A stretch of 64,000 nt of DNA, from NCBI RefSeq assembly GCF_001664485.1, contig NZ_CP013630.1:2111001-2175000 (forward strand). The letters are read 5' to 3'. Shown here piece by piece: positions 1 through 64,000 of the stretch (positions within the stretch are counted from its first letter, which is position 1; each line of letters begins with the position of its first letter). The stretch comes from Rhizobium sp. N324 (GTDB taxonomy: Bacteria > Pseudomonadota > Alphaproteobacteria > Rhizobiales > Rhizobiaceae). The notes under the pieces are model-generated. The model was not told where the DNA came from and ran no database searches. It saw only the letters and a program-made list of their open reading frames with translations. Made by a program: the position numbers and the translations under genes.

Positions 1-790
1 GGCGGGTGAAAATCCCGTCATCGTCGCCCTGAAGGACGAGAGCGACCGGCGCTGGGAAGGCTATGACCACGCCGTCATCGGCATCGGCGATTTCGCCGCT
101 CTTGACGGGCTGTTCAACCGTTATGGCGTCGGCCGTGTGGTGATGTCGGGCAGCGTGGCCCGCCGGCCGGAATGGCGCGAGGTGCGCCCGACGCTGCGTA
201 TCCTGATGAAGGTCCCGGCCGCCATCCGCACCCTGCTCTCCGGTGGCGACGACACCGTTCTGCAGATGGTCATCCGGCTGATCGAGGGAAACGGCCGCCG
301 GGTCGTCGGCGCTCATGAAATCGCGCCCGATCTGCTTGCCTCCGTCGGTCCGCTTGGCGCAGCAACGCCGGGTGACGAAGACCGGCGTGATATCCGCCGC
401 GCCGCCGAAGCCGCGGACATGCTCGGCCGGCTCGATGTCGGGCAGGGCGCCATCAGCATCGGCGGGCGCGTCGTGGCACTCGAGGGTGTCGAGGGCACGG
501 ATGAGATGCTGGACCGTGTCGCAAGTCTCAGAGTAGCCGGGCGCATCTCGCCGCGGCGCCGCGGCGCGCTTGTCAAGCTCTGCAAGCCGCAACAGGATAT
601 CCGCGCCGACCTGCCGGCGATCGGCGTTTCCACCATTCTGAACGCAAGAAAAGCCGGTCTCGGCGGCATCGCGGTGGAGGCAGGCCGCTCGCTGGTGCTC
701 GATCGATCCGCCGTCATCAAGGCCGCCGATGAGGCGGGGCTTTTTGTCTGCGGCATCGATCGCGGACTGCCGGCATGGGGGCTCGAATGA
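1..790 (+). CDS. lpxI: LpxI, UDP-2,3-diacylglucosamine pyrophosphatase (5' partial)
   Basis: LpxI (DUF1009) hydrolyses UDP-2,3-diacylglucosamine to lipid X and UMP in lipid A synthesis, replacing LpxH in many alphaproteobacteria. The reading frame is open from base 2, so the gene starts before the window; an internal ATG at 137 is not the start. The C-terminal LpxI domain is recognisable (GVSTILNARKAGLGGIAVEAG, then VCGIDRG near the end). The stop codon overlaps the lpxB start in an ATGA junction, which indicates translational coupling. The family is about 290 residues, so roughly 30 residues are missing at the left edge. Confidence 0.93.
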   Translation, partial: AGENPVIVALKDESDRRWEGYDHAVIGIGDFAALDGLFNRYGVGRVVMSGSVARRPEWREVRPTLRILMKVPAAIRTLLSGGDDTVLQMVIRLIEGNGRRVVGAHEIAPDLLASVGPLGAATPGDEDRRDIRRAAEAADMLGRLDVGQGAISIGGRVVALEGVEGTDEMLDRVASLRVAGRISPRRRGALVKLCKPQQDIRADLPAIGVSTILNARKAGLGGIAVEAGRSLVLDRSAVIKAADEAGLFVCGIDRGLPAWGLE

Positions 791-1956
791 ACGGGGCGCC
801 GCTGAAAATTGCCGTCATTGCCGGCGAGGTGTCGGGTGATCTGCTCGGTGCCGATCTCATCGCCGCCCTGAAGCGGATTCATTCGGGGCCGGTGGAACTT
901 GTCGGCGTTGGCGGTGAGGCACTGCAGGCGGAAGGCTTGCAATCGCTGTTCGATTTCTCCGAGCTGTCGATCATGGGCATCACCCAGGTGCTGAGCCGGC
1001 TGCCGAAGCTTTATACGTTGATCCGCCGGACGACCGCGGAAATCATCGCTGCGAGGCCTGATGTTCTGCTCATCATCGACAGCCCGGATTTCACCCATCG
1101 CGTCGCAAAGCGCGTGCGCACCGCGCTGCCCGATCTGCCTGTCGTCAATTATGTCTGTCCGAGCGTCTGGGCCTGGAAGGAATATCGCGCCACGCGCATG
1201 CTCGCCTATGTCGATCATGTGCTCGCCGTCCTGCCCTTCGAGCCGGCAACGATGCAGCGCCTCGGCGGGCCGGCAACCACCTATGTCGGCCATCGCCTGA
1301 CCGCCGACCCTGCGCTGCTGGAGACCCGGCGCCTGCGCGCCGGCAGGCAGCCCGGCAATCGCACGATCCTGCTTCTGCCCGGCTCACGCTCCTCCGAAAT
1401 CCAGAATCTCCTGCCGCATTTCGAGGTGGCGGCAAACGAACTTGTCGCCCGCAATGGACCGATGCGCTTTGTTCTGCCGACAGTGACGCACAGGCAGGCG
1501 CTGGTCCGCCAATTGACGGAGAACTGGGCGGTCAAGCCGGAGATCGTTGTCGGTGCGCAAGCAAAATGGCAAGCCTTCGCGGAAGCCGATGCCGCCATGG
1601 CGGCATCCGGAACCGTCATCCTCGAACTGGCGCTGGCCGATGTTCCCGTCGTCTCCGCCTACAAGGTCGACTGGATCATGCGGCTGCTGACATCGGCCAT
1701 CAAGACCTGGACCGGCGCGCTGCCAAACCTGATTGCCGATTACGCGGTCGTGCCGGAATATCTGAACGATATCCTTCGCGGTGCAAGTCTCGCACGCTGG
1801 ATGGAGCGGCTGTCGGCCGACACCTACCAGCTCAAGGCGATGAAAGAAGGCTACGATCTGATCTGGCAGCGCATGCAGACCAAAAAACCACCCGGCGAAC
1901 ATGCCGCCGAAATCCTTCTCGACGTGCTGAACAAGAAAAAACCCGGTCGTCTCTGA
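787..1956 (+). CDS. lpxB: Lipid-A-disaccharide synthase LpxB
   Basis: LpxB condenses lipid X with UDP-2,3-diacylglucosamine to give the tetraacyl disaccharide of lipid A at the inner face of the cytoplasmic membrane. The N-terminus KIAVIAGEVSGDLLGADL matches the family glycosyltransferase 19 signature, followed by VNYVCPSVWAWKEYR and the LLPGSRSSEI motif. Length is 389 residues, as usual. I chose the ATG at 787 because it overlaps the lpxI stop (ATGA); an ATG at 775 in the same frame is less likely. Last gene of the lpx operon; a terminator overlaps its stop codon. Confidence 0.95.
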   Translation: MNGAPLKIAVIAGEVSGDLLGADLIAALKRIHSGPVELVGVGGEALQAEGLQSLFDFSELSIMGITQVLSRLPKLYTLIRRTTAEIIAARPDVLLIIDSPDFTHRVAKRVRTALPDLPVVNYVCPSVWAWKEYRATRMLAYVDHVLAVLPFEPATMQRLGGPATTYVGHRLTADPALLETRRLRAGRQPGNRTILLLPGSRSSEIQNLLPHFEVAANELVARNGPMRFVLPTVTHRQALVRQLTENWAVKPEIVVGAQAKWQAFAEADAAMAASGTVILELALADVPVVSAYKVDWIMRLLTSAIKTWTGALPNLIADYAVVPEYLNDILRGASLARWMERLSADTYQLKAMKEGYDLIWQRMQTKKPPGEHAAEILLDVLNKKKPGRL

Positions 1957-1973
1957 CCGGGTTTTCTTCTTTT
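1939..1973. terminator. Bidirectional rho-independent terminator between lpxB and gltA
   Basis: A perfect 10-bp stem (AAACCCGGTC at 1939-1948, GACCGGGTTT at 1955-1964) encloses a 6-base loop. It is followed on the plus strand by a T-rich run to 1973 and preceded by an A run that serves as the U tract on the minus strand. It ends both the lpx operon and the convergent gltA transcript. The stop codon of lpxB lies inside the structure. Confidence 0.9.
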
Positions 1974-1997
1974 CGGGCGATATATCGGCCGAAGCGA

Positions 1998-3287
1998 TCA
2001 GCGCTTCGAAACGGGAATGTAGTCACGCTTCGGTTCGCCGACATAGAGCTGGCGCGGGCGGCCGATGCGCTGTTCCGGATCCTCGATCATCTCGTTCCAC
2101 TGCGCGATCCAGCCGACGGTGCGGGCAAGCGCGAAGAGCACGGTGAACATGGTCGTGGGGAAGCCCAGCGCCTTCAGCGTGATGCCGGAATAGAAGTCGA
2201 TGTTCGGATAGAGCTTCTTTTCGATGAAATATTCGTCGGTGAGCGCGATGCGCTCCAGCTCCATCGCTACTTCGAGCAACGGATCGTCCTTGATGCCGAG
2301 CTCGCCGAGCACCTCATGCGTCGTCTTCTGCATGATCTTGGCGCGCGGATCGTAGTTCTTGTAGACGCGGTGGCCGAAGCCCATCAGGCGGAACGGATCG
2401 TTCTTGTCCTTGGCGCGGGCAATATATTCCGGAATGTGGTCGACCGAGCCGATCTCATTCAGCATGTTGAGCGCTGCTTCGTTGGCGCCGCCATGGGCGG
2501 GGCCCCAGAGGCAGGCGATGCCGGCCGCGATGCAGGCGAACGGGTTGGCGCCCGACGAACCCGCGAGGCGGACGGTCGAGGTCGAGGCGTTCTGCTCGTG
2601 ATCGGCATGCAGGATGAAGATGCGGTCCATGGCGCGGGCAAGCACCGGATTGACCACATATTCCTCGCAAGGCACGGCAAAGCACATGCGCAGGAAGTTC
2701 GATGCGTAATCGAGGTCGTTCTTCGGATAAACGAAGGGCTGGCCGATATGGTACTTATAGGCCATCGCGGCAAGCGTCGGCATCTTGGCGATCATGCGCA
2801 GGCTGGCGACCATACGCTGATGCGGATCGGTGATATCCGTGGAGTCGTGATAGAAAGCCGATAGCGCGCCGACACAGCCGCACATGACGGCCATCGGATG
2901 CGCATCGCGGCGGAAGCCCGTGAAGAAGCGGCTCATCTGCTCGTGCACCATGGTGTGGTGCGTGACGCGGTAATCGAAATCCTTCTTCTGCGCGGTGGTC
3001 GGCAGTTCGCCGTAGAGGAGCAGGTAGCAGACTTCGAGGAAGTCGCCATGCTCGGCCAGCTGCTCGATCGGATAGCCGCGGTGCAGCAGCACACCTTCGT
3101 CGCCGTCGATGTAGGTGATCTTGGATTCACAGGATGCGGTCGAGGTAAAACCCGGATCGTAAGTGAAGGAGGCAGTGTTCTTATAGAGAGCACCGATATC
3201 GATGACGCTCGGGCCGATCGTGCCGCTCTTGACGGCTAGGTCGACAGATTTGTCACCGATTTTTATTGTAGCGCTTTGATCCGTCAT
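1998..3287 (-). CDS. gltA: Citrate synthase GltA
   Basis: Citrate synthase condenses acetyl-CoA and oxaloacetate, the entry step of the TCA cycle. The 429-residue hexameric type I enzyme is recognisable from [20 protein letters not shown], the [12 protein letters not shown] active-site histidine region, [15 protein letters not shown] and the C-terminal PRQLYVG. The start MTDQSATIK at 3287 is chosen because a strong AGGAGG-type ribosome binding site lies just upstream (complement of 3293-3298); the frame is open further to 3347. Transcribed convergently with lpxB. Confidence 0.96.
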
Positions 3288-3576
3288 GCTGATCCTCCGG
3301 AATGGCGGTGGCGCCATAAAAGCGCCATAGGGGTTAAGCGTCCTCACCGATAGCTATATGATCGCGACGCTAATGCCAAGTTACCGTGACGGCATTTTGT
3401 GCATTGCAGTATCACCTTTTAGGCACTGCAGCGATGAGCAGCGTGCATATCGGAAGCCAATGATTCGACTGGCCTTTTGGCGCTCGCGATTTTCCCTCAT
3501 ATTTCAATCGATTATCCTTGCCCGATTTGTTGGGAGGTTGCATTCTGGGCGCCTTCGCGGGTGACTTGGGCGGCGC

Positions 3577-5994
3577 ATGCAGGAATTGACGACAGTCGAA
3601 TTGCGGCCGGAAGCTGGCGCCGGATCCTCCGGCGTTTCTCTGCCTGTGGTGGCGACGCCATCGGCAAGGACGCAGTCGGCGACGCCCTGGCGCCACCGGC
3701 TGCCGGCCGCAGCCCGCCAATCCTTGCGCGCTTGCAGGTCCATGCTGGGCGAGGAGGCGGATCACGGCCGCCTGCTGCTGTTTTCGCCGGTCTTCCTCGG
3801 CGCCGGCGCATCCTTCTGGTTTCTGGCCGCATCCGATTTTCCGCTTTTGACATTACTGCTGTCGCTGTCGGTGCTGACCATTGCGGTTCTCATCACCGAC
3901 CGTAGCCGGGCCGTGTTGCGAACGACGTTGTTGGCGCTTGCACTTGTGGTCTGCGGCATGCTCTGCGCACAGTTCGAGAGCTGGCGGGCATCGACCGTGA
4001 TCCTCGATTCATCCGTGACGACGACGCTGACCGGCCGTGTCGAACGGCGCGAAGGCGACGGCCGTGGGCGTTGGCGCTACATTCTCGCCGTCAGGGCCAC
4101 AGACGAGCCGGAGTTGAAGCGGCCGCCGGGGCGCGTAACCGCGATTGTCCGCGGCGCCGACACGCCTTTCGAGATCGGCGACATTATCACCGGCAGGGCG
4201 CGGCTAACGCCGCCCTCGGGCCCCGCACTTCCCGAACTCAATGACTTCTCCTTCGGCGCCTATTTCGACGGCATCGGCGCCAACGGCTTCTTCTACGGCG
4301 CCCCTGAGAAGGATTTGGCGGCGAGCCCGCAGGGTGCAAGGTCGCCGTCGGAAGCTATGCTCGAATGGCTTTACCGGTTGCGTAGCAGCATCGGCGACCG
4401 CATCAGGTCGATCCTGCCTGGTGATACCGGCGCCTTTGCCGCCGCCCTGGTGACCGACGAGCGGCGCGCCATCTCGAATGCGACGACGGAGGCGTTGCGC
4501 CAGTCTGGCCTTGCCCACATCGTCGCGATCTCGGGTCTCAACATGGCGCTGTCGGCCGGCATCTTCTTCGTCGGCTTCCGGATGCTGCTCAGCCTCTTTC
4601 CGGGCGTCGCCCAGGCCTATCCGACGAAGAAGATCGCCGCCGCAGGCGCGCTCACCGCCGTCACCGCCTATTACCTGATCTCCGGATTCGGGGTCTCGGC
4701 CGAACGCGCCTTCATCATGATGGCCATCATGCTGATCGCCGTCTTCTTCGATCGGCCGTCGATCAGCCTGCGCAATGTCGTTCTCTCGGCGCTTGTCATC
4801 ATCGCCATTTCACCCTCCGAAGTGCTGGGCCCGAGCTTCCAGATGTCCTTTGCCGCGACATTGGCATTGGTATCGGGCTATCAGTTGTGGAAGGACCGGC
4901 GCGTCCGCGAAAACGCGTTGCTCAAGCTGCCGATCTTCCGGCCGGTCGTTGCGGTCGCCGGTTTCTTCGGTGGCGTCCTGCTGACCTCGCTGATCGGCGG
5001 TTTTTCCACGGCGCTGTTTTCGATCGAGCATTTTCATCGGTTGACGGCCTACGGCCTGCCGGCAAACCTCGCGACGATGCCGATCATCTCGTTCATCGTC
5101 ATGCCGGCCGGGCTGCTGGCAATGTTGCTCATGCCGTTCGGCCTGGACGCTCCGCTCTGGGAGGTCGTCGGCTTCGGCCTCGATCTGGTGATCGCTGTCG
5201 CCAAGACGGTGTCCGGCTGGGGCGGCGATATCGGCGTCGGCCGTTTGCCCGCCTGGTATTTCGCCGTCGCCGTGGCCGGCTTCCTGCTGCTGACACTGCT
5301 GCGCACCCGGCTGCGCCATGCCGGCACATCGACCCTCGCCGTCTCGACGCTCTTCCTGCTGGTTCTGCCGGTCCCCCGGCCGCCGGATCTGGTGATTTCG
5401 GAGGATGGCAGTCTGGTCGCGCTCGTTGCAGTGGCGGCAATGGCTTCCAACCGCGAAAACCCGCCGGATTTCATTTTCGACCAGTGGCAGAGAGCACTGG
5501 TCCTGCCGACACATCATCCACCGAAGATGTTGGAAGGCCCTGCTATCCCGCCGGAGGGAGAAGACCGCCGCGTCAGGCTTTCCCACGATCAGCAGATCGA
5601 AGCGAGGACGGCGATGCGGGCGGCGGCGGGCGGTGAAACAAACCGCTTTTCCTGTGTCAAAAAGGCCTGGTGCACATCAAGGCTTGGCAATGGGCGCGTC
5701 GTCACCGTCATCGACAATGCCGCCTATCTCGGTCCGGCCTGCGATGCCTCCGATATCGTCGTCACGTCTGTCCGCCTGCGTTTCAATAGCTGCCGCTCGG
5801 GCGCGACGCTCTTTACCGGTGAGACGCTACGCAGGACCGGTTCCGTCGAGCTGCGCTTCGCGGACGCCGGCCTGGAGGTCGCAACCGCATTCGAGAGCCT
5901 GTCGCGGCCGTGGATACGCCATCGCGCCTATGACTGGCGCAGCAATAGTTTCGCCGAAACCGGCCCGTCCAGCGTCAGTGATAGCGGCGAATGA
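3577..5994 (+). CDS. comEC: ComEC/Rec2-family membrane protein
   Basis: An 805-residue polytopic membrane protein with an N-terminal DUF4131-like segment and a central Competence domain (around residues 270-530, including [15 protein letters not shown]). In transformable bacteria ComEC forms the inner-membrane channel for single-stranded DNA. The C-terminal 250 residues occupy the place of the usual metallo-beta-lactamase domain, but I see no HxHxDH metal motif there, so that domain looks degenerate. No other competence genes lie nearby and natural DNA uptake is not established for rhizobia. Its tail overlaps the lexA tail by 20 bp. Confidence 0.85.
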
Positions 5995-6694
5995 GACCGA
6001 CGAGCTTGCCCTGCACCTTGACGCGGTCTGGCCCGAAGATCCGGGTCTCATAAGCCGGGTTGGCGGCTTCAAGCGCGATCGAGGCGCCCTTGCGGCGGAA
6101 GCGCTTCAGCGTCGCTTCCTCGTCATCGACGAGGGCGACGACGATGTCGCCGGGACTTGCCGTGCTGCCGTTGCGGATGATCACCGTGTCGCCGTCGAAG
6201 ATGCCGGCGTCGATCATCGAATCGCCTTTGACCTCCAGCGCATAATGCTCACCCGAGCCGAGCATGTCGGCGGGAACGACGATGTCGTGGGTGTTGTTCT
6301 GGATCGCCGAAATCGGAACGCCGGCGGCGATTCGGCCCATGACCGGCACCGAGACCGAGTTGCCGTTGTCGGCGACGGGTTTTGCGGGTGCGGGGGCGGC
6401 GACCGGCTGGGGCTTGCCGAGGCTGCCCTCGATGACGCTCGGCGAAAAACCACGCCGGGGCTGAATGCTGGGGCTATAGGCCTCCGGAAGCTTGATGACC
6501 TCGAGCGCCCGGGCGCGGTTCGGTAGGCGGCGAATGAAGCCGCGTTCCTCAAGCGCCGTGATCAGGCGATGAATGCCGGATTTCGAGGCCAGATCCAGGG
6601 CGTCCTTCATCTCGTCGAAGGACGGTGGAACGCCGGATTCCTTCATGCGCTCATGAATGAAAAGGAGAAGCTCCTGTTGTTTGCGCGTGAGCAT
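5975..6694 (-). CDS. lexA: SOS repressor LexA
   Basis: LexA represses the DNA-damage (SOS) regulon and cleaves itself when stimulated by RecA. The protein has 239 residues: an N-terminal winged helix ([17 protein letters not shown] to residue 65), a linker, an Ala-Gly cleavage site in GRIAAGVPI, the nucleophilic serine in [14 protein letters not shown] and the catalytic lysine in DEEATLKRF. The start at 6694 matches the conserved MLTRKQ N-terminus; the frame extends upstream to 6910 without support. It carries its own operator upstream, so it is autoregulated. Confidence 0.97.
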
Positions 6695-6740
6695 CGGCGT
6701 GTGACCCCTGATTGAAACAAATCCAGAACAGACACTATAT

Positions 6741-6755
6741 GTTCCATATGTGTTC
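6741..6755 (-). promoter_or_regulatory. LexA operator (SOS box) of lexA
   Basis: On the minus strand the sequence reads GAAC-N7-GAAC (plus strand GTTC at 6741-6744 and 6752-6755), the direct-repeat SOS box established for alphaproteobacteria. It lies about 47 bp upstream of the lexA start, in the expected promoter position. Confidence 0.88.
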
Positions 6756-6890
6756 CGCAAGTAGCTAAATTTCCGTAAAACTTGGCGCCAACTCGTTGAG
6801 ATTTTTATTTTCATTCGCCGGATCGGCGCCATGTCTTGCATTGAGGAAGGCGCCGTCGCACATCTCTTCGCAATTGCAGGAGGGGATATC

Positions 6891-7784
6891 ATGAACACGA
6901 ATTCCGCCAAGCCGCACCCACTGGATCATGTCGTGCTGCCGGTCGTCAATATCGATCTGGCGCGCGAAAGACTCGGCAAGCTCGGCTTCACCGTTGCGGC
7001 CGATGCCCGTCATCCCTTCGGAACGGAAAATGCCTGCGTCTTCTTCGCCGACAAGACCTATCTGGAGCCGCTCGGTATCGCGAGCGTCGAGGAGAGCGAG
7101 TCCTCGGCGCGGCAAGGCAATGTCTTCACCGCCCGCAACCGGGCCTTCCGCTTCCGTTGCGGCGATGAGGGGCTTTCGGCCGTGGTTTTCGGCACCGAGG
7201 ATGCCGGCCTCGATCATCAAAGCTTCATTTCAGGCGGATTGAGCGCCGGCGAGATGCTGGAGTTCAGCCGGCTGATGAAAATGCCGGACGGTTCCAAAGG
7301 CATCGGCAGCTTCAAACTGGCCTTTGCCGCGGATCTGCGGGCACCCGATTTCTTTCTCTTCACCTGCCAACGCATCAATCCATTGCCGGCCGACCGCGGC
7401 GCGCTGGAGACACATGCCAATGGCGTGACCGGCATCGCCGAGATCGCGCTGTGCGCGCCTGATGCCTCCGCCTTCGCCGGTTTCGTCAGCCTTGTCATGG
7501 CGCAGTCGGCCGTCGAGAAAACCGGTTTCGGCGTCAATATCGCGGCGCCGAATGCGAAAATCAGCCTGATGACGCCGGAAGGGCTGGAGGCCTATTTCGA
7601 GTTTGCCGTCTCATCCGCCGACCGCGGCCTGCGCGGCCGGGCCATCCGCTTCACCGTCGCCGATCTTGCCGTGACAGAAGCGCATTTGGCTGCTAACGGA
7701 GTGACCTACACGCGCAAGAACAATCGTATTCTGGTGAAGCCGGCGCCCGGGCAGGGCACGCTTTTCGCCTTCGAGGAAAGATGA
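6891..7784 (+). CDS. VOC-family (glyoxalase-like) protein
   Basis: A 297-residue protein with the glyoxalase-like fold: the N-terminus [27 protein letters not shown] is typical of the PF13468-type VOC superfamily, with a second related half (around residues 160-290). VOC proteins are usually metal-dependent lyases, isomerases or dioxygenases; substrate unknown. The start at 6891 follows a GGAGGGG ribosome binding site. Its stop overlaps kdsA in an ATGA junction, so the two are probably co-translated, although no functional link is known. Confidence 0.85.
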
Positions 7785-8629
7785 TGAGCACTGATACGAA
7801 TTCGGAAGTCAGGATCGGCGCGGGCGCAGGCCAGGTCACCTTTTCCAATACCGGCCGCCTGTCGCTGATTGCCGGCCCCTGCCAGATGGAGAGCCGCGAC
7901 CATGCCTTCATGGTTGCCGGCACGCTGAAGGAGCTCTGTGCAAAGCTCGGCATCGGTCTCGTTTACAAGAGTTCCTTCGACAAGGCGAACCGCACCTCGC
8001 TGTCGGCAGAGCGCGGCATCGGCCTTGAAAAGGGCATGCAGGTCTTCGCCGATCTCAAGAAGGAGTTCGGCTTTCCCGTCCTGACCGACGTTCACACCGC
8101 CGAGCAATGCGCCGAAGTGGCAAAGGTGGTCGATGTCCTGCAGATCCCGGCCTTCCTCTGCCGCCAGACCGACCTTCTGATCGCCGCCGCCGAGACCGGC
8201 CGTGCCGTCAATGTCAAGAAGGGCCAGTTTCTTGCCCCCTGGGACATGAAGAACGTGCTGAAGAAGCTCAACGCCAGCGGCAATCCGAACGTGCTGCTCT
8301 GCGAACGCGGCGCCTCCTTCGGCTACAACACGCTGGTTTCCGACATGCGCTCGCTGCCGATCATGGCGTCGATGGGTGCGCCGGTCATTTTCGATGCGAC
8401 CCATTCGGTGGCGCAGCCGGGCGGGCAGGGGGAATCCTCCGGCGGTCAGCGGGAATTCGTGGAAACGCTGGCGCGCGCGGCGGTCGCGACCGGCATTGCC
8501 GGCGTCTTCGTTGAAACCCACCAGGACCCCGACAACGCACCGTCCGACGGCCCGAACATGGTCTACCTCAAGGACATGCCGCAGCTTCTGGAAAAGCTGC
8601 TGGCCTTCGATGCTGTCGCCAAGGGCTGA
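7781..8629 (+). CDS. kdsA: KDO-8-phosphate synthase KdsA
   Basis: KdsA condenses phosphoenolpyruvate and arabinose-5-phosphate to 3-deoxy-D-manno-octulosonate-8-phosphate for the LPS inner core. Recognised by [54 protein letters not shown] and the C-terminal VETHQDP. About 282 residues, normal length. Two adjacent ATGs (7781, 7784) are possible starts; the first overlaps the VOC gene stop. Confidence 0.96.
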
Positions 8630-8746
8630 CAGTCAAAAGCCTGACATGTTCGTGTTATAGCGACGATCGGACATGCAGGTCGAAGGTGCCGCAATGCGCC
8701 ATTGTAATTTGCACGCCTTCGATTATGACAGGCTTCGAACGATTGA

Positions 8747-10045
<1,299 letters not shown>

Positions 10046-10066
10046 TCGAATCTGCTTTCGACAAGA

Positions 10067-10094
10067 CCCGCGCCCCTCCCGGCGCGGGTTTTTT
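10067..10094 (+). terminator. Rho-independent terminator of eno
   Basis: A perfect 8-bp GC stem (CCCGCGCC at 10067-10074, GGCGCGGG at 10081-10088) with a 6-base loop is followed by six T residues at 10089-10094, 22 bp after the eno stop. Confidence 0.93.
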
Positions 10095-10178
10095 GTTGGC
10101 CGTTTTTACGGTCAACGAACGGTTAATCTCTGGGCGTTATGCTGAACGAATTGGTAATGCGTTCAAGAGCATGCGTGT

Positions 10179-10499
10179 ATGTGGACAAAGCATCATAAGA
10201 AGAGAAAATTCGGCCGCTTCGTCATTCCGGCCATGACGGTCGCCTTCCTCTCCTATTTCGGTTATCATTGCATTCACGGCGATTACGGCCTGCGCGCAAC
10301 GGAGACGTTCGAGCACCAGCGCGTCGCGCGTGAAAAAGAGCTTGCGATCTTGAAGGCGAAGCGCGAACATCTGGAAAATCAGGTCGCGCTGCTGAGTGAT
10401 GGCTCGCTCGACAAAGATATGCTGGACGAAAAAGCGCGCTATCAGCTCAATATGTCGCGCGCGGACGAGATCGTCATATTCAACCATTATTCCAATTAA
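10179..10499 (+). CDS. ftsB: FtsB/DivIC-like septum formation initiator
   Basis: A 106-residue protein with a basic N-terminus, one membrane segment (residues 13-32), then a periplasmic coiled coil (RVAREKELAILKAKREHLENQVALL) and the short C-terminal DEKARYQLNM motif. This is the layout of FtsB/DivIC proteins that join FtsL and FtsQ in the divisome. The position directly between eno and pdhA is typical of alphaproteobacteria and supports the call. Confidence 0.88.
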   Translation: MWTKHHKKRKFGRFVIPAMTVAFLSYFGYHCIHGDYGLRATETFEHQRVAREKELAILKAKREHLENQVALLSDGSLDKDMLDEKARYQLNMSRADEIVIFNHYSN

Positions 10500-10524
10500 C
10501 CGGAATTAGGTTAATTGGAATTTT
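10490..10524 (+). terminator. Terminator overlapping the ftsB stop codon
   Basis: A perfect 12-bp inverted repeat (10490-10501 with 10509-10520, 7-base loop) is followed by TTTT. The stem is AT-rich, unusual here, and includes the ftsB stop codon. Confidence 0.75.
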
Positions 10525-10595
10525 CTGCTTATTTCCAATAGTTTAGTGCCGAATACGAGCCATGCAATTATGGCATTGCTGTGGTCATGTTTCTT

Positions 10596-10635
10596 CCCTA
10601 TGGTACGCGGCACCGAGAACCGACAAACCATAGGG
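10596..10635 (+). promoter_or_regulatory. pdhA leader inverted repeat overlapping the ribosome binding site
   Basis: CCCTATGGT at 10596-10604 and ACCATAGGG at 10627-10635 form perfect 9-bp arms with a 22-base spacer. The right arm runs into the pdhA Shine-Dalgarno (GGGAGG). In RNA this could mask the ribosome site; in DNA it could be an operator. A smaller inverted repeat (GCCAT/ATGGC, 10559-10574) lies just upstream. Confidence 0.5.
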
Positions 10636-10643
10636 AGGGTTGA

Positions 10644-11690
10644 ATGGCGCCGCGAAAGACCGCGACGGTTTCCAGCCGGAAAACATCAGCAAAACCTGCA
10701 GCGAAAGCATCGAACGGAGGCCCTGTCGCCGACTTCGATCGCGACGAGGAGCTCAAGGCCTATCGCGAGATGCTGCTGATCCGCCGCTTCGAGGAGAAGG
10801 CCGGCCAGCTTTACGGCATGGGTTTCATCGGCGGCTTTTGCCACCTCTACATCGGTCAGGAAGCTGTCGTCGTCGGCATGCAGATGGCGCAGAAGGAAGG
10901 CGACCAAGTCATCACCGCCTATCGCGACCACGGCCACATGCTGGCCACCGGCATGGAAGCGCGCGGCGTCATGGCCGAACTGACTGGCCGCCGCAGCGGC
11001 TATTCCCACGGGAAGGGCGGCTCGATGCACATGTTCTCGAAAGAGAAGCATTTCTACGGCGGCCACGGCATCGTCGGCGCCCAGGTCTCGCTCGGAACCG
11101 GTCTTGCCTTCGCCAATCATTATCGCGGCAACGGCAACGTCTCGATCGCCTATTTCGGCGATGGCGCCGCCAACCAGGGCCAGGTCTACGAGAGCTTCAA
11201 CATGGCGGCTCTCTGGAAGCTGCCGATCGTCTATATCGTCGAGAACAACCGTTATGCCATGGGCACCTCGACGGCCCGCGCCACCGCCCAGTCGAACTAC
11301 TCGCTACGCGGCTCCGGCTTCGGCATTCCCGGCATCCAGGTCGACGGCATGGACGTGCGCGCCGTCAAGGCGGCCGCCGACGAGGCGCTCGAACATTGCC
11401 GCTCCGGCAAGGGCCCGATCATTCTCGAAATGCTGACCTATCGCTATCGCGGCCACTCCATGTCCGATCCGGCGAAATATCGCTCGAAGGAAGAAGTGCA
11501 GAAGATGCGCTCCGAGCAGGATCCGATCGAGCAGGTCAAGGCGCGCCTCATCGAAAAGGGCTGGGCCTCCGAAGACGATCTGAAAGCGATCGACAAGGAT
11601 GTCCGCGACATCGTCGCCGACAGCGCCGATTTCGCCCAGGCCGATCCGGAGCCGGATGCATCCGAGCTCTACACCGACATTCTGCTTTAA
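10644..11690 (+). CDS. pdhA: Pyruvate dehydrogenase E1 alpha subunit
   Basis: The alpha subunit of the heterotetrameric E1 component binds thiamine diphosphate and decarboxylates pyruvate. The TPP motif is visible as [20 protein letters not shown] followed by VENN, and the phosphorylation-loop-like [13 protein letters not shown] is present. Its 348 residues match the family. First gene of the pdhABC operon; the ATG at 10644 follows GGGAGGGTTGA. Confidence 0.97.
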
Positions 11691-11706
11691 TCGGGGGAGG
11701 GAACCC

Positions 11707-13098
11707 ATGCCTATCGATATCCTCATGCCCGCCCTCTCTCCGACGATGGAAGAAGGCACGCTGTCCAAATGGCTGAAGCAGGAAGGTGACAAGGTCACCT
11801 CAGGCGACGTGATTGCCGAAATCGAAACCGACAAGGCGACGATGGAAGTCGAAGCTGTCGACGAAGGCGTCATCGGCAAGCTGCTCGTCGATGCCGGCAC
11901 CGAAGGCGTCAAGGTCAACACCAAGATCGCCGTGCTGCTGCAGGATGGCGAATCGGCCGACGCGATTTCCACTGCGCCTGCTGCTGCTCAGCCAGTCGCT
12001 GCTCCGCAGGTTGCCCAGGAAGAAAAGCCGACCAACACCGGTTCGGCTGCTGCTCCCGTTCCGGCCGAGCCGAAGGTTGCCGTTCCGAACGATCCGGAAA
12101 TCCCGGCCGGCACCGAAATGGTGTCGATGACCGTGCGCGAAGCGCTCCGCGACGCCATGGCCGAAGAAATGCGCGCCAGCGACGACGTCTTCGTCATGGG
12201 CGAGGAAGTCGCCGAATATCAGGGCGCCTACAAGGTCACCCAAGGCCTGCTGCAGGAATTCGGCCCCCGCCGCGTCATCGATACGCCGATCACCGAGCAC
12301 GGCTTTGCCGGCGTCGGCGTCGGCGCCGCCATGGCCGGCCTTCGCCCGATCGTCGAATTCATGACCTTCAACTTCGCCATGCAGGCGATCGACCACATCA
12401 TCAACTCCGCCGCCAAGACGCTCTACATGTCCGGCGGCCAGATGGGCGCTCCGATCGTCTTCCGCGGCCCGAATGGTGCGGCCGCCCGCGTCGGCGCCCA
12501 GCACAGCCAGGATTATGCGGCCTGGTACAGCGCGATCCCCGGCCTGAAAGTCGTCATGCCTTATACGGCGTCCGACGCCAAGGGCCTGCTGAAGGCAGCG
12601 ATCCGCGATCCGAACCCGGTCATCTTCCTCGAAAACGAAATTCTCTACGGCCAGCATTTCGATGTGCCGAAGCTCGATAATTTCGTGCTGCCGATCGGCA
12701 AGGCCCGCATCCATCGTCCGGGCAAGGACGTCACGGTCGTCTCCTTCGGCATCGGCATGACCTATGCGATTAAGGCGGTTGCCGAACTCGAAAAGCTCGG
12801 CATCGACGTCGAACTGATCGACCTTCGCACCATCCGCCCGATGGACCTTCCGACGGTCATCGAATCGGTCAAGAAGACCGGCCGTCTCGTCACAGTCGAG
12901 GAAGGCTATCCGCAGTCGTCGGTCGGCACCGAGATCGCCACCCGCGTCATGCAGCAGGCCTTCGACTATCTCGATGCGCCGATCCTGACGATTGCCGGCA
13001 AGGACGTTCCGATGCCTTACGCCGCCAATCTCGAAAAGCTGGCGCTTCCGAACGTCGGCGAAGTCGTCGATGCGGTGAAGGCTGTTTGCTACAAATAA
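11707..13098 (+). CDS. pdhB: Pyruvate dehydrogenase E1 beta subunit with N-terminal lipoyl domain
   Basis: The 463-residue protein has an N-terminal lipoyl domain (residues 1-78, lipoyl-lysine K43 in ETDKATMEV), an Ala/Pro-rich linker to about residue 135, then the transketolase-type E1 beta domain beginning with [16 protein letters not shown]. An extra lipoyl domain on E1 beta is a known trait of alphaproteobacterial PDH. The start at 11707 follows GGGGGAGGGAACCC and lies 16 bp after pdhA. Confidence 0.96.
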
Positions 13099-13108
13099 GG
13101 GGCGGGTG

Positions 13109-13411
13109 ATGGCCGTGATGAAAGATGTCAGGCGCATTGCTTGGTCGATCTATTGGAAGTTGGTTTTACTCAGCGCCATCTGCGGTTTTGTTGCCGGTGC
13201 AGCTTTTGGGTTCGTTTTAGGGGTTGCTGGTGGGATTGCTGGCATACCTCGGGAGACGATAACTCCGTTTCTGCAATGGGGTGGTGCTATTAGCGGTCTG
13301 ATCGCAAGTTTTTTTGTGTTCAACTTTATTTTGGCACGCACAATTGGAAAGTCGATTGGCGGGCGGCAGCTTGAACTCGCCGTTGCCGGTTCGCTCAGGG
13401 AGGGCCACTAA
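13109..13411 (+). CDS. Small membrane protein inside the pdh operon
   Basis: About 100 residues with two hydrophobic segments (residues 15-42, rich in Gly/Ala, and 54-76) and a positively charged end. Not recognised. It sits between pdhB and pdhC with tight spacing (10 bp after pdhB; its stop abuts pdhC) and an AAGGGG ribosome site, so it must be on the pdh transcript. Its base composition is visibly lower in GC than the flanking genes, with T-rich stretches, suggesting a later insertion into the operon. A GTG at 13106 is an alternative start. Confidence 0.72.
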
Positions 13412-13412
13412 T

Positions 13413-14765
13413 ATGCCGATCAATATCACGATGCCCGCCCTCTCTCCGACGATGGAAGAAGGCAATCTGGCCAAGTGGCTGGTCAAGGAAGGCGACACGG
13501 TTAAGTCTGGCGATGTGATCGCCGAGATCGAGACCGACAAGGCGACGATGGAAGTCGAAGCCGTCGATGAAGGCACGGTCGCCAAGCTCGTCGTTGCGGC
13601 CGGCACCGAAGGCGTCAAGGTCAACGCGCTGATCGCCGTTCTCGCCGCCGATGGCGAAGATGTCGCCGCTGCCGCAAGCGGCGCCGGTTCGCCCGCTCCG
13701 GCAAAGGCTGAGGCCGCCCCGGCTGCGAAGGCCGAGGCTGCTCCGGCCCCGTCCGCTCCGGCTGCTGCACCGGCGCCTGCCGCGGCCCCCGCCTCGGTTT
13801 CATCAAACGGCAACCGTACCTTCTCTTCGCCGCTCGCCCGCAGGCTCGCCAAGGAGGCCGGTATCGACCTTTCGGCGGTCGCAGGCTCCGGCCCGCATGG
13901 CCGCGTCGTCAAGAGCGATGTCGAAGCCGCCGTTGCCGGCGGTGGCGCCAAGTCAGCGCCCGCACCGGCCGCTGCTGCTCCGCAGGCCGCCGCAGCTGCG
14001 GCTCCGGCCGCTGCAGCGCCGAAGGGCGCTTCCGAGGACGCCGTGCTCAAGCTCTTCGAGCCGGGCTCCTACGAGCTCGTGCCGCATGACGGCATGCGCA
14101 AGACGATCGCCCGCCGTCTGGTCGAATCCAAGCAGACGATCCCGCATTTCTATGTCAGCGTCGATTGCGAGCTCGATGCTCTGATGGCGCTGCGCGCCCA
14201 GCTGAACGATGCGGCGCCCCGCAAGGACAACGCTCCGGCCTACAAGCTCTCGGTCAACGACATGGTGATCAAGGCCATGGCGCTGGCACTGCGCGACGTT
14301 CCCGACGCCAACGTGTCGTGGACAGACAGCAACATGGTCAAGCACAAGCACGCCGATGTCGGCGTCGCCGTCTCGATCCCCGGCGGCCTGATCACCCCGA
14401 TCATCCGCAAGGCCGAGCAGAAGACCCTGTCCGCCATCTCCAACGAGATGCGCGACCTCGGCAAACGGGCCAAGGACCGCAAGCTGAAGCCCGAAGAATA
14501 TCAGGGCGGCACCAGCTCGGTCTCCAATATGGGCATGATGGGCGTGAAGAACTTCGCGGCCGTCGTCAACCCGCCGCATGCGACGATCCTGGCGGTCGGC
14601 GCCGGCGAGCAGCGGGTCGTCGTCAAGAACGGCGAAATGGCAATCGCCACGGTGATGTCAGTCACGCTGTCGACCGACCATCGCTGCGTCGACGGCGCGC
14701 TCGGCGCCGAGCTGCTCCAGGCCTTCAAGGGCTATATCGAAAACCCGATGGGCATGCTTGTCTGA
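13413..14765 (+). CDS. pdhC: Pyruvate dehydrogenase E2, dihydrolipoamide acetyltransferase
   Basis: E2 carries acetyl groups to CoA and forms the complex core. The 450-residue protein has a lipoyl domain (K43), a long Ala/Pro linker, the peripheral subunit-binding domain ([20 protein letters not shown], about residues 135-170), a second linker and the catalytic domain ending with the active-site DHRCVDGA. The lipoyl segment is nearly identical in DNA to that of pdhB. The start [10 protein letters not shown] at 13413 follows AGGGAGGGCC. Confidence 0.96.
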
Positions 14766-14784
14766 TAGCGAAGCGGAGGCGGAA

Positions 14785-15426
14785 ATGACCAAGACCGTTC
14801 TTTGCTATGGCGACTCGCTGACCTGGGGTTATGACGCCGATACGATCGGCCGTCATGAGTACAAAAACCGTTGGCCGAGCGTGCTTCAGGCGGCGCTCGG
14901 CAGCGAGGCGCGCGTCATCGCCGAAGGCCTCAACGGCCGCACCACCGCTTTCGATGACCATCTCGCCGATTGCGACCGCAACGGCGCGCGCGTCCTGCCG
15001 ACGATCCTGCAGACGCATGCGCCGCTCGACCTCGTCATCCTCCTGCTCGGCACCAACGACATGAAGCCGGTCGTGGCGGGTTCGGCCTTTGCCGCCTGCC
15101 AAGGCATCAGCCGGCTGGTGCGGTTGATCCGCAACCACGCCTGGCCCTTCGAATTCGATGGGCCGGAGATCCTGATCGTGGCGCCGCCGGCAATCTGCGC
15201 GACGGGCAATGTGCCCTTCGCCGCATCCTTTCCCGGCGGCATCGATGAATCGGCCAAGCTTGCGACACTCTATCGTGATCTTGCGGACGAACTCGGCTGC
15301 GGTTTCTTCGACGGCAATTCCGTCGCCAGGACCACGCCGATCGACGGCATTCACCTCGATGCGGAGAATACCCGTGCGCTGGGGCGTGGGCTGGAATCGA
15401 TCACGCGGATGATGCTGGGGATCTGA
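14785..15426 (+). CDS. SGNH/GDSL-family hydrolase (arylesterase-like)
   Basis: A 213-residue lipase/esterase of the SGNH fold: block I GDSLTWG with the catalytic Ser, block III GTND, and block V DGIHLD with the Asp-His pair. This short, cytoplasmic type without a signal peptide resembles the aryl esterase/acyltransferase group. The start at 14785 follows GGAGGCGGAA. Located within the pdh-lpdA gene run; substrate unknown. Confidence 0.9.
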   Translation: MTKTVLCYGDSLTWGYDADTIGRHEYKNRWPSVLQAALGSEARVIAEGLNGRTTAFDDHLADCDRNGARVLPTILQTHAPLDLVILLLGTNDMKPVVAGSAFAACQGISRLVRLIRNHAWPFEFDGPEILIVAPPAICATGNVPFAASFPGGIDESAKLATLYRDLADELGCGFFDGNSVARTTPIDGIHLDAENTRALGRGLESITRMMLGI

Positions 15427-15428
15427 GC

Positions 15429-16010
15429 ATGACCGCCTTCATCGCCCTGCGGCAGGCCTCGCGGCGGGATGCCTCGGAGCTGGCGATTCTGGCGGATATC
15501 GCATCGCATGGGTTTGCCTCCTGGCTCTGGTTTGCCGATGTTGCGAATGGTGTGAGCGACACGCCTTTGGAGCGGGGGCGGCTGAAAATGAGCGAGGAGG
15601 AGGCTGTCGGCGGCTGGCGGGATGCCGTCATCGCCGAGGCCTATGGCGAGGTTGCAGGCGTGGCGATCGGCCATGCGCTGGAGGTCGGCATAGGTGATAT
15701 CGAGGCGACGATCCCGGCGACAGAGCCGATGCTCGCCTTGCAGAAGACGGTGGTGGGAAGCTGGTTCATCGGCAGTCTCGGCGTCTATCGCCACCTGCGC
15801 GGCATCGGCATCGGGCGCAGACTGCTGGAGGATCAGATCGACAGGGCCGATCGCCGGCCCGTCAGTCTCATTACCGCAAGTAATAACGAGGCGGCTTTGT
15901 CGCTTTATGGACGAAACGGATTTTTGGAGGCTGCGCGCGCCGATGCCGTGCCGCTCTTCGACAACAGCAAGAGCCACGCGTGGGTGCTCATGACCCGCAG
16001 CGCAGCGTAA
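15429..16010 (+). CDS. GNAT-family N-acetyltransferase
   Basis: A 193-residue GCN5-related acetyltransferase. The acetyl-CoA pyrophosphate-binding motif is in YRHLRGIGIGRRLLEDQ, followed by the conserved late segment SNNEAALSLYGRNGF. Starts two bases after the upstream hydrolase stop, so likely co-transcribed. Substrate cannot be predicted. Confidence 0.88.
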   Translation: MTAFIALRQASRRDASELAILADIASHGFASWLWFADVANGVSDTPLERGRLKMSEEEAVGGWRDAVIAEAYGEVAGVAIGHALEVGIGDIEATIPATEPMLALQKTVVGSWFIGSLGVYRHLRGIGIGRRLLEDQIDRADRRPVSLITASNNEAALSLYGRNGFLEAARADAVPLFDNSKSHAWVLMTRSAA

Positions 16011-16027
16011 CAAAGGGCAGGACACAC

Positions 16028-17473
<1,446 letters not shown>

Positions 17474-17500
17474 TAATTTCCGGGGCCGCCCTCTTTGTCC

Positions 17501-17547
17501 GGGGTGGAAATTTACTCCAGGAGTGGAAAGCCACTCCGGGGTGGAAA
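17501..17547 (+). repeat. Three short direct repeats upstream of a GlsB-like gene
   Basis: GGGGTGGAAA at 17501, GGAGTGGAAA at 17520 and GGGGTGGAAA at 17538 recur every 18-19 bp. The middle copy is also half of a hairpin (GAGTGG/CCACTC, 17521-17536), and AATTTCC/GGAAATT (17475-17512) forms another inverted repeat after lpdA. Function unknown; could be protein-binding sites or a structured leader. Confidence 0.6.
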
Positions 17548-17565
17548 AGATGAAAGGAAATTATC

Positions 17566-17820
17566 ATGTCTATGGAGACGCAGGCGTTGCTGGTGTTTTT
17601 GCTGATCGGCCTTGTTGCAGGCTTCCTCGCTAGCCTCGTCGTCGGTGGCGGCGGCCTGATCCGGTGCCTGCTGAGCGGCATCATCGGTGCCTTCGTCGGC
17701 GGCTACCTGTTCAGCGCGCTCGGCATTTCGCTGGGCATTGACAACGCGCTGGTCGTGCAGATCATCCACGCCACCGTCGGCGCCATCATCGTGGTGCTGA
17801 TCGCCAGGGCGGTCGCTTAA
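17566..17820 (+). CDS. GlsB/YeaQ/YmgE-family small membrane protein
   Basis: An 84-residue protein made almost wholly of three hydrophobic helices with glycine motifs (GLVAGFLASLVVGGGGL), the transglycosylase-associated (PF04226) family often linked to envelope stress. The ATG at 17566 follows GAAAGGAAATTATC. It is paired with a second member of the family 14 bp downstream. Confidence 0.83.
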   Translation: MSMETQALLVFLLIGLVAGFLASLVVGGGGLIRCLLSGIIGAFVGGYLFSALGISLGIDNALVVQIIHATVGAIIVVLIARAVA

Positions 17821-17834
17821 GGGGTAGGGCAGGC

Positions 17835-18083
17835 ATGGAAGGCGTGGGCTGGATTTCGGCAATCATCATCGGTGGCCTTGCAGGCTGGCTCGCCGGCAAG
17901 CTGATGGAGGCGCGATACGGGATTTTCCTGAACATCGTGCTCGGCATCGTCGGCTCGGTTGTCGCCACCGCCATCCTCGCCCAGTTCCATGTCCAGCTCG
18001 CCGGCGGACGGCTCGGTTATTTCGTCACGGGTTTCCTTGGCGCCTGCCTGCTGATATTCCTTGCGCGGCTGGTGCGGCGCTAG
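17835..18083 (+). CDS. Second GlsB/YeaQ/YmgE-family small membrane protein
   Basis: An 82-residue, three-helix membrane protein with GGLAGWLAGKLME and GIFLNIVLGIVGSVVA, the core pattern of the PF04226 family. Likely co-transcribed with the preceding paralogue; the pair may form a hetero-oligomer, but this is inference. Confidence 0.85.
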   Translation: MEGVGWISAIIIGGLAGWLAGKLMEARYGIFLNIVLGIVGSVVATAILAQFHVQLAGGRLGYFVTGFLGACLLIFLARLVRR

Positions 18084-18129
18084 CTCCTGATGATTTGCCG
18101 CATAGGGGCGGTAGAAAGCTGAAACTGCA

Positions 18130-19101
18130 ATGGTGACCATTCTCGACACGATCAATCCCGACGCCAAGCGCGTGCGCCATCCGGAGAAGGCGCATCGGCC
18201 GGATACGGAAGTCATGCGCAAGCCGGACTGGATCCGCGTCAAGGCGCCGACTTCCAAGGGTTATGCCGAAACGCGGGCGATCGTGAAGGAGCACAAGCTC
18301 GTCACCGTCTGCGAGGAGGCCGGCTGCCCGAATATCGGCGAGTGCTGGGACAAGAAGCACGCCACCTTCATGATCATGGGCGAGATCTGTACCCGCGCCT
18401 GCGCCTTCTGCAATGTCGCCACCGGCAAGCCGAACGCGCTCGATATGGCCGAGCCGGAGAATGTCGCCAAGGCGGTCAAGGAAATGGGCCTCAGCCACGT
18501 CGTCATCACCTCGGTCGACCGCGATGACCTCGAGGATGGCGGCGCCGAACATTTCGAAAAGGTGATCTGGGCGATCCGCGCCGCTTCGCCGGCAACGACG
18601 ATCGAGATCCTGACGCCGGACTTCCTGAAGAAACCGGGGGCCTTGGAACGCGTCGTCGCCGCCAAGCCCGATGTCTTCAACCACAATATGGAAACGGTGC
18701 CCGGCAACTATCTGACGGTTCGCCCCGGCGCCCGCTATTTCCACTCCATCCGTCTCTTACAGCGGGTGAAGGAACTCGACCCGACCATGTTCACCAAGTC
18801 GGGCATCATGGTCGGCCTTGGCGAGGAGCGCAACGAGGTGCTGCAGCTGATGGATGACCTGCGCACCGCCGATGTCGACTTCCTGACGATCGGCCAGTAC
18901 CTGCAGCCGACCCGCAAGCACCACAAGGTCGAAAGCTTCGTCACCCCCGAGGAATTCAAGTCCTACGAGACGGTCGCCTACAGCAAGGGCTTCCTGATGG
19001 TCGCCTCCAGCCCACTGACCCGCTCCTCCCACCATGCCGGCGACGACTTTGCCCGGCTGAAAGCGGCGCGCGAAAAGAAGCTGCTGATGGCGGCTGAGTA
19101 A
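18130..19101 (+). CDS. lipA: Lipoyl synthase LipA
   Basis: Radical SAM enzyme that inserts two sulfurs into octanoyl groups on lipoyl domains, such as those of PdhB and PdhC encoded just upstream. Auxiliary cluster cysteines in [12 protein letters not shown], radical SAM CxxxCxxC in CTRACAFC, and the C-terminal [11 protein letters not shown] serine motif are all present. 323 residues, normal. Confidence 0.96.
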
Positions 19102-19151
19102 GGGTTCGCGCTCCGCGACAGGAGAATATCCTCGCCCTCGCGATCGCCGCA

Positions 19152-19290
19152 TGCCCCTCATCCGCCTGCCGGCACCTTCTCCCCGTAAACGGGGCGAAGG
19201 GGATATGCCGCACCCGCCTCCTCAACTTTAACGCTGCGTTTGGCGCGTCCCCTCTACCCGTTTACGGGGAGAGGGTTAGGGTGAGGGGCA
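19152..19290. repeat. RIME-like palindromic intergenic repeat, copy 1
   Basis: Bounded by TGCCCCTCA (19152-19160) and TGAGGGGCA (19282-19290), with inner palindromes around CTTCTCCCCG and CCGTTTACGGGG. The left half matches, in inverse orientation, the element at 46683-46841. This fits the rhizobial intergenic mosaic element type. A GTG at 19281 inside the repeat is not a real gene start. Confidence 0.8.
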
Positions 19291-19322
19291 GCCTTTGGCG
19301 CAGACGGACCGAGGACGACACG

Positions 19323-19916
19323 ATGGACCAGGGAGCAGAGCTGCCGCCGCATCAGACGATCACCGACATCGAACAGGCTGCGGAGCATATCCGTAGAGCC
19401 GGACGCATCCTCGTTGTGGGCTGCTCAGGCGGCGGAAAATCCACTCTGTCGCTGAAGATTGCTAGGCGCTTCGGGCTTTCCTATATCTCGCTCGACCGCG
19501 ACGTTTTTTGGCTTCCCGGCTGGGTGACGCGAGACAGGGCGGAGCAACGACGTATCATCGCCAGCCGGATCCTCGAAGAACGCTGGATCATGGACGGCAC
19601 CAATCCATCCTCGTTGGACATTCGCATGCCGCGGACCGATTTCGTCCTCTGGCTCCGAATGCCGCGACTTCTCTGTATCTGGGGCGCGATCAGCCGGTGG
19701 GCGAAATGGATCGGTCATACCCGCCCCGAGATGGCTCCGGGCTGTGCTGATAAAATCGATTTGGAATTCCTGCGCTTTATTTGGACATTCGAGGGGAAAT
19801 TCGTGCCGCGTATTGCTGCGGGCATTGCTGAACATGGCCCCGACGTGCCCGTGTTCCAGCTAAAATCCCGTCGTCAGATGCGTGAGCTTCTTGATCTTCT
19901 CGGCCGGCCCGCTTAA
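19323..19916 (+). CDS. P-loop ATPase/kinase of the topology-modulation (FlaR-like) type
   Basis: A 197-residue adenylate-kinase-like protein with Walker A GCSGGGKST near residue 36, followed by the LSYISLDRD segment typical of proteins named DNA topology modulation protein FlaR. Function not established; may phosphorylate a small molecule. The ATG at 19323 is preferred over the GTG at 19281, which lies in an intergenic repeat. Confidence 0.8.
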   Translation: MDQGAELPPHQTITDIEQAAEHIRRAGRILVVGCSGGGKSTLSLKIARRFGLSYISLDRDVFWLPGWVTRDRAEQRRIIASRILEERWIMDGTNPSSLDIRMPRTDFVLWLRMPRLLCIWGAISRWAKWIGHTRPEMAPGCADKIDLEFLRFIWTFEGKFVPRIAAGIAEHGPDVPVFQLKSRRQMRELLDLLGRPA

Positions 19917-19925
19917 TTGCCGCCT

Positions 19926-20378
19926 ATGCCGCAATTCGAAACCCATCGTCCTGTCCCGCACACGCCCGATCAGATGTTCGACCTCGTCGCCGATGTCGAG
20001 CGCTATCCCGAATTTCTGCCGCTCTGCGAGGCGCTTGCCATCCGGAGCCGCAAGGAGCGCGACGGCAAGATCCTGCTCGTCGCCGATATGACTGTGGGAT
20101 ACAAGGCGATCCGCGAGACCTTTACGACGCAGGTGCTGTTGAACCGGGCCGAGCGCGTCATCGAGGTCAAATATATCGACGGCCCGTTCAGATATCTCGA
20201 CAACCGCTGGCATTTCGACGAGACGCCGACCGGCGGCTGCACCGTCGATTTCTTCATCGACTACGAATTCAAGAGCCGCATTTTGGGCGCGCTGATGGGC
20301 TCGATGTTCGACCGCGCCTTCCGCATGTTCACCGAAGCCTTCGAGACGCGCGCGAGCAAGATCTACACGGCGGCCTGA
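19926..20378 (+). CDS. RatA/Coq10-family START-domain protein
   Basis: A 150-residue SRPBCC/START-fold protein: FETHRPVPHTPDQMFDLVADVERYPEFLPLCEA is the family signature. Members are annotated as ubiquinone-binding Coq10-like proteins or RatA ribosome-association toxins; in alphaproteobacteria the gene usually follows lipA, as here, so a respiratory quinone role is more likely than a toxin role. No antitoxin partner is adjacent. Confidence 0.88.
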   Translation: MPQFETHRPVPHTPDQMFDLVADVERYPEFLPLCEALAIRSRKERDGKILLVADMTVGYKAIRETFTTQVLLNRAERVIEVKYIDGPFRYLDNRWHFDETPTGGCTVDFFIDYEFKSRILGALMGSMFDRAFRMFTEAFETRASKIYTAA

Positions 20379-20396
20379 GGGGCGGCTGCAGCACCG

Positions 20397-20897
20397 TCAG
20401 GGCGTCAGGAGCGAGCGCACCATCTCCAGCGCCGTCCGGACCGTTGCCAGCCGAACTTCGCTGCGGCCGATATCGCCATAGAGCATTTTCCGATGGATGA
20501 GCGTGCCGGCGCGCGATTTGGCGGCGAGATGCACGAGGCCGACCGGCTTTTCGGCCGATCCGCCGCCGGGGCCGGCAATACCGGTGACGGCCACCGCGAT
20601 GTCGGCGCGCGAGCGGAAGAGGGCGCCATGCACCATCTGCCGCGCCGTTTCCTCGGACACCGCCCCGAAACGCAGCAATGTTTCCGCCTGCACCCCAAGC
20701 AGCTCGGTCTTTGCCGTGTTGGTATAGGTGACGAAGCCGCGGTCGACGACCGCCGACGATCCCGATATCTCGGTCAGCGCGCCTGATATCAGCCCGCCGG
20801 TGCAGGATTCGGCGGTCGAGATCATCAGCCCCGCGGCTGTGAAGTCACGGATGATTGTCTGCGCCGCCGACCGAATGTCCTCGGGAAAAAGGCTCAT
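20397..20897 (-). CDS. pncC: CinA C-terminal domain protein (NMN amidohydrolase PncC)
   Basis: A 166-residue stand-alone CinA C-terminal domain: [39 protein letters not shown] and [12 protein letters not shown]. Such proteins deamidate nicotinamide mononucleotide in pyridine nucleotide recycling. The start overlaps the ispDF stop by ATGA, so the two are translationally coupled. Confidence 0.92.
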
Positions 20898-22114
20898 CGT
20901 TTCCCCCCGCGATAGACGACGGTCGCCGTGGCGATCGCCGCGATGCCTTCGCGCCGGCCGACGAAGCCGATCGTCTCGTTGGTTGTCGCCTTCACCGAGC
21001 AGCGCTCGATCTCGATGCCGAGATACTCCGACAATTTCGCCCGCATGGCCTCGCGATGCGGGCCGACCTTCGGCGCTTCGGCGATCAGCGAGACATCGGC
21101 ATTCATGATCGTGCCGCCGCGCTCGCGCACGATCCGCGCGGCATGCTCGATGAAGATGCGCGACGCCGCCCCCTTCCATTGCGGGTCGGAGGGCGGGAAA
21201 TGGTCACCGATATCGCCGGCGCCGCAGGTGGCGAGCAGCGCATCCGTCAGCGCATGCAGCGCGACGTCGGCATCCGAGTGGCCTTTCAGCTTCTGGTCGT
21301 GCGGAATGAACACGCCGCAGAGCGTGACGCCATCGCCCGCTACGAGCTGATGCACGTCGTAGCCATTGCCGGTGCGCACATCGGGAAGCAGCGACGTCGA
21401 CAGTTTATCGTCGGCCATGGCGATATCCTTCTTCACCGTCAGTTTGACGTTATCGGCCGTGCCCTCGACGATCGTCACCGGAATGCCCGCCCATTCCGCG
21501 ATCGAGGCATCGTCGGTGAAATCGCTGCGCCCGCTCGCCGCTGCCTTTTCATGCGCGTCGAGGATCGTTTCGAAAGCGAAGGATTGCGGCGTCTGCGCGG
21601 CGTAGAGGTGCTCGCGCGACACCGTCGTCAACACGGCGCCGATGCTGTCGGCGCGTTTCAGCGTGTCGGTCACGGGTGTCGCCGGCAGGACAGCGGCCGC
21701 GCCGTCGCCGAGGTTCTCGGCGATGCGGTCGAGAAGCACATGGTCGAAGAACGGCCGCACCGCGTCATGGATCAGCACATGGCTGATTTGCTTGCCCTTG
21801 AGATGTCGCAGCCCCGCCAGCACGGATTGCTGCCGGGTCGCCCCGCCATGCACGGTTTCGATCGGGGTTGCCGAGACGATGTGGCGCAACGCCTTTGCAA
21901 ACAGTGCCTCGTCATCAGGATGAATAACGACGACGATCTCGGTCGCCGGCCCCCACGTCATGAAGTTTTCAAGCGTATGGGCGATAACCGGCTTGCCGCC
22001 GATCAGGCGATATTGCTTGGGGCCTTCCTCGGAGGAGCCTGCACGCTCGCCGCGGCCGGCGGCGACGATGACAATTCCAGCCGATATCGGTTGCTTAGAA
22101 GGCATTTGCAGCAT
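20894..22114 (-). CDS. ispDF: Bifunctional IspD/IspF isoprenoid enzyme
   Basis: A natural fusion of two non-consecutive MEP pathway enzymes. Residues 1 to about 235 are the IspD cytidylyltransferase ([28 protein letters not shown]); residues 248-406 are IspF (GNGYDVHQL metal site, [30 protein letters not shown]). The 406-residue fusion is characteristic of many alphaproteobacteria. Transcribed divergently from dusB. Confidence 0.96.
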
Positions 22115-22280
22115 AAATCCCCTAAATTATGCGGAATTGACCCGAGTGCTCTAACGTCTTGCTTTGGCCTTTTCCAGCATCTGCCCGAAAAATATCGATT
22201 TCGATCTGAGCCCCCTTGGCAAGCCGGGGAACAATGGCTAAAAATCATGCAGTTCTATAGTGTGCCCGAAAGATAATCAT

Positions 22281-23276
22281 TTGATTTCCAAGGACCTCGC
22301 AGCGCCTTTCCGAATCGGATCCGTATCCGTGCGGAACCGCGTCGTGCTGGCGCCGATGTCCGGCGTCACGGACATGCCCTTCCGCGAGCTCGCCTGGCGC
22401 TTCGGCGCCGGCCTCGTCGTCACCGAAATGGTGGCGAGCCGCGAACTGGTCAACGACACAGCCGAATCCTGGTCGCGGCTCACAGCCGCAGGCTTCCGGC
22501 CGCACATGGTGCAGCTCGCCGGCCGGGAGGCGCACTGGATGGCGGAGGCGGCGAAGATCGCTGCCGATCATGGCGCCGATATCATCGACATCAACATGGG
22601 CTGCCCGGCAAAGAAGGTGATCGGCGGTTACTCCGGCTCGGCGCTGATGCGCGATCCCGATCACGCGCTCGGCCTCATCGAGGCGACGGTCAAGGCCGTC
22701 GATATTCCCGTGACGCTGAAGATGCGCTTGGGCTGGGACGAGAATTCGATCAATGCGCCCGAGATTGCGCGCCGCGCCGAGGCGGCCGGCATTCAGCTCG
22801 TGACCATTCATGGGCGCACGCGCATGCAGTTTTATGAAGGCCGTGCCGATTGGGACGCGATCCGTCCCGTCCGTGAAGAGATCTCCATTCCGCTGATCGC
22901 CAATGGCGATGTCGAAACCGCCGAGGACGCGCAGGAAATATTGCGCCGTTCCGGCGCCGATGCCGTGATGATCGGCAGGGGCTGCCAGGGCAGGCCGTGG
23001 CATGCCGGTGTGCTTGCCGGTGCGACCGAGCCTCCGCGACACGAGATCGCCGATATCGCCGTCGAACATTACACGATGATGCTGGATTTCTACGGCGAGG
23101 CGGTGGCGACCCGCCATGCCCGCAAGCATCTCGGCTGGTATCTCGAGCGTTTCGCCCCTGATCTCGCCGGCGGCGATAAGGCGGCGATCATGACCTCCCG
23201 CGATCCGCGCGAGGTGGCCGCACGCCTTTATCAGGCATTGGCATCGGGTGTTGTCGACAGCCGGGAGGCGGCATGA
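22281..23276 (+). CDS. dusB: tRNA-dihydrouridine synthase DusB (NifR3)
   Basis: FMN enzyme reducing uridines in the tRNA D-loop. Seen: [30 protein letters not shown], the catalytic [18 protein letters not shown] cysteine and [14 protein letters not shown]. It heads the classic rhizobial nifR3-ntrB-ntrC operon. No ATG exists in frame near the N-terminus: a TTG at 22281 fits the family start best, with a GTG at 22260 as alternative. The stop overlaps ntrB by ATGA. Confidence 0.93.
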
Positions 23277-24427
23277 CGAAGGATACGACTTCTCCGCCCG
23301 ATCACGCCGGCGGAACCGTTGCCATGGCCGTGCTCAACGCCATCCAGAACCCCGTCGTGATGGTCGACGAATCCGGCTTCGTCGTTTTCGCCAATTGGGA
23401 GGCGGAGGCCTTCTTCGGCGCCAGCGCCCCGCATCTGGCGCGTTATCGCATCTCCACCTTCATTCCCTTCGGCAGCCCGCTGCTCGCCCTGATCGACCAG
23501 GTGCGGGAGCGCAAGGCGCCGGTCAACGAATATCGCGTCGACCTGAGTTCGCCCCGCCTCGGCCAGGACAAGCTCGTCGATCTCTACGTCGCCCCGGTGC
23601 TCAGCGAGCCCGGCGCCGTCGTCATCGTCTTTCAGGAACGCTCGATGGCCGACAAGATCGACCGGCAGCTGACGCATCGCGCCGCCGCCCGTTCGGTGAC
23701 CGGTCTCGCCTCGATGCTGGCGCATGAGATCAAGAACCCGCTCTCCGGCATCCGCGGCGCCGCCCAGCTGCTCGAACAGTCCGCAGTCGACGACGACCGG
23801 GCGCTGACCCGGCTGATCTGCGACGAGACCGACCGCATCGTCTCGCTGGTCGACCGCATGGAAGTCTTTTCCGACGAGCGCCCGGTCGACCGCATGCCGG
23901 TCAATATCCATTCCGTGCTCGATCACGTGAAGGCCGTCGCCAAGGCGGGATTTGCCCGCAACATCCGCGTGACCGAGAGTTATGACCCGTCGCTGCCGGC
24001 CGTCTATGCCAATCGCGATCAGCTCGTCCAGGTCTTCCTCAATCTGGTGAAGAACGCCGCCGAAGCGGTCGGCGATCGGCCGGACGGCGAGATCCTGCTG
24101 ACGACGGCCTATCGTCCCGGCATCCGTCTCTCCGTTGCCGGCACCCGTGAAAAAATCTCGCTGCCGCTGGAGTTCTGCGTGCACGACAATGGCCCCGGCG
24201 TTCCCGCCGATCTGCTGCCGCACCTCTTCGATCCCTTCATCACCACCAAGACGAACGGCAGCGGCCTCGGCCTGGCGCTGGTCGCCAAGATCATCGGCGA
24301 TCACGGCGGCATCATCGAATGCGACAGCCAGAACAGCCGCACGACATTCCGCGTTCTCATGCCGGCGTCGAAGGACGCCTCGCTTGAAGACGCCTCTTCC
24401 GCAAGCTCGACAGGACCTTCTCGATGA
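23273..24427 (+). CDS. ntrB: Nitrogen regulation sensor kinase NtrB
   Basis: NtrB phosphorylates or dephosphorylates NtrC according to nitrogen status signalled by PII. The 384-residue cytoplasmic protein has an N-terminal PAS domain (residues 15-120), the histidine box [21 protein letters not shown], and a C-terminal HATPase with N (LVKNAAEA), G1 (DNGPGVP) and G2 (GSGLGLAL) boxes. Overlaps dusB and ntrC at both ends by ATGA. Confidence 0.97.
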
Positions 24428-25875
24428 CAGCCACGATCCTCGTTGCAGATGATGATGCGGCCATCCGGACCGTGCTCAACCAGGCTTTGAGCCGCGCCGG
24501 CTACGATGTTCGCATCACCTCCAACGCCGCTACCCTCTGGCGCTGGATTTCGGCGGGCGAGGGCGATCTGGTCGTCACCGACGTGGTGATGCCCGACGAG
24601 AACGCTTTCGACCTCTTGCCGCGCATCAAGAAGGCGCGCCCTGACCTGCCGGTTCTCGTCATGAGCGCGCAGAACACCTTCATGACCGCCATCAAGGCCT
24701 CGGAGAAGGGCGCCTACGACTATCTGCCGAAGCCCTTCGACCTGACCGAGCTGATCGGCATCATCGGTCGCGCGCTCGCCGAGCCGAAGCGCAAGCCCGC
24801 CAAGCTCGAAGAGGACATGCAGGACGGCATGCCGCTCGTCGGCCGCTCGGCGGCGATGCAGGAAATCTATCGCGTGCTCGCCCGCCTGATGCAGACGGAC
24901 CTGACGCTGATGATCACTGGCGAATCCGGCACCGGCAAGGAACTTGTCGCCCGGGCGCTGCATGATTACGGCAAGCGCCGCAACGGCCCGTTCGTGGCGA
25001 TCAACATGGCGGCGATCCCGCGCGACCTGATCGAATCGGAACTCTTCGGCCATGAGAAGGGCGCCTTCACCGGGGCGCAGACCCGCTCGACCGGCCGCTT
25101 CGAGCAGGCCGAAGGCGGCACGCTTTTTCTCGATGAAATCGGCGACATGCCGATGGACGCCCAGACGCGGCTTCTGCGCGTGCTGCAGCAGGGCGAATAC
25201 ACCACCGTCGGCGGCCGCACGCCGATCCGCACCGACGTGCGCATCGTCGCCGCCACCAACAAGGATCTGAAGCAGGCGATCAATCAGGGCCTGTTCCGCG
25301 AAGACCTCTATTACCGCCTCAATGTCGTGCCGCTGCGCCTGCCGCCGCTGCGCGACCGCGCCGAGGATATTCCCGATCTTGTGCGCCATTTCATCCAGCA
25401 GGCCGAAAAGGAGGGCCTCGGCTCCAAGCGTTTCGATCAGGAAGCGCTGGAACTGATGAAGGCCTATGCCTGGCCGGGCAATGTGCGCGAGCTGGAAAAT
25501 CTCATCCGCCGGCTGATGGCGCTCTATCCGCAGGACGTGATCACCCGCGAGATCATCGACGCGGAACTGCGCTCCGACGTGCCCGATAGCCCGATCGACA
25601 AGGGGCCGATCCGCAGTGGCTCGATGACGATCGCGCAAGCCGTCGAGGAGAATATGCGCACCTATTTCTCCGGCTTCGGCGACAACCTGCCGCCGCCCGG
25701 CCTCTATGACCGCGTGCTGACGGAAATGGAATATCCGCTGATCCTTGCGGCACTCACGGCAACGCGCGGCAACCAGATCAAGGCGGCCGATCTTCTCGGC
25801 CTCAACCGCAACACCCTGCGCAAGAAAATCAGGGAACTCGGTGTCTCGGTCTATAGAAGCTCGCGCACGGCCTGA
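24424..25875 (+). CDS. ntrC: Nitrogen regulation response regulator NtrC
   Basis: Sigma-54 activator of nitrogen-scavenging genes. 483 residues: receiver domain with phospho-acceptor D53 in VTDVVMP, AAA+ domain with Walker A GESGTGKE and the sigma-54 contact loop GAFTGA, and a C-terminal Fis-type helix-turn-helix ([20 protein letters not shown]). In many Rhizobiales ntrY follows directly; here it lies about 14.4 kb downstream. Confidence 0.97.
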
Positions 25876-25899
25876 ATGAAAACTGGCTGAATAAAAAGA

Positions 25900-25930
25900 G
25901 GGCGGCGGGCCCTCATGTTGCCCACCGCCC
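25900..25930 (-). terminator. Stem-loop after ntrC with a U tract only on the minus strand
   Basis: Arms GGGCGGCGGG (25900-25909) and CCCACCGCCC (25921-25930) form a GC-rich hairpin. Plus-strand sequence after it has no T run, but the minus strand continues CTTTTTATT. It therefore looks like a terminator for a leftward transcript, though no leftward gene lies between here and 26415. Confidence 0.55.
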
Positions 25931-26270
25931 ACTTCCTCCCGGCGTCCGCCGCCACGGTCGGGAAGAGAATTGAATCTAGCCGAGCCGGGTCGCGGTTTAT
26001 ATCCGGGCGGACAAACAAAAGCGCAGTGTCATTCAACGGTCACATCGCGTTTGCGAGGTGCGGTTGGCCGCCGGGCGAATGTCATTGAAGTTGCTGCGGT
26101 CGTAGCCGCCGCGCCTGTGGATAGGCTGTGGATAACAGGTGGATGACAGGGGGCGGTCGGCGGCCAATAACGTCCCTGTTCCATTTGCATGTTGCCAATC
26201 CGTTCCGAATCTCGTCATCTGCCGTTGCTGCTGTCGACCTCCGCCGCAAACGTCGTCGATTGCATGCTAC

Positions 26271-26309
26271 GGGCGCTCCGGCCGATGTCGTTGAGCGCCC
26301 TTTTTCTTT
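26271..26309 (+). terminator. Strong orphan rho-independent terminator
   Basis: GGGCGCTC (26271-26278) pairs perfectly with GAGCGCCC (26293-26300), followed by TTTTTCTTT. It lies about 395 bp beyond ntrC and 106 bp before the next gene, so it ends either a long ntrC 3' UTR or an unannotated small RNA. Confidence 0.85.
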
Positions 26310-26417
26310 GAGGAAACTCCTCGCATATCGTCGCCCACGCCATAGGTTACGCGAGTCGGTCGTCGATCGATCGCACAATGCCGGCGACCGGCCGGCACAT
26401 TTTTCGGGAGCTGCATG

Positions 26418-27407
26418 ATGGAATATCGTCGTTTGGGAAAGTCGGGCCTGCAAGTGAGCGAGTTCTCCTTCGGCTCATGGGTGACATTCGGCAAGCAGGT
26501 CCATGGAGGCGACGCCGTCGACCTCATGAAGCTTGCCTATGACAATGGGGTGAATTTCTTCGACAATGCCGAAGGCTATGAAAGCGGCAAGTCCGAGATC
26601 GTCATGGGCGAGGCGTTGAAATCGCTCGGTTGGAGCCGCGACAGCTTCGTCGTCTCCAGCAAGGTCTTCTGGGGCGGCCAGAAGCCGACGCAGCGCGGCC
26701 TGTCGCGCAAGCATGTGACCGATGCCTGCCATGCGGCATTGAAGCGGCTTCAGGTCGATTACCTCGATCTCTATTTCTGCCACCGCCCGGATATCGACAC
26801 GCCGGTCGAGGAAACGGTCCGGGCGATGCACGATCTCGTTGCCCAGGGCAAGGTGCTCTATTGGGGGACGTCGGAATGGTCGGCGCAGCAACTGACGGAA
26901 GCCTATGCCGTGGCGCGCGATCTGCGCATCACGCCGCCGACGATGGAGCAGCCGCAGTACAATATCTTCGAACGCCAGAAGGTCGAATCCGATTATCTGC
27001 CGCTCTACGATCTCATCGGCCTCGGCACCACCATCTGGTCGCCGCTCGCTTCCGGCGTCCTGACCGGCAAATACAATAACGGGGTGCCGGCCGACAGCCG
27101 CATGAACCTGCCGGGCTACGAATGGCTGAAAGAGAAGTGGTCCAGCGACGCCGGCCGCGCCCAGCTCAAACAGGTTGGCGAACTCGCCAGGCTCGCCGAC
27201 GAGATCGGCCTGTCGATCACCCATCTCGCTCTGTTGTGGTGCCTCGCCAACCGCAACGTCTCCACCGTCATTCTCGGCGCCTCGCGCGCCAGCCAGTTGC
27301 AGGACAATCTCGCGGCGCTGTCCCACAGGCAGAAGATGACGCCTGAGGTACTGGACCGGATCGACGGGATCGTCGGAAACAAACCGGAAGGCCCGCGTCG
27401 ATTCTAG
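26418..27407 (+). CDS. Aldo/keto reductase, K+ channel beta-subunit type
   Basis: A 329-residue NADPH-dependent TIM-barrel reductase. MEYRRLGKSGLQVSEFSFGSW at the N-terminus, FFDNAEGYESGKSE with catalytic Tyr, DLYFCHRPDIDTPVEETVRAM, and the C-terminal cofactor site STVILGASRASQL place it in the Kv-beta-like AKR group. Substrate unknown. Two ATGs (26415, 26418) are possible starts. Stands alone between the orphan terminator and the leftward dsdA unit. Confidence 0.92.
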   Translation: MEYRRLGKSGLQVSEFSFGSWVTFGKQVHGGDAVDLMKLAYDNGVNFFDNAEGYESGKSEIVMGEALKSLGWSRDSFVVSSKVFWGGQKPTQRGLSRKHVTDACHAALKRLQVDYLDLYFCHRPDIDTPVEETVRAMHDLVAQGKVLYWGTSEWSAQQLTEAYAVARDLRITPPTMEQPQYNIFERQKVESDYLPLYDLIGLGTTIWSPLASGVLTGKYNNGVPADSRMNLPGYEWLKEKWSSDAGRAQLKQVGELARLADEIGLSITHLALLWCLANRNVSTVILGASRASQLQDNLAALSHRQKMTPEVLDRIDGIVGNKPEGPRRF

Positions 27408-27532
27408 AAGCTGTCGCGCGAGACTGTGCGCTGACGACCTGCATGAAAACAGAGACCTGAAGGCTGCGGCATCAGGTCGACAGGCGCGGATCGCTCCCGA
27501 CCCGCGCCTGTGGCACCATTCGGCATGCGGGA

Positions 27533-28855
27533 CTAAGTGAGGGCTTCGGCCTGATGGAGGAAGTTCTGGAACTGCTCCTCCGGGACGAACGAGCCGCCTG
27601 TTGTCCAGAGCACGTGCGTCGCCCGCGACATCTTCTCCTCGATGCCGTTCAGGGTTTGGAAACGCCGGCCCTCCTTATGGCGCAAGAGGAAGTCCGGGCC
27701 GAGCAGGGCGGCGGCCGCCGAAGGCTCCAGCTTCTGCCTTTGGGTAATCCACGCCATGCGAAGCAGCTTGAACAGATCGTCGTCGGCGGCCGTGTAGACG
27801 CCGGCGAGCATCTCGCGCATCACCTTGGCCACGAAGGCCGACATGCGGGCGACGGCCATGCCGTCGGCTTCGGTCTTGTTGGTCAGGCCGACGTCATAGA
27901 CCGACACCAGCTCCTGCGAACCCGACATCATGTGGACGAGGGCGCAGGGCGACTGAACCGGCTCGACGAAGAAGGCGTGCACATGGTCGCCGAAGATCGC
28001 CTTGGCGCCGAAGGCGACGCCGCCCGGTGCGCCGCCGATGCCGCAGGGCAGGTAGAGGAACAGCGGATTTTCGTCATCGATCGTGATCCCACGCTCGTCG
28101 AGTTGCGATGCCAGCTCCGACGCCGCTGCGCTGTAACCGAGGAACAGGTGCCGGGACTGTTCGTCGTCGACGAAATAGATCGTCGGATCGGCGTCGGCGA
28201 TGTCGCGGGCGTTTTCGACGGCTGTCGTGTAATCCGCCTCGTGCTGGATGACATCGACGCCGAGCTTCCGCAGGCGCTCGACCTTCCAGGCCTTGGCGTC
28301 GGACGACATGTGAACCGTGGCTTTGAAGCCGAGCGCACGCGCGGCGATGCCGACGCTCAAGCCGAGATTTCCGGTGCTGCCCACCGCCACGGTATAGCCG
28401 GAGAATAAGGAGCGGGCCTCTTCGGTTGCCAGCTTTCGGATATCCTCGCCGTCAGCGAGCAGTCCCTTCTGACGGGCGAGACTTTCGGCAAACAGGAAAA
28501 CCTCGTAGACGCCGCCGCGCGCCTTGATGGAGCCGGCAACCGGCAGGTGGCTGTCGGCCTTGATGAAGACGTTGCCGAACTCTCTCGTTCGATAGCCGAG
28601 CGCCTCGCGGAGTTCCTTGAGTTCGACCAGTTCGGAGCGGACCTCGCCGCCCGTATCCTTCAGTTCCGGAAAGCATTCGGCAAGAAGCGGCGCCAAGCGC
28701 TGCCAGTTCTGGCGCGCGCTCTGCACGTCGGCCGGTGAAACCGGCAGGTCCGAGGTATCGATCGCCTGTTTCCGGTAGGACGGATTGAGCCAGAGGGTCG
28801 GTCGGCCCGAGAGAACATCATCGCGAGCGGGATCACTGGGCAGTATCGTGTTCAT
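27533..28855 (-). CDS. dsdA: D-serine ammonia-lyase DsdA
   Basis: PLP enzyme of fold type II converting D-serine to pyruvate and ammonia. The protein aligns along its length with E. coli DsdA: DSHLPVAGSIKARGGVYEV with the PLP lysine, VGSTGNLGLSVGI, VHMSSDAKAWK, LFLYLPCGIGGAPGGVAFG and the C-terminal ATHVLWTTGGSFVPEEQF. About 440 residues. ATGs at 28855, 28861 and 28867 are possible starts; 28855 has a GGAA site at a suitable distance. It ends the leftward operon that begins with an amino acid ABC transporter, so it probably degrades the imported compound or a product derived from it. Confidence 0.94.
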   Translation of the reverse strand: MNTILPSDPARDDVLSGRPTLWLNPSYRKQAIDTSDLPVSPADVQSARQNWQRLAPLLAECFPELKDTGGEVRSELVELKELREALGYRTREFGNVFIKADSHLPVAGSIKARGGVYEVFLFAESLARQKGLLADGEDIRKLATEEARSLFSGYTVAVGSTGNLGLSVGIAARALGFKATVHMSSDAKAWKVERLRKLGVDVIQHEADYTTAVENARDIADADPTIYFVDDEQSRHLFLGYSAAASELASQLDERGITIDDENPLFLYLPCGIGGAPGGVAFGAKAIFGDHVHAFFVEPVQSPCALVHMMSGSQELVSVYDVGLTNKTEADGMAVARMSAFVAKVMREMLAGVYTAADDDLFKLLRMAWITQRQKLEPSAAAALLGPDFLLRHKEGRRFQTLNGIEEKMSRATHVLWTTGGSFVPEEQFQNFLHQAEALT

Positions 28856-28889
28856 GGACATTTCCATTCGTGAGCCGGGCTGCGGTTGG

Positions 28890-29648
28890 TCAGTGTCTTA
28901 GGACGCGGGCGAGGAAAGAGCGAGCCCGGTCGTTTTTCGGATTGTCGAAAAACTCGTCCGGCTTCCCGATCTCGATGATCGAGCCCTGGTCGATGTAGAC
29001 GACGCGGTCGGCGACCTCTCTTGCGAACCCCATTTCATGGGTCACCACCATCATCGTCATGCCCTCGGTGGCCAGTTCCCGCATGACGTCGAGGACTTCG
29101 CCGACCATTTCCGGATCAAGCGCGCTGGTGGGCTCGTCGAACAGCATCAGATGCGGTTCCATGGCGAGTGAGCGGGCGATGGCAACGCGCTGCTGCTGGC
29201 CGCCGGACAGCTGGCCCGGATATTTGTGCGCATGCGCCCTGAGGCCGACGCGGTCGAGGAGCTTCATGGCGGTCGCTTCGGCCTCTTCCCGCGACTTTTT
29301 GCGGACCCGCATCGGCGCGATGGTGATATTGTCCAGCACAGTTTTGTGCGGGAACAGGCCGAATTGCTGGAATACCATGCCGACGCCCTTGCGGATCGCC
29401 GCGAGTTCGCGTTCTCCGCCGAGCTTCCGGTCGGCCTCGACCGGCATGTCATAGCCGTCTACGACGAGGCTGCCGTTCTGGTACATTTCGAGGCCGTTGA
29501 CGCAGCGGATGAGGGTCGATTTTCCTGAGCCGCTGGCCCCGAGGATGACCATGACTTCGCCGCGAGTGACGGCGAGATCGATGTCCTTGAGCACATGGTG
29601 GGCACCGTAGAACTTGTTCATGCTTTTCATTTCGACGATGGCGTTCAT
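28890..29648 (-). CDS. Polar amino acid ABC transporter ATPase
   Basis: A 252-residue ATPase of the AapP/GlnQ group: Walker [11 protein letters not shown]-loop [11 protein letters not shown], signature [15 protein letters not shown], Walker [15 protein letters not shown]. The start MNAIVEM at 29648 is chosen on family alignment. Lies between the permease and dsdA genes in the leftward operon. Confidence 0.94.
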
Positions 29649-29673
29649 CGTGATGTCTCCGTGTTGGAACAGC

Positions 29674-30801
29674 TCAGCGGGCACTCGTTGCCATATGGTC
29701 TTCGAGCTTTCTGGCGGCATAGGTGATCATCGAGCCGACCAGGAAATAGGTGACGAGCAGGAACGAGAGGACTTCGAAAGTCCGGTCGCCATATTGCGGG
29801 TTCGCCAGGATCATCTGCCCCGCGCGGAGAAAATCCGTCAGCCCGATGATGAAGACGAGCGGCGCGGAGTTGAAGATGTCGAGCACGTTGCCGACCAGTG
29901 GCGCCACTACGACCCGGAGCGCCTGTGGCAGAACGATCGAGCGGTTGATGTCGAATTCGCTGATGCCGAGAGACCTTGCCGCCTCGGTCTGGGCGCGCGG
30001 AACCGCCTGAAGGCCGCTTCGGACATATTCGGCGACATAGGCGGAGTAGAAGATCGTGAAGCCGATCATGCCGCGCGCGACGTCGGCCAGTCCCCACTGC
30101 GGTGCAAGGACAGGCATGAGGATCCAGATCCAGTAGACGACGAGGATGAGCGGCACCGAGCGCATGACCTCGATGTACCAGGTGCAGATGATCCTGAGAC
30201 TTGAGAGCCGGCTCTGCCGTCCGAACGCGAGCAGGATGCCGATCGGCAGAGACAGGACCGACGTCACCAGCGTCAGCAGAACGCTGAGAAGAAGTCCGCC
30301 CCAGAGCCCCACGCCCGGAGGGGCCATGACCGCAACGACGACGATGAAGCCCGTAAACGCCGCAGCAGGCATCGCCTTCCTGGACAATGGCACATACGAC
30401 GTCAGCACCCATCCCAGCGAGGTTGCGGCAACGACGCCTGCCGCGGACATGGCGTTCTGCGGATCGCCATGATCGACGATCAAAATCAACAAGGGGACGA
30501 GAGCGAGAACCAGCCCATGGTGAGGCTTGAACGAAAACACGCAGCCGAGACCGGCGCCCAGGGTCGCTGCGATGATCGCCGACGCCGTCCATGCGCGCCA
30601 CGCCTGATCGGCTGGAAAAACGCCGATCATCAGCACCCGCAGGCTCTGCACGACAATATCCCACCTTGCCGTGGTGAGCGCCCAGTCAAGGATCGAATAG
30701 GCGAGCCAGAGCGCGCCTGGAATGACCAGCAGCGACAGGGCGATGTCGAAAGGCTTTCCGAACAGGTTGTGGCGGGTCCATTTTATTGAGGTGGCGATCA
30801 T
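29674..30801 (-). CDS. Amino acid ABC transporter permease, AapM-like
   Basis: A 375-residue membrane protein with several hydrophobic helices and the BPD-type cytoplasmic loop [24 protein letters not shown]. The long N-terminal extension before the permease core is typical of AapM/BztC general amino acid transporters. Overlaps its partner permease by ATGA. Confidence 0.92.
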
Positions 30802-32012
30802 TGCGACACTCCCATGGGGTTAAGACGGCGGTTCGCCCAGTACACAGACGAACTGATGATCCAGCTGAGGATCAGGTAGGACGCCATGACGATGATGATG
30901 CCTTCAAGGCTGTGGCCGGTCTGATTGGCGATCGTCCCGTAAATGTTGAACAGATCCGGATATCCGACCGCGATCCCGAGCGCGGTGTTCTTGGTCAGGC
31001 TGATATACTGATTGCCGAAGGAGGGGAGAACGACGCGGAACACTTGCGGAAGGATGATGTCGTTGACGGTGTCGCGGCGGCTGAGCCCCAGCGACCCCGC
31101 GGCCTCCCATTGGGCCTTCGGAAGAGCGTCGATCGCGCCGCGGACGGTTTCGGCGATGAAGGAAGCGCTGCTCACGACGACGGCAAGCAGAAGGGCTGCC
31201 ATCTCCGGGCTGATGCTGGTTCCGCCGCTCGCCTTGAACTTGTTGGCGACGGGGAAATTCACGGTCATCCCGCCGGTCGCGACCAGCAGCCCGAGGCAGA
31301 CGACCGCCGCGGCGACGCATATCCGCCGCGCTCCACGGACGGGGTCGAATATTGCGCCGAGCGCCGACACTCCTGTGGCGGTGACCAGGATCAGCGAAAG
31401 GGTGGATGCGCCGCCGGTCCAGGACAGCGTGGGGACGTATATGCCTTGCTGGCTGACGATAAGGCCGCCGTAGAGCTTTGCTGCAGACGCCATTGGCGGA
31501 AAGCGCAGCACGACCGCGAAGTACCAGAAGACGAGCTGTATGAGCAGCGGCGTGTTGCGGACGAACTCCACGATCCAGAAGCAGAGGTTTCGCACCACCC
31601 AGTTGGTGGAGAGACGGCCGACGCCGAGCATCGTTCCGAGGATCGTGCTGAGGATGATTGCCAGCAGTGCGATTTTCGCGGTGTTGAAGATGCCTGTGAC
31701 GAAAGCCGATGCGACCGACATCTCCGAAGAGAACTGGGCGAGGCTGGGGACGAAGCCTTCACCTGATGTCAGCGTCCATCCTTCGCTGATATCGAAGCCG
31801 GCGGTGTTGGCAAGAAACGAGAAGCTGAACCGTATGCCCTTCTCGGCAAGGCCAGCCTTGACCGCATATGCCAGCATCCCGAGCAGCACGACGACCAGAA
31901 CGACGATTCCGAGCTGGATCGCTTCGTGCCGGATGCGATTGCGCAGGCGCCGCGACCTCAGTCTGTCACCCTCTGCCATGCCGCGGATCGCACTCGTTTC
32001 ATGGATTGTCAT
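30798..32012 (-). CDS. Amino acid ABC transporter permease, AapQ-like
   Basis: A 404-residue permease with the EAA loop EAAGSLGLSRRDTVNDIILPQ and an internal insert between early helices, as in AapQ/BztB. Forms a heterodimeric channel with the AapM-like protein. Downstream of the binding-protein gene by about 57 bp. Confidence 0.92.
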   Translation of the reverse strand: MTIHETSAIRGMAEGDRLRSRRLRNRIRHEAIQLGIVVLVVVLLGMLAYAVKAGLAEKGIRFSFSFLANTAGFDISEGWTLTSGEGFVPSLAQFSSEMSVASAFVTGIFNTAKIALLAIILSTILGTMLGVGRLSTNWVVRNLCFWIVEFVRNTPLLIQLVFWYFAVVLRFPPMASAAKLYGGLIVSQQGIYVPTLSWTGGASTLSLILVTATGVSALGAIFDPVRGARRICVAAAVVCLGLLVATGGMTVNFPVANKFKASGGTSISPEMAALLLAVVVSSASFIAETVRGAIDALPKAQWEAAGSLGLSRRDTVNDIILPQVFRVVLPSFGNQYISLTKNTALGIAVGYPDLFNIYGTIANQTGHSLEGIIIVMASYLILSWIISSSVYWANRRLNPMGVSQ

Positions 32013-32069
32013 GTTCAGGCTCCAAGTGCTTGGGGGTCGAAACGTTGTGGTCCCGACCCCCGGCCGGCA

Positions 32070-33103
32070 TCAGTTCCAGAGCGGCGAGTAGATTGCGCCA
32101 CCCTGCGTCCACAAGGCGTTCGGTGTGCCCTTGCGGTCGAGATACATCTTGGTCTTCGGACCGAGGTTACGATCGTAGGCCTCGCCGTAGTTGCCGACGG
32201 CCTTGATCGCCTGAGCAATGAAGTCGTCGGAGAGGCCGAAGTCCTTGCCGTAGCCGCCGCCATTGCTGCCGAGGAACTTCTGAACGAAGGGATCTTCGCT
32301 CTTCAGCTTTTCGGCCAGATTGGCCTGGGTGATCTCGGACTCTTCGGCCTGGAAGAGGCCGTATTCGATCCAGCGCAGCGCGTTGCGCCACTTGGAGTCG
32401 TTGGCAGCCACGAAGCCGCCGAACGGGGACTTGTCCAGCGTATCCGGGAGGATCAGATAGTCGGCTGGCTTCGGTGCATTCCCCGCCCAGGCGGCAAGGG
32501 CTGATTTGTCGGTGCTCATCGCATTGCAACGACCCGAGTTGAGAGCGGAGAAAAGCTTCTCGAGGTTTCATAGGTCAGGACCTTGGAGTCCTTCCAACCG
32601 CGCGCCTTGAAGGCAGCAGCCAGAACCGTCTCGGTGGCCGATCCCTGGGTGGTGCAGATCGTTGCACCATCGAGGTCTGCGAATTCCTTGATCCCGGCAT
32701 CGGTTTTCACCATGAGGCCGGTACCGTCGTAGAAGTTGATCGGCAGGAAATCGATCGCGATTGACGATTCGCGCGCCGGTTTGATCGTGGTGTGGGCGAA
32801 GACGACATCGACCTGGCCGGTAAGGACTGCGTCAAAGCGGCTCTTGTCGGTCACCGTGATGAACTTGACCTTGGAGGCGTCGCCGAGAACGCCGGCGGCA
32901 ACCGCTTTGCAGAAGTCGACGTCGAGCCCTTCCATCTGTCCGGTCGTGGTATTGAGATAGCCGAAGCCGGGAGCGGTGTTGTCGGTGCCGCAGTTGAGCA
33001 CACCGCGCTGCTTGACTGTGTCGAGAACGGAGGCGGAAGCATTGGCCGCCGTGAACGCAACGCCTGCGAAAACGCCGGCAGTCAGGATTTTGAGTAGTTT
33101 CAT
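32070..33103 (-). pseudogene. Frameshifted periplasmic amino acid-binding protein, AapJ-like
   Basis: Two frames together encode one complete binding protein. The first (33103 down to 32516) has a signal peptide (MKLLKILTAGVFAGVAFTAANASA) and the SBP_bac_3 N-lobe to YET, then runs off into a spurious tail. The second (ending 32070) continues the C-lobe. Restoring one A in the run at 32566-32568 (minus strand GAAA to GAAAA) gives YENLEKLFSALNSGRCNAM then STDKSAL, exactly the AapJ pattern. So either a one-base deletion inactivated the gene or the base is a sequencing error. First gene of the leftward transporter-dsdA operon; an AAGGGG site precedes the ATG. Confidence 0.9.
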
Positions 33104-33409
33104 CGAAGTTCCCCTTTCGGATCGCATAGTGACGGTGACGCCAAATCAATGAGCGATGGCTCGATCGAAAGTCCGGTAAGACGCTGGAGGCGTTATCGCC
33201 TTTCTGACTGCGTCGTTCCCACTATTGGCCAAGGTCTGCGTGCGATCCTCGCTCCCAGTCCCATCAATTGGCAGATGGAGAGTAGGAGTGGGGTCTCTTC
33301 AAATCTACTTAATTCTCCTGAGGTGATACATTAGGAAATCTGTTGTTTTGTTGCCTCGACGCCGCATTGAGGTGGTCGGCATGGTGCGCGGTCGCGCTGA
33401 CACCCAGCG
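33104..33409. other. Transporter operon promoter region
   Basis: No credible gene. It must carry the promoter of the leftward transporter-dsdA operon on its left side. The portion near 33290-33350 is AT-rich relative to surroundings. I see no clear terminator for the lysR gene that ends at 33410. Confidence 0.5.
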
Positions 33410-34306
33410 TCAAGACAGCGGCGGCTTCTCGGCCATTCGGTCAAGGAACACCTGAAGGGCTGGACTGCGCTTTTCCTCTTTGCGGAAGGCGATAAATATC
33501 CTCCGACGGATTTCCGGAACGAGCCTGCAGACCCAGACGTCTTCGAGATCGTAGCTGGCGCGCAGGCCAGGCAGGATCGAGATGCCGTAATTCTGCCGGA
33601 TCAGCGCAATGGTCACTTCGAAGCCTTTGCACCTCGCCACGATGTTGGGCTTGAAGCCCTCTTCCTGACAGGCCTCCACCAGCATCCTCGTATAGGTGTC
33701 GGACGCGGTGTCGATCGCCCACCGGTCCTCCCGAAGCTCATCCAGGCCGACGGTTAGCCGCTCCGACAGCCTGTGATCTTTGGAGACCATGACGTTGAAC
33801 ACGTCCTCCATCAGGAAGATCGTCTCGATATTGGGATCGAGCGCGCCGGTCGGTATATTCAAGTCATCGATAATCGCGACATCCGTCTGCCAGCTTCGCA
33901 GCGCGGCAAGGCTTTCGCCCGGCTCCATTTCTTCGAACTGGACGGTGAGGTGAGGGTGCCGTTCGGCAAGATCGTAGACGACCTTCGGAATGACGGCGGC
34001 CGCCACGGAAGGAAACGCCGCCACCCGAAGTTCGCCGGAAACGACGCTTTTCAATTCGGCGATGTCTGCTTTCGCCGATTCGATTTCGATGAGGATCTTC
34101 TCTGCCCGCAGCACCAGCTGCTGGCCGGCGGGCGTCATGACAACGCCCCGGCCGCGTCGCTCGACGAGCCGTATGCCCACCTCTTCTTCAAGAAGCGCAA
34201 TTTGCTGCGACACGGCCGACGGCGAGACGTGTAAGGCTTCTGCCACCGCCGCCATGGTCTTGCGGATCGACAGTTCGCGCAGTGCCCGCAGACGTCCGAC
34301 ATCCAT
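33410..34306 (-). CDS. LysR-type transcriptional regulator
   Basis: A 298-residue LTTR: N-terminal winged helix (LRALRELSIRKTMAAVAEALHVSPSAVSQQIALLEEEVGIRLVER) and a periplasmic-binding-fold effector domain from about residue 90. Set between the transporter-dsdA unit (same strand) and the divergent glyA2-folD-purU unit, so it is the likely regulator of both. Effector presumably the amino acid substrate; not known. Confidence 0.93.
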   Translation of the reverse strand: MDVGRLRALRELSIRKTMAAVAEALHVSPSAVSQQIALLEEEVGIRLVERRGRGVVMTPAGQQLVLRAEKILIEIESAKADIAELKSVVSGELRVAAFPSVAAAVIPKVVYDLAERHPHLTVQFEEMEPGESLAALRSWQTDVAIIDDLNIPTGALDPNIETIFLMEDVFNVMVSKDHRLSERLTVGLDELREDRWAIDTASDTYTRMLVEACQEEGFKPNIVARCKGFEVTIALIRQNYGISILPGLRASYDLEDVWVCRLVPEIRRRIFIAFRKEEKRSPALQVFLDRMAEKPPLS

Positions 34307-34432
34307 AACGACCTCCTCGCGGCTCCGAAATCATTAGCATATCTGAACGTATAAGCAAATATTATTAACTTTTTCTGGTGTTTCGATCGATCTAGGTTCC
34401 GCCTCACGAATTCGAGGAATTGGAGAACTCAG
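34307..34432. promoter_or_regulatory. Divergent lysR / glyA2 promoter region
   Basis: The 126-bp gap between divergent starts contains an AT-rich core (about 34330-34380) with an imperfect inverted repeat (GCATAT ... TATAAGC) and T-N11-A type spacing, as expected for a LysR regulator site. The glyA2 ribosome site is GGAATTGGAGAAC. The exact operator cannot be fixed by eye. Confidence 0.5.
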
Positions 34433-35710
34433 ATGACCAACGCTGCAAGGGTGCATTTTAACACCACCGTCCAGGAGGCCGATCCACTCGTCGCCGATGC
34501 CCTTGCGTCCGAGCGGGCCCGCCAGCAGAACCAGATTGAGCTCATCGCTTCGGAGAATATCGTCAGCCGTGCGGTTCTCGACGCCTTGGGGCACGAGATC
34601 ACCAACAAGACACTCGAAGGCTATCCGGGCAATCGTTTTCACGGTGGCGGACAGTTCGTCGACATTGCCGAGCAGGCCGCGATCGACCGCGCCAAGCAGC
34701 TGTTCAATTGCGGCTACGCCAACGTCCAGCCGCACTCGGGGACCCAGGCCAACCTGGCCGTCTTCTTCCTGCTCCTGAAGCCAGGCGAAAAGGTGCTGTC
34801 GCTCGACCTTGCAGCCGGCGGACACCTGTCGCACGGCATGAAGGCGAACCTGTCGGGCCGCTGGTTCGACGCCAACAATTACAGCGTCAACCCGCAGAAC
34901 GAGGTCATCGACCTTGATGAGATGGAACGCATCGCCGAAGAAATCCGCCCGAAGCTGCTGATCACCGGTGGTTCGGCATATCCACGCGAACTCGACTTCG
35001 AGCGCATGTCCAAGATCGCAAAGAAGGTCGGCGCCCACTTCCTGGTGGATATGGCCCACATCGCCGGCCTCGTTGCCGGTGGCGTCCATCCTTCGCCATT
35101 CCCGCATGCCGACATCGTGACCTGCACCACGACCAAGACCCTGCGCGGTCCGCGTGGCGGCCTGATCCTCACGAACAACGAGGAATGGTACAAGAAGCTG
35201 CAAGCGGCTGTGTTTCCCGGCGTCCAGGGATCGCTGCACAGCAACGTCCTGGCCGCCAAGGCGATCTGCCTGGGTGAAGCCCTCCGCGACGACTTCAAGC
35301 TCTATGCCCGCCAGGTCGTTGCCAACGCAAAAGTCCTCGCCGAAACGCTGGCGGATCGTGGCGTTCGCATCGTTTCCGGCGGCACCGATACCCACATCAT
35401 CCTGCTCGATCTGTCGAGCAAGGGACTGCTTGGAAAACAGGCTGAGACGCTGCTCGCCAAAGCGAACATCACATCCAACAAGAACCCGATCCCCGGCGAC
35501 AGCCCTCGTCCTCCGGAGTGGGTCGGCATGCGCCTTGGCTCCTCCGCTGCGACGACACGTGGCTTGCAGGAGGAGGAATTCCGGGTTCTCGGCCATGTCA
35601 TCGCGGATCTCATCGACGCCGAGACAGAGGGCAGGACCGACGAGATCGTCGGAACTGCCAGGGCGAAGATCGCGGAACTGACCGAGAAGTTCCCGGTCTA
35701 CGGCCACTAA
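34433..35710 (+). CDS. SHMT-family enzyme, candidate alpha-methylserine hydroxymethyltransferase
   Basis: A 425-residue fold-type I PLP enzyme clearly homologous to Gly[35 protein letters not shown] (D206) and PLP lysine K235 in [12 protein letters not shown]. Several active-site residues differ from ordinary SHMT. The Tyr of NKYAEGYPG is Thr60 here (NKTLEGYPG), the YY of KRYYGG is FH (residues 69-70), the His before the PLP lysine is Thr, and the first His of AHGGHLTHG is Ala. Thr in place of that Tyr is a known feature of alpha-methylserine hydroxymethyltransferase (EC 2.1.2.7), which transfers a hydroxymethyl group between THF and a D-amino acid. Clustered with FolD, PurU and, divergently, D-serine ammonia-lyase. 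A plain glyA paralogue is the alternative. Confidence 0.9.
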
Positions 35711-35799
35711 GGCAACGTACCCAGGAAGCGGAAATGCCCCGCCCACATCTCCGGGCGCGGCATTTTGCTGGTTCGAGCTTGGATGCAATGGAGCACCCC

Positions 35800-36696
35800 A
35801 TGGGAATGGACAGATTCACACGCGCCGCAAACATCGATGGCAAAGAGTACGCAGCAGGGCTCCTGCAGCGCATCAAGGCCGATGTCGAAACGCTGCAGGC
35901 AACGACTGGAGCCGTTCCCGGTCTGGCCGTCGTTCTGGTGGGGCACGACCCGGCAAGCGCAATTTATGTGGCCTCAAAGCACCGTCAGATGGTTGCCGCC
36001 GGAATGAAGTCCTTCGAATACCGGCTTGCTCAGGAAACCACCCAGGGCGAACTTCTTGACCTCGTGCATCACCTTAACGACGATGCAGAAGTGCATGGAA
36101 TTCTTGTGCAGTTGCCGCTGCCGGCGCATTTGGATCCGAATGCCGTGATCCAGGCCATCAATCCCGACAAGGATGTCGACGGCTTCCATGTGTCGAATGC
36201 GGGCCGCCTTGCCACCGGCAACCCAGCTTTGATTCCCTGCACCCCGCTCGGCTGCATGATGCTCATCAAGGATACGCTCGGCGAGAGCCTCTCCGGCCTT
36301 CATGCCGTCATCGTCGGCAAGTCCAACATCGTTGGAAAACCGATGGCGCAGATGCTGATGAATGCCCACTGCACCGTCACGGTCGTTCACTCGCAGACAA
36401 GGAACGCGGCAGAACTTTGCCGGGCGGCCGACATTCTTGTCGTTGCGGCCGGTCGGGCGGGCCTCGTTCGGGGTGACTGGATCAAACCCGGCGCCGTCGT
36501 GATCGACGTCGGCATCAACCGGATCCAGGACGGCGAAAAATCGCGGATCGTCGGTGACGTGGCGTATGGCGAAGCCGGCCACGCGCGCGCCATCACGCCG
36601 GTGCCGGGCGGCGTCGGCCCGATGACGATCGCATGCCTGCTGTCCAACACGCTCACCGCATTCCGCCGCCATCACGCGATGATCACCGCGGCCTGA
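35800..36696 (+). CDS. folD: FolD, methylene-THF dehydrogenase/cyclohydrolase
   Basis: Bifunctional enzyme oxidising 5,10-methylene-THF to methenyl-THF and hydrolysing it to 10-formyl-THF. 298 residues with catalytic Tyr and Lys in [27 protein letters not shown], the Rossmann motif [13 protein letters not shown] and the C-terminal [12 protein letters not shown]. The ATG at 35800 has a GGAG site; the frame is open far upstream. Set between the SHMT-like gene and purU, it would oxidise the C1 unit released by the former. Confidence 0.94.
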
Positions 36697-36718
36697 GACG
36701 ACGAACAAGGAGATAGAC

Positions 36719-37615
36719 ATGACCATCACGGCCCCTCGCTACGCTCTGCGTGTCGCATGCCCGTCGATCCGCGGCGTGACGGCCGCCATCGCCGGCTATC
36801 TCTCCCAGAACGGCTGCAACATCTCCGACAGCGCGCAATTCGACGACGCCGATACCGGGCGCTATTTCATGCGGATCAGCTTCCAGCCGCATGACGGACA
36901 TACGCTTGACCAGCTTCGTCAGGGTTTCGAACCGATCGCCGAGAGGTTCGAGGCAAGCGCCGAATTTTTCGATGAGAGCGAAAAGAAGAAGGTGATTCTC
37001 ATGGTGAGCCGCTTCGGCCACTGCCTGAATGATCTCCTCTACCGCTGGCGCATCGGGGCGCTGCCGATCGACATCGTCGGCGTGATCTCCAACCACACGG
37101 ATTACCAGCGGGTCGTCGTGAACCACGACATCCCGTTCCACTGCATCAAGGTGATTTGGGAAAACAAGCCGGAGGCCGAGGCGAAGCAGATGCAGATTGT
37201 CGAGGATTCGGGCGCTGAACTCATCGTGCTGGCCCGCTACATGCAGGTCCTGTCCGACGACATGTGCCGCAAGATGTCCGGCAGGATCATCAACATCCAC
37301 CACTCCTTCCTGCCGAGTTTCAAGGGCGCCAATCCGTATAAGCAGGCATTCGAACGGGGCGTGAAGCTCATCGGCGCGACGTCGCACTACGTCACCGCAG
37401 ACCTCGACGAAGGCCCGATCATCGAGCAGGACATCGTCCGCGTCACCCATGCGCAGAGCGGCGAGGACTATGTCAGCCTCGGCCGCGACGTCGAAAGCCA
37501 GGTGCTCGCCCGGGCCATCCACGCCCACATCCATGGCCGGGTGTTCATCAACGGCAACAAGACCGTCGTCTTCCCGGCGTCACCCGGCTCCTACGCGTCG
37601 GAACGCATGGGCTGA
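36719..37615 (+). CDS. purU: Formyltetrahydrofolate deformylase PurU
   Basis: Hydrolyses 10-formyl-THF to formate and THF. 298 residues: N-terminal ACT domain (residues 8-85) and a C-terminal formyltransferase-fold domain with the catalytic Asn-His-Asp set (INIHHSFLPSFKG and DLDEGPIIEQD). Starts 22 bp after folD with an AAGGAG site. In this operon it would regenerate free THF and vent C1 units as formate, which marks the operon as catabolic. Confidence 0.95.
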   Translation: MTITAPRYALRVACPSIRGVTAAIAGYLSQNGCNISDSAQFDDADTGRYFMRISFQPHDGHTLDQLRQGFEPIAERFEASAEFFDESEKKKVILMVSRFGHCLNDLLYRWRIGALPIDIVGVISNHTDYQRVVVNHDIPFHCIKVIWENKPEAEAKQMQIVEDSGAELIVLARYMQVLSDDMCRKMSGRIINIHHSFLPSFKGANPYKQAFERGVKLIGATSHYVTADLDEGPIIEQDIVRVTHAQSGEDYVSLGRDVESQVLARAIHAHIHGRVFINGNKTVVFPASPGSYASERMG

Positions 37616-38047
37616 TTGCCATGCTTACGCCTCCGACTTGGCTCCAAGGGCGTGATCGAGCAGCGTCCCATATGGCGCCATTCAGTCGCCTCCCGGCCAT
37701 TCAGGTGACCGACGAAATGGATGTTTGGGACCGCCGCTGATTGGAGCGCAGGGAGAGGTTTTGTTTCCGCGGCAACCTCGCTCAGGACCTTTGCGTCAAC
37801 CGGACCGTCCGCGATCTGCGCCCCCCGCATCGGGGGGCGAATCAGATGAGGTTTGAGGCAATCTCGCGTCACAGACCTTAAGCAGCGACTGAACGATGCC
37901 CATGGTCCAAGGCAATCTTCACCATGACGCAAAGTGACGCACATATTGCACCACCATGATTGGAAAATCAGGGTCATGCGAAATTGTTCGTGCTGTGGCT
38001 GAAAGGCATCATCCGGCACGCTGTGCCTTTGTGAATGAGCCAGGCTG
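37616..38047. other. Gap after purU with GC-rich hairpin
   Basis: 432 bp with no gene I can support. A perfect 8-bp hairpin (CGCCCCCC 37819-37826, GGGGGGCG 37832-37839) lacks a T tract but may end the purU transcript. A minus-strand frame across 37591-38166 is open but resembles nothing known and is probably not coding. Confidence 0.5.
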
Positions 38048-38572
38048 ATGATCCGCATTCTGAAAAAACTCCTGAATAACCGCTCTGGAGCTTCGGCTAT
38101 TGAGTCTTGCTTCGTCGCGCCCCTGATAATCTTCGTCTTCATCGGCAGCGTCGCGATTGTTGACATGTTCCGTACCTATCAGAACATCGTCGGCGCGAAT
38201 GGCGTGGTGGGCGACGTTATCTCGCGACAAACGTCTATCGACGCGACGTTCGTTACCAATATCTATGGGGTATTCCTGCATCTGCAGCAGCATAGGACCA
38301 CGCCGAGCGCGCTTCGAATTTCGAGCATCAGGAATACCGGCGGGATCTACAAGCTCGATTGGCAGAAGGAGAGTGGCGCCACCAGTCTTCTGAAAGCGCA
38401 GGTTCTCGACAGCACGACGCTGCCCGAGATCACCGATGGCGACTCGATCATCTATGTGCAAGGTGCCGCGACCTATACGGTGCTATCCAATATCCTCGGC
38501 TTCGGACAAATGACCTTCGTCCAGCGGACCTTTACGAGGTCGCGCTTCATCAGCGCGGTCGTGTTCAACTGA
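38048..38572 (+). CDS. TadE-like pilus/surface-assembly protein
   Basis: A 174-residue protein with a short basic N-terminus, the TadE-like segment NRSGASAIESCFVAPLIIFVFIGSVAIVDMFR (residues 10-42), where Glu follows the small residues as in pseudopilin-like TadE/TadG, and a soluble C-terminal part. No other tad/flp genes are near, so it is an orphan. Lower GC than the flanking nitrogen genes. Confidence 0.78.
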   Translation: MIRILKKLLNNRSGASAIESCFVAPLIIFVFIGSVAIVDMFRTYQNIVGANGVVGDVISRQTSIDATFVTNIYGVFLHLQQHRTTPSALRISSIRNTGGIYKLDWQKESGATSLLKAQVLDSTTLPEITDGDSIIYVQGAATYTVLSNILGFGQMTFVQRTFTRSRFISAVVFN

Positions 38573-38671
38573 GGCGCAGTGAATTTTCGGCTCGTCATGA
38601 TGAGAGTGAACGAGGAGTGGTCGAGGGCGGCAGTTTTATTCTGGCCCGGCCTAATTTAGCGAAGTCATTCG

Positions 38672-39664
38672 ATGTCACAAAGTGATGCCTCCGAGTTTTG
38701 TCCGCGCTTTCAAGGTTCGGATTTCGATGAAATGGTCGATACCTTTAAACGGCATTTCGGCCCGTTTGAGGCATCTCCAGACTGCTCTACGCGAACCTTC
38801 AATTGGAAAGCCGATTACTGGAGCAGAGGCCCAATGAGCTTGATCAGCGGGCAATACCATTGCAGTTGGCAGGTGCGCGCGGAGCCGGAAACAGCTGAAT
38901 GGCTATCCATCCTTCTGCCCCGCGAGGGCGCCCTGGATATATCGCTAGGCCGGGATACAATCGAAGGAACGCCCGGCAAATTGCTCCTGGTCAACAATCG
39001 TGAGGTCGAGCGCTGTCAAGTGCGGGGAGCCCCGCATAAGTCGGATATATTGCGTTTGGATTGGGCAATCATTACACAAGCGGTTGCCGGACTCGTCGAC
39101 ATTTCCCCGTCTGGTAGACTCGGACTATCATCCATAATTGACCTTTCAAATACTGAGGGATGGCTTATTGGCAGTCTGGCGCAAACGATCGTGAGAGGCA
39201 TGCGGCACAATGGGCCATTGCTTCGCTCGCCCATCGCCATGTCGAATTTGAGCCACGCACTGGCCGATCTGGTGGTGCAATCGGTTCCCCATCGGTTGTC
39301 ACACCTCATTGGCAGGAAATCTTTCTATATTGCGCCTTGGCATGTTCGTGACGCCATCAACTTCATGCACGTCAACATTGCTCGTCCCATCACCATAACG
39401 ATGGTGGCGGAAGCCGTCGGAATTTCCACTCGCTCACTCGAAGTCGGCTTCCGCTCCTTCAGGGAAACAACACCTTCCGCCTTTCTGCGCAAGATTCGCC
39501 TTCGCGCGGCGCGCGAAGATCTTCTCGACGCTTCAAATCCGGAATCGGTGAAAGACATATGCCTGAAATGGGGCTTCTTTCACCTGGGTCGCTTCTCCGC
39601 CGCCTATCGCGAAGCCTACGGGGAAAAGCCGTCGGATACGAAACGACGACAGGCAAGAACCTAA
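38672..39664 (+). CDS. AraC-family transcriptional regulator
   Basis: A 330-residue protein with an N-terminal sensing domain (AraC-binding-like, residues 20-200) and a C-terminal double helix-turn-helix (INFMHVNIARPITITMVAEAVGIS to WGFFHLGRFSAAYREAYGEKPS). Coding DNA is less GC-rich and its codon use looks unlike that of its neighbours, suggesting acquisition. Target genes unknown; the adjacent TadE-like gene is possible. Confidence 0.88.
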   Translation: MSQSDASEFCPRFQGSDFDEMVDTFKRHFGPFEASPDCSTRTFNWKADYWSRGPMSLISGQYHCSWQVRAEPETAEWLSILLPREGALDISLGRDTIEGTPGKLLLVNNREVERCQVRGAPHKSDILRLDWAIITQAVAGLVDISPSGRLGLSSIIDLSNTEGWLIGSLAQTIVRGMRHNGPLLRSPIAMSNLSHALADLVVQSVPHRLSHLIGRKSFYIAPWHVRDAINFMHVNIARPITITMVAEAVGISTRSLEVGFRSFRETTPSAFLRKIRLRAAREDLLDASNPESVKDICLKWGFFHLGRFSAAYREAYGEKPSDTKRRQART

Positions 39665-40262
39665 TCAAATCCACCAACTATCCAATTTCCAAAGTACTGT
39701 CCGTACTCCGCATCCTTCGCCACACTGAGGTAGCTAAGGTTAGGCTCCGTTAAGCTCTACAATTGACTAATAGTGGCCAGCAAGCGCTCGCCAACAGTGT
39801 GTCGGTCGGCCGCTCAGCAACTCGATCAGAGACGGCCTCATAACTGGCCTCGCGTAGGGTTTTTGCAGCTTCGCAAAGCCCTGTGAGACTTCCTCTATCC
39901 CTCGTCGATTATGCCGCATGCTGCATGGCCCATCCACCTCGATGATGGAGCCGTTACCACAGTCGCGCTCCGCGATGACGACCGGCGGCTGAATGACGGT
40001 GGTGAGCGGACGCCCGCAAGGCGAGTGACATGACAATGTGCCTGGGCAACACGCCATTGTGTCGGTTCGAGCCCTTGGCGCGGCTTGACAATGTGGCGGG
40101 GTGCGTTGCATTTTCGCCACAATGCGTTGCTTAAAGGTCACGCAAGGGTTTTGGACATTTCGCTCCCGATCGAGTCGTTCCGGACGCTGGCTTTCTTAAG
40201 CCGGCGTTGTTTGGTTTCGATCGGCTGGCGAGGGCGGTGGGTGCCGTCTGAAGAGAGGCCGA
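39665..40262. other. Gap upstream of ntrY
   Basis: 598 bp with no supportable gene; a minus-strand open frame at 39767-40141 has no recognisable features. Near its right end an inverted repeat TGTGGCG (40092-40098) / CGCCACA (40115-40121) follows a TTGACA sequence at 40085-40090, a plausible ntrY promoter with an operator-like palindrome. Confidence 0.5.
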
Positions 40263-42533
40263 ATGACGCAGGATGGGGTATCGCCGGCGGCGGCGGGCGA
40301 GGCGGTGACCACGGTGACCGATCGCCGCGCCCTTTTCGCCGTGCCCGGCCTGGTGCTTGCCGGCGGCGCGCTCCTCTGCGCCACGGCCACACTTTTCGTG
40401 CTGCTTGGTCTCACCCCGATCGCGCCGAGTTCGCATGTCGTCATCACGTCGGTCATCGTCAACTCCTTCTTCGTCCTGACGCTGCTGGCGCTGATCGCCC
40501 GCGAGGTGGCAAGGCTGCTCAAGGCGCGCACCCGGGGCAGGGCGGCGGCACGCCTGCATATCCGCATCGTCGTGCTCTTCTCGATCGTCGCGATCACGCC
40601 GGCGATTCTCGTCGCCATCTTTGCCAGCATCACGCTGAATGCCGGTCTCGACCGCTGGTTTGCGCTGCGCACCCAGTCAATCGTCAGTTCGTCGCGCAAT
40701 ATCGGCCAGGCCTATATGATGGAAAACGCCAGCTACCTGCAGGGGCAGACGGTTTCCATGGCCAATGACCTGGAGCGCAACCGTGCACTCTATAGCCTCG
40801 ACCGGACAGGCTTTGCCGACCTGATGACCCGCCAGGCGAGGGGCCGCGGCCTGCTCGGTTCCTTTCTCGTCGAGCGCGACGGCTCGGTGATCGTTCAGGC
40901 CGACATCGCCACCGAAAAGCCGTTGCCGGCCATTCCGCAGGACGCGCTGGAGAAGGCCGCTGCCGGCCAGCCGACGCTGATTCCGCCTGGTGTTACCAAC
41001 CTCGTTGGCGCCATCATCAAGCTCGATGCCATCCAGGGCACCTTCCTTTATACGGTGCGCGCCGTCGATCCCAAGGTCATGGGCGCCATGCGCATGATGG
41101 AGGAGAACGCCACGGAATACCGGTCGATGGAAGCCAACCGCTTCTCGCTGCAGGTCGCCTTCGCCGTGCTCTATATCGGCTTCGCGCTGATCGTGCTGCT
41201 CGCGGCGATCTGGACCGCGATCGCCGTTGCCGACCGCATCGTCCGGCCGATCCGGCTGTTGATCACCGCTGCCGACAGCGTCGCATCGGGCAATATGGAT
41301 ATCGTCGTGCCGGTGCACGCCGTCGATGGCGACGTCGCCAATCTGTCGCGCACCTTCAACAAGATGATCTCGGAAATCCGCACCCAGCGCGACGAGATCC
41401 TCGAGGCCAAGGACGAAGTCGACGACCGCCGCCGCTTCATCGAGGCGGTGCTGTCGGGTGTGACCGCCGCCGTCATCGGCGTCGAGCACGACCGCCGTAT
41501 CGCCATCGTCAACAGTTCGGCCGAGACGCTGATGTCGCTGTCGGCCGACGAGATGCTCGGCAAGCAGCTGGCCGACATCGCACCCGAGGTCGATCAGGTA
41601 TTGACCGAGGCGGCGTCGCGTCATCGCGGCGATTTCCGCAAGCAGATCGCGCTGGTGCGCGGCGGCACGGTGCGTACACTGAGCGTTCAGGTCACCCGCG
41701 AGGAAGTGCGCGACATGAGCGAATCCTATGTGATCACACTCGACGACATCACCGATCTCGTCATCGCCCAGCGCTCCACCGCCTGGGGCGACGTGGCAAG
41801 GCGCATCGCTCATGAGATCAAGAACCCGCTGACGCCGATCCAGTTGTCCGCCGAGCGCATCCAGCGCCGTTACGGCAAGCAGATCGACCCGGACGACCGA
41901 ACCGTCTTCGATCAGTGCACCGATACGATCATCCGCCAGGTCGGCGATATCGGCCGCATGGTCGACGAATTCTCCGCCTTTGCCCGCATGCCGAAGCCGA
42001 CCAAGGAGCCGAGTGACCTGCGCGATATCCTGCGCGACGCGATCTTCCTGCGCGAGATGGGCAACAACCACGTCACCTTCGGGCAGGATTTCGGCGATCA
42101 GCCGCTGGAGGGCCTGTTCGACAGCCGCATGCTCGGCCAGGCTTTCGGAAATCTGATCAAGAATGCCGTTGAGGCGATCGAGGCGGTGCCGAGCGACGAA
42201 CGGGACGAACGCAAGATTCTGGTGCGCGCCGCCTTCGATGCCGGCCGCGACCGCTTCACCGTCGATGTGATCGACAACGGCCGCGGCCTGCCGGTGGAGA
42301 ACCGCCACAGCATTCTGGAACCCTATATGACGATGCGCGAGAAGGGCACCGGCCTCGGCCTCGCCATCGTCAAGAAGATCATCGAGGAACATGGCGGGCA
42401 GCTCGAACTGCATGATGCGCCCGCCGATTTTGACCGGGGAAGAGGGGCCATGATCCGCGTGCATCTGCCACGCCGGGATCCGACGCCCGCCTCTCCCGCA
42501 GCCAATGACAAGGAAAGCGTTTATGGCCTCTGA
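40263..42533 (+). CDS. ntrY: Membrane sensor kinase NtrY
   Basis: A 756-residue membrane histidine kinase. Two hydrophobic helix pairs near the N-terminus bracket a periplasmic sensor region (about residues 120-290), followed by HAMP (DRIVRPIRLLITAADSVASGN), PAS, histidine box [23 protein letters not shown], and HATPase boxes NLIKNAVEAI, DNGRGLP and GTGLGLAI. NtrY with NtrX controls nitrate/nitrogen and redox responses and interacts with NtrBC. Overlaps ntrX by 11 bp. Confidence 0.96.
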   Translation: MTQDGVSPAAAGEAVTTVTDRRALFAVPGLVLAGGALLCATATLFVLLGLTPIAPSSHVVITSVIVNSFFVLTLLALIAREVARLLKARTRGRAAARLHIRIVVLFSIVAITPAILVAIFASITLNAGLDRWFALRTQSIVSSSRNIGQAYMMENASYLQGQTVSMANDLERNRALYSLDRTGFADLMTRQARGRGLLGSFLVERDGSVIVQADIATEKPLPAIPQDALEKAAAGQPTLIPPGVTNLVGAIIKLDAIQGTFLYTVRAVDPKVMGAMRMMEENATEYRSMEANRFSLQVAFAVLYIGFALIVLLAAIWTAIAVADRIVRPIRLLITAADSVASGNMDIVVPVHAVDGDVANLSRTFNKMISEIRTQRDEILEAKDEVDDRRRFIEAVLSGVTAAVIGVEHDRRIAIVNSSAETLMSLSADEMLGKQLADIAPEVDQVLTEAASRHRGDFRKQIALVRGGTVRTLSVQVTREEVRDMSESYVITLDDITDLVIAQRSTAWGDVARRIAHEIKNPLTPIQLSAERIQRRYGKQIDPDDRTVFDQCTDTIIRQVGDIGRMVDEFSAFARMPKPTKEPSDLRDILRDAIFLREMGNNHVTFGQDFGDQPLEGLFDSRMLGQAFGNLIKNAVEAIEAVPSDERDERKILVRAAFDAGRDRFTVDVIDNGRGLPVENRHSILEPYMTMREKGTGLGLAIVKKIIEEHGGQLELHDAPADFDRGRGAMIRVHLPRRDPTPASPAANDKESVYGL

Positions 42534-43887
42534 TATTCTCGTCGTCGACGACGAGCACGATATTCGCGAGATCGTTTCCGGCATTCTCTCCGACGAGGGA
42601 CACGAAACGCGCACGGCCCATGACAGCGACAGCGCGCTGGCGGCGATCTCCGACCGGGTGCCGCGGCTGATCTTCCTCGATATCTGGATGCAGGGCAGCA
42701 AGCTCGATGGTCTGTCGCTGCTCGACGAGATCAGGACCCGCCATCCGGATCTGCCGGTGGTGATGATCTCGGGCCATGGCAACATCGAGACCGCCGTCTC
42801 GGCGATCAAGCGCGGCGCCTTCGATTTTATCGAAAAGCCTTTCAAGGCCGACCGGCTGATCCTGATCGCCGAACGGGCGCTTGAGAATTCCAAGCTGAAG
42901 CGCGAGGTCTCCGAACTGAAGCGCCGCACCGGCGATGCCTTGGAGCTGATCGGCACCTCGGTCGCCGTGTCGCAGCTGCGCCAGACCATCGAAAAGGTCT
43001 CGCCGACCAACAGCCGCATCATGATCCTCGGTGCCTCCGGCTCCGGCAAGGAGCTGGTGGCGCGGATGATTCACAAGAAGTCGGCCCGCGCCAACGGTCC
43101 CTTCGTGGCGATCAATGCTGCCAACATCACGCCCGACCGCATGGAAGTGGCGCTGTTCGGCACCGAGGGCACGCCCGGCCAGGCGCGCAAGATCGGCGCG
43201 CTCGAGGAAGCCCATCGCGGCATCCTCTATCTCGACGAAGTCGGCGAGATGCCGCGCGAAACGCAGAACAAGATCCTGCGCGTGCTGGTCGATCAGCAGT
43301 TCGAGCGCGTCGGCGGCTCCAAGCGCGTCAAGGTCGATGTTCGCATCATCTCCTCCACTGCCTATAATCTCGAAAGCCGCATCACCGAAGGGTGGTTCCG
43401 CGAGGATCTCTATCATCGCCTCGCTGTCGTGCCGGTGCGGGTGCCGGCGCTGGCCGAGCGACGCGAGGACATTCCCTTCCTCGTCGACCAGCTGATGCGC
43501 CAGATTTCCGAGCAGGCCGGCATTCGTCCGCGCCGCATCGGCGACGACGCCATGGCCGTGCTGCAGGCGCATGATTGGCCGGGTAATATCCGCCAGCTGC
43601 GCAACAATATTGAGCGGCTGATGATCCTTGCCCGCACAGACGGGCCGGATGCGCCGATCACCGCCGATATGCTGCCGACTGATCTCGGCGACATGCTGCC
43701 GAAGGTCTCCGCGAAAAACGATTATCACATCATGACGCTGCCGCTGCGCGAAGCCCGCGAGATGTTCGAGAAGGATTATCTGATCGCCCAGATCAACCGC
43801 TTCGGCGGCAATATCTCGCGCACCGCCGAGTTCGTCGGCATGGAGCGTTCGGCGCTGCATCGCAAGCTGAAGTCGCTCGGCGTCTGA
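42523..43887 (+). CDS. ntrX: Response regulator NtrX
   Basis: 454 residues: receiver domain (D53 in FLDIWMQG), AAA+ domain with Walker A GASGSGKE, and C-terminal Fis-type helix-turn-helix (GNISRTAEFVGMERSALHRKLKSLGV). Where NtrC has GAFTGA this protein reads GTPGQARKIGAL, so the sigma-54 contact loop is missing; this is a known feature of alphaproteobacterial NtrX and implies a different mode of regulation. The ATG at 42523 has an AAGGAAAG site; the frame is open to 42505. Confidence 0.96.
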   Translation: MASDILVVDDEHDIREIVSGILSDEGHETRTAHDSDSALAAISDRVPRLIFLDIWMQGSKLDGLSLLDEIRTRHPDLPVVMISGHGNIETAVSAIKRGAFDFIEKPFKADRLILIAERALENSKLKREVSELKRRTGDALELIGTSVAVSQLRQTIEKVSPTNSRIMILGASGSGKELVARMIHKKSARANGPFVAINAANITPDRMEVALFGTEGTPGQARKIGALEEAHRGILYLDEVGEMPRETQNKILRVLVDQQFERVGGSKRVKVDVRIISSTAYNLESRITEGWFREDLYHRLAVVPVRVPALAERREDIPFLVDQLMRQISEQAGIRPRRIGDDAMAVLQAHDWPGNIRQLRNNIERLMILARTDGPDAPITADMLPTDLGDMLPKVSAKNDYHIMTLPLREAREMFEKDYLIAQINRFGGNISRTAEFVGMERSALHRKLKSLGV

Positions 43888-43951
43888 TCTTTCCGGCGCG
43901 GCCATTGCCACGCCGCATTCCCTTATAGCTTTCTGCAAGACCAGGTTTCCC

Positions 43952-44815
43952 ATGCCGAGAATTGCCTATGTAAATGGCCGTTACGTCAAGCATTCCGATG
44001 CCAGCGTGCATATCGAGGACCGCGGCTACCAGTTTGCCGACGGCGTCTACGAGGTCTGCGAGGTCCGTCACGGCTATATCGTCGACCTCACGCGCCATCT
44101 GAACCGCCTCGACCGTTCGCTGGGTGAACTCGGTATCGCCTGGCCGATGGGTCGGGCGGCGCTGACGCAGGTCATCCGCGAGACGCTGCGCCGCAACCAT
44201 GTCCGCAACGGGCTTTTCTATATGCAGGTGACGCGCGGCGTCGCCCGCCGCGACCATGTCTTCCCGGCCGAGGGAACGCCGCCGTCGCTTGTCATCACCG
44301 CCAAGAGCACCGATCCCAAAATCATCGCCGCCAAGAATGCCAACGGCATCAGGGCGATCACCGTTACCGACAATCGCTGGGGCCGCGTCGACATCAAATC
44401 CGTCGGCCTGCTGCCGAATGCCATGGCCCGCCAGCAGGCCAAGGAGGCCGGCGCCCAGGAGGCGATCTATGTCGATGGCGACGGCATGGTGAAGGAAGGG
44501 GCGGCGACCAATATCTGGATCGTCGATTCCGAGGGAACGTTGGTGACGCGGCCGGCCGAACACGGCATCCTGCGCGGCATTACCCGCACCACATTGATGG
44601 ATGTCGCAGCCAAGCTCGGGTTGAAGATTACCGAGCGGAACTTCTCGGTTTCCGAGATGCTCGCCGCCCGCGAGGTCTTCCTGACCGCAGCCACAAGTAT
44701 TTGTTTTCCGGTCGTTTCCGTCGATGGCCAGACGATCGCCAACGGTCATCCGGGCAGTGTCTCGCAGAAAGTCCGCGAAGCCTTTTTCGACGTTGCGGAA
44801 AAGATTGCGATTTGA
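43952..44815 (+). CDS. dat: D-amino acid aminotransferase-like class IV PLP enzyme
   Basis: A 287-residue fold-type IV aminotransferase: AYVNGRYVKHSDASVHIEDRGYQFADGVYEV at the N-terminus, LKSVGLLPN-type segment (DIKSVGLLPNAMARQQA) with the PLP lysine, and GAATNIWIV. Annotated as D-alanine aminotransferase in rhizobia, where it sits between ntrX and hfq as here. Branched-chain or other substrates remain possible. Confidence 0.9.
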   Translation: MPRIAYVNGRYVKHSDASVHIEDRGYQFADGVYEVCEVRHGYIVDLTRHLNRLDRSLGELGIAWPMGRAALTQVIRETLRRNHVRNGLFYMQVTRGVARRDHVFPAEGTPPSLVITAKSTDPKIIAAKNANGIRAITVTDNRWGRVDIKSVGLLPNAMARQQAKEAGAQEAIYVDGDGMVKEGAATNIWIVDSEGTLVTRPAEHGILRGITRTTLMDVAAKLGLKITERNFSVSEMLAAREVFLTAATSICFPVVSVDGQTIANGHPGSVSQKVREAFFDVAEKIAI

Positions 44816-44926
44816 TACCAAGATTTGCTGGACGGGTGGAATGAGGGTGCCACCGGTCTTGCATGGTGAGGTTGATTGATACTCCACCGGCCAGCTCAGG
44901 TCGGCAATAAAGAAAGAAGCGGCGCG

Positions 44927-45169
44927 ATGGCGGAACGTTCTCAGAATCTTCAGGATCTATTTCTCAATACTGTTCGCAAGCAAAAGATTTCCCTGACAAT
45001 CTTTTTGATCAACGGCGTGAAACTCACGGGCGTTGTTACCTCTTTCGACAATTTCTGTGTTCTTCTTCGCCGTGACGGCCATTCGCAGCTCGTGTATAAA
45101 CATGCGATCTCGACGATCATGCCGGGCCAGCCCATGCAGATGTTCGAGAGCGAAGAAGCAGCGTCCTAA
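44927..45169 (+). CDS. hfq: RNA chaperone Hfq
   Basis: An 80-residue Sm-like hexameric chaperone for small RNAs. Sm1 ([22 protein letters not shown]) and Sm2 with YKHAISTI are complete; the short C-terminus is typical of rhizobia. The start MAERSQNLQ at 44927 follows AAGAAAGAAGC. Historically nrfA, needed for nifA expression in rhizobia. Confidence 0.97.
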
Positions 45170-45246
45170 CAGGATCAGCCGTCATTTCGACACGCGATAC
45201 CAAGAAGGATTCGATCATCCCTGAGGCCGCCAAGCACAGGGACGAC

Positions 45247-46572
45247 ATGCGCGCGACCGTCGTCGTGCCGGTTCTGAAATCGCGCAGCCGCGGCGGCCAG
45301 AGCGAATCGGCCTCGACCCGCACGCCGGAAAGCCGGCTGGAAGAGGCGACCGGCCTTGCCCAGGCGATCGACCTCGACGTGGTCAACGGCCAGGTCGTGC
45401 CGGTCAACGATCCGAGACCGGCGACATTGCTCGGCACCGGCAAGATCGAGGAGATCAAGGCGCTGCTCGACGAGCGCGATTCCGGTCTCGTCATCGTCGA
45501 TCATCCACTGACCCCGGTGCAGCAGCGCAATCTCGAAAAGGAATGGAACGCCAAGGTCATCGACCGGACGGGCCTCATCCTCGAAATCTTCGGCCGCCGC
45601 GCCTCCACCAAGGAAGGCACGCTGCAGGTCGATCTCGCCCATCTGAATTACCAGAAGGGTCGGCTGGTCAGAAGCTGGACCCACCTTGAACGCCAGCGCG
45701 GCGGCGGCGGCTTCATGGGCGGCCCGGGCGAAACCCAGATCGAAGCCGACCGGCGGATGCTGCAGGACCGGATCATCAAGCTCGAACGCGAGCTGGAGCA
45801 GGTCGTGCGCACCCGCCAGCTCCACCGCGCCAAGCGCCGCAAGGTGCCGCACCCGATCGTGGCGCTCGTCGGTTATACCAATGCCGGCAAATCGACGCTG
45901 TTCAACCGCATCACTGGCGCCGGCGTGCTGGCCGAAGACATGCTCTTTGCGACGCTTGACCCGACGCTGCGCCGCATGAAGCTGCCGCACGGCCGCACCG
46001 TCATCCTGTCCGATACCGTCGGCTTCATCTCCGACCTGCCGACCCATCTGGTCGCCGCCTTCCGGGCAACGCTGGAAGAGGTGCTGGAAGCCGATCTCAT
46101 CCTGCATGTCCGCGACATGTCCGATGCCGACAACCAGGCGCAGAGCTCCGACGTCATGCGCATTCTCGGCGACCTCGGCATCGACGAGGCCGAATCCGAT
46201 AAGCGGCTGATCGAGGTCTGGAACAAGATCGACCGGCTGGAGCCCGAGGTCCACGACGCCATGGTGCAGAAATCAACAGGCGCCAGCAACGTCGTCGCCG
46301 TTTCGGCCGTCAGCGGCGAGGGCGTCGACACGCTGATGGACGAGATCAGCCGCCGGCTCTCCGGCGTTATGACCGAAACCACCGTCCGCCTTCCCGTCGA
46401 CAAGCTGGCGCTGCTGCCCTGGCTCTACGACCACGCGATCGTCGACGGCCGCGAGGACAACGAAGACGGCTCGATCACGCTCGATTTGCGCCTCTCCGAA
46501 ACCGAAGCCACCGAACTCGAACGCCGTATCGGAAATGGGCCGAAGCCGCCGCGCGAGGATTGGGAGCGGTGA
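45247..46572 (+). CDS. hflX: GTPase HflX
   Basis: Ribosome-associated GTPase that splits stalled ribosomes. 441 residues from the first ATG: N-terminal HflX domain (GTGKIEEIKALLDERDSGLVIVDHPLTPVQQRNLEKEW), GGGGFMGGPGETQIE linker, then the G domain with GYTNAGKSTL, DTVGFI and NKID. The frame stays open for 21 codons upstream to an ATT at 45184 that has an AGGA site, so a longer form with a rare start is possible. Confidence 0.94.
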   Translation: MRATVVVPVLKSRSRGGQSESASTRTPESRLEEATGLAQAIDLDVVNGQVVPVNDPRPATLLGTGKIEEIKALLDERDSGLVIVDHPLTPVQQRNLEKEWNAKVIDRTGLILEIFGRRASTKEGTLQVDLAHLNYQKGRLVRSWTHLERQRGGGGFMGGPGETQIEADRRMLQDRIIKLERELEQVVRTRQLHRAKRRKVPHPIVALVGYTNAGKSTLFNRITGAGVLAEDMLFATLDPTLRRMKLPHGRTVILSDTVGFISDLPTHLVAAFRATLEEVLEADLILHVRDMSDADNQAQSSDVMRILGDLGIDEAESDKRLIEVWNKIDRLEPEVHDAMVQKSTGASNVVAVSAVSGEGVDTLMDEISRRLSGVMTETTVRLPVDKLALLPWLYDHAIVDGREDNEDGSITLDLRLSETEATELERRIGNGPKPPREDWER

Positions 46573-46682
46573 GCGGGCCTTCGGGCGCGCGCTTTCCTCC
46601 ATCCTCTTAAACGGCGGATCGGACAGCTCAGCAAGGGCCGAATGGCTCGATTGAGTGAGAGGAAGCAGGGACGTTGCCACAT

Positions 46683-46841
46683 CTCCCTTCTCCCCGGCGG
46701 GGAGAAGATGCCGGCAGGCAGATGAGGGGAGCGGCAAAGCCGCGAATGCGCTGAGCGCAAGCGAAGGGCAATGAATGGGGGGCCGTGTGGCCCCCTCATC
46801 CGACCCTTCGGGCCACCTTCTCCCCGCTGGGGAGAAGGGGA
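46683..46841. repeat. RIME-like palindromic intergenic repeats, copy 2
   Basis: Two palindromic modules: CCTTCTCCCCGGCGGGGAGAAG followed by GCCGGCAGGCAGATGAGGGG (46686-46729), and CCCCCTCATCCG to CTTCTCCCCGCTGGGGAGAAGG (46791-46839). The first module is the inverse complement of the left half of the repeat at 19152. Fills nearly all of the gap between convergent hflX and mazG; no gene lies in it. Confidence 0.82.
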
Positions 46842-46847
46842 GAAAGC

Positions 46848-47693
46848 TCATTCAGCCCCAGCCATCACAGCCCGCTCAATCGCCTTCGCCGCCTGCCAGA
46901 TCTCTTCCATCCGCTCAAGGCTAGCCGCCTCCAGCGTCTCGCCTTCTGCATCAAGAACATTCTCTATGTGGCTGAACCGACGCCGGAATTTCGTATTTGT
47001 TCTACGCAGCGCCTGTTCCGGATCGGTCTTCACATGCCGGCCGATATTGACGACAGCGAAGATAAGGTCGCCGAGTTCGTCGCTGACCTTTGCGCGGTCG
47101 CCGTCTCGCAGTGCCGCCCGCAATTCGTCGATCTCCTCTTCGATCTTGTCGAGGATCGGCTCGGGCGCCGACCAGTCGAAGCCGACCTTGGCGGCGCGTT
47201 CCTGCAGTTTTAGCGCTTCCGTCAAAGCCGGGAAGCTGCGCTGCACGGAGCCGAGGAAGCCGCCCTTGAAATCCTCGGTAATGCCGCGCCTGGCCCGCCG
47301 CTCAGCACGTTCGCGTTTTTCCGCCTGCTTGATCTCGTCCCACTGGATCTTTACCGCATCCGGCGTGTCGGCCGCCGAGCGGGCGAAGACGTGCGGGTGG
47401 CGGCGGATCATCTTGGTGGTGATGGCGTTGACCACGTCGCCGAAGGAGAATTCGCCGGCCTCCTCGGCCATGCGGGCATGGAAGACCACCTGCAGCAGCA
47501 GGTCGCCCAACTCGTCGCAGAGATCATCCATATCGCCACGTTCGATCGCGTCGGAAACCTCGTAGGCCTCCTCGATCGTATAGGGTTTGATCGTCTCGAA
47601 ATTTTGCTCGATGTCCCAGGGGCAGCCGGTTTCGGGGTGGCGCAGCGCTGCCATGATCTCGATCAGCCGGGAAATGTCTTTGGAAGGTTCCAT
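46848..47693 (-). CDS. mazG: Nucleoside triphosphate pyrophosphohydrolase MazG
   Basis: 281-residue house-cleaning NTP pyrophosphatase with two MazG domains, each with the metal-binding EExxE...ExxD helix pair (EEAYEVSDAIERGDMDDLCDELGD and EEIDELRAALRDGDRAKVSDELGD). Length and HPHVFA motif match MazG of Gram-negatives. Convergent with hflX, as in related genomes. Confidence 0.95.
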   Translation of the reverse strand: MEPSKDISRLIEIMAALRHPETGCPWDIEQNFETIKPYTIEEAYEVSDAIERGDMDDLCDELGDLLLQVVFHARMAEEAGEFSFGDVVNAITTKMIRRHPHVFARSAADTPDAVKIQWDEIKQAEKRERAERRARRGITEDFKGGFLGSVQRSFPALTEALKLQERAAKVGFDWSAPEPILDKIEEEIDELRAALRDGDRAKVSDELGDLIFAVVNIGRHVKTDPEQALRRTNTKFRRRFSHIENVLDAEGETLEAASLERMEEIWQAAKAIERAVMAGAE

Positions 47694-47699
47694 GGTGCC

Positions 47700-48287
47700 T
47701 CAGTTAAGGGGAATATCGTTGGCGATCTTCGACGACTGGTAGGTGGTGGAAAGCGCGTCGTAGCGCGCCTTGATGCGGACGGTCTGCGCCTTGAGTGCCT
47801 CTCTCAGTTGAGCCTCTTCGGTCTCGACGAGATCGGCGATGGCAAAGCTGTTCCAGAAGGCGTTCTGCCGGCGATAGCCGCCGGGTTCAAGCCCGAAGAC
47901 CTCCTTCAGGATCTTCAGGTCGTGCGGAATGGCAAACGCGTCGCGGGAATCCTCGTGGCTGAAGAAATAATAGAAATTGTCGAAGCCCGCCCAGGTGATC
48001 GCCGACATGCACATGGTGCAGGGTTCATGGGTGGAAAGGAAGATCAGATCCTTGGTCGCCGGTTTTTCGCCAAGTTCGTAGAAGCGCTTCAGCGTATGCA
48101 CCTCGCCGTGCCAGAGCGGGTTCTCCAACTCGTTGTTGGTCTCGGCGACGACGAGCGACAGATCGGATTTGCGCAGGATCGCCGCGCCGAACACCTTATT
48201 CCCAAGCGAAACGCCGCGCTCGGTGAGCGGCAGGATATCGTCCTCGATGACCGAAAGCAGGCGGGCGGCGATGGTCTTGTCAGGCAT
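47700..48287 (-). CDS. Cytidine/deoxycytidylate deaminase-family protein
   Basis: A 195-residue zinc deaminase: HGEVHTL supplies the zinc His and catalytic Glu, and PCTMCMSAITWAGF the two zinc cysteines. The long C-terminal region after the core is unlike TadA or cytidine deaminase. Related to nucleoside/guanine-type deaminases; substrate uncertain. Ends 6 bp before mazG begins on the same strand, so probably in one transcript with it. Confidence 0.87.
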   Translation of the reverse strand: MPDKTIAARLLSVIEDDILPLTERGVSLGNKVFGAAILRKSDLSLVVAETNNELENPLWHGEVHTLKRFYELGEKPATKDLIFLSTHEPCTMCMSAITWAGFDNFYYFFSHEDSRDAFAIPHDLKILKEVFGLEPGGYRRQNAFWNSFAIADLVETEEAQLREALKAQTVRIKARYDALSTTYQSSKIANDIPLN

Positions 48288-48503
48288 TGGCGTCTCCGGT
48301 TTCCCTCAGTCTATCGCCTCGGCGGTGCAAGTGAAATGCGCCAAACGCCGGTGGACGCTGTTTGTCACAGGCTTTATAGTGCGCTGCAGCAAATGCGCTG
48401 ACATGTGCTGTTTTGGTCAGCATGGGTGACTTTTCTCAAATCGCTGATGCTACGAGCAAAAGAATACGCACTTGCTGGAGCTTTCGAATTTATGTTCCTT
48501 TAA

Positions 48504-48522
48504 GCCCTTGTCGATCAAGGGC
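48504..48522 (+). promoter_or_regulatory. Hairpin in the cysG leader
   Basis: GCCCTTG (48504-48510) and CAAGGGC (48516-48522) form a perfect 7-bp stem with a 5-base loop 28 bp before the cysG start. Could be an operator or RNA leader element for the sulfur operon. No known riboswitch consensus is apparent. Confidence 0.4.
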
Positions 48523-48549
48523 ATATTCCGGCAACTTCGAAGTGGATTG

Positions 48550-49989
48550 ATGATGTCTCTCAGGACCGAACAGCTTTCGGTATTTCCCGCCTTCTTTCGC
48601 GTGGAAGGCCAGAAGACGGCTGTCTTCGGCAATGGCGACGAAGCTTTCGCCAAGGTGCGGCTACTGCTCAACACACGGGCGCGGATCGTCGCCTATGCCG
48701 AGAGGCCGGAAGCCGATTATCATGCTTTCCTGATCGCCAACCGCATCGAGACCGTGCGCGCCAGCTTTTCCGCCGGCCAGGTCGAGGACTCGGCGCTCGT
48801 CTTCGCCGCCACCGGCAATGAAGCCGGCGACCGCGAGATCGTCGATGCCGCCCGCGCCGCAAGCATTCCGGCCAATGCCGTCGATCAGCCCGAATACTGC
48901 GATTTCTTCACCCCGGCGCTGGTCAATCGCGCCCCGGTCGCTGTTGCGATCGGCACCGAAGGGGCGGGACCGGTGCTGGCGCAGATGATCCGCGCGCAGA
49001 TCGACCAGCTTCTCTCTCCCTCGCTCGGGCGCCTGGCCGGATTGGCGACGAGCTACCGCAAGGCGGTCGAGCAGTTGGTGCCGCGCGGCGTTTCCCGCCG
49101 CGTCTTCTGGCGCCGATTCTTCTCCGGCGCCGTTGCCGATGCGGTCGCCAACGGCAACCTGCCGCAGGCCCGCCAGGCTGCCGACCGGCTGCTGGGCACG
49201 ATGGACAAGGTTGCTGGCCACGTCTGGCTGGTCGGCGCCGGTCCGGGGGCTGAGGATCTGCTGACGCTGCGCGCCCAGCGGGTGATGATGGAAGCCGATG
49301 TCATCGTTTTTGACGCACTCGTGCCGCAGGCGATCGTCGATATGGGCCGTCGCGACGCCGAGCGGCTTTCGGTCGGCAAGCGCAAGGGCTGCCATTCGAA
49401 ATCGCAGGAAGAGATCAACGAGCTCTTGGTCGAGCTCGGCCGCCAGGGCAAGCGCGTCGTCCGCCTCAAGTCGGGCGATCCGCTGGTCTATGGCCGGGCA
49501 GGGGAAGAGATGGCCGCATTGCGGGCTGCCGGCATCACCTATGAGGTCGTGCCCGGCATCACCTCGGCTTTCGCCGCCGCCGCCGATTTCGAGCTGCCGC
49601 TGACGCTGCGCGGCGTTGCCTCTTCGCTGGTCTTCACCACGGGCCATGATCTCACCGGCGATGTGCTGCCCGATTGGGCAAGCCTTGCCGTCTCAGGCGC
49701 GACGATCGCCGTCTATATGGGCCGCACGGTTGCCGCCTCCGTCGCCGAACGGCTGATGCAGGCCGGCATTCCCTCCGAGACCACAGTCGCCGTTATCGAA
49801 AATGCCAGCCGCGCGGAGCGCCGTCTGCTGCATGGCACGCTTGCCGATCTTCCCGATCTGCAGCACCGTGACGAGTTGATGGGACCGGTCATGGTCATTA
49901 TCGGCGATGCGGTTGCTGGCGCCAATTTCGAACTGTCCGAGCCGCTGGTGCGTGCGAACGCCCGGCTCGAGGAACTTGCAAGGAGCTGA
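48550..49989 (+). CDS. cysG: Siroheme synthase CysG
   Basis: Trifunctional enzyme making siroheme from uroporphyrinogen III. N-terminal dehydrogenase/ferrochelatase (residues 1-210, PAFFRVEGQKTAVFGNGDEA), C-terminal SAM methyltransferase (from about 230: VWLVGAGPGAEDLLTLRA, VRLKSGDPLVYGRAGEE, VVPGITSAFAAAA). About 479 residues. Adjacent ATGs at 48550 and 48553 are candidate starts. First gene of the sulfite reductase operon, supplying its cofactor. Confidence 0.95.
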   Translation: MMSLRTEQLSVFPAFFRVEGQKTAVFGNGDEAFAKVRLLLNTRARIVAYAERPEADYHAFLIANRIETVRASFSAGQVEDSALVFAATGNEAGDREIVDAARAASIPANAVDQPEYCDFFTPALVNRAPVAVAIGTEGAGPVLAQMIRAQIDQLLSPSLGRLAGLATSYRKAVEQLVPRGVSRRVFWRRFFSGAVADAVANGNLPQARQAADRLLGTMDKVAGHVWLVGAGPGAEDLLTLRAQRVMMEADVIVFDALVPQAIVDMGRRDAERLSVGKRKGCHSKSQEEINELLVELGRQGKRVVRLKSGDPLVYGRAGEEMAALRAAGITYEVVPGITSAFAAAADFELPLTLRGVASSLVFTTGHDLTGDVLPDWASLAVSGATIAVYMGRTVAASVAERLMQAGIPSETTVAVIENASRAERRLLHGTLADLPDLQHRDELMGPVMVIIGDAVAGANFELSEPLVRANARLEELARS

Positions 49990-49991
49990 AT

Positions 49992-50306
49992 ATGGTAGAC
50001 AAGGTTCTGACGGCCAACCGGCTGACGGATGGCATTGCCGTCTGGCTGGATGCGAACGGGAAATGGTCCACCTCGCTGCAGGAGGCGCTTGTCGCCCGTC
50101 ATAACGAAGCCGTCGAAGCGCTTGAGGCGATCGGCAAGAAATCCTATGCCGACAACGAGGTGGTTGACGTCGCCGTCGTCGACGTTCAGGAAACCGACGG
50201 TATTCTCTGGCCGCTTCGCCTTCGCGAGCGCATCCGCGCGCAAGGTCCGACCATGGAATATGCCCCGGGCTACGCTCCGGCCGATCCCGAATTCATTGCA
50301 GTCTGA
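49992..50306 (+). CDS. DUF2849 protein of the sulfite reductase operon
   Basis: A 104-residue protein (DKVLTANRLTDGIAVWLDANGKWSTSLQEA) belonging to DUF2849, found almost always between cysG and cysI in alphaproteobacteria. Two bases after cysG and 8 bp before cysI. Role unknown, presumably in sulfite reduction. Confidence 0.92.
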   Translation: MVDKVLTANRLTDGIAVWLDANGKWSTSLQEALVARHNEAVEALEAIGKKSYADNEVVDVAVVDVQETDGILWPLRLRERIRAQGPTMEYAPGYAPADPEFIAV

Positions 50307-50314
50307 GGAAGACG

Positions 50315-51985
50315 ATGTACCGTTACGACGAATTTGACCATGCCTTTGTCAGCGAGCGCGTCGAGCAGTTCCGCGACCAGGTCCAGCGCCGCCTTGCCGG
50401 CGAGCTTGCCGAGGATGCGTTCAAGCCGCTGCGCCTGATGAACGGCGTCTACCTGCAGCTGCACGCCTACATGCTGCGCATCGCCATTCCCTATGGCACG
50501 CTGAGCGCGCGCCAGATGCGCATGCTCGCCCATATCGCCCGCACCTATGACCGTGGCTATGGCCATTTCACCACGCGTCAGAACCTGCAGTTCAACTGGC
50601 CGAAGCTGTCGGAAATCCCCGATGCGCTGGCCGATCTCGCAAGCGTCGAGATGCATGCGCTGCAGACCTCGGGCAACTGCATCAGAAACGTGACGGCCGA
50701 TCACTTTGCGGGTGCAGCCGCCGACGAGATCGCCGATCCCAGGCCCTACGCCGAAATCCTGCGCCAGTGGTCGTCGGTCCATCCGGAATTCTCCTTCCTG
50801 CCGCGCAAGTTCAAGATCGCCGTCACCGGCGCCGAGCGCGACCGCGCCGCCATCCAGGTCCATGATATCGGCCTGCACCTGAAGAAGAACGACAAGGGCG
50901 AGATCGGCTTTGCCGTCTATGTCGGCGGTGGCCAGGGCCGCACACCGATGATCGCCAAGCTGATCCGCGACTTCCTGCCTGAGGAGGATCTGCTTTCCTA
51001 CACCACGGCAATCGTGCGCGTGTACAATCTGCATGGCCGCCGCGACAACAAATACAAGGCCCGCATCAAGATCCTGGTGCACGAAACCGGCGCCGAGGAA
51101 CTGACACGCCAGGTGGAGGCCGAATTCGCCTCGCTCAGGGATAGCGAACTCAAGCTGCCGGAACAGGATGTCGAGGCGATCGCCGCCTATTTCGCGCTGC
51201 CCGATCTGCCTCAGCGCGCCGAGGGCTGGGAAAACCTTGCCCGCTGGAAGAAAGCCGATCCGGCTTTCGCCCGCTGGGTCCAGCAGAATGTGCAGCCGCA
51301 CAAGAACCCCGACTACGGCATGGTGACGATCTCGCTGAAGCCGATCGGCGGCATTCCGGGCGATGCCACCGACGCGCAGATGGACGCAATCGCCGATCTC
51401 GCCGAAGAATATGCCTTCGACGAAATCCGCGTCAGCCATGAGCAGAACCTGATCCTGCCGCATGTGGCGCTGGCCGATCTCGAAGCCGTCTATCGCGGCC
51501 TCGTCGCCATCGATCTGGCCGAAGCCAATGCCGGCCTGATCACCGATATCATTGCCTGTCCGGGGCTCGACTACTGTGCGCTCGCCAATGCGCGCTCCAT
51601 CCCGCTGGCGCAGGAAATCTCCCGCCGCTTCGGCAGCGCCGAACGCCAGGCCGAGATCGGCGAGCTGAAGATCAAGATCTCCGGCTGCATCAATGCCTGC
51701 GGCCACCACCATGTCGGCCATATCGGCCTGCTCGGTGTTGAGAAGAAGGGTGCCGAACTCTACCAGATCACGCTTGGCGGTTCCGGCGACGAACATACCT
51801 CGATCGGCGAGATCATCGGCCGCGGCTTCGAGCCGGACCGGGTGACGGACGCGATCGAGACGATCGTCGACACCTATCTCGGCCTGCGCCTTGATCCGTC
51901 GGAGATTTTCCTTGCCGCCTATCGCCGCGTCGGGCCGCAGCCTTTCAAGGCTGCGCTCTACGGCTCGGCTGCGGAAGCGGCATAA
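50315..51985 (+). CDS. cysI: Siroheme sulfite reductase hemoprotein
   Basis: A 556-residue nitrite/sulfite reductase with two ferredoxin-like half domains. The siroheme-[4Fe-4S] cysteines appear as CPGLDYC and CINAC (in KISGCINACGHHHVGHIG), and the substrate-site arginine region as TTRQNLQFNWPKL. Operon context (cysG, DUF2849, DUF934) favours assimilatory sulfite over nitrite reduction. Electron donor, probably ferredoxin, is not encoded nearby. Confidence 0.94.
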   Translation: MYRYDEFDHAFVSERVEQFRDQVQRRLAGELAEDAFKPLRLMNGVYLQLHAYMLRIAIPYGTLSARQMRMLAHIARTYDRGYGHFTTRQNLQFNWPKLSEIPDALADLASVEMHALQTSGNCIRNVTADHFAGAAADEIADPRPYAEILRQWSSVHPEFSFLPRKFKIAVTGAERDRAAIQVHDIGLHLKKNDKGEIGFAVYVGGGQGRTPMIAKLIRDFLPEEDLLSYTTAIVRVYNLHGRRDNKYKARIKILVHETGAEELTRQVEAEFASLRDSELKLPEQDVEAIAAYFALPDLPQRAEGWENLARWKKADPAFARWVQQNVQPHKNPDYGMVTISLKPIGGIPGDATDAQMDAIADLAEEYAFDEIRVSHEQNLILPHVALADLEAVYRGLVAIDLAEANAGLITDIIACPGLDYCALANARSIPLAQEISRRFGSAERQAEIGELKIKISGCINACGHHHVGHIGLLGVEKKGAELYQITLGGSGDEHTSIGEIIGRGFEPDRVTDAIETIVDTYLGLRLDPSEIFLAAYRRVGPQPFKAALYGSAAEAA

Positions 51986-51995
51986 GGAGGCGATG

Positions 51996-52508
51996 ATGAC
52001 GAAGATTTGGAGAGAAACCGGTTTTGTCGACAACGATCCCTGGGTGATCGAGACCGACGAGGTGAAGGCTTCAGGGGAGCAGAAGCCGCTGCTCGGCCTC
52101 GACGAGCTCATCGCCAAGGCCGACGAAAGCAATGATGTCGGCCTCGGTGTGCTGATCAAGCCGGCCGACGACGTGCGCAGGCTGGAGCCCTATCTATCCC
52201 GCCTCGACATCGTTGCCGTCGCTTTCCCGGCGTTCAACGACGGCCGCGCCTTCAGCCATGCCTCGCTGCTGCGCCAGCGTCTCGGTTATACGAACGAGCT
52301 GCGCGCCGTCGGCGACGTGCTGATCGATCAGGTGCCGCTGATGCAGCGCGTCGGCATCGACAGTTTTGCCGTCAGCAACGCCACGGCGCTGAAGCGGCTT
52401 TCCGAAAACCGTCTTCCCGCCATTCCCCATCATTATCAGCCGGCGGTGCGTGACGCCGAAGCCGGCAAGGGCTATAGTTGGCGCCGTCAGGCGAAGCCGG
52501 CCGCATAA
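51996..52508 (+). CDS. DUF934 protein of the sulfite reductase operon
   Basis: A 170-residue DUF934 protein (LEPYLSRLDIVAVAFPAFNDGRAFSHASLLRQRLGY). Constantly linked to cysI in proteobacteria; precise function unknown. The ATG at 51996 is favoured by the AAGGAGG site; the ATG at 51993 is too close to it. Confidence 0.92.
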   Translation: MTKIWRETGFVDNDPWVIETDEVKASGEQKPLLGLDELIAKADESNDVGLGVLIKPADDVRRLEPYLSRLDIVAVAFPAFNDGRAFSHASLLRQRLGYTNELRAVGDVLIDQVPLMQRVGIDSFAVSNATALKRLSENRLPAIPHHYQPAVRDAEAGKGYSWRRQAKPAA

Positions 52509-52546
52509 GCGGCTGCTCCGTCTTTTCACGATGACGGAACGGTAGC

Positions 52547-53758
52547 ATGAAGACATTCGAAGTGGCGGTGATCGGCGGCGGTCTTGCCGGTATGATCGCG
52601 GCAATCGCGCTCGCCCGCGGCGGCCGCAGCGTGGCGCTGGTGGCGCCGGTTGCCGCAAAGGAGGACCGGCGCACCACGGCGCTGATGGATCAGTCGATCC
52701 GCTTTCTCGATCGCCTGGCGCTCTGGGACAAGCTCCGCCCGGCGACGTCACCCCTTGCCAGCATGCGCATCATCGACGGCACCGACCGGCTGCTGCGCGC
52801 GCCGACCACCACCTTCCGCGCCGCCGAAGTCGGCCTCGATGCCTTCGGCTATAATTTCCCCAACAAGGCGCTGATCGAGGTCCTCGAAGCGGCCACGGCC
52901 GGCGAGGGCAATATCACCCGCTTCACCGATATGGCCGAATCGTTCGAGATCGCGGCCGAGAAAGTGTCGATCGCGCTTGCCGGCGGCGAGACGTTTTTCG
53001 CCGATTTTGCCGTCGGCGCCGATGGTCGCGGTTCGAAGCTGCGCGAGACGGCTGAGATCGGCGTACGCAACTGGTCTTATCCGCAATCGGCCACGGTGCT
53101 GAATTTCGCCCATTCCCTGCCGCACCAGAACATTTCGAGCGAATTCCACACCAAACACGGCCCCTTCACCCAGGTGCCGCTGCCGGGGAGCCGCTCAAGC
53201 CTCGTCTGGGTGCAAGATCCCGCCGAGGCAGCAAGCCGCATGGAATTGCCGCTTGCCGAACTCGGCCTCCTTGTCGAGGCGCGCATGCAGTCCATGCTCG
53301 GCAAAGTAATCGTGGAAGAGGGCGTCCAGCTCTGGCCGCTGTCGGGCATGATGGCCCATCGTTTCGGCAAGGGACGCATCGCGCTGATCGGCGAGGCCGC
53401 CCATGTTTTCCCGCCGATCGGGGCGCAGGGGCTGAACCTCAGCCTGCGCGACATCATGGCGCTGACCGACATCCTTTGCGACAGGGCGGAATTGCCGGTG
53501 CCGGCCGATGCCGGCGAGAGTTTCGACCGCAAGCGCCGCGCTGACATCATGACGCGCACGGCAAGCATCGATCTTCTCAACCGCTCGCTGCTCTCGGATT
53601 TCCTGCCGGTGCAGATGCTGCGGGCCGCCGGCCTGCATATCCTCTCGGCCATTCCGCCGCTGCGCAGCATCGTGATGCGCGAAGGCATCGAGCCCGGCCG
53701 CGGCTTCCGCGATATTCCCGATGCGCTAAGGGAAAAGCTGAAGCGGAAGAAGGCCTGA
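52547..53758 (+). CDS. UbiH/UbiF-family FAD monooxygenase
   Basis: 403-residue flavoprotein: dinucleotide motif VIGGGLAGMIAAIALARGG, the mid-sequence VGADGRGSKLRE and the second FAD motif IALIGEAAHVFPPIGAQGLNLSLRD (with GE where GD is usual). Matches aerobic ubiquinone-ring hydroxylases; which carbon is hydroxylated cannot be told. The last 33 bp overlap the convergent AEC carrier gene. Confidence 0.9.
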   Translation: MKTFEVAVIGGGLAGMIAAIALARGGRSVALVAPVAAKEDRRTTALMDQSIRFLDRLALWDKLRPATSPLASMRIIDGTDRLLRAPTTTFRAAEVGLDAFGYNFPNKALIEVLEAATAGEGNITRFTDMAESFEIAAEKVSIALAGGETFFADFAVGADGRGSKLRETAEIGVRNWSYPQSATVLNFAHSLPHQNISSEFHTKHGPFTQVPLPGSRSSLVWVQDPAEAASRMELPLAELGLLVEARMQSMLGKVIVEEGVQLWPLSGMMAHRFGKGRIALIGEAAHVFPPIGAQGLNLSLRDIMALTDILCDRAELPVPADAGESFDRKRRADIMTRTASIDLLNRSLLSDFLPVQMLRAAGLHILSAIPPLRSIVMREGIEPGRGFRDIPDALREKLKRKKA

Positions 53759-54688
53759 GCGGATCGCGATCAGCCACAGCGAAACCGTCGCCACCGAAAG
53801 CACCGTCGTGATCAGGATCGTCGCCGAGGCGCGCTCCTGCCAGACGCCATATTGCTGGCCGATGACGAAGACATTGGTCGCCGTCGGCAGCGAGGCGAGC
53901 AGCACCGCGGCCTGGATCCACACCGGCTCGAAACCGCCGACGGCAGTCAGCGCCAGGAGCACCGCGATCGGATGCAGGATCAGCTTGGCCGGCACGATGT
54001 AGGAGATTTCAGCCGGGATGCGCTTCAGCGGCCGCAGCGCCAGCGTCACGCCCATGGCAAAGAGCGCGCAGGGCGCCGCCGCCTGGGCGAGGTAATCGAC
54101 GAGGCGCTGAAACGCCAGCGGCTGGTCGAGATCCAGGGCGGCGACCGCAAAACCTGCCGCCGTCGACAGGATGAAGGGATGCAGCGCCACCTTGCGGGCG
54201 ATATCTGCGGCAAGCCGTCCGGTGGAATGCCTGTCGTCACGGGCCGCCGCCATCAGTGCCGGCGCCACGATGAAATGCAGCGCATTCTCGAAACAGATGA
54301 TCAGCGCCACCGGCACGGCCGCACCTTCGCCGAGCGCCAGCAGTGCCAGACCTGGCCCCATATAACCGATATTGCCATAGGCGCCGGCAAAGGACTGGAT
54401 GGTGCAGTCGGCAAGCGAATTGCCGCGCACGAGGCGGCCGATGACGAAAAGCAGCGTGAACACCGCATAGGTCGCCGCAACATCGGTGACGATGAAATCG
54501 ATGCGCGTCAGCTCTTCGATCGGCGTGCGCGAGACCAGCTTGAAAAACAGGGCGGGCAGGGCGGCATAGATGATGAAGGTGTTCAGCCAGCCGAGCGCCT
54601 CGGCCGGCTGCTTCGTCGCCTTGGCGGCGGCATAACCGATGAGGATCAAGCCGAAGAACGGCAGGAGCAGGCTGACGATATCGGCCAA
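53726..54688 (-). CDS. AEC-family transporter
   Basis: A 320-residue permease with about ten hydrophobic helices in two halves (LLPFFGLILIGYAAAKA at the start, ILITTVLSVATVSLWLIAIR at the end). The auxin efflux carrier family exports or imports small organic acids. Convergent, overlapping the UbiH-like gene tail. Confidence 0.9.
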   Translation of the reverse strand: MADIVSLLLPFFGLILIGYAAAKATKQPAEALGWLNTFIIYAALPALFFKLVSRTPIEELTRIDFIVTDVAATYAVFTLLFVIGRLVRGNSLADCTIQSFAGAYGNIGYMGPGLALLALGEGAAVPVALIICFENALHFIVAPALMAAARDDRHSTGRLAADIARKVALHPFILSTAAGFAVAALDLDQPLAFQRLVDYLAQAAAPCALFAMGVTLALRPLKRIPAEISYIVPAKLILHPIAVLLALTAVGGFEPVWIQAAVLLASLPTATNVFVIGQQYGVWQERASATILITTVLSVATVSLWLIAIRSGLLPLQLFP

Positions 54689-54793
54689 GAGGTCTTCCAG
54701 TGCGCGGGGATCGGCGGGTCAGGATCTGACTTAAGCAATTCCAGCGAAACTGTGTAGCAGTTTGGCCTCGGGAGTTGTGCAAAACAAACCGAT

Positions 54794-54833
54794 AGAGCGT
54801 TTTCGTCATTCGAGGGAAAGACGGAAACGCTCT
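54794..54833. repeat. Palindromic intergenic repeat
   Basis: Arms AGAGCGTTTTCGTC (54794-54807) and GACGGAAACGCTCT (54820-54833) pair over 14 positions (one G-T) with a 12-base loop. The AGAGCGTTTTC motif recurs between genes of Rhizobium and Agrobacterium. Lies between the divergent AEC gene and the tail of the MBL gene. Confidence 0.7.
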
Positions 54834-54875
54834 ACAGGCGGGACGCCTTTTGGTGCAGACTTGACCAGAGAGCGG

Positions 54876-55811
54876 TCAGTAATCCCAGAAGACCGGCACC
54901 CAGCGGAAGGTTTCGCCCTCAACTGCCACATGGCAGACGGAGGGGAAGGGCAGGTGGGTGGCCACCAGCAGTTCGCCGGTCGCCGCCAGTTCCCGCAGGA
55001 GAGCGACCCGGACGCGCGCCGCTTCCTCGGGGTCATGCTCGAAGCCGTTATGCCAGTCAGGCTGGTCGAAGCCGACGGCGAACACCGCATCCCCGGCGAA
55101 GGTCAGCCGGTCGCCGCCGGAGGCCAGGCGGATCACGCTGTGCCCGGGGGTGTGGCCGCCGGTGCGGCGGGCGACGACGCCTGGCGCCACTTCGCACTCG
55201 TCATCGAACAGCCGCAGGTGGCTGCGGTACTCGTTCACGAACCGCTTGGCGGTCGCCCGAAGCGCATCCGGGAAGCCCGGCGGCATGCGGGTCCGGGAGA
55301 AATCGGGCGCTTCCCAGAACTTCACCTCGGCGGCCGCCAGGTGGATCCTGAGGTCGGGGCGCAGCCGCTCCTTCACCCCGTCGACGAGAAGCCCGCCGAT
55401 GTGGTCCATGTGCAAGTGGGTCAGCACCACGTCGGTCACGGATGCAAGATCGACGCCGGCATCCTCCAGTCGCTTGATCAACTGCCCGGCCCGCGGCAAG
55501 TGCAGGTCCGGATCGAGGCCGAGCCCGGCATCGAGAAGTATGGTCTGCCCGCCGCTGCGCGCCACCACCACGTTCAGTGGCCAATCCAGCGAGTCTTGCG
55601 GCAGGAACATGTGGTTCAGCCAGGCTTCACGGACCGCGGGCTCTGCATTGTGGGCCAACATCGTGGTCGGGAGCGGCAGCACTCCATCGCTGATCACCAG
55701 CACCTCGATGTCGCCGATCTGCACTGCGTAGCGCGAGGGAACCAGTTCGCCGGGCCCTGGTCCACCGGGATGTGACGTGTCTTCCAGGCTCATATTTGTC
55801 TCGAGGCTCAT
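54876..55811 (-). CDS. MBL-fold metallo-hydrolase
   Basis: A 311-residue metallo-beta-lactamase-fold hydrolase with the HxHxDH site LTHLHMDHIGG, further metal ligands in GHTPGHS and FAGDAVF. Similar to lactonase/quorum-quenching-like and other MBL hydrolases; substrate unknown. The start at 55811 has AAGGAGACAAAC; an 18-bp tandem duplication repeats the start codon region. Confidence 0.9.
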   Translation of the reverse strand: MSLETNMSLEDTSHPGGPGPGELVPSRYAVQIGDIEVLVISDGVLPLPTTMLAHNAEPAVREAWLNHMFLPQDSLDWPLNVVVARSGGQTILLDAGLGLDPDLHLPRAGQLIKRLEDAGVDLASVTDVVLTHLHMDHIGGLLVDGVKERLRPDLRIHLAAAEVKFWEAPDFSRTRMPPGFPDALRATAKRFVNEYRSHLRLFDDECEVAPGVVARRTGGHTPGHSVIRLASGGDRLTFAGDAVFAVGFDQPDWHNGFEHDPEEAARVRVALLRELAATGELLVATHLPFPSVCHVAVEGETFRWVPVFWDY

Positions 55812-55820
55812 GTTTGTCTC
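55785..55820 (-). repeat. 18-bp tandem duplication over the MBL start codon
   Basis: Units 55785-55802 and 55803-55820 differ at two positions. Each contains an ATG-AGC-CT start, giving a protein that begins MSLETNMSLED. Translation could start at either ATG, though only the upstream one has the full AAGGAG site. Confidence 0.8.
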
Positions 55821-55883
55821 CTTCTGACCGCCGCTTAAACACGGCACCGGAGAACGCTACATCGAGGCGTGTTTTCGATCGAT

Positions 55884-55925
55884 TGGGTCGAAGGTCAGGG
55901 CGAATGGGTCGAGGGACAGGGTGAG
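55884..55925 (+). repeat. Imperfect 21-bp tandem repeat
   Basis: TGGGTCGAAGGTCAGGGCGA at 55884 is followed by a similar 21-bp unit at 55905. It lies in the short gap between the MBL gene start and the ccdA tail; a frame across it would read WVEGQGE twice but no gene is supported. Confidence 0.6.
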
Positions 55926-56003
55926 CTATACCACGGCATAGGTCCTGTCATGCAGGGTGCCGGCGTCGGACAACCGGTGCGGATCGATCGACCTGGACGT
56001 GCT

Positions 56004-56753
56004 TCAGCCGATCTGCATCAGGATCGGGAAAGTCTGCTGAAACCAGATCGCCACATCGCTGACCCATCCGAACAGGAAGGCGAGGCCGGTCAGGATCAGG
56101 AAGACGCCCATCACCTTTTCCACCGTGCCGAGATGGCGGCGGAAGCGCGACAGGAAGCGCATGAAGGCGCCGGAAAAGCCGGCGGCGATCCAGAAGGGAA
56201 TGGCAAGGCCGAGCGAATAGACGGCGAGCAACCCGGCGCCGGAGCCGACCGTCTCGCGCGAGGCGGCGACGCCGAGGATCGCGCCGAGCACGGGGCCGAT
56301 GCAGGGTGTCCAGCCGAAAGCGAAGGCAAGGCCCATGATATAGGCGCCCGTCAACGTCGCCGGCTTGCCGCCACCCTGGAAGCGCGCCTCGCGGGCAAGG
56401 ACCCCGATTCGGAAAAGGCCGAGGAAATTCAGCCCCATGACGATGATGATCAGACCGCCGAGCTTCGACAACAGGTCGAGATGCTGGCGAAGCGCCATGC
56501 CGATACTGGAGGCGCCGGCGCCGAGCGCCACGAAGACGGTGGCAAAGCCGAGCGTGAAGAGCAGGGCGGAGAACAGCACGCCACGCCTGATATCGGGCGC
56601 GACCGCAATGGCACCGCCGCCGCGGAACTGCTCGACTGAAATGCCGGCCATATAGCAGAGATAGGGTGGAACGAGGGGAAGCACGCAGGGCGAAAGAAAG
56701 GAAAGCGCCCCGGCAATCAACGCGCTCCACAGGGAAATATCGGCAATCGACAC
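56004..56753 (-). CDS. ccdA: CcdA-family cytochrome c biogenesis membrane protein
   Basis: A 249-residue, six-helix membrane protein with paired cysteines in FLSPCVLPLVPPYLCY and FGWTPCIGPVLGA, the redox pair of CcdA/DsbD transmembrane domains. It passes reductant across the membrane for cytochrome c maturation or thiol repair. No thioredoxin-like partner is adjacent. Confidence 0.92.
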   Translation of the reverse strand: MSIADISLWSALIAGALSFLSPCVLPLVPPYLCYMAGISVEQFRGGGAIAVAPDIRRGVLFSALLFTLGFATVFVALGAGASSIGMALRQHLDLLSKLGGLIIIVMGLNFLGLFRIGVLAREARFQGGGKPATLTGAYIMGLAFAFGWTPCIGPVLGAILGVAASRETVGSGAGLLAVYSLGLAIPFWIAAGFSGAFMRFLSRFRRHLGTVEKVMGVFLILTGLAFLFGWVSDVAIWFQQTFPILMQIG

Positions 56754-56879
56754 ACATTCTCTCCGGCTGCAATCTGCGTGATGTTCCTAGCTTTGCAACG
56801 CCAGTATTGCCAATCACCTTTTTGCGCTTGGCTCGGCTTCGACCCGGTCAAGACTAGGAATGAGTGGGCAGCGGCCTGT

Positions 56880-57800
56880 TCATTTCCCGGCCATGGGACG
56901 CGACAGGCCGCCGTAGGGCGCTATCAGCGGCAGAAACAATTCCGCGACCGCCTCATGCTCGGGCACTTCGGGAAAGAAGCTCAGCCGCTGGCAATAGATC
57001 GGGAAATCGCGTGCCTCTTCGCCGCTCAGCGGCAGCCAGTCGCGATAAAGATAGAGCGCGGCAGGCTCCAGATTGTCGGTGTTGCCGGTGACGCGCAACA
57101 CCGCGCAGCGCCCGCCGGGAATCTCGCCGGCCTTGATCTGCTCCCCATCCGCCGCGATCGGTTGATCGGTGCCGACACAAAGGTCGACGCTATAATCAGC
57201 AGGTGAGGCGGGACGCCGTTCTGAGCGCCAGACATTGAAGGTCGGATGTGTCTTAGGGTGCAGGCCGGCGGCCATGCGCCAGGCGATGAACCGCTTGATG
57301 GTGGCGCCGAGCATCGCCGGGTCGCCCCGATGCTCGATGATCGCCACCGGCGTGGTGGGCACATTGCGAATCGTCACGTCGTCAGTGGTAAAACTCTTCT
57401 GCATCAACTTGCTCCTGGCGTTGTCGAGAGGCTCAAAGGCCGCAAGCCATGGCTCCCAATCGGGAGATTTCCGGAACGACGATGGCGATTGCCCGAACCG
57501 TTGCCGAAAGGCGCGGGCGAAGGCATCCGGCGCGTCGTAACCGGCATCCATCGCTATCTCGGTGACGCTTTGAGCGTCCCTGTAAGCCAGCCGGTGCGAA
57601 GCGCGCTTCATCCGGGCAAGCTGGATATAGCGATGCACGGATAGACCGAAGGTCGCCGTGAACTGTCGGTGGAAATGGAACTTCGAGAAGGCCGCAACGC
57701 CGCTCAGCGCGTCCAGGTCCAGATCGTCGCCCAGGTGCCGGTCTATGTAGTCAAGCACCCGCTGCATCCGGGCATGGTAGTTTTGAAGCGCCGCCTTCAT
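56880..57800 (-). CDS. AraC regulator with GyrI-like effector domain
   Basis: 306 residues: N-terminal AraC double helix-turn-helix (MQRVLDYIDRHLGDDLDLDALSGVAAFSKFHFHRQF to FRQRFGQSPSSFRK) and a C-terminal GyrI/SOUL-like ligand domain starting near VTIRNVPTTPVAIIEHRG. The same architecture as Rob/SbmC-type regulators that sense small drugs. Target unknown. Confidence 0.93.
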   Translation of the reverse strand: MKAALQNYHARMQRVLDYIDRHLGDDLDLDALSGVAAFSKFHFHRQFTATFGLSVHRYIQLARMKRASHRLAYRDAQSVTEIAMDAGYDAPDAFARAFRQRFGQSPSSFRKSPDWEPWLAAFEPLDNARSKLMQKSFTTDDVTIRNVPTTPVAIIEHRGDPAMLGATIKRFIAWRMAAGLHPKTHPTFNVWRSERRPASPADYSVDLCVGTDQPIAADGEQIKAGEIPGGRCAVLRVTGNTDNLEPAALYLYRDWLPLSGEEARDFPIYCQRLSFFPEVPEHEAVAELFLPLIAPYGGLSRPMAGK

Positions 57801-58121
57801 CCTTCTGTCCTCCGTGGCAGCATGAGCTAGACGCAGGCCGGCATGACGCGCTCGACCGATCTTGCGGTTTTCTCACTGGTCGCAGACCATCGCCAGGGAA
57901 TCGCTGACAAGCTCTCCGACGATTTTCTCGTCGTTTGCCTTGTGCTCGCAATGTATGTGCCTTGCCACGCAACGGATAGGCCTTGCCCGCAAGCGATAGG
58001 GCCGTGCGTCCGCAAGAAATGTGCCGACTGCCGGGAAAAGCTGAATTTTTCGGTTGACCGCAATGGGTCGCCTGCCTATGTTCCGCCCACTTCCAGCCGG
58101 GGTGCTTCACCCGCGGAGAGG
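57801..58121. other. Gap before tRNA-Lys
   Basis: 321 bp with no supportable gene. It contains the promoter of the leftward AraC regulator and presumably that of the tRNA; no conserved motif stands out. Confidence 0.5.
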
Positions 58122-58197
58122 GAGAGCGTAGCTCAGCCGGTAGAGCAACTGACTTTTAATCAGTAGGTCTCGGGTTCGAACCCCGACGCTCTCACCA
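58122..58197 (+). tRNA. tRNA-Lys (UUU)
   Basis: Complete cloverleaf with acceptor GAGAGCG (58122-58128) pairing CGCTCTC (58187-58193), D-loop AGCTCAGCCGGTAGAGCA, anticodon loop CTTTTAA with anticodon TTT at 58155-58157, T-arm GGGTTCGAACCCC and encoded CCA end. Such tRNA 3' ends are common integration sites; no copy of the end was seen downstream in the window. Confidence 0.98.
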
Positions 58198-58365
58198 TAA
58201 AATCCTTCGAAATCAATCACTTGCAAGACATACTAACAAGGCGTTAGCTGTCGCTCCGGCCTGGCTAACGTTTCGGCGCGGTCGCGGCTAAGATCGAACC
58301 TGAAGCCGTTCTGCTTCTTCGGAATCCTTTCCGCAATATCTAGGCTGCCCCGAAAGGGTGATTCC

Positions 58366-59402
58366 ATGCTTCGCATTCTTATCGATACGTGCGTGTGGTT
58401 GGATCTCGCCAAGGACTACAGGAGCCAGCCGATCATCGCGGCTCTTGAGGACGTTCTCGGTCATGAAGATTTCGGGCTCATTGTGCCTCAAGTGGTTTTG
58501 GACGAGTTCTTCCGGAATAAGGATCGTGTGGCCGCTGATGCGAAGCGCAGTCTCCAGTCTCACTTCAGCCTAGTCCGGGACGCCGTACGGCGGTTCGGAG
58601 ACGAGAAGGATTGGAAGCAACCATTAAGGCACTCAACGAGGCGGATCACTCGGCCGTCTACAAAGGCGAGGCGGTCAACGAATCCATCGAGCGGATCCAG
58701 CGACTGCTCTTTGCTGCCAAGGCGGTCCCCGCCACCGAGGCCATTAAGGCCCGCGCCGCTGACCGGGCGCTAAACGGTGTCGCTCCCTTCCACCGACCGA
58801 AGAACAGCATCGGCGACGCCATCATCATCGAGACTTACGCCAACGAAATTGAACAAGCAGGCAGCGCAGGCGACGAGTTCGCCTTCATAACTCACAATAA
58901 GGCCGACTTCAGCCAAGAGGGCGGCGACCACCGTAACCCCCATGTCGACCTCGTGCCGTTGTTTGACGGTGTGAGGTCTCGCTTTTGGATTTCGCTGGCT
59001 GACCTGCTTAACGACCTCGATGGGGATCTTCTGGCGAACTACGATCTTCAGCTCTACGGCGCGACACAGGTGCGCGGATTCTCCGAAATCCTCGAAGCCG
59101 AGCACCTGCTGTACAGACAAGTTTGGTACAACCGCCACCAGAACCTCAGGATCAACATAGAGCGCGGTCGAGAGAAAGTGGTTAGTGATGAGGAGTGGAG
59201 CGCCGCCAAGCCCGTCCAGCGCAGGCGCATGACTACCGAGGGCACTTGGAAACTGGCTCAGGCGGCGGCACGGAAAACCGAAGCGGAAATCGGGATCGAG
59301 AACTGCGGGCCGTGGAGTGACTTCGAATGGGGTATGATTAATGGGAAGTTGAGCGCGCTGCGATGGGTGACTGGGGAAGAATGGGACATGCTCGATACTT
59401 GA
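58366..59402 (+). pseudogene. Frameshifted PIN-domain protein
   Basis: The first frame (from 58366) has the PIN start LRILIDTCVWLDLA and LIVPQVVLDEFFRN. A one-base loss near 58609-58614 shifts the frame, and the rest continues from 58611 to 59402 with NSIGDAIIIETYAN and FITHNKADFSQ, the remaining acidic PIN motifs. Joined, it would be a PIN-like nuclease of about 345 residues. Either a pseudogene or a sequencing error. Next to tRNA-Lys and upstream of a ParDE module, so part of a defence/toxin-type accessory patch. Confidence 0.82.
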
Positions 59403-59517
59403 TTATTCCTCAGATAGCCGCCCTACAGAATCCCCAGCATCGTCCCACAGCGGGGCGAGTTGTTGTGTTGTGAGGAGGAGGAATGGCCACCATCGCTTCT
59501 GATTTCTCTGGTGCGAG

Positions 59518-59534
59518 GTATGATTTTATCATAC
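59518..59534. promoter_or_regulatory. Palindromic operator candidate of parDE
   Basis: GTATGAT-TTT-ATCATAC is a perfect 7-bp-arm palindrome 31 bp upstream of the parD start. Antitoxins of the ParD ribbon-helix-helix class bind such palindromes to repress their own operon, so this is the likely autoregulatory site and overlaps the probable promoter. Confidence 0.7.
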
Positions 59535-59564
59535 TTTGTAAGAAACCGTGGAAAGTGTGCGACG

Positions 59565-59855
59565 ATGCGAAATGCGGAAAAGGTAACGATTACGCTCACG
59601 GCTGACATGTTGCGAAGCGTCCGCGATACCGTCGAGGCGGGTGAGTTTGCGACCACGAGCGAAGCGATGCGCGATGCGGTGCGGGTGTGGCAGCGCCAGC
59701 GGCTTGAGGATGCCGAACGGCTAAACGCTATGCGCGCGCGTATACGGCGTTCTCTGGACGATCCCCGCCCGGGCTTAACAGCAGACGAGGCCGAAGCGGA
59801 AATGGACCGCTTCATGAAAAACCAGGAAAAAGCCTCTCGCAATGCGGCGCGCTAA
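59565..59855 (+). CDS. parD: ParD-family antitoxin
   Basis: A 96-residue ribbon-helix-helix antitoxin: KVTITLTADMLRSVRDTVEAGEFATTSEAMRDAVRVWQRQR is the ParD/CC2985-type DNA-binding domain, with a charged C-terminal tail to wrap the toxin. The ATG at 59565 matches the family start; the frame is open upstream. Overlaps the toxin gene by 14 bp. Confidence 0.92.
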   Translation: MRNAEKVTITLTADMLRSVRDTVEAGEFATTSEAMRDAVRVWQRQRLEDAERLNAMRARIRRSLDDPRPGLTADEAEAEMDRFMKNQEKASRNAAR

Positions 59856-60168
59856 GGTAGTCTATCGGCCGGAGGCGCTTGGCGACCTTCGCCAGATCTA
59901 CCTCGATATTGCCGGAATCAGCCAGAGCAACGTCACCGCCAATCGCTTCGTCAAGCGAATCATGGCGAGGTGCCATAAGATCGGCGATGCACCGAATGGC
60001 GGGCGCCCTCGGAATGATCTGGCCATGGGTTTACGGATCGTTCCCTTTGAGCATTCCGCGGTGATTGCCTATCACGTTGCTGAGGCTGTCGAGATCGTCA
60101 ACATCTTCTATGGCGGCAGGAATTATGAGGCCTTGTTTCGGTCAGGCGATGACGAGGCTGAGTTGTGA
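59842..60168 (+). CDS. parE: ParE/RelE-family toxin
   Basis: A 108-residue RelE/ParE-fold toxin: VVYRPEALGDLRQIYLDIAG at the N-terminus, LAMGLRIVPFEHSAVIAYHV and the C-terminal VEIVNIFYGGRNYEAL. ParE toxins poison DNA gyrase, RelE types cut mRNA; the ParD partner favours the former. Coupled to the antitoxin by overlap. Confidence 0.92.
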   Translation: MRRAKVVYRPEALGDLRQIYLDIAGISQSNVTANRFVKRIMARCHKIGDAPNGGRPRNDLAMGLRIVPFEHSAVIAYHVAEAVEIVNIFYGGRNYEALFRSGDDEAEL

Positions 60169-60186
60169 AACCCTTGTCCGTCGTTG

Positions 60187-60414
60187 TCATGAATAGCTCC
60201 CAAAAGCCAGTAGAAGTGCGCCAACCGCAATCACCGCCAGGGCCGGCCAATTTTGCGAAACGCCGAGGAATTTGAGACCCTGGTGCCGCGGTTCCAGCGT
60301 GCTGCCTCCTTGCGGCATCTGGTGCGGGTCACTCGGCCTTCGGCTGAGTGTTGACCGAAAGAGAAAAAGAAGTCCTCCAATTATGAGAGCCGCACCGATC
60401 AGGATTGCCCACAT
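60187..60414 (-). CDS. Small two-helix membrane protein
   Basis: About 75 residues with hydrophobic segments at each end (AILIGAALIIGGLLFLF and PALAVIAVGALLLAFG) joined by a polar loop. Unrecognised. The ATG at 60414 follows GGAGG at good spacing; a TTG at 60435 is an alternative. An EcfG-like promoter lies upstream, so it may be stress-induced. Confidence 0.65.
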   Translation of the reverse strand: MWAILIGAALIIGGLLFLFRSTLSRRPSDPHQMPQGGSTLEPRHQGLKFLGVSQNWPALAVIAVGALLLAFGSYS

Positions 60415-60447
60415 CGTCGCCTCCGCTAGGGACAAGGGTGCAAGTTA

Positions 60448-60472
60448 AACCGGATCCGGATCTGATTGTTCC
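60448..60472 (-). promoter_or_regulatory. Possible EcfG-type promoter, leftward
   Basis: On the minus strand GGAAC, 16 bases, GGTT: close to the general stress sigma factor consensus (GGAAC-N16/17-CGTT) with one mismatch in the -10. About 34 bp upstream of the small membrane gene start. Confidence 0.35.
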
Positions 60473-60506
60473 CGGATCACCACATTTCGGGCCGCCGTTA
60501 TCGATG

Positions 60507-60531
60507 GGAACACTTAACCCTCGTCTCCGTT
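60507..60531 (+). promoter_or_regulatory. EcfG (general stress sigma) promoter of csbD gene
   Basis: GGAAC at 60507-60511, a 16-base spacer and CGTT at 60528-60531 match the alphaproteobacterial EcfG/RpoE2 consensus exactly, 31 bp before the CsbD-like gene, a classic general stress target. Confidence 0.78.
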
Positions 60532-60561
60532 CCTCTATTCCAACGATAGGAGGAAATACCC

Positions 60562-60765
60562 ATGGATTGGAACCGTGTTGAAGGAAACTGGAAGCAGATG
60601 AAGGGCAAGGTAAAGGAGCAGTGGGGCAAGCTCACGGACGACGACCTTGACGTTATCGACGGCAAGCGCGATCAGCTCGAAGGCAAGATCCAGGAGCGCT
60701 ACGGCTACGAAAAAGACCGTGCGAAGAGGGATATCGACGACTGGTACGGCCGCCAGGCCTGGTAA
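60562..60765 (+). CDS. CsbD-family stress protein
   Basis: A 67-residue hydrophilic protein (MDWNRVEGNWKQMKGKVKEQWGKLTDDDL, DQLEGKIQERYGYEKDRAKRDIDDW) of the CsbD family, induced under general stress in many bacteria; molecular role unknown. AGGAGG site upstream. A weak hairpin (60789-60813) may end its transcript. Confidence 0.95.
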   Translation: MDWNRVEGNWKQMKGKVKEQWGKLTDDDLDVIDGKRDQLEGKIQERYGYEKDRAKRDIDDWYGRQAW

Positions 60766-60788
60766 CTGAACGGACATCGCCTATCTCC

Positions 60789-60818
60789 AGCCGTCGGCAT
60801 GTGGTCGGCGGCTTATTT
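60789..60818 (+). terminator. Possible terminator after csbD gene
   Basis: AGCCGTCG (60789-60796) and CGGCGGCT (60806-60813) pair with one G-U, followed by TATTTG. The T tract is short, so confidence is limited. Confidence 0.45.
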
Positions 60819-60943
60819 GTGCCGGTCGCCACTTTGACGAAGTGCAACCCGGCATATGGGACAAACGACCGGCGACCGACCTCCATTCTCGGAACCAGAA
60901 GCGCTCGCAGTGAATTTGACACTGAGCAATCTTGGAGGTCGTA

Positions 60944-61114
60944 ATGGACAAGACACCGAAAACGGCAATCCGTGGAATGATGTTGTACGTACTCGCTCTT
61001 CTCGTCCTGGGCATTCTGGCGGGCGCCGCCTACACACTCTATGGCCATCCCGCCGATCCGTCGGAGCGGCCGGCGGCCGAGACGATTCCGCAAAAGGCGC
61101 CGGCGCCGCAGTGA
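60944..61114 (+). CDS. Small single-pass membrane protein
   Basis: 56 residues with one hydrophobic helix (MMLYVLALLVLGILAGAAYTLYG) and a Pro/Ala-rich tail. GGAGG site before the ATG at 60944. Unrecognised, possibly part of the same stress-protein patch as CsbD. Confidence 0.6.
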   Translation: MDKTPKTAIRGMMLYVLALLVLGILAGAAYTLYGHPADPSERPAAETIPQKAPAPQ

Positions 61115-61450
61115 GGCTGTGCCAAATATTCGAATGATCGCCTTCGAGAACGAAAGATGAATGCGGAAAGCGCTTGCCACATCCGCGCCGGCCCGGTCGG
61201 GTCATATTGAAAAGCCTGGATTCTCAGGCAGGAAAGCAGCAAGCGGCAGGCAACATGGCTTTGGAAAGCAAGGCCGGAACGCCTGTCGCAAGTCCTTCCA
61301 ACCAGTAGGGATCTCTATTTATAGGGAGAACAACCTGCGACAGGCAAAGTCGTCACCTGGCAGGCACGTCAATTTGGCGTTCCGGAAGTGGTTGGGCATT
61401 TCCCGGAGCTCTGAGATATCGGCCTGAAAGCGGAACTGAGGAGTTTGCAG
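61115..61450. other. Leader region of the flavin monooxygenase gene
   Basis: 336 bp without a gene. GCCTGTCGCA (61281-61290) and TGCGACAGGC (61336-61345) form a perfect 10-bp inverted repeat with a 45-base spacer about 105 bp before the next start; it may be an operator or part of a structured leader. Confidence 0.5.
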
Positions 61451-62953
61451 ATGAGAGAACATGCCGTCGTGATTGCCGGAGGCGGGCCGACGGGGCTGAT
61501 GCAGGCGGGCGAATTGGCCCTGGCGGGCGTCGATGTCGCCATCGTCGAGCGCCGGCCGAACCAGGAGGTCGTCGGTTCGCGTGCCGGCGGGCTGAGCGCG
61601 CGCACGCTCGAGGTGCTCGATCAGCGTGGCGTGGTCGACCGGTTCCTCGCTGAAGGACAGATCGCCCAGGTCACCGGATTTGCCGTCACGCGGCTCGATA
61701 TCAGCGATTTTCCGACCCGGCACAATTACGGGCTGGCGCTGCGGCAGAAGCATATCGAGCGCATTCTGGCCGGATGGGTCGGCGAACTGCCGGTGACGAT
61801 CTATCGTGGCCGCGAGCTGACCGGATTTGCGCAGGACGACACCGGCGTCACCATCGAACTCTCCGATGGTTTCCAGCTCAGGGCAGGCTACCTCGTCGGC
61901 TGCGATGGCGGCCGCAGTCTGGTTCGCAAGATCGCCGGGATTGACTTTCCGGGATGGGATGCGACGACCAGCAATATTCTCGCCGAAGCCGAGATGGAGG
62001 AGGAGCCACCGCTCGGCGTCCATCGCACAGTGCTCGGCCTGCACGCCTTCGGCCGCGAGGAATATGAAATTCGCGACGGCAAGGTCGTTTTTGCCAGTGA
62101 AGGTCCGATCAACGTCATGGTGACGGAAAAGAATGCGGGCGCCACGGCCAAGCCGACGCTCAGCGATCTCAGGCAAGCCCTGATCGAAACATGCGGAACG
62201 GATTATGGAATCCATAGCCTGAGGTGGATTTCCAGGTTCACCGACATGTCTCGGCAGGCGGAGGCTTACCGCAAGGGCCGTATCTTTCTGGCCGGCGACG
62301 CCGCGCATGTGCATTCTCCAGTGGGCGGCCAGGGCCTCAATACCGGCGTGCAGGATGCCGTCAATCTCGGCTGGAAGCTGGCGCAGGTGGTGAAGGGAAT
62401 CTCGCCGGAAAGCTTGCTCGACAGCTATCACGCCGAGCGCCATCCGGTGGCTGCCCGCGTGCTGCGCACGACGATGGCGCAGGTCGCCTTGCAACGGACC
62501 GATGACCGCACCGAAGCCTTGCGGGACATCGTCCTGGAGCTCCTCGCCATGGACGAGCCGCGCAAAAAGATCGCCGCCGAAATGTCCGGACTGGCCATCC
62601 ATTACGATCTCGGCGAGGGCCACCCGCTGCTCGGCCGCCGCATGCCCGACCTCGACCTCACCACGCCCGATGGCCCGTTGCGCGTTTATGCGCTGCTCCG
62701 AAATGCGCGGGCAGTGCTTCTGAATTTCGGCACGCCCGGCAGCCTTGACATCACGCCGTGGTCGGCCCGCGTCCAGTCGGTCAACACCAGATACGACGGC
62801 GCATGGGAACTGCCGGCGTTGGGCGCGGTCTCTGCCCCAGCCGCAGTGCTGATCCGGCCCGACGGCTATGTGGCGTGGGTGGGCGAGGGCAAGCCGGATG
62901 GTCTCCACGAGGTGATGACGACCTGGTTCGGAGCACCGGCTGAAGCCGGTTGA
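61451..62953 (+). CDS. FAD-dependent aromatic monooxygenase
   Basis: A 500-residue class A flavin hydroxylase: N-terminal VIAGGGPTGLMQAGELALAG, DG motif VGCDGGRSLVRK, GD motif FLAGDAAHVHSPVGGQGLNTG, and a thioredoxin-like C-terminal domain (from about residue 390). Similar to rifampicin and polyketide hydroxylases. The ATG at 61451 follows TGAGGAG. Substrate unknown. Confidence 0.9.
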   Translation: MREHAVVIAGGGPTGLMQAGELALAGVDVAIVERRPNQEVVGSRAGGLSARTLEVLDQRGVVDRFLAEGQIAQVTGFAVTRLDISDFPTRHNYGLALRQKHIERILAGWVGELPVTIYRGRELTGFAQDDTGVTIELSDGFQLRAGYLVGCDGGRSLVRKIAGIDFPGWDATTSNILAEAEMEEEPPLGVHRTVLGLHAFGREEYEIRDGKVVFASEGPINVMVTEKNAGATAKPTLSDLRQALIETCGTDYGIHSLRWISRFTDMSRQAEAYRKGRIFLAGDAAHVHSPVGGQGLNTGVQDAVNLGWKLAQVVKGISPESLLDSYHAERHPVAARVLRTTMAQVALQRTDDRTEALRDIVLELLAMDEPRKKIAAEMSGLAIHYDLGEGHPLLGRRMPDLDLTTPDGPLRVYALLRNARAVLLNFGTPGSLDITPWSARVQSVNTRYDGAWELPALGAVSAPAAVLIRPDGYVAWVGEGKPDGLHEVMTTWFGAPAEAG

Positions 62954-62954
62954 C

Positions 62955-63686
62955 CTAAGCGGCAAGCGGGATCGAGCCGCGATCCGATATCGCCTCGGCC
63001 TCCGGCACGGGTTTGCCGCGGCGCTCCCATGTCCGGCGGCTGATGCCGAAAGCCTCCCAGGGGCGCGCCTGGCTGAAGGAATGGGCGAGATAGTCGGCTC
63101 TGGGAAGCGCCCCGGCGGCGCGGCGTTGCTCCTCTTTCCGGTTTCGGTCGCGCTGGCGCCGCTTTTCCTTTTGAAGTTTTGCTCTTTTTCCCTTCGGCAC
63201 ATCGAAGGCGCCGATCGTGCGGATATCGAGGGCGCAGCGTTCGGCGTAACTCACATGCAGCGCGTGGCCAAGCGCGTCGGCCGACAAGGCGGAAAAACGC
63301 ACCTTCGTCCGCTCGTAGATGATTTCCTCCAGGTCGGCTTTCCCCGCCCAGGGAAGCCATCGCGCCGCCCAGCCGAGAACCACGTCGACGAAGTCCTGCC
63401 CGAATTCGACAAGGGCGAGGCTGGCGATGACCTCGACATAGATCAAGGCGTCATCCGCCTCGGGTGCGATGTCGCCATGGCGATGCCGGATCAATTTTTC
63501 GATCTCGCGCATCCGGCCGCGGAAATGGTTCCAACGGCCGCCCCGGGCGCGCCGCTGCACTGCCTTATACCCCAGCAGGCAGTCGCCGACTTTGACAGCC
63601 GAAACATCCCGGGCAAACCCGGAGTGGTCGGCTTCTACAGCCCGCTTCCTGGATTGAGTCGCTTTATCCACGCCAAGACGTTCCAT
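62955..63686 (-). CDS. Unrecognised 243-residue protein
   Basis: Not recognised. It has a mixed N-terminal part, a middle that may be helical (DDALIYVEVIASLALVEFGQDFV), a strongly basic stretch (KGKRAKLQKEKRRQRDRNRKEEQRR) and a C-terminal ISRRTWERRGKPVPE that resembles a helix-turn-helix tip. Probably nucleic-acid binding. The ATG at 63686 has an AGGGAAAT site; a TTG at 63689 is an alternative. Convergent with the monooxygenase, one base apart. Confidence 0.6.
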   Translation of the reverse strand: MERLGVDKATQSRKRAVEADHSGFARDVSAVKVGDCLLGYKAVQRRARGGRWNHFRGRMREIEKLIRHRHGDIAPEADDALIYVEVIASLALVEFGQDFVDVVLGWAARWLPWAGKADLEEIIYERTKVRFSALSADALGHALHVSYAERCALDIRTIGAFDVPKGKRAKLQKEKRRQRDRNRKEEQRRAAGALPRADYLAHSFSQARPWEAFGISRRTWERRGKPVPEAEAISDRGSIPLAA

Positions 63687-64000
63687 CAATTTCCCTCGCG
63701 ACCGGCCCCGGTAGGCCGAACGCGTGAGTGTATAAGAAGTCGAGGGGGGTGATGTAGCCTATCCGACCGACATTCGGTGAATTTCGATGAAACCGGCGAC
63801 GGATCTCAGATCGACCTCGCGGGCAAGGCGCGCCAATAGCGTCCGGCCACGTCGATCCACGCCAAGAGAGACAAGTCGCTCTGAAGCTTATCGATCCGTT
63901 GGCGCCAGCGGGTCCCATCTCCATCTGAGTGGAGAGACGGCCCGTCGCCACAATTTACATCAGCACGGTGTTTAAATCAGCGAAAGCCAAAGAAGCTCAA
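63687..64000. other. Right-edge region without a supported gene
   Basis: 314 bp. A minus-strand open frame at 63664-63951 overlaps the start of the unrecognised gene and has no known motif. The region could hold its promoter or the remnant of another element cut by the window edge. Confidence 0.4.

Follow-up and report, generated by a model that had tools for sequence, protein, structure and literature searches.

A candidate 2-hydroxymethylserine catabolic cassette in Rhizobium sp. N324, with an ABC importer and a likeness to TRIS degradation cluster II

Two divergent gene units around a LysR-type regulator in Rhizobium sp. N324 appear to form a catabolic cassette for 2-hydroxymethylserine (2-HMS), perhaps also for related alpha-substituted serines, that has probably spread horizontally; we give this reading a probability of about 0.78. 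The natural substrate, the way in which the reaction runs and the specificity of the importer are all properties that we infer. The cluster lies in the window (the whole 64,000-nucleotide stretch analysed, contig NZ_CP013630.1) at a site adjoining ntrC. Its layout is as an earlier note had described it (dsdA, amino-acid ABC transporter, lysR, SHMT-like gene, folD, purU), all of it recovered by open frames and profile models:

27533..28867, minus strand: dsdA, D-serine ammonia-lyase (TIGR02035, 524 bits, cut-off 368; NF002823, 608 bits, cut-off 246)
about 28890..29648, minus strand: ABC transporter ATPase, polar amino acid type (PF00005)
29674..30801, minus strand: large polar amino acid ABC permease, presumably Aap-M-like, by size and order (TIGR01726, above cut-off)
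30798..32012, minus strand: large polar amino acid ABC permease, presumably Aap-Q-like, by size and order (open frame and profile models)
32070..32519, minus strand: substrate-binding protein, second part, in a different frame (comparison with genus relatives)
32516..33127, minus strand: substrate-binding protein (family 3), first part (PF00497; frame broken relative to relatives)
33304..33315, minus strand: conserved stretch lying upstream of the binding-protein gene, putative regulator site (conservation)
33410..34306, minus strand: LysR-type regulator, GltC-like (GltC is the best model, with a score under its cut-off)
34358..34377, plus strand: strongly conserved stretch in the intergenic region from which lysR and the SHMT-like gene diverge, putative LysR site (conservation)
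34433..35710, plus strand: predicted alpha-methylserine-type hydroxymethyltransferase, mSHMT (Thr60, His70; PLP lysine motif kept)
about 35800..36696, plus strand: folD, methylene-THF dehydrogenase/methenyl-THF cyclohydrolase (NF010785, 443 bits, cut-off 396)
36719..37615, plus strand: purU, formyl-THF deformylase (TIGR00655, 326 bits, cut-off 286)

DsdA passes an equivalog model (TIGR02035), and FolD and the formyl-THF deformylase both pass curated models. The ATPase start is taken from an annotated relative (L006), the open frame extending to 29720, and the folD start was chosen after the FolD of Shinella zoogloeoides Teo12. The genome holds one other folD (57% identical to the cluster copy) and two more purU copies (72%). 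All ten gene pieces are under purifying selection, with dN/dS of 0.015-0.151 against two relatives (dS is about 1 or greater than 1 for most pieces against the second).

The SHMT-like enzyme has the non-canonical active-site residues that the earlier note had reported. It scores above the SHMT model cut-off and keeps the lysine motif, whose lysine we take to be the PLP lysine; it differs from canonical SHMT (GlyA) in carrying Thr60 and His70 in place of the Tyr55/Tyr65 pair. The genome's other SHMT, to which it is 53% identical, has Tyr/Tyr. PMC6411801 gives Thr60 and His70, number for number, as the residues that mark alpha-methylserine hydroxymethyltransferases; the likeness to EC 2.1.2.7 (Nozaki et al.) is one of reported residues rather than of characterised sequences. 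PbzB, the 2-HMS-forming SHMT of benzobactin clusters (PDB 7QWZ), has the same Thr/His replacement and requires it for activity (PMC10098953), with a motif TAEG--RYH that reads TLEG--RFH in the window enzyme. Several UniRef relatives at 81-96% identity are named 2-methylserine hydroxymethyltransferase, as far as names are shown. In a tree that holds no known characterised MSHMT, a branch with 100/100 support separates 37 rows, the window enzyme included, from 11 canonical SHMT rows.

The residue pair was surveyed at 80 loci from genome contigs (full flanks being 9 kb on both sides), 28 of which have Thr/His and 52 Tyr/Tyr. At the 16 Thr/His loci with at least 80% identity, dsdA is found in 14, folD in 15, purU in 15, the LysR gene in 16 and the permease in 14; all five are present in each of the 12 close loci with full flanks. 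None of the five occurs at any of the 52 Tyr/Tyr loci, 24 of which have full flanks. Gene order differs between loci and the gene set stays constant. One locus (L117, genome G077) has mSHMT, dsdA, folD and purU in a single row on one strand with a different ABC transporter, and the TRIS cluster of Pseudomonas hunanensis Teo1 likewise has the dsdA side and the SHMT-FolD-PurU side in one row. At one close locus, L023 (83% identical), neither folD nor purU follows the mSHMT gene, on a flank that is complete.

Twelve of the 28 Thr/His loci (63-71% identity, just two with full flanks) have no dsdA, folD or purU nearby, nor does a Ruegeria plasmid locus (L009, 75%), so mSHMT-type enzymes apparently serve other contexts as well. 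A Pfam look-up of 20 neighbouring proteins at nine of these 12 loci (all except L032, L037 and L040) gave no sign of a common pathway. Five of the nine (L030, L033, L034, L035 and L039) have a divergent LysR-family gene upstream, in no case at least 50% identical to the window LysR; at L036 the frame at the equivalent position had no match in Pfam, and the scan included no such frame at L038, L041 and L042. Neighbours at L038 include a DAO-GcvT protein and an MttB protein; a Rieske oxygenase is among those at L041 and L042. Rows with dsdA form two clades in the tree (16 and four rows), and rows without it branch in between, so either the set came together twice or it was lost on several occasions.

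The gene set suggests the following route. A dedicated ABC importer would take up 2-HMS, and the mSHMT, with its Thr60/His70 pocket, would transfer one hydroxymethyl group to tetrahydrofolate (THF), leaving D-serine. DsdA would convert this to pyruvate and ammonia, while FolD and PurU would take methylene-THF on to formate and release THF, which would keep the mSHMT step supplied with acceptor. This is the chemistry proposed in the earlier note. It fits the diagnostic active-site pair, the recurrence of the gene set across loci, its insertion as a block and the homologous cluster that consumes 2-HMS in E. coli; in this strain the binding-protein gene of the importer appears broken.

That homologous cluster is the lower half of the pathway for degradation of the buffer chemical TRIS. 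The earlier note knew of no such operon from the literature, yet Holert et al. 2024 describe one, mSHMT-dsdA-folD-purU-dsdX (TRIS cluster II), as consuming 2-HMS (PMC10848231). It makes up half of the bacterial TRIS route. When placed in E. coli, the Pseudomonas cluster II consumes 2-HMS with release of ammonium, and P. putida can grow on 2-HMS when it carries both TRIS clusters on a plasmid; the discoverers think that the pathway was assembled within decades (PMC10848231). Against Teo1 and Teo12, respectively, identities are 63 and 84% for mSHMT, 65 and 69% for DsdA, 68 and 74% for FolD, 74 and 85% for PurU, and 67 and 77% for the GltC-like LysR, all five being together in the window cluster too. 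The TRIS clusters have DsdX where the window cluster has an ABC importer: within window positions 22001-42000 there is no match to Teo1 DsdX or to a Klebsiella GntP protein (the family of DsdX). The genome also lacks a close TaoA, and the site is beside ntrC, in a rhizobium. By this comparison the window cluster looks like a natural relative of TRIS cluster II with its own importer. In Teo12 a truncated remnant of the same ABC importer lies past a Tn3 element, a sign that the Shinella cluster II may be an ABC-importer variant split by that element. Within the open-licence PubMed Central literature, the ABC-importer variant with no TaoA-like partner is new, as are the signs of a Tn3-split variant in Teo12 and the possible natural source of substrate discussed below.

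Like AapJQMP, the general L-amino-acid permease of rhizobia, the importer combines a pair of large permeases with an ATPase and a family-3 binding protein. It is nevertheless a separate transporter, since the best other match in the genome to its 30798..32012 permease is just 37% identical. The earlier note had overlooked that the binding-protein coding sequence is spread over two frames. The corresponding stretches are in one frame in 11/11 same-genus relatives fetched, and the second part is 93-99% identical to the equivalent portion of the single-frame protein in 10 of these (41% in L117, with its other ABC transporter). The split may be a frameshift or an assembly error. Because of it import is possibly broken and the importer may be inactive in this strain; as sequenced, the full complement of intact binding protein, two permeases and ATPase is not there, an assembly error being possible.

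The central GltC-like LysR probably governs one of the divergent units or both, a role that we infer. For 32 distinct sequences, the 300 bases that precede the binding-protein gene were scored with a weight matrix built on the conserved intergenic block between lysR and the SHMT-like gene; each sequence had 60 shuffles of two-base pieces as its control. For the window, 13 of the 60 shuffles did as well as the real sequence, and one or none did so in five of the 32 sequences (L008, L016, L017, L018 and L028). Co-regulation of the two promoters through one common LysR site is not supported by this test; a separate conserved block does lie at each promoter.

The earlier note had offered two substrates, and of these 2-HMS is favoured because a D-serine lyase is present and nothing in the cluster matches the D-amino-acid dehydrogenase of Teo12. 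It is unlikely that 2-methylserine is the main substrate, with the mSHMT yielding D-alanine for enzymes encoded elsewhere and DsdA contributing a side activity. A D-amino-acid dehydrogenase does follow purU in some relatives (complete in L003 and L027, partial in L021), but it is present in just 2/16 close genome loci, while dsdA is in all 12 of the complete ones, and D-alanine is not known to be a useful substrate of D-serine ammonia-lyases. Still less probable is a pair of unrelated neighbours, an importer and lyase for free D-serine beside an ordinary SHMT-FolD-PurU route from L-serine to glycine and formate. D-serine is the substrate of DsdA, FolD and PurU accept methylene-THF of any source, and a polar-amino-acid importer could carry D-serine; the Thr60/His70 pair, however, is not that of an ordinary SHMT, and the halves stay together through several gene orders in the 12 complete close loci and stand in a single row in L117 and Teo1.

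Two further readings were dropped, each having a very small chance of being right. For the TRIS pathway proper there is the homology of the lower half, but the best matches in the genome to Teo1 TaoA are only 43-44% identical, none at the cluster, whereas Teo1 TaoA and the choline-dehydrogenase-like gene next to Teo12 cluster II (taken as Teo12 TaoA) share 62% identity over 368 residues; the judgement was made on TaoA. A biosynthetic enzyme making 2-HMS for a peptide would agree with the Thr/His pair of PbzB, which works with a peptide synthetase, but here the gene context is catabolic (lyase, deformylase, importer), and a peptide synthetase is absent from 24.5-41 kb, where no listed open frame exceeds 790 aa.

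The preferred reading, a cassette for 2-HMS catabolism, also bears on how these genes travel. The insertion site is empty in 23/30 genus loci, so the block probably moves as one unit; the mSHMT gene occurs in 12/148 genomes of the genus, this one counted. 2-HMS occurs as an uncommon constituent of peptide natural products, with benzobactins and antrimycin named as possible sources. We suggest tentatively, at somewhat less than even odds, that the ABC-type cluster is a natural, pre-TRIS route by which root-associated Alphaproteobacteria scavenge 2-HMS from such peptides of their neighbours, and the direct donor of the TRIS lower half in Shinella and Rhizobium. The cluster would place in a natural setting a catabolic module so far known from the degradation of a synthetic buffer, and would offer a testable origin for a pathway of supposedly recent assembly. 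It names a candidate importer for 2-hydroxymethylserine, and suggests a link in soil between producers of 2-HMS peptides and their possible consumers.

The gene set at 27533-37615 of the window (C1:2111001-2175000, in a host genome of 6.97 Mb and six contigs) would, with a probability of roughly 0.9, form a unit for the breakdown of an alpha-substituted serine. The coordinates and gene list of the earlier note agree with the open frames and with curated models, whose cut-offs are exceeded by DsdA, FolD and PurU, the SHMT-like protein scoring above the cut-off of a broad SHMT model. The layout is as follows.

Left flank: ntrC (TIGR01818, above cut-off) and an aldo-keto reductase gene (PF00248)
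Minus strand, left to right: dsdA, ABC ATPase gene, two permease genes, binding-protein gene, lysR
34433-35710, plus strand, after lysR: SHMT-like gene, then folD and purU
Right flank: sensor-kinase gene, which from its position we take to be ntrY, then an NtrC/NtrX-like gene

Ten gene pieces of the cluster, when compared, give dN/dS values of 0.015-0.151. The closest named relatives of the SHMT-like protein are from Rhizobium (R. sp. R634, 99%; R. phaseoli, 97%).

This SHMT-like enzyme (mSHMT) is, by its predicted active-site residues, of the alpha-methylserine type, with Thr at position 60 and His at position 70, as reported for alpha-methylserine hydroxymethyltransferases (PMC6411801). PbzB, which makes 2-hydroxymethylserine (2-HMS), has a Thr/His pair in its pocket, and a double change of that pair to Tyr abolished detectable activity (PMC10098953). 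The host's other SHMT is Tyr/Tyr and 53% identical to the SHMT-like protein. Among 80 loci from genome contigs, 28 encode Thr/His and 52 Tyr/Tyr; the Mesorhizobium plasmid locus L014 has Ser/His instead of Thr/His. A tree of 48 proteins, none known as a biochemically characterised MSHMT, separates 11 canonical rows from the other 37 (support 100/100).

The cluster genes belong together. A neighbourhood search across genomes finds all five neighbours scored (dsdA, folD, purU, the LysR gene and an ABC permease gene) in 12/12 close Thr/His loci whose flanks reach 9 kb or more in each direction, although in one of these (L028) the dsdA match covers only 297 of 444 residues. The 16 Thr/His loci of at least 80% identity have dsdA in 14, folD in 15, purU in 15, LysR in 16 and the permease in 14. 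Where dsdA is missing (L021 and L023), the sequence ends 1.2-2.1 kb upstream of the mSHMT gene; in L023, moreover, folD and purU are absent from the side that is complete. At the thresholds used, none of the five has a match in 12 Thr/His loci of 63-71% identity (full flanks in 2/12) or in the 52 Tyr/Tyr loci (full flanks in 24/52). A different LysR-family gene adjoins the enzyme in 5/12 of these less similar Thr/His loci, and a Ruegeria plasmid locus (L009, 75% identical) has a LysR gene with the other neighbours absent. Thr/His-type hydroxymethyltransferases of 63-71% identity occur in marine and other Proteobacteria (L030, L032-L042), with no dsdA, folD or purU match in the available flanks.

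The pathway put forward in the earlier note, which knew of no described operon for it, is already published: Holert et al. 2024 propose the same reactions (PMC10848231). As described there, cluster I oxidises TRIS to 2-HMS, and E. coli given cluster II (mSHMT, DsdA, FolD, PurU, DsdX) uses up 2-HMS and releases ammonium; P. putida gained growth on 2-HMS after transfer of a plasmid with both clusters; D-serine as the product of 2-HMS cleavage is cited from Wilson and Snell 1962; the cluster II context is found in Pseudomonas strains that lack cluster I; and such enzymes with dsdA/dsdX in a putative operon are called previously unreported (PMC10848231). What sequence comparison adds here is a form of the cluster that has an ABC importer and no close match to TaoA of the TRIS degradation pathway in its genome. 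The best match in the host genome is only 43-44% identical to TaoA of the TRIS-degrading Pseudomonas hunanensis Teo1, whereas Teo1 TaoA and its presumed counterpart in Shinella zoogloeoides Teo12 share 62% over 368 residues. Between the window and TRIS cluster II of these two strains the enzymes are 63-85% identical and the regulators 67-77%.

It would appear that the Teo12 TRIS cluster II derives from the ABC-importer form. On its plasmid p2 (L003, 4209-10681) an ABC importer remnant and a Tn3-family element lie beside the cluster; the binding protein and one permease persist beyond a recombinase and Tn3-family transposase, the second permease is reduced to a fragment, and no ATPase match is found within 25 kb of L003 sequence. 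The flanks of the insert, 4263-6872 and 10682-15185, match 3081-5690 and 5684-10189 of another Shinella locus (L012), there forming one stretch with a 7-base overlap; six more loci match both flanks likewise (L010, L011, L020, L024, L025, L026). The parts of Holert et al. 2024 drawn on here mention flanking transposases and not the ABC remnant (PMC10848231).

Gene order varies. The dsdA gene lies beyond the ABC genes in the window and L006, after purU in L010-L012, and on the far side together with folD and purU in Paracoccus L005; mSHMT-dsdA-folD-purU form one row in Teo1, Klebsiella L013 and rhizobial L117. The importer may be the window-type ABC transporter, a GntP/DsdX type (L004, L013), or a different ABC transporter, as in L117 (genome G077, 3265-13149), where it shares one strand with the four enzyme genes, lysR being divergent, and is 35-41% identical to that of the window in binding protein and permeases. 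A constant core of enzymes, served by importers of varying type, is as expected of a single pathway. The tree complicates that picture: its dsdA-bearing rows form two groups, one clade of 16 ABC-type rows and another of four (Teo1, L013, L014, L117), with branches of rows without dsdA between them, so that the set was either assembled twice or repeatedly lost. The computed count of one dsdA change covers grouped rows only, ungrouped rows being left out. In L014 (Mesorhizobium sp. WSM4875 plasmid, 8985-21266) the Ser-60 variant stands with dsdA and purU, with no folD match in that stretch, and with genes for an Ldh-type oxidoreductase, an iron-type alcohol dehydrogenase, an aldehyde dehydrogenase and a D-amino-acid-dehydrogenase-like protein; a related ABC importer follows. 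This variant might offer a further entry to the same route, starting from an amino alcohol.

Within the genus, the mSHMT gene is present in 12/148 genomes, host included, the G077 copy being only 66% identical. The cluster forms a block at a site that is otherwise empty. Among the 30 most similar sensor-kinase loci from 60 genomes searched, the 1.5 kb upstream of the kinase holds the aldo-keto reductase in 12, ntrC in 11, purU in 4 and none of these in 3, namely the host and G017 (cluster 2.6 and 5 kb away) and G066. G010, G077 and G085 carry the cluster at other genomic positions. Between ntrC and the sensor kinase (25876-40262 in the window) congeners have nothing, the aldo-keto reductase, or the reductase plus the cluster, and this interval looks like a favoured insertion place. 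The purU-kinase gap of the window contains 2.6 kb of additional DNA that encodes a small protein matching no Pfam family and a regulator of the AraC family (38048-39664); purU-kinase spacing is about 260-270 bases in L107, L108 and L110 and about 360 in L109, and L111 likewise has an AraC gene there.

The binding-protein gene of the window is split, its two open parts (32516-33127 and 32070-32519) being read in different frames, which had gone unnoticed in the earlier note. The corresponding stretches share one frame in 11/11 same-genus genomes fetched, and in named relatives (L003, L006, L010, L011, L012) the annotation shows one gene, 1,032 bases long. Both pieces are still conserved (dN/dS 0.026-0.056 against two relatives), and the break therefore either arose recently or comes from a fault in the assembly. 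If it is real, N324 would be without the importer's own binding protein.

As to the substrate, the enzyme set points to 2-HMS as probably the main one. 2-Methylserine, which the earlier note had named beside it, is the less likely candidate, as the cluster encodes no enzyme for D-alanine; in Teo12 and Sinorhizobium medicae L027, by contrast, a D-amino-acid dehydrogenase gene stands next to dsdA. Natural 2-HMS sources include the benzobactins, whose cluster is abundant in Pseudomonas, and antrimycin (PMC10098953). These compounds may be a natural source of 2-HMS that rhizobia meet and use.
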